Source: a virus
Direction: 5' to 3' (one strand)
IMG/VR virus record: IMGVR_UViG_3300047510_000744
Coordinates: 1-35,049 of that record
Length of the DNA: 35,049 nt
The notes under the pieces are model-generated. The model was given only the letters and a program-made list of their open reading frames with translations. It did not search any database and was not told the DNA's origin. Positions 1 to 35,049 of the stretch are shown one piece after another. The position numbers and the translations under genes were made by a program. Every line of letters begins with the position of its first letter. Positions within the stretch are counted from its first letter, which is position 1.

Positions 1-2517
1 GAATCTGTTTTAATAGGTCAAAAAATTAATATTATTTACTTATATGGAAGAGACTTTTTCAAATCTCTCACTGCATTTAATTATGAAAGAGTAAAGTATG
101 TTAATAGATCTAAAATTATTGTTTCTGGAGAAGTTTTAGGTAATGTCGGTGATGGTGTTACCATATATTCTCTTTCTACAACTGGAACCGTTAAATTAAA
201 GTATTTTGACGGAACTAACACTTATATTACTATAGAATCTCAAAATAAGAGGTTTACTACTAATGAAGATTTACTTTTTAGATCTGCTAGTGGAACTACA
301 TTTACTATCCCATCGAATCGAATTGTATCGATTGAAGAATTTGAAGAAGATTCTGATACTGGAGAAGATATTTTAGTAAAATCTGTTCCAGGTTGGATGA
401 TTGGTTATGCAGATACTTTGTCGAGAAAAGATAATTATATCAATATTGGAGATCTTATAAAGGTTGATGGTGAGGAGGATTTTCGAACGATTACTTCAAT
501 CAGCACAACAGGAAGAAAAACAAATTATAGAGATCAAGATGATGTAAATGAAGGTTATTATGGTAAGTTAGGAACAAATAACTATTCTGGATTATCTAGA
601 GGAGAAGGTCTTAATGTCATAGCTGAAATAGAAGATGGCAAAGTAGTGTCTCTTCTATGGAACAAAAAAGATTGGAATTCGTACGAGATCAAGAAAATAT
701 TCCCATCTGCTCCTGGTTATGGGTATGAAACAGCTCCTCAGCTTATTTTTGTTCCTCAACCAGTTAGAGATGAGGGGGGAACTATTCTCGCTTCACCTAC
801 AGGTGGCGGAGCTAAAGCATACGTTGTTGTATCTAATGGCGAAGTAGTTGATGTTGTATTATATGATCAAGGAAGTGGTTATTTAACAGAACCTAAAGTA
901 GTTGTTTCTAGAGGATATGATTTAGTAAGACAAAAGAAAATTGAAGTATCCCAAGTTCTTTTAGGATTGAATGCGTTCTTAGATGGAACTACTTTAACAA
1001 TTACTTCTGGAAGCTTCACCACAGAACCAGAACCACCACTGATTATTATTACAAGTTTTGCTGTAACTACTCCAGTTTCTTCGGATAGGTATATTACTGC
1101 AACTATACAAACAATTCAATCTAGTAGACAATCTTCTCAACTCGCAGATTATCAACATACATCTACTATTCAAGTTGGAGCTAATATAACTTCTCTATCT
1201 GTTGCAAGTTTAGTATTCCAGAGTTCTATTGAAACTCCAATTGCTATTGCTTCGCAAAATAATGTAAGCATTATTTCTACTCCAAAAGAAATAGTATCGA
1301 CTTTAAGAACTTTCAGTAAAATTAACACTCTTCTTGCTTATAGATCGTTACATGAGACTGGTGCATATTTAGATTCCTTCATGACGCCAACGAGTAAGAC
1401 AGCATTCGTTCCAACAACAGAAAGATTCTTATCAAGTGGAAAATTACTGATTGAAGATGAAATAGTATCATATACTTCTAAACTATCTGATCGTTTTATT
1501 GGTTTAATTCGCGGGGAAGACGGAACTACAGCAAAAGAGCATCTTCCTGGTTCTTTCTTGAGACAGTATAGAGAAGATGTAACTGTTATTGACGTTGGTG
1601 TATCTTCTGCTGAGGTTATTATAACTGTTGAAAGTTCTTCTGTAACAGTAACATCAACTTCTACACTAATCACTACTGAACTTCAAAGAATTGTTAATCC
1701 TGATATTAAAGGAATAACAAAAGAAATTACAACAATTAGACAACAGAAAGAACAAGTAGCAGTTGTTTCTATTATTGATGCTGGAGTCAAACCAGAGGTT
1801 AAGACAGAAATTACTTCAGATATATCATATATTCCTGTTATCATATCTGTTGCGCCTGCAAGACTGACATCTTCAATTCAGTTGATTAGACAATCCAATT
1901 CTATAGTTTCTGTATCCAAGGAAATTGCGAAAGTAGTTCCAGCTGGATTCGTTGATTATTACATTGAAAATATACTATTAACAGATGAAGTTATTGGCAG
2001 AACTACTACATATACATTGACAGATCCAATTAATTATATTAGTTTGAGAAATGGATCTTACATATATGCCGAAAATAGAAGTCAGAATTTAGATTTACTT
2101 GGATACGAAAGAACAAATGTTGGCAATATTTTAAGTGGTTACAATGAGTGGTCATACCTTTCCAGCGGTTCTTCTGGTGTTTCTGGATTAACTTTAGGTG
2201 ATATCGAACATCTATTTGCCGCATTTGATATTGGGGATTTTGAATCGAGTAGTCAATATGCTCAATCTGGTCGTGTGTGGAATTACACATTACCATCTAT
2301 ATCTGAATTTGGAACATTTTTAACTAGTGATATGAATTTAGTCGCAACTACATTAAATGTTTCTAGCACAACAGGTTTTCCATCGTCAGGAAAGATTTTA
2401 ATAGGTAACGAAGTAATTCAATACACCAATAAAACAACAACATCATTCACTGGAGTAACGAGACTTTATAATGTCTCCACACATACTACAGGAGATTATG
2501 TGAGAACGTTCAACTGA
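1..2517 (+). CDS. Large baseplate/virion structural protein, 5' end missing (gp7 position)
   Basis: Frame 1 is open from the first base to the TGA at 2515-2517, so this is the last 838 residues of a longer protein. The first in-frame ATG (397) lies inside continuous coding sequence and is not a credible start. Visible parts are beta-rich segments, then two GxGY modules at about nt 700-915 ('GYGYETAPQL', 'GSGYLTEPKV'), then a long Ser/Thr/Ile/Val-rich region (about nt 1020-1960) with recurring short beta-like phrases. Two related segments of the type 'SSGKLLIEDEIVSYTS...F.G..R' (about nt 1433-1530) and 'SSGKILIGNEVIQYTN...F.GVTR' (about nt 2386-2465) follow, the second at the C terminus. It lies directly upstream of gp8, where T4 has gene 7. 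Assignment as a baseplate-wedge protein rests on position and style. I see no clear T4 gp7 motif. Confidence 0.6.
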   Translation, partial: ESVLIGQKINIIYLYGRDFFKSLTAFNYERVKYVNRSKIIVSGEVLGNVGDGVTIYSLSTTGTVKLKYFDGTNTYITIESQNKRFTTNEDLLFRSASGTTFTIPSNRIVSIEEFEEDSDTGEDILVKSVPGWMIGYADTLSRKDNYINIGDLIKVDGEEDFRTITSISTTGRKTNYRDQDDVNEGYYGKLGTNNYSGLSRGEGLNVIAEIEDGKVVSLLWNKKDWNSYEIKKIFPSAPGYGYETAPQLIFVPQPVRDEGGTILASPTGGGAKAYVVVSNGEVVDVVLYDQGSGYLTEPKVVVSRGYDLVRQKKIEVSQVLLGLNAFLDGTTLTITSGSFTTEPEPPLIIITSFAVTTPVSSDRYITATIQTIQSSRQSSQLADYQHTSTIQVGANITSLSVASLVFQSSIETPIAIASQNNVSIISTPKEIVSTLRTFSKINTLLAYRSLHETGAYLDSFMTPTSKTAFVPTTERFLSSGKLLIEDEIVSYTSKLSDRFIGLIRGEDGTTAKEHLPGSFLRQYREDVTVIDVGVSSAEVIITVESSSVTVTSTSTLITTELQRIVNPDIKGITKEITTIRQQKEQVAVVSIIDAGVKPEVKTEITSDISYIPVIISVAPARLTSSIQLIRQSNSIVSVSKEIAKVVPAGFVDYYIENILLTDEVIGRTTTYTLTDPINYISLRNGSYIYAENRSQNLDLLGYERTNVGNILSGYNEWSYLSSGSSGVSGLTLGDIEHLFAAFDIGDFESSSQYAQSGRVWNYTLPSISEFGTFLTSDMNLVATTLNVSSTTGFPSSGKILIGNEVIQYTNKTTTSFTGVTRLYNVSTHTTGDYVRTFN

Positions 2518-2520
2518 ACG

Positions 2521-2534
2521 TATAAATATAAATA
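2521..2534 (+). promoter_or_regulatory. Tandem overlapping T4-type late promoter motifs
   Basis: Two exact copies of TATAAATA overlap by two bases (2521-2528 and 2527-2534), three bases after the stop of the upstream gene and 33 bases before the gp8 start. TATAAATA is the T4 late-promoter -10 element, read by the gp55/gp33/gp45 system. The position fits a late promoter for gp8 and the genes after it. A Shine-Dalgarno-like AGAGGA follows at 2551-2556. Confidence 0.75.
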
Positions 2535-2566
2535 AATTACCATTTTTACTAGAGGAATAGTTTCAC

Positions 2567-4330
2567 ATGGCTGCTATCATTTCTGAAAAGTTCAGAATTT
2601 TCAACGCCAAGCAATTTCTGGAATCTCTTTCAGAAGGCAGTGGCGATACAGACTCAAATCGTTCTAGAATGTATTTCTTTGTGGGTAGACCACAAGCATG
2701 GAAAGCATATCTAGAAGTATATGGCGTAAGTTCGACAGCATTTAGTGTTGGCGAAGAAGTTTATGTTGGTGCTAGCTTGGGAGCAGCAACATTCAAAGGA
2801 ACAGTTTCTGAGGTATTTCCAAACTCACTAACTCTTACTGGTATCGGTCCTTCAGCAACTTCTGCACCAACAGCTGGTCAAACATTGACGGGTGACACTT
2901 CAGGTGCTACCGCTAAAACAGGAGTATATCGTTATGCAACGGAAGAAATTCCTACTGCTCCTCTCGATAACCAAGAAGAAAAGTATGAAATCTACGATGA
3001 TTTAATTGCTGTAAAGAGAATTACATCTGCATTTGCAAGACACGTAGTTAGACGCTATAACTGGGATACTACAATCAACCCCAAATTTGATATGTGGAGA
3101 CCAGATTATTCATCAAACAAACTCACAGCAACTGGAGAATCTTCTTTAGGTGCTGGTAAGTATGTAGTTATGAATTCTCAGTATGAAGTATTCACTTGCT
3201 TGTTCAATGGAACTAGTTCATCTAATCTAACGGGTGTTGCTGCTGCATATTCGCCAACAACAACTCCTGTGAGTGGAGAAGGAACTTTTGATTCTGCAAC
3301 TGGAATTTTCAAAGAACCAAGTGGCAACTATATCTGGAAATATATTTACACGATTCCAACCGATGATGTAATCAAATTCCTTTCATCCGACTTCATGCCA
3401 ATTGTATTGAATGGCGATGTTCAGTCTGGTGCTGTTGCAGGTAAGATCTGGGTATCTCTTCTAAAAGATCCAGGTGCAAACTTACCAACTGCTGCTACTC
3501 TTTATGCAGCAATTCAAGGCGATGGTTCAGGTGGAAAAGTAAAAATTACCACGAATGGTTCGGGTGTAATGACTGCAGTTGAAGTAGAAGCAGGCGGAAC
3601 TGGTTATACTTACGGTAACGTAGTTCTCAAAAATGGTTTCCTATTCACGGATGCTGCTCTAACTACTACTGCTACTGTTCTAGGAACAGCAAAAGGAGAA
3701 ATTGAAGTTGTTATTCCTCCTCAAGGAGGACATGGAGCAGATCCAGTTCTTGAATTAAATTCAAAGAGAGTGATGACGAATATTCGTCTAACCTACTCTG
3801 AAGGTTCTGGCGATTTCCCTGTTGACAACGATTTCCGTAGAATCGGCATTATTCAAGATCCTCTGCAATTTGGTTCCAGTAACTTCCTAACGGTTGATAA
3901 TGGTTCTGCACTATTTGCTGTAAAAGTTACTGTTCCTTCAGGTGGCAATTTTGTTCAGGATGAAGAGATTCAACAAACTAATAGCGGCAATATTTCTAAA
4001 GGTCGCGTAGTTTCTTGGACATTAGATGATGGAAGCACTACATCTGGTGTTTTAAAGTATTATCAATCACCAAATGAGCATACATTTAATGGTAAAGTTT
4101 ATTCTTTCGTTTCAACTGCTGCTAATCCTATCGTAGGTCAATTTAGCACAATTAACGGAACAGTAGACACTGCATTTACTTCTTCAGCATTGGGTGTTAA
4201 CTTCTCTAGCGGTTTAGCAAATCCAGAAATTGCTAATAATTCTGGAGAAATTATCTACGCAGAGAATAGAAGACTAATCACAAGAGCACCTGACCAGATC
4301 GAAGATATCAAACTCGTTATTGAATTCTGA
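2567..4330 (+). CDS. gp8: Baseplate wedge subunit gp8
   Basis: 587 residues against 334 in T4 gp8. Matches to T4 gp8 that I can place by eye: N-terminal 'SEKFR' and 'GRPQAW' (T4 'TSKFR', 'GRSEPW'), 'VVRRYNWDTT' (T4 'IPRRDWGDT'), 'YIWKYIYTIP' (T4 'YVWEYLFEIP'), 'IGIIQDPL' (T4 'ISIITNPL'), and the C terminus 'SGEIIYAENR' with 'DQIEDIKLVIEF' (T4 'SGEMIYMENR', 'DQTEEINILFTF'). The extra length is in loops: an N-terminal insertion of about residues 43-125 with SGA-type modules, and a segment around residues 320-360 with a GxGY module ('GGTGYTYGNV'). In T4, gp8 is a wedge component of the baseplate. The start has AGAGGA ten bases upstream and a tandem late promoter before that. Confidence 0.93.
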   Translation: MAAIISEKFRIFNAKQFLESLSEGSGDTDSNRSRMYFFVGRPQAWKAYLEVYGVSSTAFSVGEEVYVGASLGAATFKGTVSEVFPNSLTLTGIGPSATSAPTAGQTLTGDTSGATAKTGVYRYATEEIPTAPLDNQEEKYEIYDDLIAVKRITSAFARHVVRRYNWDTTINPKFDMWRPDYSSNKLTATGESSLGAGKYVVMNSQYEVFTCLFNGTSSSNLTGVAAAYSPTTTPVSGEGTFDSATGIFKEPSGNYIWKYIYTIPTDDVIKFLSSDFMPIVLNGDVQSGAVAGKIWVSLLKDPGANLPTAATLYAAIQGDGSGGKVKITTNGSGVMTAVEVEAGGTGYTYGNVVLKNGFLFTDAALTTTATVLGTAKGEIEVVIPPQGGHGADPVLELNSKRVMTNIRLTYSEGSGDFPVDNDFRRIGIIQDPLQFGSSNFLTVDNGSALFAVKVTVPSGGNFVQDEEIQQTNSGNISKGRVVSWTLDDGSTTSGVLKYYQSPNEHTFNGKVYSFVSTAANPIVGQFSTINGTVDTAFTSSALGVNFSSGLANPEIANNSGEIIYAENRRLITRAPDQIEDIKLVIEF

Positions 4331-4373
4331 TTTAATTACACCATACTATCACTTCGGATACTGAGCTAGTAAA

Positions 4374-7300
4374 ATGCCACAGAAGATAAATCTTAATGTT
4401 CCTCCATATAATGACGATTTTGATACTAATAAAAACTACTACAAAGTTTTATTCAGACCAGGATATTCTATCCAAGCTAGAGAACTAACTAATTTACAAT
4501 CTATATTACAAAATCAAATTGAAAGTATTGGGCGTAGTCGTTTCAAGCAAGGGCAGCAGGTTATACCTGGAGAAGTATCTTTCAACAGAAAAGTAGATTA
4601 TGTAAAACTAGCCTCAGTATCTGAAGTTGCAGTTAATATAAATGGAAATATCGTATTTCAAAAATATGATATTTCTAATTTAATTGGAGTAACTTTACAA
4701 GGATTAACATCTGGCGTCACTGCTAGTGTTATTTCATATGCATTTGGAAATGATGTGGAATCAGATGTTTTATTTGTAAAATATACTAATAGTGGAAATG
4801 CAAATAATGAATCTACTTTTAGACAAGGTGAGACACTAGAAGCACTAAACATAGCAGATACTCCAACATTAGTGGTTGGAACTGATGGTAGCGTTCTACC
4901 AACTACGATTGATATTTTAGATTATGACACTGGTGTAACAACTACTATTGACAGCCCAGCGATGGGTTATGCTTCTGCTGTAAAAGTAGAATCTGGTGTT
5001 TATTTTATTAATGGTTATTTTGTTAATAATGCCGAAGAATTGATTATCGTAGACAAGTATTATGATAAACCCTCGGTTAAAGTTGGATTTAATATCATCG
5101 AAGAGATTTTAACTCCAGAAGAAGATCAAACTTTATACGATAACGCAAAAGGATTTTCTAACTTCTCTGCTCCTGGAGCACATAGATTATCAATTTCTTT
5201 AAAGTTAGTAGTTAATGAACTAAATGCTCTCAATGATGTTGACTATGTTCAACTAGTCACTATTAAAAATGGCGAGATACAACAATTAGTAAAACAAGCA
5301 GATTTTAATCTAATTGAAGAAACTTTAGCAAGAAGAACATACGACGAATCTGGAGATTATGTTGTAGATAATTTTTCTTTAGATTTAAGAGAATACTATC
5401 AAAGAGATAATAATAAAGGAATTTATCCATTAAATGAAGATACTGAATTAGTTAATGGCAAATCTCCATCTGAAGCAAAGTCTTTAATGGTTGCTGGTGT
5501 TGGATCAGGAAAAGCTTATATTAAAGGTTATGAAGTAGTTAATAAAGACACAAAATATATTACTCTAAACAAAGCAAGAGAAACTTTAGTCAAAGAAGAT
5601 ACTAGAGTAAAATCAGGATCTTTATCTTATTTTAATGTCACTAACGTATATGGCAGTGTTCCATTAAACGCAGAAGGTCAAGATCTAACAGCATACCCAA
5701 CACTTTACTTAAACAATGCTTTTAATGATGGAAGCATTGGATTCAATAATACTGAAGATACAACTGCAGTAAAACAAACTCTAAGTAGAAGAGGTCAAAC
5801 CTATTCTTTAAATGATGGTATTATAACTATAACTCTTGCTAACCCAGGAGCATATGCTAGTAGAACTTTCCCGACAAACGCAGAGTTTGGTTCTTCTTTA
5901 ACAGAACTTTGGTATGTAGTTAATTTTGGAACTACTCCAGCAACAACAACAGTAAATAAGGTAGATCTCCTTTCATATTCAATTATCAAGAGACCTTTAG
6001 ATTTAGATTCAAATACTGCTGTTCAATTTTTAGAATTAACTGTAAAAGGAAACAAGGAAGAATTATATTATTTCCTAAGAGAATATGACGAAGCAGATCC
6101 AGCAAAAAGAAGAAAATTATTTGTATCTCGTAGTGATGCCCAAGGATACTATTTCCAGCAAGGAACTCCAACAATTTTCCCATATTCAGAAATTTTTGAT
6201 TATAATGATGTAATTACACCTGTTGTGGGTGTTGCAAAACCAAAAGATTTTTCTTTGATAGAAAAGGGAACTGGATTTAATAACGACTTAGATGTGGTTC
6301 TTTCTAAGGGAAGAATTACTAATGGATCAACTACATATAATTCTATTTTTAGATTAGCATATTTCAATCCAAATTATTTTACCAAAATTACAGTAGATTC
6401 TGATTTAAATAGTAACATATTTAAACCAGGAAAATACATTGTAGGTTCTTCTAGTGGTGCTTATGCTGTAATTGAGGGATCTTCAACTACAAAATATACC
6501 GTTGGAAATAGTTTATTTGTAAAACTTCTATCAGGAGAATTTTTACCTGGAGAAACTATTACAGATGAAGAAGGAAATTCCAGAAGAATTGCTAGGGATG
6601 GAACCATTTCACACTTTATTGTATTAAAGAGAGGTGAAGGTTATCCTGTAACAACTCAGTTAAAAATTAATGGTGTAACATATAGTTCTTCTGCTATTGA
6701 TATTAAATACCAAGCAAGCGGAATCTATAGAGTTTCCATAAAAGATAGAAATTTGGTAGGTCAAGTATACTCTACTCCTCCATCAATTAGTTTTGATACT
6801 GGTAATAATGATGCAACATCAGAAGCAATTATTTTACCAGTTCTGTATAGAAATACTGTTTATACATATAATTCGCAAAATATCAAATCTATTGATTGTG
6901 CTTTTGGATCTGGAAATGCATATCGATTCACTTGTGACGTAGAATCATTCGGTTCTTCATATGTAAGAACTAAAATTCTTACTGATTTTACATTTAGTGG
7001 CAAAAAAGGAGTCAAATTCTTAGAGTGTAATGGATTTTCTGGAGATCCTTCGAATGATCTATCTCAAGGAGATATTATCCAATATACGGATATTAATAAC
7101 GTAGCTGTTCGTAACATTGTGTTGCGAGTAGACAAAGCAGAAGGTCTAATCAAATCTAGAATCTTTATTGATAATGTTTTATCCGAAGATGTTTCCAATG
7201 CAAACGTCGTTAAGGTATCTCCAGTTGTATCAAACTCTTCAACGTCTTCTCTTCTCATACCAACAGGAGCAAAATATGTAGAAACTATTGTTCAAGATCC

Positions 7301-10300
7301 TGATGATTCTGGAATCAAATATAATTTTAGAAGAGATTTTGTTACTGTAGCTTCTACTAGTGGAGGTAGTATTACTTTTGCTGCTCAACTTCCATACGGA
7401 ACACAAAGGTTTGTTTCTTTTACTGAGTCTAATTTTTTACTTACTGTCCTAAGTAAAAGATCTGCAACTACTTATAATGGATTATCTGGGGGTGTTCCTG
7501 TCAATTCTGGTGATATAATTTATTTAAAATCTGATCAAGTTCAAATCAGTAATTCTATAGATAGTGCTAGTGGGTTGACTGCTGGTAGTGTTAGTATTAA
7601 TCTACCATCCACATTCTTCGGAACTGATACTGATTTTCCTATTTTAAAATTATCTGCAACAGTTGAAGTAAGCAAGGCAAGACCAAGACTAAAAACTGTC
7701 AATAGAAATAAGCGTATTCTGATTGTCTCTCCTGGCGACAGAGTTGTTGCATTGAGAGGTTTGGATTATGATAGCAATAGCACTGATATCTTATCATATT
7801 CTGATGTATTTAAAATTCGTTATATTTACGAAGGCACGCTGCAAACACCTCCAGTAGTATCGGCTTCAGGAGAACTAGTTACAGGAACAGATGTAACAGA
7901 AAGATTTTCTTTTGATGATGGTCAAAGAGATACATTCTATGATGTCTCTAGACTTATTCTAAAACCAGGATTTACTCCTCCTGTAGGTCAATTAATTGTG
8001 TGTTTTGATTATTTCGAACACTCTCAGGGTGATTTCTGCACGGTAGATTCTTACCTACATGAAGCAGGGGTAGAGATTGACGAGATTCCATCTTTCAATT
8101 CAGTAGTTTATGGAAATACTTCTTTAAGAGATGTATTTGATTTCAGACCAAAAGTTGATTCAAAATCTATCATCACTGGTTATCAAGATACCTCTTTACT
8201 ATCGGTAACTGATTTTAATAGTTTCACTGGATCTGCAGGTATTACTTCTAGCACTCCAGCTACAGAACAAAATTTAGAATTCACCGTTTCATTTACTTCA
8301 AAACAATATCTAGATAGAATTGATGGAGTATTCTTAAACAAGAAAGGAGAATTTTTTGTAAAAGAAGGAAATGCTTCATTAAACCCAACAAAACCAACAG
8401 ATGTAGATGATTCTCTGGCATTATACTACATGTATATTCCAGCATACACAACCACGCCGAATGATGTAAAAATTATTCCAGTTGATAATCGTAGATACAC
8501 GATGAGAGATATTGGAAAATTAGAAAAACGTATCGAACGTCTTGAACAATACACGTTGCTAAGTGTTCTAGAACAACAAGCATTAAATATGCAAGTAAAA
8601 GATGATATTGGTATTGATAGATTTAAGAGTGGTTTTATTGTCGATAATTTTGAAAATCATGCAGTTGGTAATCTAGGATCAATTGATTATAAGTGTGCTA
8701 TTGATACTCAACAATCTACATTAAGACCAAGATCATCAGAATCTTCGTTTATTCTAAGAGAGATCCAAGAAAGAGATGAGCAGAGAACACTAAATGCTTA
8801 TAAAAAAACTGGTGATATTATTACATTACCATATACGAGTATTTCTGCTATATCAAATAATTTTGCAACAAAAACTCTCAGCGTAAATCCATTTGTTGTT
8901 GGTCAATATGTTGGTGAAATTAAGTTATCTCCAAACATCGACCAGTGGTTTGATGATACCGAAAAACCTTTAATATTAGATAACGATAGTAAAGTATTCT
9001 CAGTATTTTATGCAAAAAATGACAGTAGAGAAGGTTTCTCTAGTTTACACAATAACTATATTGTAAATTGGATCGGAACAAATAGAGTTTTCTTTAATAT
9101 TAATACATTAACAGATATATCTTCTATTTCTTCTTCTGCTACGACTAGTTTAGCATCAACAGCAAGTAGTTCTAATATAAGCCCACAAAACAATCAACTT
9201 GCACAATCTGTTCCAACAAAGACTCAAGGTTCAAACACTGTAGTATCATCTCTACAACTGTTCTGTAGATCTGTTCCAGTATTTTTTACTGTTACTCGTA
9301 TGAAACCAAAGAGTAAACTCTTTGCTTTTATTGATGGTAAAAATGTAGATAGATGGATTGCACAAGATTTTAGATTTACAGGTATTGCTGGAAACTCACT
9401 GTCAACTTTTGGTCAAGGATTAACGACAGACGAAAACGGAAATGCTAGTGGATTGCTTATATTCCCATCTGGAGTTCCACCACAAGTAAACACAGAATGG
9501 ACTGGAGATGTGAAAACAGTTCAATATGATACTACTGCATCACCACTATCATTTATAGCAGGAAACAAAACTGTTAGATTTACTTCCGACAGTAATGGAT
9601 TGACAGACAGCACAGTAGATTCATTTACACAAACTACTTTCTTTGTTACTGGTTCACTACCAAACCAACCGTCAACTATAATTTCAACATCGCCAGCTAT
9701 CTTCAAAGGAGAAGAGGGTATACAATATGTTGACAACACAAAAGCAACCACTACTCCAAATCCATTATCACAATCATTCTTGATCGAAAAATATCCAGGT
9801 GGTGTTTTCTTGACAGGTTTGGATCTTTATTTTAGTAAAAAGAGTTCTACTATTCCAATTAAAGTATATTTAACCAATATAGAAAGTGGAAAACCAGGCA
9901 AATATATTGTTCCTGGTAGTGAGTGTGTATTAAATCCCAACACATATCTAAGAGTATATACCAACGGAACTTTATATGTTACCAAAGGAGAAACTGTCAC
10001 TGGAACATCTTCAGGTGCTTCTGGTCCTATAAAATCAATCATTGATAAAAACAACGTAGAAATTGTTCCATCAGTAACAGGAGTATTCACTCTTACTAAT
10101 GATCAAGTCTACACTTTAGTATTAGATAATCACAATGGCAAAACATTCATACAAAATGAAACTCTATCTATTCCTTCTCTAGTTACATATAATGCAGCAA
10201 ATGCAACTCAATTAAATGTAACCATAGCAAAGAATTCTGGAAGAATTACTGCTTTAGAAATTAGTAATTGTGGAACAGGATACGAGAGTGCCCAATTAAC

Positions 10301-12551
10301 CATAGAAAGCCCCCAGTTAATTGGAGGAATTAATGCTACTGCATCATGTCTTGTATCTAGTGGAAAAATATATGATGTTTCATTAAACGTTAAAGGATCT
10401 GGATACACCGAAGCGCCATCAGTTATCATCAAAGGAACTGGTTTACAGGCAGCGAATGCGTCTATTAAAGCAATCCTAACGATTGATACACCAGCGGTTC
10501 GTATGGGTGTTGCAGTCGATCCTGGAACCACTGCAGTAACTGATTCCACTACTCCAACAAGATTTAATTTTGAATATCCTGTTTACCTACAAAATAATAC
10601 AGAATATGCGTTCGCAGTTGAATCTGATTCAACAGATTATGTAATTTGGGCATCTAAACTAGGAGAGAATGAAATTTCTACTAATTCTGTAGTAACATCA
10701 CAACCTTTACTAGGATCAGTATTTAAATCACAAAACGTTGATACGTGGTCAGAAGATTTGTTTGAAGATATTAAATTCACTTTATATAGAGCAGAGTTTG
10801 ATATTTCTAGAACTGGTATCGTAGAATTAACTAACGAAACATTAGGATATGAGTTATTGGATTCAACTCCATTTGAAACCGATTCTCTTTCCGACACTAC
10901 TTCAACTTCAACATTATTCAAGAACAATAATAAAATTATTAAAGTTATTCACAAGAATAATGGTTTTGAAGATAGTGGTAAATCTTACGTTAGCTTCAAA
11001 AATTGTGCTGATGTAGGAGGAATATCTTCGGAGACTTTAAATACCACTCTATTTAAAATTGATAATTGTGGTTCAGATTTTTACACTATCAATCCAGAAG
11101 TTAGAGCATCTTCTAATGATGTTGGTGGAGGATCTAAAGTTTTATCAACATACAATAGAAAATACGAAAAACTTTTTGCTCAAGTTGCATATTTAAATTT
11201 CAGCGATACTCAACTAGATGCTGAAGTTAAGACTGTTAACATTATTCCTTTTGATTCTGGAGTTACAAATTACAATACATATTCTCAAACTGGGTTCGAA
11301 AAAACATTTTTAAATGAAGATCATTATTTCAATAATCAAAAAGTGTTAGCATCAAGAATTAATGAATTGGTAAATTCAGATACTATAAATCAAAGATCTT
11401 TAATTTATAAGTTATCATTATCTTCTTCAGTTTCGTATTTATCTCCCGTAATTGATTTAAGATCTTGTTCTGTTAAGTTAGTGAATAACTATGTAGAAAA
11501 ATCAAAGGGAGATGAAAAACGCTTTGGAAGAAGAGATCAAATAATTAAATTCTACCCAATATATAAATTCACTGTAACTGGAACTGGAGCAAATACTATT
11601 AATTTTGGAGATGCCGCAAATCCAAAGATTGTGACTGGAAATACTTCAAAAGCACAAGCAATATTATTAAAGTTAGATCAAGCAACTGGAGAAATTTATG
11701 TGAAGATGTTAACAGATACTTTATTTGTTCCAAGTGAAAATTTAGTATTTGTTTCTCAGGGAAGTCTAACAGAATTGTTCGTAAGTTCTTCTGGAATTGA
11801 AGATGTTTTAATTAATTTCCCATACAATTCTGTCATCTCCGCTATCGATAAAACTGATGTAACTAAGTCATACACAAACGTTATCAGTGGAAGAGTAGTT
11901 CTTTGGGATGCAGAAAAGAGAGAGCTTCGTATTTCAAATAATAAAAATCCAATTAATAATAACTACACTGCAGCGGCAACCACTGGTTCTGATTATGCAA
12001 GATCTCCATTCACCAGTGATTTAGATCAAGTTCCAGATATTTTTAGAGTAGGAGATTTCATTACATACGAAAACCAACCATCTGATACCAAAAATTATCT
12101 TGAAATCAAGAGCGTTGATTATTCCTCTGGTATTTTGTTTGTTCCAGAAATTTCTAAAAATAGTTCTTCTATTGCAAAATATATAACTAAAGAAATTAGT
12201 TTAGAAACTCCTTCCACTGGATTAGATGTAAAATTAACTGCCAATGTATTTGAAGAAGACGATATTCTTGTATTATACAAGATAAAACCAGCAAGTTCCC
12301 AATTTAATTTTGATGATTTGGGTTGGCAATATTTTAATGAAACAGGGATTCCAGATGTAAGAGTAATTCCTTCTAGCAATAATACTATTGCTGGTTACAT
12401 AGAAGAACAAGCATCATACAAAGAATATAAGTATAGCATTTCTAATCTTTCTGATTTTACTTCATTCGCAATTAAAATTGTGATGAGAAGTTCTAATCCA
12501 GTATTTGTTCCAAAAATTCAAGATATTCGCGTAGTTGCTTCGTTCGGATGA
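4374..12551 (+). CDS. Giant virion structural protein, DUF4815 type
   Basis: 2725 residues. The N terminus ('NVPPYNDDFD...YYKVLFRPGYSIQARELTNLQ') is the conserved opening of DUF4815 phage proteins, covering roughly the first 550 residues. A coiled coil sits at about 1374-1410 ('IGKLEKRIERLEQYTLLSVL'). A C-terminal beta-sandwich-like region contains 'FLTGLDLYFSKK' (about 1813) and, about 250 residues later, 'FNFEYPVYLQNNTEYAFAVE'. These two parts are separated by inserted modules: an SGA module (about 1868-1889) and two GxGY modules (about 1966 and 2009). Other SGA modules lie at about 103-122 and 683-702. Virion location is inferred from family and context, probably the baseplate periphery or a fibre. 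Start: ATG at 4374, after a 43-base gap without a clear Shine-Dalgarno or late promoter, so it is probably cotranscribed with gp8. Its TGA overlaps the next ATG (ATGA). Confidence 0.85.
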   Translation: MPQKINLNVPPYNDDFDTNKNYYKVLFRPGYSIQARELTNLQSILQNQIESIGRSRFKQGQQVIPGEVSFNRKVDYVKLASVSEVAVNINGNIVFQKYDISNLIGVTLQGLTSGVTASVISYAFGNDVESDVLFVKYTNSGNANNESTFRQGETLEALNIADTPTLVVGTDGSVLPTTIDILDYDTGVTTTIDSPAMGYASAVKVESGVYFINGYFVNNAEELIIVDKYYDKPSVKVGFNIIEEILTPEEDQTLYDNAKGFSNFSAPGAHRLSISLKLVVNELNALNDVDYVQLVTIKNGEIQQLVKQADFNLIEETLARRTYDESGDYVVDNFSLDLREYYQRDNNKGIYPLNEDTELVNGKSPSEAKSLMVAGVGSGKAYIKGYEVVNKDTKYITLNKARETLVKEDTRVKSGSLSYFNVTNVYGSVPLNAEGQDLTAYPTLYLNNAFNDGSIGFNNTEDTTAVKQTLSRRGQTYSLNDGIITITLANPGAYASRTFPTNAEFGSSLTELWYVVNFGTTPATTTVNKVDLLSYSIIKRPLDLDSNTAVQFLELTVKGNKEELYYFLREYDEADPAKRRKLFVSRSDAQGYYFQQGTPTIFPYSEIFDYNDVITPVVGVAKPKDFSLIEKGTGFNNDLDVVLSKGRITNGSTTYNSIFRLAYFNPNYFTKITVDSDLNSNIFKPGKYIVGSSSGAYAVIEGSSTTKYTVGNSLFVKLLSGEFLPGETITDEEGNSRRIARDGTISHFIVLKRGEGYPVTTQLKINGVTYSSSAIDIKYQASGIYRVSIKDRNLVGQVYSTPPSISFDTGNNDATSEAIILPVLYRNTVYTYNSQNIKSIDCAFGSGNAYRFTCDVESFGSSYVRTKILTDFTFSGKKGVKFLECNGFSGDPSNDLSQGDIIQYTDINNVAVRNIVLRVDKAEGLIKSRIFIDNVLSEDVSNANVVKVSPVVSNSSTSSLLIPTGAKYVETIVQDPDDSGIKYNFRRDFVTVASTSGGSITFAAQLPYGTQRFVSFTESNFLLTVLSKRSATTYNGLSGGVPVNSGDIIYLKSDQVQISNSIDSASGLTAGSVSINLPSTFFGTDTDFPILKLSATVEVSKARPRLKTVNRNKRILIVSPGDRVVALRGLDYDSNSTDILSYSDVFKIRYIYEGTLQTPPVVSASGELVTGTDVTERFSFDDGQRDTFYDVSRLILKPGFTPPVGQLIVCFDYFEHSQGDFCTVDSYLHEAGVEIDEIPSFNSVVYGNTSLRDVFDFRPKVDSKSIITGYQDTSLLSVTDFNSFTGSAGITSSTPATEQNLEFTVSFTSKQYLDRIDGVFLNKKGEFFVKEGNASLNPTKPTDVDDSLALYYMYIPAYTTTPNDVKIIPVDNRRYTMRDIGKLEKRIERLEQYTLLSVLEQQALNMQVKDDIGIDRFKSGFIVDNFENHAVGNLGSIDYKCAIDTQQSTLRPRSSESSFILREIQERDEQRTLNAYKKTGDIITLPYTSISAISNNFATKTLSVNPFVVGQYVGEIKLSPNIDQWFDDTEKPLILDNDSKVFSVFYAKNDSREGFSSLHNNYIVNWIGTNRVFFNINTLTDISSISSSATTSLASTASSSNISPQNNQLAQSVPTKTQGSNTVVSSLQLFCRSVPVFFTVTRMKPKSKLFAFIDGKNVDRWIAQDFRFTGIAGNSLSTFGQGLTTDENGNASGLLIFPSGVPPQVNTEWTGDVKTVQYDTTASPLSFIAGNKTVRFTSDSNGLTDSTVDSFTQTTFFVTGSLPNQPSTIISTSPAIFKGEEGIQYVDNTKATTTPNPLSQSFLIEKYPGGVFLTGLDLYFSKKSSTIPIKVYLTNIESGKPGKYIVPGSECVLNPNTYLRVYTNGTLYVTKGETVTGTSSGASGPIKSIIDKNNVEIVPSVTGVFTLTNDQVYTLVLDNHNGKTFIQNETLSIPSLVTYNAANATQLNVTIAKNSGRITALEISNCGTGYESAQLTIESPQLIGGINATASCLVSSGKIYDVSLNVKGSGYTEAPSVIIKGTGLQAANASIKAILTIDTPAVRMGVAVDPGTTAVTDSTTPTRFNFEYPVYLQNNTEYAFAVESDSTDYVIWASKLGENEISTNSVVTSQPLLGSVFKSQNVDTWSEDLFEDIKFTLYRAEFDISRTGIVELTNETLGYELLDSTPFETDSLSDTTSTSTLFKNNNKIIKVIHKNNGFEDSGKSYVSFKNCADVGGISSETLNTTLFKIDNCGSDFYTINPEVRASSNDVGGGSKVLSTYNRKYEKLFAQVAYLNFSDTQLDAEVKTVNIIPFDSGVTNYNTYSQTGFEKTFLNEDHYFNNQKVLASRINELVNSDTINQRSLIYKLSLSSSVSYLSPVIDLRSCSVKLVNNYVEKSKGDEKRFGRRDQIIKFYPIYKFTVTGTGANTINFGDAANPKIVTGNTSKAQAILLKLDQATGEIYVKMLTDTLFVPSENLVFVSQGSLTELFVSSSGIEDVLINFPYNSVISAIDKTDVTKSYTNVISGRVVLWDAEKRELRISNNKNPINNNYTAAATTGSDYARSPFTSDLDQVPDIFRVGDFITYENQPSDTKNYLEIKSVDYSSGILFVPEISKNSSSIAKYITKEISLETPSTGLDVKLTANVFEEDDILVLYKIKPASSQFNFDDLGWQYFNETGIPDVRVIPSSNNTIAGYIEEQASYKEYKYSISNLSDFTSFAIKIVMRSSNPVFVPKIQDIRVVASFG

Positions 12552-12766
12552 ATTATATTAAAGTATTAGATCACGATTACTTAGTAAGAGATCCTTCTAC
12601 TGGTGCCATTATAAATACTGATAAAACCTCGCTTGAGGATATAAAAAAACTTCGTACTGCAAGTTCTACTATAAAAAATATACAAAGTGATGTAGAAAAC
12701 TTAAAAAGCGAACTTTGTGAAATAAAAAATCTTTTAAAAGAGCTCATAAGAAATGGCAATACTTAG
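12548..12766 (+). CDS. Small conserved coiled-coil protein
   Basis: 72 residues, starting inside the stop of the upstream gene (ATGA at 12548-12551) and ending 14 bases into the next gene, so the three genes are probably translationally coupled. The N terminus ('MNYIKVLDHDYLVRDPSTGA') looks like a small structured segment. Residues about 40-68 have a leucine/isoleucine heptad pattern ('IQSDVENLKSELCEIKNLLK') typical of a trimeric or dimeric coiled coil. I recall similar short proteins next to structural genes in T4-like cyanophages. The biochemical role is unknown. It could be a small virion component, or an assembly partner of one of the giant neighbours. Confidence 0.8.
   Translation: MNYIKVLDHDYLVRDPSTGAIINTDKTSLEDIKKLRTASSTIKNIQSDVENLKSELCEIKNLLKELIRNGNT
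12610..12617 (+). promoter_or_regulatory. Possible internal late promoter motif
   Basis: An exact TATAAATA lies inside the 72-residue gene, 136 bases before the start of the 1376-residue fibre-like gene. It encodes ordinary residues (I-N-T context), so it may be chance in AT-rich DNA. Exact matches elsewhere in the window sit at gene borders, which makes this one only a moderate candidate. Confidence 0.3.
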
Positions 12767-15700
12767 AAATGTATCCAAACAAGATACTTTAGAATCCCAA
12801 AGGCAAGTCATCAATTTAATAGCTAGTGATCTTTATGGATACACTAATGGCAGTCAAAATGTCTCTATCTTAGCTGGAGAATTTGGTGATGGTTCTGCTT
12901 CTAATCCTTCTTTAAGATTTTCTAGTGATGTTACATTAGGATTTTTTAAAGAAGCAACTTCAACTTTGGGTATTAGTTCAAATGGTAAACAGGTTGTAAG
13001 TATTGCTGCTAGTGGAACATATTTCACGAGAAATTTTTATGGGCAAAGAAGAAGTTTAACTACTGCAGGATTAAGTATTTCCGATAGTGGAACTGATTAC
13101 GAAGAAGGATCTTATACTAATATTTCTTTACTTGGCGGCAGTGGTTTAGGTGCAACTGCAAATATTGTAGTAAATGCTTCTGGAAATGTAAGTGGAGTTA
13201 CAATTGTTAATGACGGATATGGATATGCAGTTGGAGATTCTTTGTATGTAAACGATAAAGAAATATCAGATGGTGATGGAATAAGTGGGGATGTAAAAAC
13301 ATTAAGTGTAACTGAAGAAGGTTTTAATTATGTAAATGGAACAACATATTCAACAAATAATATCTCTGGTTCTGGTCTTGGTTCTGGATTAACAGTAAGC
13401 GTTACTACAGAACTAGTAGGAAAAGTTTTAGAACTTGGGTTTTTAAATGGTGGTTCTAATTATACAACTACAACAAACGCTCCATTTACTACAAATGGCA
13501 GTGGAACAGGATTAACATTAAATATTATTGCTGCAGTAAATGGATTAGTTGAAATTTTATCACCAGTTGATTATGGAACGGGATACTCAACGACAGGATC
13601 TAGTGTTGCTACTACTACTGATGGCATAGGAACAGGATTAACAGTTAATTATTCAGCATCTGTTGGCGGAATATTAAATGCTATATCAATAACTAACGAT
13701 GGATCTGGATATCCATCATCAGGAACTGATGCTTCGTTAACTGGAGGAACTGGAAGTGGCGGAACAGTTAATTTTACTGCTTCCCCAACAGATAGTTTAT
13801 TAACATTTAATATAGTTGAAGAAGGAACTGGATATACTGATGGAGAATTGTGTAATATTCAAATTGTAGACGAAAATATCACGGAACCTGGAACGGGTGC
13901 TCAAATTACCGTAACTGCTTCTGGTGGTCTTGTAACTGGAGGAACGGTAACAGCAGCTGGAACTGGATTCACTGTCGGAGAACAGTATTATTTAATTGGA
14001 GGAAATGACAATGCAATATTCCAAGTAGCGAGTGTTACTCCAGGTGGAGATTTATTAACGGTTTCTATAAACAATGGTGGTAGTGGATATACAGTAAATG
14101 ATGTATTAACCGTTAGCACACCAAGTTCTTCGTCAGGAACAGTTACAGTAACAGATGTTACTGGGGGAGTTATAAGCAGTGTAACAATAGTAGATAAAGG
14201 AACTAATTATGAGGTAGGAGATACTATTACAATTAGTGGTGGAGACAACAATGCATCTTATACTGTAACAGATATTAGTGGTGGTGCTGTAACTCAAGTA
14301 TCTATTAACACTAATAATTCTTCTGGATTTGTTCAAAATGAAACTATTACATTTACTGGGGGAGATGCTAATGCATCTATAACTGTAACTTCAGTAACAG
14401 CAGGAGAAATTACTGGCGTTACGGTTGTAGATCCTGGGCAAGATTATAATATTGGAGATGTTCTACAAGTATCTGGTGGAGGAGGAACAGGAGAAATTAC
14501 AGTATCAGAAACATTTGATGGTTCTGGATTTACTTTAAGCGTAAATAATATTTCATTAAGTTCTCCCATAACAGCAGATCTATCTGATGGAAGTATTTCT
14601 TCTTTAATAGGATATATCGATACTTTATTATCTGATACTGGAACTATTACCAATTTATCAACAAATACTATTTCTTCGTCTGTTTCTATAACATCTCCTT
14701 CTATTCTATCATCTAGCACATTAAATATCACATCAACAGATGACGTAAATATTTCTTCGCCAAATTTAAATATTGGTTCAAACTTAACTCTAGAATCTTC
14801 TACAGGAAATATTTTTAGTGATGGAAGATTAGAAGCAACTGAAATAATAGTTGATAACAAAATTAATATCAACGATAATTCAATTTCTACTTTGGCAGAT
14901 AATCCATTATTATTAGTTCCTTCCAATAATAAAATAACAAAAGTAGACAGCACCAGTGCGTTAGTAATTCCAGTTGGAGCAACAAATCAAAGACCACTAT
15001 CAAATGCAGAGACTGGTGCAATTAGATTTAATAGTGATATTCAGCAATATGAGGGTTATAACGCATCAACTAATTTATGGTCTAGTTTAGGTGGAGTTAG
15101 AGATTCTGATGGTAATACTTATATTATTCCAGAATTAAATTCTGGATCTAATGACAATATTTTATATTTCTTCAACAACTCAGTTAACACCATTCGTCTT
15201 TCTGAATCACAACTCCAATTTTACAATCTAAGTAATATATCTGCCTTAAGTGGAACACTCAACATAAATTCTACTGATGTTTCTTTTAGCAATAATTTAA
15301 AAATTTCTTCAAATAAAATCTCTACAACAAGTTCATCATTAACAATTGAACCTGCTACTGGAACAAATGTAGTGATTTCTGGTATTGCATCATTAGCAAT
15401 TCCTGTTGGAACTTCTGCACAAAGAGGAACATCTGTTGCTGGTGGAATACGTTATAATACTTCAATATCTCAATTTGAAGGATATAATGGAACCAATTGG
15501 ACTAGTTTAGGAGGTGTTCGTGATGTTGACGGCAACACATATGTAGTTCCAGAAAGTTTTCCAGGTGCAAATGATAACGTATTGTATTTTGTATCAAATG
15601 GAATACATGCTGCCAGAATAACATCTGCTGAACTCAGATTAGAAGGAGCAAGCACTTTAAATTCTGTTAATCTAACTGGAATATCAGAATGGCAGTCTGT

Positions 15701-16883
15701 TACTGCTTATACTACAGGAACTTTTGTTTATTATGGAACTAATGTATATCAAGTATCAACTAATTTTACTTCTGGAGGAACACCGCCTTCTCATACATCA
15801 GGAACTACAAGTAATTTAACTTGGATTAGAACTATTTACGGAAATATAACAATAGATAGTAACGTAAAGAATTTTATTATTAATACCACTTTAGATATTA
15901 GTAATCAATTAAAGATTACTAATTCAAATATTTTTTCGGTATCAGAAGATATTAACATACAACCATTTACTTCAAAAAAAGTAAAAATTGATTCACTCAC
16001 ATCTCTTGTAATTCCTGCTGGTACTAGTTTAGAACGAGGAACTCCCGATGCGGGTTCCATACGTTACAATACTACAGTATCTCAATTTGAGGGATATAGT
16101 GGAACTGCTTGGACTAGTTTAGGGGGTGTTCGTGACGTTGATGGCAATACTTATATTATTCCAGAAACTTCTCCTGGATCAAATGAAAATATTTTATATT
16201 TCTATAATGATGATATCAATACTCTTAGATTATCTCCGACTGAATTAATTTTCCAAAATATTGATACTATTACATCTAATAGCAATGTCTTAGATATCAA
16301 TTCTAATCTAGTTGAATTTAATAGTGGATTATTTAACATAGATACTTCAGTTTCAACAAGATCTAAATTATACACTACACAAAATAATTTAGATCTTGCA
16401 TTATCAAGTGGATTATCAAATGATACTTTACTCAGACTTTCTGGATCTGGTCAGTTAGCAGTTAATACTTCTTTTGGTTCTGGATCAGAATCTTATGTAA
16501 ATATTTTAGATAAAAATTTAAATAACTTTGATCTAGCACATTTAAATATTAAAACATCAAAATATACTCTAGTTAAAGATACAAATAATTTCAATTCTTA
16601 TATTTTATTTGATCCATCTTTAGCAGAGTCATGTAAGGTTACTGTTATTGCTGTAAATGCTACTACTGGCGATAAACATATGGTTGATTATAATGTTATC
16701 GCAGAAGGCAGTGATATATATAATATTGAATACGAATCTTTAACATCTGGAGATCTTCTATACGATGCATCATTTGATTTTTCTGCTTCTGGAGAAGCAA
16801 GAATAACAACTACATTACTTAACAATGTTACTTCAGGAAACACTGTTAATTTTACGATCGTAAATACTATCATCAAAAAATAA
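12753..16883 (+). CDS. Repeat-built fibre-like virion protein
   Basis: 1376 residues. The N terminus contains 'AGEFGDGSASNPSLRFSSDV', a signature-like phrase seen in many phage fibre proteins. Residues about 110-590 are an array of short GxGY-type beta repeats ('GSGYTVNDVL', 'GTNYEVGDTITISGG'). The second half has three long repeats beginning at 'IPVGATNQR' (739), 'IPVGTSAQRG' (883) and 'IPAGTSLERG' (1087). Each continues with 'IRYN...SQFEGY', 'W.SLGGVRD.DGNTY..PE' and 'N.LYF'. The last spacing is 60 residues longer because a module 'WQSVTAYTTGTFVYYGTNVY' (about 980-1030), resembling a type-5/12 carbohydrate-binding fold, sits between them. The last about 110 residues form a separate beta-rich domain ending 'TSGNTVNFTIVNTIIKK'. 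Virion location is inferred from context. It overlaps the upstream coiled-coil gene by 14 bases. Confidence 0.8.
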   Translation: MAILRNVSKQDTLESQRQVINLIASDLYGYTNGSQNVSILAGEFGDGSASNPSLRFSSDVTLGFFKEATSTLGISSNGKQVVSIAASGTYFTRNFYGQRRSLTTAGLSISDSGTDYEEGSYTNISLLGGSGLGATANIVVNASGNVSGVTIVNDGYGYAVGDSLYVNDKEISDGDGISGDVKTLSVTEEGFNYVNGTTYSTNNISGSGLGSGLTVSVTTELVGKVLELGFLNGGSNYTTTTNAPFTTNGSGTGLTLNIIAAVNGLVEILSPVDYGTGYSTTGSSVATTTDGIGTGLTVNYSASVGGILNAISITNDGSGYPSSGTDASLTGGTGSGGTVNFTASPTDSLLTFNIVEEGTGYTDGELCNIQIVDENITEPGTGAQITVTASGGLVTGGTVTAAGTGFTVGEQYYLIGGNDNAIFQVASVTPGGDLLTVSINNGGSGYTVNDVLTVSTPSSSSGTVTVTDVTGGVISSVTIVDKGTNYEVGDTITISGGDNNASYTVTDISGGAVTQVSINTNNSSGFVQNETITFTGGDANASITVTSVTAGEITGVTVVDPGQDYNIGDVLQVSGGGGTGEITVSETFDGSGFTLSVNNISLSSPITADLSDGSISSLIGYIDTLLSDTGTITNLSTNTISSSVSITSPSILSSSTLNITSTDDVNISSPNLNIGSNLTLESSTGNIFSDGRLEATEIIVDNKININDNSISTLADNPLLLVPSNNKITKVDSTSALVIPVGATNQRPLSNAETGAIRFNSDIQQYEGYNASTNLWSSLGGVRDSDGNTYIIPELNSGSNDNILYFFNNSVNTIRLSESQLQFYNLSNISALSGTLNINSTDVSFSNNLKISSNKISTTSSSLTIEPATGTNVVISGIASLAIPVGTSAQRGTSVAGGIRYNTSISQFEGYNGTNWTSLGGVRDVDGNTYVVPESFPGANDNVLYFVSNGIHAARITSAELRLEGASTLNSVNLTGISEWQSVTAYTTGTFVYYGTNVYQVSTNFTSGGTPPSHTSGTTSNLTWIRTIYGNITIDSNVKNFIINTTLDISNQLKITNSNIFSVSEDINIQPFTSKKVKIDSLTSLVIPAGTSLERGTPDAGSIRYNTTVSQFEGYSGTAWTSLGGVRDVDGNTYIIPETSPGSNENILYFYNDDINTLRLSPTELIFQNIDTITSNSNVLDINSNLVEFNSGLFNIDTSVSTRSKLYTTQNNLDLALSSGLSNDTLLRLSGSGQLAVNTSFGSGSESYVNILDKNLNNFDLAHLNIKTSKYTLVKDTNNFNSYILFDPSLAESCKVTVIAVNATTGDKHMVDYNVIAEGSDIYNIEYESLTSGDLLYDASFDFSASGEARITTTLLNNVTSGNTVNFTIVNTIIKK
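14967..16230 (+). repeat. Three long protein-level repeats in the fibre-like gene
   Basis: Three copies of a unit starting at nt 14967, 15399 and 16011, recognised by 'IPVG', 'SQFEGY' (first copy 'QQYEGY'), 'SLGGVRD', 'NTY..PE' and 'N.LYF'. Offsets are 144 and 204 codons. Similarity is also visible in the DNA ('ggtgttcgtga.gttga.ggcaa' in copies two and three), which suggests duplication within the gene. Confidence 0.8.
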
Positions 16884-16886
16884 CTC

Positions 16887-17396
16887 ATGGCAGTAACTAC
16901 TTCAACGTTTAATTCTGAAGGAGGATTTGGAGTTAAACAAAAAACAATTATCAGTGATTCTTATGATTTATTAAATGTAAATTCTATACAATTACAAAAT
17001 TCTGAGTATACTGATTGCAAAAGATCTACATATATTTTAAAGGGATTCAACACCTCTATATTGTCTAGGTCTCAGCAGCAAAATCTTTACATTCCCATAG
17101 AGAGAGAATCTATAGCTTTTATTACTGCACATGTAGTTGCCACCAATGAAACAAATAGTGGTCAATATGCTGTAAAAATAGAAGCTTCAGTTCAATCTGA
17201 TGCCAGTGGAGATATTTCATTATTATCTTTTTTAAAAACAGTTATTGCTGATAACATTCCTTTTGGAGAATCTTGGGAAATTTCAGTATATACTTCTGGA
17301 AACGTTGATGAATTAAGTTTATCTTCTGTTGTTGGTGGTAATTCATCTATTATTAAATGGATTTCAAACGTAGAAATCGTTACAGTTGCTTACTAA
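16887..17396 (+). CDS. Small beta-rich virion-associated protein
   Basis: 169 residues, starting three bases after the previous stop and preceding the giant fibre gene. The second half is predicted beta sandwich by alternation ('FITAHVVATNETNSGQYAVK', 'SSIIKWISNVEIVTVAY'). Its layout resembles the final domain of the preceding 1376-residue protein, and more loosely the C-terminal domain of T4 gp9, the connector that holds long tail fibres on the baseplate. T4 gene 9 follows gene 8, so a connector or collar role near the fibre base is plausible but not shown. No signal peptide or membrane segment is visible. Confidence 0.7.
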   Translation: MAVTTSTFNSEGGFGVKQKTIISDSYDLLNVNSIQLQNSEYTDCKRSTYILKGFNTSILSRSQQQNLYIPIERESIAFITAHVVATNETNSGQYAVKIEASVQSDASGDISLLSFLKTVIADNIPFGESWEISVYTSGNVDELSLSSVVGGNSSIIKWISNVEIVTVAY

Positions 17397-17440
17397 ATAC
17401 TAATAAAATAAACTCATTTACCTAATTTTGGATAGATACC

Positions 17441-20400
17441 ATGGGTCTAGAATTTAATGCCGATAAGGAATATCTAAAATCAGATAATCCACAATTAATT
17501 GGAAGCGAAAATATTATCTTTAGATCTGGCGCAGGTGCATCGGAAAAAGAAATTTTTCGTGCAAAACTTGATCCTGCCACAAATCTACCAAGATTAGGTG
17601 TTAATAGAACTGGAGATCGAGTAGATAAAGTTAATATAGTAAATCAAGGATCTGGTTATACAGCAGCTCCAACAGTTATTATAGGACCTCCAGATTCTTC
17701 AACAAATCCCGTTCAAGCAACTGGCAGTGCTCTACTTTCCAACGGAAGAGTGATTGGAGTACAAATTACAAATGGTGGTGGTGGATATACCACTGCTCCA
17801 TCAATTACTTTCCAAAATGCTGCTGGCGATACTACAGGTGGTGGAGCTCAAGGTACAACAGTATTAGATACTATTGAATATGAAATTGATGTAAATGGTG
17901 CTATTAGAACATCCACATCTATCATTTCCGATACTGCTAGAATTTTAAATCTAGATTTCCAAAATGTTGTTACTCCTAATTTTGATCTTCGTTCACCAAG
18001 ATTAAAAGTTTGGGATAATAGTTTTGGTCAGCAATGGACAGCAAATACATCTTTATCTAAAGGCGATTTTAGATATTACGAACAAAATGTTTACAGAGCA
18101 AAACAATCTGGTATCACTGGAACCAATCCACCTCTACATTTAACTGGTTCCGTAACAAACGGTAATCTTCAACTTGAGCATGTTGGTTATAGAGCAGACG
18201 ATGCTTTACTTCCTGGATATGATTCATTTAGTTGGCCTGAAAGTATTACACCTCCATTAGGAGATAATTCAAGTAAAATTGCTACTACAGAATATGTTCT
18301 AAACTTAGCAACAAATGACGTTGGTGGTCGTGTTTATGTTTCTCAACAAATTGGTGATGATGAAAATGACGGTAGATCACCCGCTTCTCCAGTAAGAACT
18401 ATTAAGCGTGGTTGCCAAATTGCAACTGAATCTAGGAACGTAAAAGAAACCGTTATAGTTGCTGGTGGAGATTATACGGAAGATAATCCAATTTCAATTC
18501 CACCAGATTGTGCTGTTGTAGGTGACTCGTTGCGTATTGTTTTGGTTAGACCAAACAATCCTGGCAAACACATGTTTAAGTTTGCCGATAAAAACTATAT
18601 TTCTGGTCTCACATTTAGAGATAAATTAGATTCTCAAGGAAATCCACTATCAACATGGCAGTTTGCTTGTGTATTTGATGATAAACAAAGAATTTATTAT
18701 GACTCTACTACTGGCGGAGACTTCAAAAGAAGATTCCCAGTTGGTCACCAAATTTTTGGAAAGAATAAATTCAGAGCAGATTTTGACTTTAATACAGGAT
18801 TATCATCGCTTTCTATTGGAGAAACAATTATCGGTGTAAACAGCACAGCAATTGGAACTGTAATTGCTGTTAATTATACATCAACAACCGGACCACAAGC
18901 ATACCAAAAGGGAACTGTAGATTTTGATATCGTATCAGGAAACTTTGCTAAAGGAGAAACAGTAAGATATTATATCGAAGCACCTGTAGAATATACTGGA
19001 TGGCCATCATCTCCTTCTATTGGAGATCCTTATACTCACCCTACTGATGGTGTTACTTACATATGGAATGGAACTGATTGGGCACAAGAGTTTCAATTTA
19101 CTGCCACGACACTGATATCAATTAGACCAGAAGGAGAAGTAGTAGAGCATGGAACTGATGTAACTACTACTGTTCCTATTATAAGAGTTGATGCTTCACA
19201 ACAGGCAACTTATGGTGGTCTCATTTTATATACAAATGAACTAGTAGGAATAGATAATATTCACGATTTCCATGAAGGAATGGAAATTTTTATATCTGGA
19301 ATGCCAGATGGATCTGTTCCAGGAGACCCAGATTTATCGTTCTTGAATGGATATCAAAGAATTTATGATTTAGATAAAACTGGTGTTCCAATTGATGATG
19401 ATAGCAGATCTAGAAGATTTGTTATTCCGAAAGATAATTTACCAAGTTTAACAGATTCTAATATTATAGTAGACGCTACTGCTTCCGCAGTATCGCATTA
19501 TGTTACTCTTTCGTTATTAAACTCACCAAATAAATTTGAAGAAACTCCATATGTTTCTAGAAGGTATCAAGATGCTCGTAATTTAATTAGAAACAATTTA
19601 GAGTTTATTAAAGACGAAACATATAAACAAATTATTGCTGAGTTTACTCATTTTATTAATCCTAGTGAATCAAAATGCCGTAGAGACATTGGGCATTTTG
19701 TCAATGCTATCATTAGAGATATGGAATATGGTGGGAACTATCACACCGTAGAAGCAGCAAAATATTATGTTATTGGAACTGGTATTGGATATATTGCAAC
19801 TGAATTATCGGAGACTGTTAGAGCGTTTGATATTGCTAGAGATCTAGCAGTTCTTGCTATGAGAGGTTGGAGAATTAATCAAGCAGGAGATTTATACAAC
19901 CCTCAATTCTCAACTATTGATAGATTTTTTGATCCAGATGTAACTATAGATTCATCTTGGCCATATTGTGCTAATGTTGAGGCAGCAATTAATACTCTTA
20001 CTGATTTATTCATTGCTATTATTACCAACAATCAAATAGATCGTTATGTTGAAGCTGGATATTTGATTGCTCGAAATCAAGATTTTATTATCCAAGAAAC
20101 TTCAAGATATATTGAAGATCAATATCCAGAACTTTTCTTGAGTGAAAATGCATCTGCTGCTAGATATAAAGATTCTACCAATTTGATTAGAAATAATAGA
20201 CAAGAAATTATTGATAGAGCTGCAGCAGAAATTGCAATTCAGCATCCTGATTTTTATTATCCTGGAGACGCTCAGACTACTAATACATCGAGATATAAAG
20301 ATTCTTATCGCTTAATTCAACTTAATAGACAAGAAATTATCGATAGAGCAGCTGCTGAAATTGCTGTTCAGCATCCTGATTTTTATTATCCTGGAGATGC

Positions 20401-23400
20401 CCAAACAACTAGTATTTCTAGATTCAAGGATTCATATCGTTTAATTCAATTAAACAGAGCAGCAATTATTGATACTGCTTATGCTGCATCTGGCGGTTCA
20501 ATCCCTGGGGATACTAATGGAGAAAAGTGTAAGCGAGACATTGGATATTTTATTGATGCGGTTTCTCTAGATATCGCTCAAGGTGCAGGAAATAGATATT
20601 CACGCAAATTTATTCAACAATATTTCAATCAAGCAGGAACTGCTTGGATTTCAAATGGATTGCAAGGTGAAGAAATTCAATCTAATTTAGCTTTTAATTC
20701 AGCTCGTGATGAGATGAAGAAAGCAATTACAAATCAACTAGGAGTTAAAGATTTAACTATTACTGCAGATCCTGCTACTGGTTCCAATACAAGCACTTCA
20801 TCTTGTGCAGATGTACAATCAGCAATCGATACCTTAACTGCTATTATTACTGCAAGAATTACTGCTGGCAACTTAACAGGTCTTCCCGCAGAAACAACAG
20901 GAACTGATCCTGCTGGCGAAGCAAAGTGTAAGCGTGATATTGGTCATTTCATTGATGCTGTTTCTCTAGATATTGTTCAGGGAGGAGGAAACAGATATTC
21001 TCGTAAATTTATTCAGCAGTATTTTGTTAATGCAACTACACCAATTTCCAATGGTTTGGTCGGAGAAGAAGCTCAGAGTGTAACTGCCTTCAATATGGCG
21101 AGAGACATGATGAACAAAGCTCTCACCAATCAACTATACACTAAAGATTTAACAATCAGTGCTGGTCCTGCTACTTATGGTGGTGGTGGTGGTAATATTG
21201 CTGTTCTTCCATCTGGAAATGCTGCTTCTTGCACAGATGTTCAAAGTGCAGTATCAAGTCTAACAACTTTAATCACTGATAGAATTACTGCTGGTAACTT
21301 AACAGGTCTGCCAGCAGAAACAACAGGAACTGTTCCTGCTGGCGAAGCAAAGTGTAAGCGTGATATTGGTTATATTGTAGATGCGGTTGCTTCAGACTTG
21401 TATGATGGAAGTAATGTTAATATCATTAGAGCTACAAAGAGATATTTCTTAGCGAATACTACTCCACTATCAAATGGTTTAGTTGGAGAAACGTCTCAGT
21501 CTGTAACTGCTTTCAATAAAGCAAGAGATATCATGAAGAGAGCTGTTACTAACCAGCTCTACTCTAAAGATCTCACAATCACTGGAGATCCAGATCCAGG
21601 AAACACCCCACCTCCATACGGAACAGAAGGGGTTACTACAAACAATACAAATGAACTTTCTTGCACAGATGTTCAGACTAGTATTTCTACATTAATTAGT
21701 GTTATCACAACTGCAATTTCTGCTGGCAATTTAAATTCACTACCAACTGAAAATACAGGTGATTTCTTAACTACCACTTCAATTAAATGCCGTAGAGATA
21801 TTGGTTATATCCTAGGAGCTTTAAGAAGAGATTTAATTCTCGGCGGTAACGCTGGAATAGTAACTGCTGGCGAATCATATTATACTGGAACTGCTTTAAC
21901 TGGTATTCCATCAAATGAATTAACTCCAACAAGAGAAGCATTCGTAAAAGCAAGAGATTTAGCAATCCTTGCTATGAGAAATTGGAATACTGGAAATGGT
22001 GCGTATTCTCAACCAGATTATGTTCCAGAATATGCAACAACTATTCAGTTTATTGATCCTACAGTAATTGAAGATACTTCAACTCCAACTTGTGCTAACG
22101 TTGCATCAGCAATTACAACTTCATTTGGTATTTTAGATAGTATTCTTGCTGACGGATCAACTCAAACAAAAACATATGGAACTTTATACGAACCAACGGT
22201 AACTTATCCAGAAAACACAATTTATGATGCCGACAATAAGAGAATAACTATTGAGTCTATCTGGGCAGATCTTCCATTCATCGAAGCATCTCCTTACATC
22301 CAAAACGCTTCTGTAATTTCATTCCTTGGTGGTGGTGGTTGTGAAATTGATGGTGATAAGATCCGTCAACCAAACTGCCCAAGACCAGGATTAAATCCAG
22401 CTGTTGGTAACAATGCTCCTAAAGCAACTTATCCAAATCAGGGTAAGTCGATGGTTGCTGCTCAGTTTACCATTATTTCTTTTGGGGGAATTGGATACAA
22501 AATTGTAAATGATGGTTATACTCAGTTAGTTTCGGTATTCGTTCTATTCGCTCAAGATGGTGTTTATGCTGATACTGGTGGTTATGCTTCCATTACCAAC
22601 TCAGCTACAAACTTTGGAACTTATGCTTTAAGAGCAAGAGGATTCAGAAAAGATCCATATGTCTTTGATATTGGAACAATTTCTAACGTAACTACCACTG
22701 CTACAGGTAGAACTGTATTTACAGTTGGTGGTCTTGGCAGAGAACCTCTCGAGCACTATATTGTTAAGTTTGCTGATTATGAAAATCAAGATTCCGAAAT
22801 TGAATACTTTGTTGAAAATGTAAGACAGACTTCTGCTGGTGCTACTGACATTACTTCTACTATCGATTTAAATGACGCTATCTTGATTCAAAGAAAATCA
22901 GATGGTCAACCAGTAGTTGTAAACAACGCAGAACTAGTCGGTAAGCAGATTCGTTTACACAGACCATCTATTGTTAACTCTTCATCGCATACTTGGGAAT
23001 ATGCTGGTTCTGGAAATGATTACAATGCTCTACCTGAAAATGGTGGAGTTAAAAACGAAGCACTAGAGCAGGTATCTCAAGCATATGGTAGAGTATACAC
23101 TTCAGGAACTGACGAACTTGGTGACTTTAAAGTAGGTTACTTCGCTAAGATTGAGAACAGAACTGGTAATATTACATTTACTGGAACGGTTTCTATCTCG
23201 GAAGTTGAATTCCTCAAACTAAAAGGTGGAGATGTTGTTGTTACGGGATTTGATGCTTCTAATACTTTAGGAGGAAACTTCTCGACAGATAGCAAGATTC
23301 CTACACAAAAAGCAGTTAAAGATTATATCTCAAACAACCTTGGTCAATATATTAATAAACCATATTCAACCAATGCTGTTCCAAGAAACCTTGTAGAATT

Positions 23401-26400
23401 AACAGACTCTGGTAAGATTTCTCTTGATCAAATTCCAGCATTAAGACCATTTAGTGTTTATACTATTGCCGATGAAGATGCTAGACTTGCTCTAGAAGGA
23501 CCTCTTGCTGGAGACATTGCAATTCAACAAGACACTTCACAATCATTTATCTTAAATAATGATTTAGATAGTCAATTTTTAGGTATTACTGTAAATGAAG
23601 ATTATGATTTCCCAGTTGGAGAATTAGTTGCTGGTAGTATTTCTACAGGTCAAGGTGAAATTACAGAATATAGATTTGGTGTTGTATATCAAATTAGTAT
23701 TACTGATCAAGGTGATGGTTATGATGCTCAAAATCCACCATCAGTTAGTTTCAGTGCTCCTCAACAAGCAGGTGGAGTTACTGTTGCTGCGTCGGCAACT
23801 ATTGCAAATAGCAAATTAGTCGCTATAACAATCGTTGAATATGATAATCTTGTTGGTGGTAAAGGTTATACTTCTGCTCCCACTGTAACAATTTCTGCTC
23901 CTGGAGCTGGTGGAACACAAGCAGAAGCAACTGCTCTGATTGAATCTAGAGTTTACACAAATATTGTTAATAATATTAAAATTACAGATACTGACAATAT
24001 TTCTGATTATGCTACTCCAACAAATAATGTTGCAGTAATAAGAACAGTAAATACTTCAGCAAGTGATCCAAATAACTGGGTATCTCTTTCATCAACCACA
24101 ACTCCAGTAACAAACTTAACTGGTCCTGGAACTATTTCTCCGAACCTTCTAGGCAGCAGTGGAAGTGCAAACTCAACTACTTTCTTACGAGGTGATTCTA
24201 CTTTTGCTCCTGCTGTTCAATCCATCAAGGCATCCGAAAATAGATATTTTGCTTATACTGCCGATCAAGCTGCTGCAAATCAAAATATTATACAAGTTCC
24301 ACTAAATTCTGCTATACTATTAGGTCATGTTGTAGTAGCAGATGGTATTCCAGCAGATACTACTGTTCAAAATACATTTGTTCAAGAAGGAAAAACAGTA
24401 ATAACATTATCTACTGCTATTACTCAAATCATACCTATAGATACTTTAATAGAATTTGTAAGACCAGCTTCTCCTGTTGTTATTAGTTCTACATTTACTC
24501 TTTCTGGTTTCATTGATACAGTATATGTTTCTGGTAGAGGAACAGGATATACAGATGGAACTTATTATGATGTTGCTCTAACTGGTGGTGTTGGAACTGG
24601 ATTGAAAGGAAATATTGTAGTATCAAGTGGTCAACTTCAAGAAGTAATTGTAACAAGTGGTGGAACTGGTTATACCAGTGACTTTTCAATCACTTCAATT
24701 CCTGCTGCAGTTGGTCCTGGAACAGGTGGAGTTTTAGAAGCAAAAGTAAATACTACTGTTAAAAACTTCTCTAATGTTGGGGTTGACATTTTACGTGTAG
24801 ACGACAAGACGCTTGCTGCTCAAGAATTTGGTAATGTTGGTGTTGCTAGATTCTTCAAATCACAATTTGAAATTGGTCTAGCGGGCAACGGTTCAGTCAA
24901 ACTAAAGACTGGTGCTGATAGTGGATTGGATGCTGACTTACTAGATGGTCAGCAAGGCAACTACTACCTAAATGGTCAAAACTTTGCTAACCTATCAATC
25001 ACTCCAGACAAACTTGCTAGCGGAACTTATGGTATTGACATTTCTGGTCAGTCGGGTAATACTTTAAGATTAACAACTAGCGTAGGAAACGCATCATCAT
25101 CTCCTTCGCCATCTACTTTCAACGAAGGTATCACAGCAGATACCAGAAACAATACTGCAGATGGATTATCCGATGGAGGAACAAAGCACGGTGTAATCAC
25201 TTACAGACAATTTGGAACTGGATCTGATTCTTCTGGTGGTGGTGTAAGACAACTTGCTTTCACTGATAATAACAATCTTTGGATTCGTGGATCTGGTTCT
25301 GGCGTTACTGGTGCATTTAGCACTTGGGCAAAACTATGGTCTTCAATCAACCAAGGTGCTGATAGTGGATTGGATGCTGACAAATTAGACGGAAGGCAAG
25401 GTGTTTTCTATCAAAATGCATTTAACATCAACAAAGGAAATATAGGTTCTAGTCATATTGCGACGTATCTAAGATCAACTGGATTTAATAATACTCTAAA
25501 AGTTTCTTCTTTTGTTGGTCAAGTTTTCTATGATGTATATGTTACTGGACAAGTTCTTTCAGAAGCTCCCTATGTAGAAAATGCAACCATTAATTTATAT
25601 GATACCTCTGGTATTGAAGTAGGTGAATTTGTAATTACATCAATTGTTACTAATAACAGTTTGGATGATGCTTTAGATTATACTATTTTAACTGGAAGAT
25701 TAACTGCAGGAAGTTTTAATAGTGCTGCCAAGATTGGAACACCATCAAATAATGTGTTTATTGCTGATTATAATATCACAGATATTATAAGCAATTCTAC
25801 GTATACTGTTGCAGAATTGGGTAATTTTGCTTCTAAACCTCTTCTCAAATTGGGAAGAACTGATGGAACTGCATCTAGCCCAGCAATTTATTTTAATTCT
25901 GCTTCTTCTCCAGCAACTTTTAACGTTAAGTTAGAAGCATCTGGCGGAACAGGAACAGAAGGTAGTGGTCTTTTAAATATTGTCGCAAATAATGCCAATG
26001 CAGTAACAATAAACAATAGCACTATTTGGAACTCTGGCAATATTCAGTTTGCTTCTGCAAATACAGCAAGCACAGCAGTTCAGAGAGATTCAAATGGAGA
26101 CTTCTCGGCAGGAACTATCACTGCTTCTCTAACAGGTGCTGCTTCTCTAAACGTATTGAAGTCTGGAGATACTATGTCAGGCAACCTGACATTCTCAGCA
26201 GGAAATGGTATTGTAATTAATACATCAGCAAATTCACTGGCAACTGGAACTGGTAACAGAAATCTAACTATTCTTAATGAAACTGGCGGTGCTGATGCTT
26301 ATCTAACCTTCCATGTTTCTGGTGACTATGCTGGTTACTTTGGATTAGATGGTTCAACTAATGATCTCTTCTGGGGTGGTTGGAGTGTTGGATCTTCCAC

Positions 26401-27583
26401 TAAGTATACTATTCTACATACTGGAAACAACCTACCAGCAACCACAAATACAGCAAATACTCTTGTTAAGAGAGATAGTAATGGAGACTTTGCTGCTGGA
26501 ACTATCACTGCTGCATTAAGTGGTAATGCTTCAACTGCAACGAAACTTCAAACTGCAAGACTAATCAATGGAACATCTTTTGATGGTTCTGCAAACATAA
26601 CTATCACATCAAATACTCCAAACTCTCTATCAGTTGGAACATATTTACAGTTTGGTGATGGATCTGGAACTCAATCATTTAATGGTGGTGCAGCAAGAAC
26701 TATCAACGTAATTGCTTCCACAAGTGGTAATACTAACTTGGTAGCCAGAGATGCAAGTGGTAACTTCTCAGCAGGAACTATCACTGCTACATTATCTGGA
26801 AATGCTTCAACTGCAACTAAAGCAACAAATATTGCTGGCGGTGCTTCTAATAATTTGGTATACCAGAGTGGAACTGATTCCACTTCGTTCTTGGCTGCAG
26901 GAACTGCAGGTTATTTCCTCAAGCAAGGATCAACTGCTCCCGAATGGACCGCTTTCCCAATTGGAGGAAGCAATCAAGAAATTCAGTATAATAACAATGG
27001 TGCTTTAGCTGCTTCTGCTCAATTTAAGTTTGAAAGTGCAACACATTCTATTGTTCGTCTTGGTGATGCTGCATCATTACGTCAAACATCTAATGCTACC
27101 TTAGGATCAGTTGGTGCATCTGAAGGTCTCATTCAATATCATAGCAACCGTTGGTATGTAAATGTAGGATCAAGTGGTGCTGAAGTTGTAAGATTTAGAG
27201 CTGGAACTACTGATGTTGCTTGGATCGGAACAGGAGGAGCATTTAATTGTAATGGTGCTATTACCGCTGGCGGTGATATTACAGCATTCTCATCGTCAGA
27301 TAATAGATTAAAAACTAATATCGAACCAATTGAAAATGCTCTAAATAAAGTTGGTAAGATCTCTGGTGTAACCTATAATTGGAATGAGAAAGCGGAAGAT
27401 AAAGATCAAACAAAGAGAGAATCTGGTGTAATTGCTCAAGAAATTCTTGAGGTATTGCCAGAGGTCGTTGTTGAAAGAGATAATGGTTACCTAGCAGTTC
27501 AATATGAACGTTTGATTCCTCTACTTATCGAAGCTATTAAAGAATTAAAACAAGAAGTAGAAACTCTAAAGGCAAGTAAGTAA
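17441..27583 (+). CDS. Giant tail fibre/tailspike with S74 intramolecular chaperone
   Basis: 3380 residues. In order: two GxGY modules (about 67-127); a carbohydrate-binding-like module with 'GDFRYYEQNVYRAK' (about 190-248); 'KIATTEYVLNL' fibre motif (about 280); start of a right-handed beta-helix with 'YVSQQIGDDENDGRSPASPV' (about 299); a helical region (about 700-1580) with 43-residue repeats and five Cys-paired units; resumption of beta-helix-like sequence ('GGIGYKIVNDGYTQLVSVFV', about 1680); 'IPTQKAVKDYI' (about 1952); GxGY modules; two 'GADSGLDAD.LDG' fibre motifs (about 2491 and 2638); three 'RDS.G.F.AGTITA.LSGNAS' repeats; and a terminal peptidase S74 domain. It probably trimerises as a receptor-binding fibre. 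The start follows GGATAG at 17430-17435, 5 bases from the ATG. The next gene starts one base after its stop. Confidence 0.9.
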   Translation: MGLEFNADKEYLKSDNPQLIGSENIIFRSGAGASEKEIFRAKLDPATNLPRLGVNRTGDRVDKVNIVNQGSGYTAAPTVIIGPPDSSTNPVQATGSALLSNGRVIGVQITNGGGGYTTAPSITFQNAAGDTTGGGAQGTTVLDTIEYEIDVNGAIRTSTSIISDTARILNLDFQNVVTPNFDLRSPRLKVWDNSFGQQWTANTSLSKGDFRYYEQNVYRAKQSGITGTNPPLHLTGSVTNGNLQLEHVGYRADDALLPGYDSFSWPESITPPLGDNSSKIATTEYVLNLATNDVGGRVYVSQQIGDDENDGRSPASPVRTIKRGCQIATESRNVKETVIVAGGDYTEDNPISIPPDCAVVGDSLRIVLVRPNNPGKHMFKFADKNYISGLTFRDKLDSQGNPLSTWQFACVFDDKQRIYYDSTTGGDFKRRFPVGHQIFGKNKFRADFDFNTGLSSLSIGETIIGVNSTAIGTVIAVNYTSTTGPQAYQKGTVDFDIVSGNFAKGETVRYYIEAPVEYTGWPSSPSIGDPYTHPTDGVTYIWNGTDWAQEFQFTATTLISIRPEGEVVEHGTDVTTTVPIIRVDASQQATYGGLILYTNELVGIDNIHDFHEGMEIFISGMPDGSVPGDPDLSFLNGYQRIYDLDKTGVPIDDDSRSRRFVIPKDNLPSLTDSNIIVDATASAVSHYVTLSLLNSPNKFEETPYVSRRYQDARNLIRNNLEFIKDETYKQIIAEFTHFINPSESKCRRDIGHFVNAIIRDMEYGGNYHTVEAAKYYVIGTGIGYIATELSETVRAFDIARDLAVLAMRGWRINQAGDLYNPQFSTIDRFFDPDVTIDSSWPYCANVEAAINTLTDLFIAIITNNQIDRYVEAGYLIARNQDFIIQETSRYIEDQYPELFLSENASAARYKDSTNLIRNNRQEIIDRAAAEIAIQHPDFYYPGDAQTTNTSRYKDSYRLIQLNRQEIIDRAAAEIAVQHPDFYYPGDAQTTSISRFKDSYRLIQLNRAAIIDTAYAASGGSIPGDTNGEKCKRDIGYFIDAVSLDIAQGAGNRYSRKFIQQYFNQAGTAWISNGLQGEEIQSNLAFNSARDEMKKAITNQLGVKDLTITADPATGSNTSTSSCADVQSAIDTLTAIITARITAGNLTGLPAETTGTDPAGEAKCKRDIGHFIDAVSLDIVQGGGNRYSRKFIQQYFVNATTPISNGLVGEEAQSVTAFNMARDMMNKALTNQLYTKDLTISAGPATYGGGGGNIAVLPSGNAASCTDVQSAVSSLTTLITDRITAGNLTGLPAETTGTVPAGEAKCKRDIGYIVDAVASDLYDGSNVNIIRATKRYFLANTTPLSNGLVGETSQSVTAFNKARDIMKRAVTNQLYSKDLTITGDPDPGNTPPPYGTEGVTTNNTNELSCTDVQTSISTLISVITTAISAGNLNSLPTENTGDFLTTTSIKCRRDIGYILGALRRDLILGGNAGIVTAGESYYTGTALTGIPSNELTPTREAFVKARDLAILAMRNWNTGNGAYSQPDYVPEYATTIQFIDPTVIEDTSTPTCANVASAITTSFGILDSILADGSTQTKTYGTLYEPTVTYPENTIYDADNKRITIESIWADLPFIEASPYIQNASVISFLGGGGCEIDGDKIRQPNCPRPGLNPAVGNNAPKATYPNQGKSMVAAQFTIISFGGIGYKIVNDGYTQLVSVFVLFAQDGVYADTGGYASITNSATNFGTYALRARGFRKDPYVFDIGTISNVTTTATGRTVFTVGGLGREPLEHYIVKFADYENQDSEIEYFVENVRQTSAGATDITSTIDLNDAILIQRKSDGQPVVVNNAELVGKQIRLHRPSIVNSSSHTWEYAGSGNDYNALPENGGVKNEALEQVSQAYGRVYTSGTDELGDFKVGYFAKIENRTGNITFTGTVSISEVEFLKLKGGDVVVTGFDASNTLGGNFSTDSKIPTQKAVKDYISNNLGQYINKPYSTNAVPRNLVELTDSGKISLDQIPALRPFSVYTIADEDARLALEGPLAGDIAIQQDTSQSFILNNDLDSQFLGITVNEDYDFPVGELVAGSISTGQGEITEYRFGVVYQISITDQGDGYDAQNPPSVSFSAPQQAGGVTVAASATIANSKLVAITIVEYDNLVGGKGYTSAPTVTISAPGAGGTQAEATALIESRVYTNIVNNIKITDTDNISDYATPTNNVAVIRTVNTSASDPNNWVSLSSTTTPVTNLTGPGTISPNLLGSSGSANSTTFLRGDSTFAPAVQSIKASENRYFAYTADQAAANQNIIQVPLNSAILLGHVVVADGIPADTTVQNTFVQEGKTVITLSTAITQIIPIDTLIEFVRPASPVVISSTFTLSGFIDTVYVSGRGTGYTDGTYYDVALTGGVGTGLKGNIVVSSGQLQEVIVTSGGTGYTSDFSITSIPAAVGPGTGGVLEAKVNTTVKNFSNVGVDILRVDDKTLAAQEFGNVGVARFFKSQFEIGLAGNGSVKLKTGADSGLDADLLDGQQGNYYLNGQNFANLSITPDKLASGTYGIDISGQSGNTLRLTTSVGNASSSPSPSTFNEGITADTRNNTADGLSDGGTKHGVITYRQFGTGSDSSGGGVRQLAFTDNNNLWIRGSGSGVTGAFSTWAKLWSSINQGADSGLDADKLDGRQGVFYQNAFNINKGNIGSSHIATYLRSTGFNNTLKVSSFVGQVFYDVYVTGQVLSEAPYVENATINLYDTSGIEVGEFVITSIVTNNSLDDALDYTILTGRLTAGSFNSAAKIGTPSNNVFIADYNITDIISNSTYTVAELGNFASKPLLKLGRTDGTASSPAIYFNSASSPATFNVKLEASGGTGTEGSGLLNIVANNANAVTINNSTIWNSGNIQFASANTASTAVQRDSNGDFSAGTITASLTGAASLNVLKSGDTMSGNLTFSAGNGIVINTSANSLATGTGNRNLTILNETGGADAYLTFHVSGDYAGYFGLDGSTNDLFWGGWSVGSSTKYTILHTGNNLPATTNTANTLVKRDSNGDFAAGTITAALSGNASTATKLQTARLINGTSFDGSANITITSNTPNSLSVGTYLQFGDGSGTQSFNGGAARTINVIASTSGNTNLVARDASGNFSAGTITATLSGNASTATKATNIAGGASNNLVYQSGTDSTSFLAAGTAGYFLKQGSTAPEWTAFPIGGSNQEIQYNNNGALAASAQFKFESATHSIVRLGDAASLRQTSNATLGSVGASEGLIQYHSNRWYVNVGSSGAEVVRFRAGTTDVAWIGTGGAFNCNGAITAGGDITAFSSSDNRLKTNIEPIENALNKVGKISGVTYNWNEKAEDKDQTKRESGVIAQEILEVLPEVVVERDNGYLAVQYERLIPLLIEAIKELKQEVETLKASK
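19676..22093 (+). repeat. Five-unit Cys-paired helical repeat array
   Basis: Within the giant fibre the motif K-C-[KR]-R-D-I-G occurs five times, with its Cys at residues 746, 1030, 1163, 1305 and 1450. Each is followed by C-[AT]-[DN]-V at residues 843, 1122, 1264, 1408 and 1551, so the cysteines are 92-103 residues apart in every unit. Units three and four are nearly identical in DNA around 'ctgctggcgaagcaaagtgt' (20910-20929 and 21336-21355, offset 426 bases), pointing to recent duplication or gene conversion. Confidence 0.9.
20162..20470 (+). repeat. 43-residue (129-bp) tandem helical repeats
   Basis: Copies begin at 20162, 20291 and 20420, exactly 129 bases apart. The unit reads 'R[YF]KDS..LI..NRQEIIDRA' followed by 'QHPDFYYPGDAQTT'. 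The third copy diverges after 'NRAAIID' and runs into a Cys-paired unit. A related single copy ('RRYQDARNLIRNN', about residue 707) precedes the first Cys-paired unit. Confidence 0.9.
27296..27313 (+). other. Predicted S74 self-cleavage site in the giant fibre
   Basis: The residues S-D-N-R-L-K occupy 3286-3291. Peptidase S74 domains (endosialidase-type intramolecular chaperones) use a Ser and a Lys five residues later as catalytic dyad and cleave just before that Ser. Ser3286 and Lys3291 fit. Cleavage would release a 95-residue C-terminal chaperone that ends in a coiled coil ('IEAIKELKQEVETLK'). Confidence 0.8.
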
Positions 27584-27584
27584 T

Positions 27585-29108
27585 ATGGCAGTAAATAATA
27601 ACACTACCAAATACTTTAGTGGAAATGTATCGATTAGTTTATCTCAACTGAGAGATACATTCAGAGGAAATACTGGAGCAGTATCTCTTAGTGAATTTAA
27701 AAGAAAAACAACAGATACAACATCGGCACCATACATTTATGATGCTACTGAAAATGCTAATGTTCCTACATCAGACTCAAATCTAGCATTTAGTAAGTAT
27801 AGAGATACTGTAAAAGAGATTGTTTTAACACAATCAGATACTAATGAAGATGTAAGTGTAGATTCTTTTACAACTCAATGGAATAGTAATTTCGGTAAAG
27901 TAATTCCCAAAAAATTTGAAGTTACTGGAACTTGTGGTGCAACATCCACGGCAAATGCAGCACTAACAGTTAATTCAAATCTTTCTGGAAAATTAAAAGT
28001 ATCATTGTCTTCTAATGGTAAAATATATGGTCAGGGGGGAACTGGTGGAGCAACCCCTGGCGGAGCAGGGAATCCTGGTGGAAATGCTATTTTAATATCT
28101 CAGAATGGAGTTACTGTAGAAGGAACTGCTGGAGAAATAAGGGGAGGTGGCGGCGGTGGTGCAGGCGGTAATCCTGGGCAAGCTGGAGGTCAAGGTCAAG
28201 CAGGTCAAACAGGAATTGCTGGTCAACCTGGAGGTGCTGGGGGTCAAGGGCAGGCAGGTCAAACAGGAACTGCTGGAGGAGCTGGAGCAACTAACAATGT
28301 TACGTGGTTTGGGCAAGGAGATGAAACATGGAACCGAAACTGTGCTGCCAATACTCCAATTGGTAATGCAAATGCCCGAGGAATTGCAAATAGAAACAGA
28401 AATATTGGAACTGTTCGTGGCGTCGGTGGTCCTGGTGGCGTCGGTGGTCCTGGAGGAGCTGCTGGTCAAGGTGGTCCTGGTGGTTCTGGTGGCGTCGGTG
28501 GTCCTGGAGGAGCTGCTGGTCAAGGCGGTGCTGGAGGCGCTGGAGGGAATGGAGGAAGAGGTAGAGGTTATGGATATTTAATTGGCGTTTTAACAGGTAA
28601 TGCTGGTGGTGCTGGTGGTGCTGGCAACCCTGGCGGTGCTGCTCCAAATACTTGGCCAGGGTCTGCTGGGCAACCTGGGCAAGCTGGCAACCCTGGCGGT
28701 GCTGCTCCAAATACTTGGCCAAGTCAAAATGGTGCAGCTGGTCAAACAGAAAGTAGAAACTTAAATATTAATTATAGAGTCGGTGGAAGAAGAAATAACA
28801 ACTCAGCAAACTGCGTAAGAGTTGCTAGAAACCAAACATTTACTGCTACTGGAGGAACTGGAGCAGCTGGAGGAAGAGGTAATGCTGGAACTGCAGGGCA
28901 AACAGGGCAAACAGGTCAATCTGGCGGAAGAGGTAATGCTGGAACTGCGGGGCAAACAGGTCAAGATGGAAACAGCGGTGGAAGTGGTGGAGATTGGGGA
29001 ACTGCTGCTTCTGGTAATGCTGGAGCAGCAATAAAAAGATCAAATACAACTAACATTAATTATACTCTCTCATTTAACGGAACTACATCTGGATCAACTA
29101 CTGCATGA
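27585..29108 (+). CDS. Glycine-rich tip adhesin (gp38-like)
   Basis: 507 residues. The N terminus has paired 'SLSQLRDTF' and 'VSLSEFKRK' motifs (about 16-43), seen in other phage tail and adhesin proteins. A compact beta-type segment follows, and residues about 148-480 are extremely glycine-rich with GGxGG, GxPGG and GQxGQ phrases. Three less glycine-rich interruptions lie at about 236-278 (with Trp and Cys), 325-338 ('GRGYGYLIGVL') and 389-421. In the gp38 adhesins of T2-type phages and Salmonella phage S16, such blocks form stacked polyglycine-II helices that present variable loops to the receptor. The interruptions are the likely counterparts here. It starts one base after the giant fibre's stop, as expected for a fibre-tip protein. 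Similarity to gp38 is by composition and position, not alignment. Confidence 0.75.
   Translation: MAVNNNTTKYFSGNVSISLSQLRDTFRGNTGAVSLSEFKRKTTDTTSAPYIYDATENANVPTSDSNLAFSKYRDTVKEIVLTQSDTNEDVSVDSFTTQWNSNFGKVIPKKFEVTGTCGATSTANAALTVNSNLSGKLKVSLSSNGKIYGQGGTGGATPGGAGNPGGNAILISQNGVTVEGTAGEIRGGGGGGAGGNPGQAGGQGQAGQTGIAGQPGGAGGQGQAGQTGTAGGAGATNNVTWFGQGDETWNRNCAANTPIGNANARGIANRNRNIGTVRGVGGPGGVGGPGGAAGQGGPGGSGGVGGPGGAAGQGGAGGAGGNGGRGRGYGYLIGVLTGNAGGAGGAGNPGGAAPNTWPGSAGQPGQAGNPGGAAPNTWPSQNGAAGQTESRNLNINYRVGGRRNNNSANCVRVARNQTFTATGGTGAAGGRGNAGTAGQTGQTGQSGGRGNAGTAGQTGQDGNSGGSGGDWGTAASGNAGAAIKRSNTTNINYTLSFNGTTSGSTTA
28188..28985 (+). repeat. Triplet-register repeats in the glycine-rich adhesin
   Basis: Four duplicated blocks: 'GQGQAGQTG' with copies at 28188 and 28242 (offset 54); 'GVGGPGGAAGQGG' with DNA copies at 28432 and 28486 (offset 54); 'GNPGGAAPNTWP' with a 38-base identical copy at 28621 and 28684 (offset 63); and 'GRGNAGTAGQTGQ' with copies at 28872 and 28926 (offset 54). 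All offsets are multiples of nine bases (18 or 21 residues), consistent with a structure of three residues per turn. Confidence 0.85.
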
Positions 29109-29114
29109 TAAATA
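29107..29114 (+). promoter_or_regulatory. Late promoter-like motif before the dioxygenase cluster
   Basis: GATAAATA, seven of eight bases of the T4 late element, overlaps the TGA stop of the adhesin and precedes the first dioxygenase start by 21 bases. Placement on a stop codon matches the motifs at 31592 and 34794. Confidence 0.5.
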
Positions 29115-29135
29115 ATATTACAAAGCATAAAAAAT

Positions 29136-29771
29136 ATGAAACTGATTGAACATATAGGAATTTTTGAAGACTATGTTGATAGAGAATTTTGTGATAAATT
29201 AATTGATTATTTTGAAGAACTTATTTCATCAAAATCTATCTTTACATCAGAAAATCCAGAAGAACCTTTGACAGAAGCACAACAAATTTTAAGAGAAGGT
29301 GCTTATTCTGATGGAACTGAACAATTCAGTAAAATGAGATTGGGTAGGTTAGATGAATCTATTTTCTTAAATTTACTAGATGGTAGATTTGCTGGAGAGT
29401 TATATTCTGTTTTGCAGTCAACATTTAACGAATATGTGAGAGAATATCCAACTCTAACAGATGCAAAAATTGCTACGTATGATTTAAAGATGCAAAAAAC
29501 TCCTCCTGGCGGAGGATATCATGTTTGGCATGACGAAAGATGTCAATGGGGTGTTGATCATCGTCAAGTAGTTTGGATGATATATTTAAATGATATGCCC
29601 GAGGGAGAAGCAGAGACTGAATTTTATTACCAAAAATTGAGAATAACACCAAAAGCAGGAACAGTGGTATTATGGCCAGCTGCATATACACATGTTCATA
29701 GGGGAAATATAGTATTCTCGCAAAACAAGTACGTTGTTACTGGATGGTTCTGCACGCAACCACAAGATTAA
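29136..29771 (+). CDS. 2-oxoglutarate/Fe(II) dioxygenase-like protein 1
   Basis: 211 residues. The double-stranded beta-helix core is recognisable by 'PPGGGYHVWHDE' with a metal-binding H-x-E at His132 and Glu134, then 'VVWMIYLND', and a distal 'YTHVHRGN' with His186/His188. 'NKYVVTGWF' follows, in the usual place for the 2-oxoglutarate-binding strand. This version (GGGYHVWH...THVHRG) is a type I recognise from T4-like cyanophages. The family couples decarboxylation of 2-oxoglutarate to hydroxylation of a protein or small molecule. The substrate here is unknown. Position directly after the adhesin suggests action on a virion protein. No strong Shine-Dalgarno is visible before ATG 29136. One base separates it from the next gene. 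Confidence 0.85.
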   Translation: MKLIEHIGIFEDYVDREFCDKLIDYFEELISSKSIFTSENPEEPLTEAQQILREGAYSDGTEQFSKMRLGRLDESIFLNLLDGRFAGELYSVLQSTFNEYVREYPTLTDAKIATYDLKMQKTPPGGGYHVWHDERCQWGVDHRQVVWMIYLNDMPEGEAETEFYYQKLRITPKAGTVVLWPAAYTHVHRGNIVFSQNKYVVTGWFCTQPQD

Positions 29772-29772
29772 T

Positions 29773-30357
29773 ATGATTACATATACTAATGTAGATGATG
29801 ATATTCACATTATAGATAATATTTTTTCGCACAAAGAAGTATCTGATATACAAAATTACGCAGAAAATAAAAATAACTATTCTATTTGTGGAGATGCTTC
29901 TCAACGAATATACACATTTGCTGCTACAGATTTACTAGAAAATTTTGATGATCATCAAAAAAATATTTTAAATAAAATTGAAGATCGATTGAATTTAAAA
30001 TTACCAAAATTTAATAGAGTTATAACTAATTGTTTTGGTATAAATGATTTTTGTGATATGCATGTAGACGATCCAGATATGCATGGAGTTACTTTTTTAC
30101 TTTACTGTAATAAAGAATGGCATAATCATTGGTCGGGAGAAACATATTTTTCAGCAGAAAAAGATTACATTTATGCAACATCTATTTTACCAAAACCAGG
30201 AAGAGTAGTAATATCTCCATCATATATACATCATGGAAGTAGAGCACCTTCACAATTTATAAGGTGCAAGGGAAGAATTACGATGGCATTTCAATCTTCT
30301 TCCGATATCTCAGAAAAATGGTATGAAAAAAATAAACAAAATTTGAAATTATTATGA
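29773..30357 (+). CDS. 2-oxoglutarate/Fe(II) dioxygenase-like protein 2
   Basis: 194 residues from ATG 29773. A longer version from 29734 would overlap the upstream gene by 38 bases and add 13 residues without family character, so the later start, one base after the previous stop, is preferred. Metal motif H-x-D at His97 and Asp99 ('CDMHVDDP'), then 'HGVTFLLYCN', distal His153/His154 in 'SYIHHGSRAP', and Arg168 in 'GRITMAF' as the likely 2-oxoglutarate ligand. The protein is poorly alignable to its neighbours outside these motifs. It ends with an ATGA overlap to the next gene. Substrate unknown. Confidence 0.78.
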   Translation: MITYTNVDDDIHIIDNIFSHKEVSDIQNYAENKNNYSICGDASQRIYTFAATDLLENFDDHQKNILNKIEDRLNLKLPKFNRVITNCFGINDFCDMHVDDPDMHGVTFLLYCNKEWHNHWSGETYFSAEKDYIYATSILPKPGRVVISPSYIHHGSRAPSQFIRCKGRITMAFQSSSDISEKWYEKNKQNLKLL

Positions 30358-30947
30358 CTTTAAAATTAAACACAATAACTCAAAAATATGAGTGCGTTTG
30401 GCATTTTACCAAATTACCAGAAGAATTTTGCAATTCTATAGAAAATGATTTGAATAAGTATATTTCAGAAGATTCATTAAGATACGGAACAGTTGGATCT
30501 GATAACGTATTAAATGAAAAAATACGAAAAAATAAAATTTGTTTTTTTGATGATAATCATTGGGTTGCTGCTTTCATTCATTTTTATATAATGAAATCTA
30601 ATGAAGAAAATTTTAATTATGATATAACATCTTTTCAAGATAACTGTTTGCAATATACTTCATATGAAGAAGGAGAATATTATAATTGGCATGTAGATGG
30701 ATCTGTTATTTCTCCCACTGGAAAACAAAGGAAATTATCGTTCTCCCTACAATTATCAGATCCATCAGAATACGAAGGAGGAGATTTGCAGTTTTTGGAT
30801 GTTGAACAAAACAGTATGTTTTTTGCTCCAAAAGAAAGAGGAACATTAATTATATTTGATAGCAGAATAAAACATAGAGTAAAAAAAATCAAAAAAGGAA
30901 AAAGAAAATCTATAGTTGGATGGATTGAAGGACCTAGATGGAAATGA
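30354..30947 (+). CDS. 2-oxoglutarate/Fe(II) dioxygenase 3, PKHD/prolyl-hydroxylase type
   Basis: 197 residues, the most canonical of the four. Motifs: 'YYNWHVDG' with His113 and Asp115; 'RKLSFSLQLSDPSEYEGGDL', the typical strand and turn of PKHD-type and prolyl 4-hydroxylase-like enzymes; 'GTLIIFDSRIKHRV' with distal His174; and 'GKRKSIVGWIEGP' with Arg184 to bind 2-oxoglutarate. Enzymes of this group hydroxylate prolyl or lysyl residues in proteins, so it is the best candidate to act on a proline-containing virion protein. The start overlaps the upstream stop (ATGA at 30354-30357). The A-run-rich 3' end is notably AT-rich. Confidence 0.9.
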   Translation: MTLKLNTITQKYECVWHFTKLPEEFCNSIENDLNKYISEDSLRYGTVGSDNVLNEKIRKNKICFFDDNHWVAAFIHFYIMKSNEENFNYDITSFQDNCLQYTSYEEGEYYNWHVDGSVISPTGKQRKLSFSLQLSDPSEYEGGDLQFLDVEQNSMFFAPKERGTLIIFDSRIKHRVKKIKKGKRKSIVGWIEGPRWK

Positions 30948-31600
30948 AAAATTTACCTATATTAATAGAAGATTCTCTATTTGATGTCAACAAAAATATT
31001 CACATCAATGTAAAAACACCTTCGTGGGGAAATTACATAGAGGTAGATAATTTTTTTGTAAATTTTAAAAAAATTCATGAAATAGCACTTACTATGCCAT
31101 GCACAAGATTACATGGAATGTATGATGTTAAAGAAAATGGTCAAGATTATTTTGATGGTAGATCTTATTTCTATTTTCATAAAACTGTTTTATTTCACGA
31201 TGTTGTAAAAGATATCATAGAAAAAGTATATAATGTAAAAAATTTAACTGAACAAACACTTAATCTAGGTAATAACATTTTTACTTGGAATCAAACATGT
31301 TATGATAACAACAAAAATAATGGTTATTCTCCCCATAGTGATGGAGAAAATATTGTAGCTTGTTTATGGTATATGAATGAAGAATATGATGAAGAAGATG
31401 GAACTGGAATATATGCAAAACCTTCGTTATATTCTAAACAAAGCCCATGGATTCCTAATGACACTTTGGTTGACGTTATACAAGCAAAACCAAATAGATT
31501 AGTAATCTATGATGGAGATGTATATCATGCTGCTAAAGTAGGAAAGAGATGGATTAGTGATATCCGTCATAGTATGGTTCATTTTTTAACGTATAAATAA
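30938..31600 (+). CDS. 2-oxoglutarate/Fe(II) dioxygenase-like protein 4
   Basis: 220 residues from ATG 30938, which has AGGA five bases upstream. A second ATG at 30944 forms ATGA with the previous stop and would give 218 residues, so both starts are possible. Using the first: 'GYSPHSDGEN' gives His133 and Asp135; 'VACLWYMNE' is the core strand; 'NRLVIYDGDVYHAAKVG' gives distal His197; and 'DIRHSMVHFLTY' gives Arg210. The layout resembles DUF6445-type oxygenase-like proteins. Substrate unknown. The gene ends in a late promoter motif that overlaps its stop codon. Confidence 0.82.
   Translation: MEMKNLPILIEDSLFDVNKNIHINVKTPSWGNYIEVDNFFVNFKKIHEIALTMPCTRLHGMYDVKENGQDYFDGRSYFYFHKTVLFHDVVKDIIEKVYNVKNLTEQTLNLGNNIFTWNQTCYDNNKNNGYSPHSDGENIVACLWYMNEEYDEEDGTGIYAKPSLYSKQSPWIPNDTLVDVIQAKPNRLVIYDGDVYHAAKVGKRWISDIRHSMVHFLTYK
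31592..31599 (+). promoter_or_regulatory. T4-type late promoter motif
   Basis: Exact TATAAATA overlapping the TAA stop (31598-31600) of dioxygenase 4 and 29 bases before the ATG of the small acidic protein gene. Confidence 0.7.
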
Positions 31601-31628
31601 AAAGTCATTATTCATCAATATAGAGACA

Positions 31629-31823
31629 ATGAACACTGAAGAACTGAAGAAAAATTTTGAAGATCAACTAGCATCTGCAGAAAAGCAAATTGCTGAATTA
31701 GAAGCAAATCTTGCTAAAGCAAAAGAGTATAAAATTAAACTGCAAGGTGGTTTAGAGACTTTGGCTATTCTAAATCCACCAGCGGAAGAAGAAGCACCAG
31801 CAGAAGAAGCACCTGCTGAGTGA
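31629..31823 (+). CDS. Small acidic coiled-coil protein
   Basis: 64 residues. Residues about 4-45 have a heptad pattern rich in Glu, Lys, Leu and Ala ('FEDQLASAEKQIAELEANLA'), predicted as one coiled coil. The tail is low complexity and acidic ('EEEAPAEEAPAE'). It has its own late promoter (31592) and ends just before a hairpin terminator, so it probably forms a one-gene transcript. I recall a comparable small protein immediately upstream of gp13 in T4-like cyanophages. A chaperone or minor virion role is possible, but nothing in the sequence decides it. GAGA at 31622-31625 is a weak ribosome site. Confidence 0.8.
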   Translation: MNTEELKKNFEDQLASAEKQIAELEANLAKAKEYKIKLQGGLETLAILNPPAEEEAPAEEAPAE

Positions 31824-31831
31824 TATAAATA
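31824..31831 (+). promoter_or_regulatory. T4-type late promoter for the neck operon
   Basis: Exact TATAAATA directly after the TGA (31821-31823) of the small acidic protein gene. By T4 late-promoter spacing, transcription should begin about six to eight bases downstream (about 31837-31839), immediately before the hairpin at 31841. It would drive gp13-gp14-gp15-gp16. Confidence 0.7.
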
Positions 31832-31840
31832 GGCACCAAT

Positions 31841-31874
31841 ATCCCTACATGCTAAATACATGTAGGGATTTTTT
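31841..31874 (+). terminator. Rho-independent terminator or 5' leader hairpin
   Basis: Perfect 11-bp stem (31841-31851 with 31859-31869), seven-base loop CTAAATA, then a run of six T (31869-31874). It would terminate transcripts arriving from the dioxygenase and acidic-protein genes. Transcripts from the promoter at 31824 would carry the same hairpin at their 5' end. Confidence 0.8.
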
Positions 31875-31886
31875 ATAGGGCTTTAC

Positions 31887-32699
31887 ATGTCAGCATCAAA
31901 GCCAGCAACCAGAGAGGAGTTAAAGCAATACTGCCTCCGAGAGTTGGGCGCACCAGTTTTAGAAATCAACGTAGATAGTCAGCAGTTAGAAGACCGTATC
32001 GATGAAGCTCTGCAGTTCTTCCAAGAGCGTCATTTCGACGGTGCTGAGAGAATGTATCTGAAACATACTCTGACACAAACAGAGGTAACTCGTTTCAAAT
32101 CTAATAACATTACTCACACTGCACCTAATGGCGATACGTGGACAGAAAGAGGAAATTATTTAGAATTACCAGATTATATTATTGGCATCGAAAGAATTTT
32201 TGGTGTTACGTCAAGCAGCATTCGTGGTGACTTGTTTGGTATTGAATATCAGATCTTCCTCAACGACCTTTATGCGTTTGGATCAATTGACATTCTAAAC
32301 TACTATATGGTCAAACAGTATATCGAAACGCTCGATATGGTTCTGAATACTGGTTCATTGATTCAGTATAGGTTCACCAAGCGTAACGGTAAACTCTATA
32401 TTGACTATGATCCTGCGATGCTAACAAAAGATAAGATTCTTATTATCGATTGCTACAGAGCACTTGATCCCACAAATCTCACGAAGATCTGGAATGACTT
32501 CTGGTTGAAGCGTTATACTACGGCGTTATTCAAGCGTCAGTGGGGGCAGAACCTCATCAAGTTTAATAACGTTCAACTACCTGGCGGTGTATCACTCAAC
32601 GGTCGCCAGATCTATGAGGATGCTCTCAGAGAGATTGCAGAGATCGAAGATAAGATGATTTCTGATTACGAACTACCACCACTTGATGTAATCGGATAA
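31887..32699 (+). CDS. gp13: Neck protein gp13
   Basis: 270 residues (T4 gp13 is 309). The N terminus 'TREELKQYCLRELGAPVLEI' and the following 'QQLEDRIDEALQFFQERHFD' are characteristic of gp13 in T4-like cyanophages. The middle has 'DYIIGIERIFGV' and 'LNDLYAFGSIDILNYYM'. gp13 joins gp14 to form the head-completion neck that connects packaged head and tail. Start: ATG 31887 with AGGG six bases upstream, just after the hairpin. Its TAA overlaps the gp14 ATG (TAATG), which suggests translational coupling. Codon use and GC are visibly higher than in the dioxygenase cluster. Confidence 0.93.
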   Translation: MSASKPATREELKQYCLRELGAPVLEINVDSQQLEDRIDEALQFFQERHFDGAERMYLKHTLTQTEVTRFKSNNITHTAPNGDTWTERGNYLELPDYIIGIERIFGVTSSSIRGDLFGIEYQIFLNDLYAFGSIDILNYYMVKQYIETLDMVLNTGSLIQYRFTKRNGKLYIDYDPAMLTKDKILIIDCYRALDPTNLTKIWNDFWLKRYTTALFKRQWGQNLIKFNNVQLPGGVSLNGRQIYEDALREIAEIEDKMISDYELPPLDVIG

Positions 32700-33601
32700 T
32701 GGCAAAGAGTCAATACTTTCCCCAGTATGGCGGAAACACAGCAGAACAAACATTAGTTCAAGATCTTGTTGACGAGCAGATCAAACTGTTTGGGCAGGAT
32801 GTGATGTATGTTCCAAAAACAATGTTAATTGATAAGACTTTAAACGATGTAATTCTTTCAAAGTTTGAAGACAAGGTAACCATCGAAATGATGCTTATTA
32901 ATGTTGAGGGATTTGGTGGTTCTGGTGCCGTGGCGATGTCTAAGTTTGGTCTAAGACTAAGCGATGAGATTACATATGCTGTATCCAAAAGAAGATGGAT
33001 CAACTACGTAGAGACAGAGATTGACACAAGAGTTCCCAACAGACCAAACGAAGGTGATCTTCTTTATGTTCCAATGACAAAAAATCTATACGAGATTAAG
33101 TTTGTTGAAAGGGAAGTTCCATTTTATCAGTTAGGAAAAAACTATATTTTTTCATTGACTTGCGAACTCATTGAGAACGCAGACAACTACTTTAATACGG
33201 GAGATCCTCTCATTGATGATCTCACTCAGGAATCTCATGTCTTCCCAGTATACATGAAGACAGGTGGTTCTGGTGTTTATGAACCAGGAGAGATTGTAGA
33301 ACAAACTTATAATGTTGATGGCGATCCTGTTACTGTAACTGCTACTGTTGCAGACTGGGATCCTGCTACACGCAAGTTGAGATTGACATATATAAATGGA
33401 GTATTATCACCGAACAATCCTATAATAGGAGAAGATAGTGGTGCTGAGTGGATAGTGGATACATTCTCTACAATTGATTTTGATATTGATAATTATGATA
33501 ATGCACAAAATAAAATTTTTGAAGAAACAGCAGACGAGATACTAGATTTCACAGAAACAAATCCATTTGGTGAATATGGAGATATGGAGGATTCATTCTA
33601 A
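32699..33601 (+). CDS. gp14: Neck protein gp14
   Basis: 300 residues (T4 gp14 is 256). Matches placed by eye: 'YVPKTM' (T4 'YVPREY'), 'NEGDLLYVPMTKNLYEIKFV' (T4 '[20 protein letters not shown]') and 'PFYQLGKN' (T4 'PFYQLGQN'), plus a short acidic C terminus. The extra length is a segment at about residues 199-255 ('YEPGEIVEQTY...GEDSGAEWIVDTF') that looks like the SGA module found in the baseplate and fibre genes of this window. gp14 completes the neck with gp13. It starts within the gp13 stop (TAATG) and ends within the gp15 start (TAATG). Confidence 0.94.
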   Translation: MAKSQYFPQYGGNTAEQTLVQDLVDEQIKLFGQDVMYVPKTMLIDKTLNDVILSKFEDKVTIEMMLINVEGFGGSGAVAMSKFGLRLSDEITYAVSKRRWINYVETEIDTRVPNRPNEGDLLYVPMTKNLYEIKFVEREVPFYQLGKNYIFSLTCELIENADNYFNTGDPLIDDLTQESHVFPVYMKTGGSGVYEPGEIVEQTYNVDGDPVTVTATVADWDPATRKLRLTYINGVLSPNNPIIGEDSGAEWIVDTFSTIDFDIDNYDNAQNKIFEETADEILDFTETNPFGEYGDMEDSF

Positions 33602-34398
33602 TGTTAGGCAATTCACATTTTTATCACGAAATTATCAAAAAGAATGTAAAAGCATTTGGAACAATTTTTAATAATATTCAAATTGAAAGAAAAGATCCAG
33701 ATACAGGAGCAATCATTCGTCAAGAAAAAGTAGCACTTGCTTACGGACCAAAAAGTAAGTTCCTTGCACGTTTAGATCAAGATCCAAGCACTGAGCGTAA
33801 AGTTAGTATTACTATGCCTCGCATCTCTTTTGAGATGACTGAGATATCTTACGATCCAACAAGAAAAACTTCACCAATACAAAAATACTTTAAACAAGAC
33901 GGCAACGAAACTAGAGTTCAGTATATGCCAGTTCCATATAATTTAAGATTTGAACTAGGTATTTTATCTAAGAATCAGGATGATGCTTTACAAATACTTG
34001 AGCAAATTCTTCCTTATTTCCAACCATCATTTAACGTAACAGTTAATCTTATTCCAGAAATGGATGAGAAAAAAGATTTGCCAATTATATTGAATGGTAT
34101 TAATTACGAAGATGATTACGAAGATGATATGCTTCGTAGAAGAAGTATAACATATACATTAGATTTTATTTTAAAAACCTATCTATACGGACCAGTTTCT
34201 GATGCAGCTTTAATTCGTAAAGCAACAGTATTTGAGTCTCTTGGTGATTTTAATCAACACAAAAGAGTTCTTAAATATGAAGTATCGCCTGCAGCAAAAG
34301 AAGATTTAAATGATGATGATGTCATAGATTCTGCAGATGATGCATTAATTATGCCAGATGATGACTTTGGATTTAATGAAGGTATCGAACTACTATGA
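33601..34398 (+). CDS. gp15: Tail sheath stabiliser / tail terminator gp15
   Basis: 265 residues (T4 gp15 is 272). Conserved points: 'FGTIFNNIQI' (T4 'MGDLFSNIQI'), 'MPRISFEM' (T4 'LPRINLHL'), 'EQILPYFQPSFN' (T4 'EQILPYFQPHFN') and 'RRRSITYTLDF' (T4 'RRRIEWSLTF'). It forms a hexamer at the top of the tail, ends tail tube and sheath growth, and binds the neck. The C terminus (last about 35 residues) is strongly acidic. It is coupled to gp14 (TAATG) and to gp16 (ATGA at 34395-34398). Confidence 0.95.
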   Translation: MLGNSHFYHEIIKKNVKAFGTIFNNIQIERKDPDTGAIIRQEKVALAYGPKSKFLARLDQDPSTERKVSITMPRISFEMTEISYDPTRKTSPIQKYFKQDGNETRVQYMPVPYNLRFELGILSKNQDDALQILEQILPYFQPSFNVTVNLIPEMDEKKDLPIILNGINYEDDYEDDMLRRRSITYTLDFILKTYLYGPVSDAALIRKATVFESLGDFNQHKRVLKYEVSPAAKEDLNDDDVIDSADDALIMPDDDFGFNEGIELL

Positions 34399-34802
34399 GC
34401 ACATTTGAAGACAACATGGAAGAAATCTTTGACATAGCACCCATTGAACAAACGACTGAAATGATTACTCAAGCGAACAGTGAGATTAGCGTTGATGCTA
34501 ACAAAGATTATGAATATACCAGAGGGCAGTTATACACCCTCATATCACAGGGGCAGGAGGCGGTGCAAGGCGCTTTAGAGGTTGCTCAGGAGTCAGGGCA
34601 CCCTAGAGCATATGAAGTTGCTGTGAACGCTATGAAGCAGGTTGCAGACATGTCTGACAAGTTGATTGATCTTCAGCACAAGATGAAGAATCTAAACAAG
34701 GAAGATAAGAAGTTAACACCAACCACAGTCAATAACACAATGTTTATTGGCACCACGGCAGATCTTCAAAAGATGATTAAAGATGCCGCCAAGAATAAAT
34801 AG
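34395..34802 (+). CDS. gp16: Terminase small subunit gp16
   Basis: 135 residues (T4 gp16 is 164). The central region is helical with 'YTRGQLYTLISQGQEAVQGA' and a heptad-like 'VADMSDKLIDLQHKMKNL', as in T4-family small terminases, which form oligomeric rings through a central coiled coil. The C terminus contains 'NNTMFIGTTADLQKMIKDA', conserved in cyanophage gp16. It regulates the gp17 packaging motor, which would be expected just downstream. The start overlaps the gp15 stop (ATGA). Confidence 0.93.
   Translation: MSTFEDNMEEIFDIAPIEQTTEMITQANSEISVDANKDYEYTRGQLYTLISQGQEAVQGALEVAQESGHPRAYEVAVNAMKQVADMSDKLIDLQHKMKNLNKEDKKLTPTTVNNTMFIGTTADLQKMIKDAAKNK
34794..34801 (+). promoter_or_regulatory. Late promoter-like motif
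   Basis: AATAAATA, seven of eight bases of the T4 late element, overlaps the TAG stop of gp16 (34800-34802) and lies 21 bases before the next ATG. Confidence 0.45.
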
Positions 34803-34822
34803 AAAATAAACGGAATAATACA

Positions 34823-35049
34823 ATGCTCATTAAAGTATTGGCGGCGGAAACAACGCTCACCTCAGCTACTAATGTTGATTCAGCAACTGTTGTTAGAGTT
34901 ATTAATACCAGCACAGCAGCGGTAGTTACTCGTAAGGATTCTGCTGGCGCTACGATCGGTAGTTTTACAATGGCAGCAAACGAAGTTGCTTATGTAGAAA
35001 AAGAACCAACAGACACACTAGAAGGAGGCGCGGCATTCAAAGCAGTTAA
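34823..35049 (+). CDS. Small conserved phage protein, 3' end beyond window
   Basis: ATG 34823 opens a frame of 75 codons that is still open at the last base (the final 'taa' is out of frame). The protein begins 'MLIKVLAAETTLTSATNVDS' and continues with beta-type alternation ('VVRVINTSTAAVVTRKDSAG', 'SFTMAANEVAYVEKEP'). I recall comparable short proteins between gp16 and gp17 or gp18 in T4-like cyanophages. The fold looks like a small beta-sandwich. Function is unknown, with a virion-decoration or tail-associated role possible. The short gene has its own late promoter-like motif. Confidence 0.75.
   Translation, partial: MLIKVLAAETTLTSATNVDSATVVRVINTSTAAVVTRKDSAGATIGSFTMAANEVAYVEKEPTDTLEGGAAFKAV

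Follow-up and report, generated by a model that had tools for sequence, protein, structure and literature searches.

The gene for the T-even adhesin gp38 (S16, T2; PF05268, phrog_2056) lies directly after the distal fibre gene, and in the myocyanophage Pam3 the tail fibre gp24 carries a Gly-rich lattice at its receptor-facing tip, with 39% Gly and 12 Gly-rich motifs (PMC9608196); the main text of the Pam3 paper contains no occurrence of 'hydroxyl'. 2OG oxygenases are common unexplained genes of marine cyanophages, to which roles in DNA repair, metabolism or signalling have so far been assigned, and the phage oxygenases of PHROG 61 show structural likeness to the human prolyl hydroxylase EGLN3 (PMC12774648). 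In the literature consulted we found no report of phage receptor-binding proteins being modified by enzymes. Here we analyzed IMGVR_UViG_3300047510_000744, a sequence of 35,049 nucleotides from a marine T4-like phage (the window), in which a Gly-rich adhesin gene is followed by four predicted oxygenase genes (ORF1-4) at 27585-31600. We propose, with a probability of roughly 60%, that this cluster is an adhesin-tailoring cassette whose predicted enzymes hydroxylate side chains of the adhesin.

The fibre, adhesin and oxygenase genes

All genes of the locus are located on the + strand. A giant tail-fibre protein of 3380 aa (17441..27583) with a C-terminal Peptidase_S74 chaperone (PF13884, 2.2e-18) is the positional equivalent of T-even gp37 and is followed, in the gp37-gp38 order of S16 and T2, by the adhesin gene (507 aa, 27585..29108). 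ORF1 (29136..29771), ORF2 (29773..30357), ORF3 (30354..30947) and ORF4 (30938..31600) come next, with gaps of 27, 1, -4 and -10 bases from the adhesin through ORF4; the ATG at 29773 was taken as the start of ORF2, with a TTG start at 29734 also open. These coordinates confirm the arrangement described in the first-pass annotation, a Gly-rich adhesin and then four oxygenase genes, all four of them intact. A small coiled-coil-like ORF (31629..31823; phrog_580, 1.2e-19), which is conserved and possibly outside the system, separates the cassette from the neck and tail genes gp13, gp14 and gp15 (31887..34398; gp13 phrog_211, 2.5e-47). The latter form a conserved right-hand border, and cyanophage DNA matches to this region carry the annotation gp13-gp16.

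The adhesin consists of an N-terminal part (residues 1-150) and of Gly-X-Y tracts at residues 189-236, 279-326 and 423-470, each of exactly 16 triplets, with loops between them. It matches phrog_2056 (1.3e-7) and phrog_10745 (1.3e-6), as do the gp38 proteins of S16 and T2, with which it also has in common the core IYGxGGTGG...GNPGG...IxGGGGGG, and in local alignments with gp38 its first 180 residues scored above 200 shuffles. With E-values up to 1 allowed, the window adhesin matched neither Pfam GP38 (PF05268) nor Gp38_N (PF21721), both of which are matched by S16 and T2 gp38, and for this reason we use the name gp38-type rather than gp38. On sequence grounds we classify the adhesin as a predicted tip protein of the T-even gp38 type in which the Gly-X-Y domain is enlarged. 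It had previously been described as collagen-like, a term that holds for the Gly-X-Y tracts themselves and fails as a family assignment, since the Pfam Collagen score of 14.9 bits is under the cut-off of 27.2 and the gp38 receptor-binding domain is closer. A search of solved structures with an adhesin profile returned true collagens by composition, and these matches were not taken to show homology. The structure model of the adhesin was unusable (pLDDT 35).

The same cluster is found on a second contig (L008), which makes an assembly artefact unlikely. In three diverged relatives (L163, L165 and L166) the fibre gene is likewise followed by the adhesin, the four enzymes, the small ORF, gp13, gp14 and gp15 in this order, with identities to the window of 69-72% for the fibre, 49-54% for the adhesin and 78-84% for the small phrog_580 ORF, while ORF1-4 share 36-52% pairwise identity with their counterparts and retain every iron-binding residue. 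Scans of viral contigs with single proteins gave few relatives, and alignments were needed as queries. The fibre and cassette of L163 are closer to those of L165 and L166 than to the window, and its gp14 and gp15 are closer to the window; fibre and cassette might perhaps have been exchanged as a block in a single event.

Families and active sites of the four oxygenases

In a six-frame search of the contig the PF13640 matches were exactly ORF1-4 and no others, with E-values of 8.1e-10 (ORF1), 1.7e-6 (ORF2), 2.1e-16 (ORF3) and 1.5e-4 (ORF4, below the family cut-off). ORF4, a divergent oxygenase-like protein, passes DUF6445 (PF20043) at 24.9 bits against a cut-off of 24, and its orthologue in L163 matches PF20043 at 6.9e-9. 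PHROGs broadly agrees with Pfam (ORF1 phrog_61, 1.7e-41; ORF2 phrog_274, 8.2e-18). Alignments gave the motif HxE...H...K for ORF1 (H132, E134, H188, K198, the Lys being 10 residues past the distal His), HxD...H...R for ORF2 (H110, D112, H167, R181, numbered from the TTG start and invariant in the alignment) and for ORF3 (H113, D115, H174, R184, the catalytic residues being invariant in the family), and HxD...H for ORF4 (H133, D135, H197), in which R210 is kept only in close orthologues. The 2OG-binding residue is invariant within its own family for ORF1 (K198), ORF2 (R181) and ORF3 (R184). An H-x-D/E...H pattern in four genes with a distal Arg in three, as read earlier from the letters alone, was thus borne out by the alignments, the remaining enzyme, ORF1, having a Lys. 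ORF1-4 are, as judged from these residues, Fe(II)/2OG oxygenases with predicted active sites intact.

Comparison with solved structures placed ORF3 next to PKHD-type hydroxylases (3dkq, Sbal_3634, E 1e-7; PiuC, about 1e-4), with no AlkB among its nearest matches, and the PKHD signature ascribed to this gene in the first-pass annotation proved right, 3dkq being the best solved relative. ORF2 matched a solved 'putative hydroxylase' (9blq, E 6e-4), and ORF1 matched the prolyl 4-hydroxylase 5c5t only weakly (E 0.008, less than usual significance). For ORF4 no similarity by sequence to characterised prolyl or PKHD-type hydroxylases was detected among the solved structures; a fold search with its modest structure model gave top matches of which almost every one was an Fe/2OG dioxygenase, but the best E was 4.7e-3 and none fell under 0.001; the small-molecule dioxygenases TlxI and SptF were among these weak matches.

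In a tree of 107 proteins ORF1-4 fall into separate parts and are thus no local tandem duplication, which supports the earlier view of four mutually diverged enzymes. Such separate lineages would fit distinct targets better than copy number, and the cassette probably includes a prolyl hydroxylase.

Linkage to glycine-rich proteins and alternative explanations

On viral contigs a strongly Gly-rich ORF was present within 5 kb in 47 of 69 ORF3-family and 30 of 69 ORF1-family loci. As a control we used a replication-linked oxygenase family (SCAM8_137k, SSSM5_143k, ACG2014b_138k and relatives), which lies apart from ORF1-4 in the tree and had a Gly-rich neighbour at this distance in 0/41 nonredundant loci. 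Among loci with complete flanks the corresponding counts were 31/35 (ORF3-family), 14/19 (ORF1-family) and 0/11 (control), and Fisher p values against the control family were 2e-14 for the ORF3-family and 6e-8 for the ORF1-family. Similarly, in 14 cyanophage genomes 82% of the Gly-rich proteins lay no more than 5 kb from an oxygenase compared to an expected 28% (0/1000 rotations), whereas large non-Gly-rich proteins were near an oxygenase as often as expected (30% observed, 30% expected). The ORF1 and ORF3 enzyme families are specifically linked to Gly-rich proteins. The co-occurrence of adhesins and oxygenases in marine phages, which had been put forward as a check, is therefore specific and replicated for these two families, while the opposite outcome, oxygenases occurring without Gly-rich adhesins, was found in the control family (0/41) and not in the ORF1 and ORF3 families. 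The same 14 genomes carry 105 2OG enzyme genes, many of them away from Gly-rich genes, and in the extended oxygenase set about 70% lie more than 5 kb from such genes. Over all oxygenases, closeness to ORFs of 900 aa or more, whatever their composition, was weak (40% vs 27%, 38/2000) and was dropped as a main argument; the Gly-rich class carries the signal. Phage flavin halogenases occupy the same neighbourhoods as the oxygenases and the Gly-rich adhesins. In the cultured Synechococcus phage Sf-CH11, which grows on strain WH8102, the stretch flanked by two Gly-rich proteins holds two 2OG genes, a halogenase and then another pair of 2OG genes.

Residue composition was examined as well. In the tracts of the four cassette adhesins 38 prolines occupy Y (before Gly) compared to 9 in X, with little X/Y bias in the window adhesin alone (4:5), and the preference is reversed (X over Y) in collagen-stalk proteins, for example L311. 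Presence of the ORF3-family was associated with a gain of 5.0 points in the Pro content of the Gly-rich domain, which weakened to 3.6 points (p 0.04) after collapse to 48 homology clusters, Pro being one of several residues tested and the permutations ignoring remaining relatedness. The X-Pro-Gly bias and the Pro covariation may point to prolyl hydroxylation and are only suggestive. A link between the ORF1-family and Asp content disappeared after homology clustering, and no claim is made for it.

Among the alternatives, the one that survives best, although we regard it as unlikely, is that the oxygenases have small molecules or components of the host surface as substrates (for example glycan, lipid or metabolite), blocking superinfection or aiding entry, and are sited in the host-recognition region because such genes exchange there. 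Pelagimyophage host-recognition clusters hold glycosyltransferases to which changes of the host surface are ascribed (PMC7029224), and small molecules, too, are substrates of 2OG enzymes, TlxI and SptF being among the weak structural matches of ORF4; however, such a function predicts neither a tie to Gly-rich rather than large structural proteins nor the covariation of enzyme family and adhesin composition. Hitch-hiking, in which a hypervariable region offers a hotspot to enzyme and adhesin alike and nothing ties the two functionally, likewise appears improbable. The host-recognition cluster is indeed a known hypervariable island (PMC7029224) and general oxygenase-fibre proximity is modest, but the gene order and four enzymes with intact active sites are kept in three diverged relatives, and neither the control oxygenase family nor large non-Gly-rich genes share the association.

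A role as AlkB-like enzymes that repair DNA or demethylate nucleic acids, as put forward for Syn9, is very unlikely here. That proposal rests on 2OG genes adjoining UvsX and UvsY (PMC2984593, PMC3037559), and an ORF1-clade member in S-CAM8 does adjoin clamp-loader genes; yet the control clade stands apart from ORF1-4 without Gly-rich neighbours, and the nearest solved relatives of ORF3 are PKHD-type hydroxylases rather than AlkB. Least credible is that the enzymes consume 2OG and so shift the nitrogen signalling of the host through 2OG and NtcA, a role proposed for cyanophage 2OG enzymes generally (PMC3037559), as bulk consumption needs no four conserved lineages fixed beside an adhesin and leaves the family-specific linkage unexplained. 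The published explanations, DNA repair and 2OG signalling, fit the window locus poorly.

Proposed adhesin tailoring in relation to known systems

The pairing of enzymes and adhesin, which recurs in many marine phages, suggests a chemical modification of the receptor-binding tip by the phage itself. We infer the following mechanism from four observations: the genes themselves, the retention of their active-site residues, the conservation of the cassette, and the specific tie between the ORF1 and ORF3 families and Gly-rich proteins. The giant fibre would carry a tip of gp38 type, with a receptor-binding part built from stacked Gly-X-Y strands (polyglycine-II-like) that variable loops connect. 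During late gene expression and before assembly, ORF1-4 would hydroxylate side chains of the adhesin, and perhaps of the fibre too, each oxygenase acting on a different residue or context and ORF3 most likely on prolines in X-Pro-Gly. The outcome could be a tuned packing or stability of the Gly-rich lattice, an altered chemistry of the receptor-facing surface, or both. As a counterpoint, T2 and S16 have gp38 adhesins and no PF13640 protein at all, and so this fold does not in general require oxidation.

More tentatively, at somewhat less than even odds, marine T4-like phages may possess a modular tailoring system in which Gly-rich adhesins are combined anew, by recombination, with sets of diverged 2OG oxygenases and in some lineages with flavin halogenases, which hydroxylate or halogenate the tip. 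Host recognition would then vary in its chemistry and not in sequence alone, and the adhesin would be the native substrate of phage halogenases too. If adhesin tailoring is true, phage halogenases gain a candidate natural substrate, and the defined subset of oxygenases that modifies adhesins becomes a set of candidates for determining host range. Whether enzymes modify the receptor-binding proteins of phages is then directly testable in cultured cyanophages.

Cyanophage flavin halogenases (PrnA-like; characterised member VirX1) are encoded in cassettes of this kind, beside 2OG enzymes and Gly-rich adhesins; they differ from ORF1-4 in chemistry, and none was seen in the window. PKHD-type prolyl/lysyl hydroxylases (Sbal_3634 3dkq, PiuC) share the catalytic domain of ORF3 (HxD...H...R), which differs in that its gene belongs to a cassette of four enzymes and an adhesin. 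ORF1 resembles 5c5t, which we take to be the chlorella-virus collagen P4H, in its weak alignment and in the Lys 10 residues after the distal His, the arrangement of collagen P4H, and differs from it by HxE in place of HxD. Like T-even gp38, the window adhesin is encoded directly after the distal fibre gene, but it is about twice as long, contains the three 16-triplet Gly-X-Y tracts and a different N-terminal domain, and is followed by oxygenases, whereas T2, T4 and S16 have no PF13640 match. In its Gly-rich domain at the tip of a cyanophage fibre the window adhesin resembles gp24 of Pam3.

Organization and conservation of the cassette

The 35 kb contig belongs to a T4-like phage, and marine Synechococcus phages match its gp13-gp16 region at about 65% DNA identity. 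A fibre gene (17441-27583) encoding 3380 aa with a C-terminal S74 chaperone immediately precedes a Gly-rich protein, the adhesin (27585-29108), which is followed by four tightly spaced oxygenase genes, ORF1-4 (29136-29771, 29773-30357, 30354-30947 and 30938-31600), a 64-aa ORF, and gp13, gp14 and gp15. A second contig, L008, carries the adhesin and oxygenase cluster as well. No product of the segment is better conserved than that of the 64-aa ORF separating the cassette from gp13 (31629-31823, phrog_580), a coiled-coil-like protein with which its relatives share 78-84% identity. In the giant fibre, a Cys-bearing unit (CKRDIG...DAV...) recurs within 17441-22000; the whole-protein Pfam match of this region to Phycobilisome (8.4e-11), in which no single stretch is significant, is possibly spurious.

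Three diverged IMG/VR contigs (L163, L165 and L166) share the order fibre, adhesin, ORF1, ORF2, ORF3, ORF4, small ORF, gp13, gp14, gp15; compared with the window, local identity is 49-54% for the adhesin, 52-54% for ORF1, 39-41% for ORF2, 50-52% for ORF3 and 42-45% for ORF4. The catalytic residues of ORF1-4 are identical in all four contigs, and dN was lower than dS for all pairs with a usable dS value. L163 resembles L165 and L166 in fibre and cassette and the window in gp14 and gp15, a mosaic consistent with exchange of the fibre-cassette block as one unit.

The N-terminal and central parts of the adhesin match phrog_2056 and phrog_10745, the families matched by gp38 of S16 and T2, and share with them the core IYGxGGTGG...GNPGG...IxGGGGGG. 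Since a Pfam profile search gave no match of the window adhesin to GP38 or Gp38_N, we refer to it as gp38-type. In its C-terminal part, Gly-X-Y triplets form three tracts, each exactly 16 triplets long, whose Gly register is largely retained in L163, L165 and L166. Collagen, the likeness drawn in the first-pass annotation, is a poor label because the Pfam match fell below the cut-off. In the structures of gp38 and Pam3 gp24, Gly-rich strands form a layered lattice with variable loops toward the receptor (PMC9608196).

Four oxygenase lineages

All four enzymes possess the HxD/E...H iron site, ORF1-3 passing Pfam 2OG-FeII_Oxy_3 and ORF4 passing DUF6445; in alignments the motif is HxE...H...K in ORF1 and HxD...H...R in ORF2-4. 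In a tree of 107 rows, including oxygenases from 14 cyanophages, ORF1 and ORF3 fell into distinct groups, both with good support (99/89 and 98/91), and ORF2 into yet another (95/86), while ORF4 formed a long branch only loosely placed near ORF2. Judged from these sequences, ORF1-4 are four separate enzyme lineages, in agreement with the earlier view that they did not arise by simple duplication. PKHD-type hydroxylases are the nearest solved relatives of ORF3. Relatives of each of ORF1-3 adjoin fibre genes of other phages; unlike these, an ORF1 relative in S-CAM8 adjoins clamp-loader genes. Apparent 2OG oxygenases (29773-30357, 30938-31600; phrog_274, phrog_3531 and phrog_1644) go under the PHROG names 'DNA endonuclease V', 'ferrochelatase' and 'minor coat protein', which recur in GenBank cyanophage records and look wrong.

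Linkage to Gly-rich proteins

Because 2OG enzymes are numerous in cyanophages, with many per genome, the specificity of the pairing was tested. Stretches with 35 or more Gly per 100 residues are encoded by 22 genes in 14 cyanophage genomes; 82% of these genes were located within 5 kb of an oxygenase versus 28% expected (gene-order rotation, 0/1000), whereas large non-Gly-rich genes remained at chance level (30% versus 30% expected, n=228). On de-replicated IMG/VR contigs, analyzed by Fisher tests, a Gly-rich ORF was found within 5 kb at 47/69 loci of the ORF3 family, 30/69 of the ORF1 family and 0/41 of a replication-linked oxygenase family (31/35, 14/19 and 0/11 with full flanks only); partial relatedness of the genomes inflates the linkage figures given here and below, but those cyanophage genomes also supplied the control family. 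Cassettes that combine oxygenases and fibre genes but lack a Gly-rich adhesin occur too: in S-SCSM1 (L014:76-2029), several oxygenases, interrupted by a 'minor coat protein', lead straight into tail-fibre genes without strong Gly enrichment.

The pattern extends to marine-phage flavin halogenases of the PrnA type: of 68 nonredundant loci, 37 had a Gly-rich neighbour (19/24 among those with full flanks) and 58 an oxygenase no more than 5 kb away. In the cyanophage set, five of eight halogenases lie beside Gly-rich proteins versus about one expected, and halogenase-linked Gly-rich proteins are His-rich (4.7% versus about 1%), which suggests the Gly-rich adhesin as a candidate native substrate of phage halogenases. 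The loci concerned are L009:10229-16391, L011:12445-15026 and L404-L483.

Proline signal and interpretation

X-Pro-Gly is the preferred site of prolyl 4-hydroxylases, and Pro in Y stabilizes triple helices mainly once hydroxylated, a rule that may extend to a polyglycine-II lattice. In the tracts of the four cassette adhesins pooled, 38 Pro precede Gly versus 9 in the other position (5 versus 4 in the window adhesin by itself), and L197, L229 and L238 show the same Y bias. Long Gly-X-Y stalk proteins of marine phage contigs (L176, L207, L220, L228 and L311) are of two kinds, one with GxQ-type repeats of up to 66 triplets, the other, such as L311, with collagen-like GPS/GPQ repeats whose Pro is nearly confined to X, the opposite of the adhesins. 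Among 182 Gly-rich proteins, in an analysis covering several residues, presence of the ORF3 family was accompanied by 5.0 points more Pro (+3.6, p = 0.04, after collapse into 48 homology clusters; +4.4, p = 0.001, inside halogenase-seeded loci). As a pointer to the modified residue, this signal is a lead.

The four genes with their intact active sites, conserved as a cassette and specifically linked to Gly-rich proteins, are best read as an adhesin-tailoring cassette (probability about 0.6). The adhesin would be the substrate; target residue, timing and benefit of the modification are likewise what we infer. Against this reading, T2 and S16 carry gp38 but have no PF13640 protein, so the gp38 fold needs no oxidation. 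That the oxygenases perform host-surface chemistry appears unlikely, and that they merely hitch-hike with their neighbours slightly more so. In the literature, phage 2OG enzymes have been explained by DNA repair or 2OG signalling (PMC2984593, PMC3037559), both of which account poorly for the linkage to Gly-rich proteins.

Prolyl-hydroxylase-like phage 2OG enzymes (PMC12774648) and Gly-rich phage tips are both already known; no proposal joining them was found in the literature searched, which mostly excluded subscription papers. What the tailoring reading adds to these systems is that a phage receptor-binding protein appears to have protein hydroxylases of its own.
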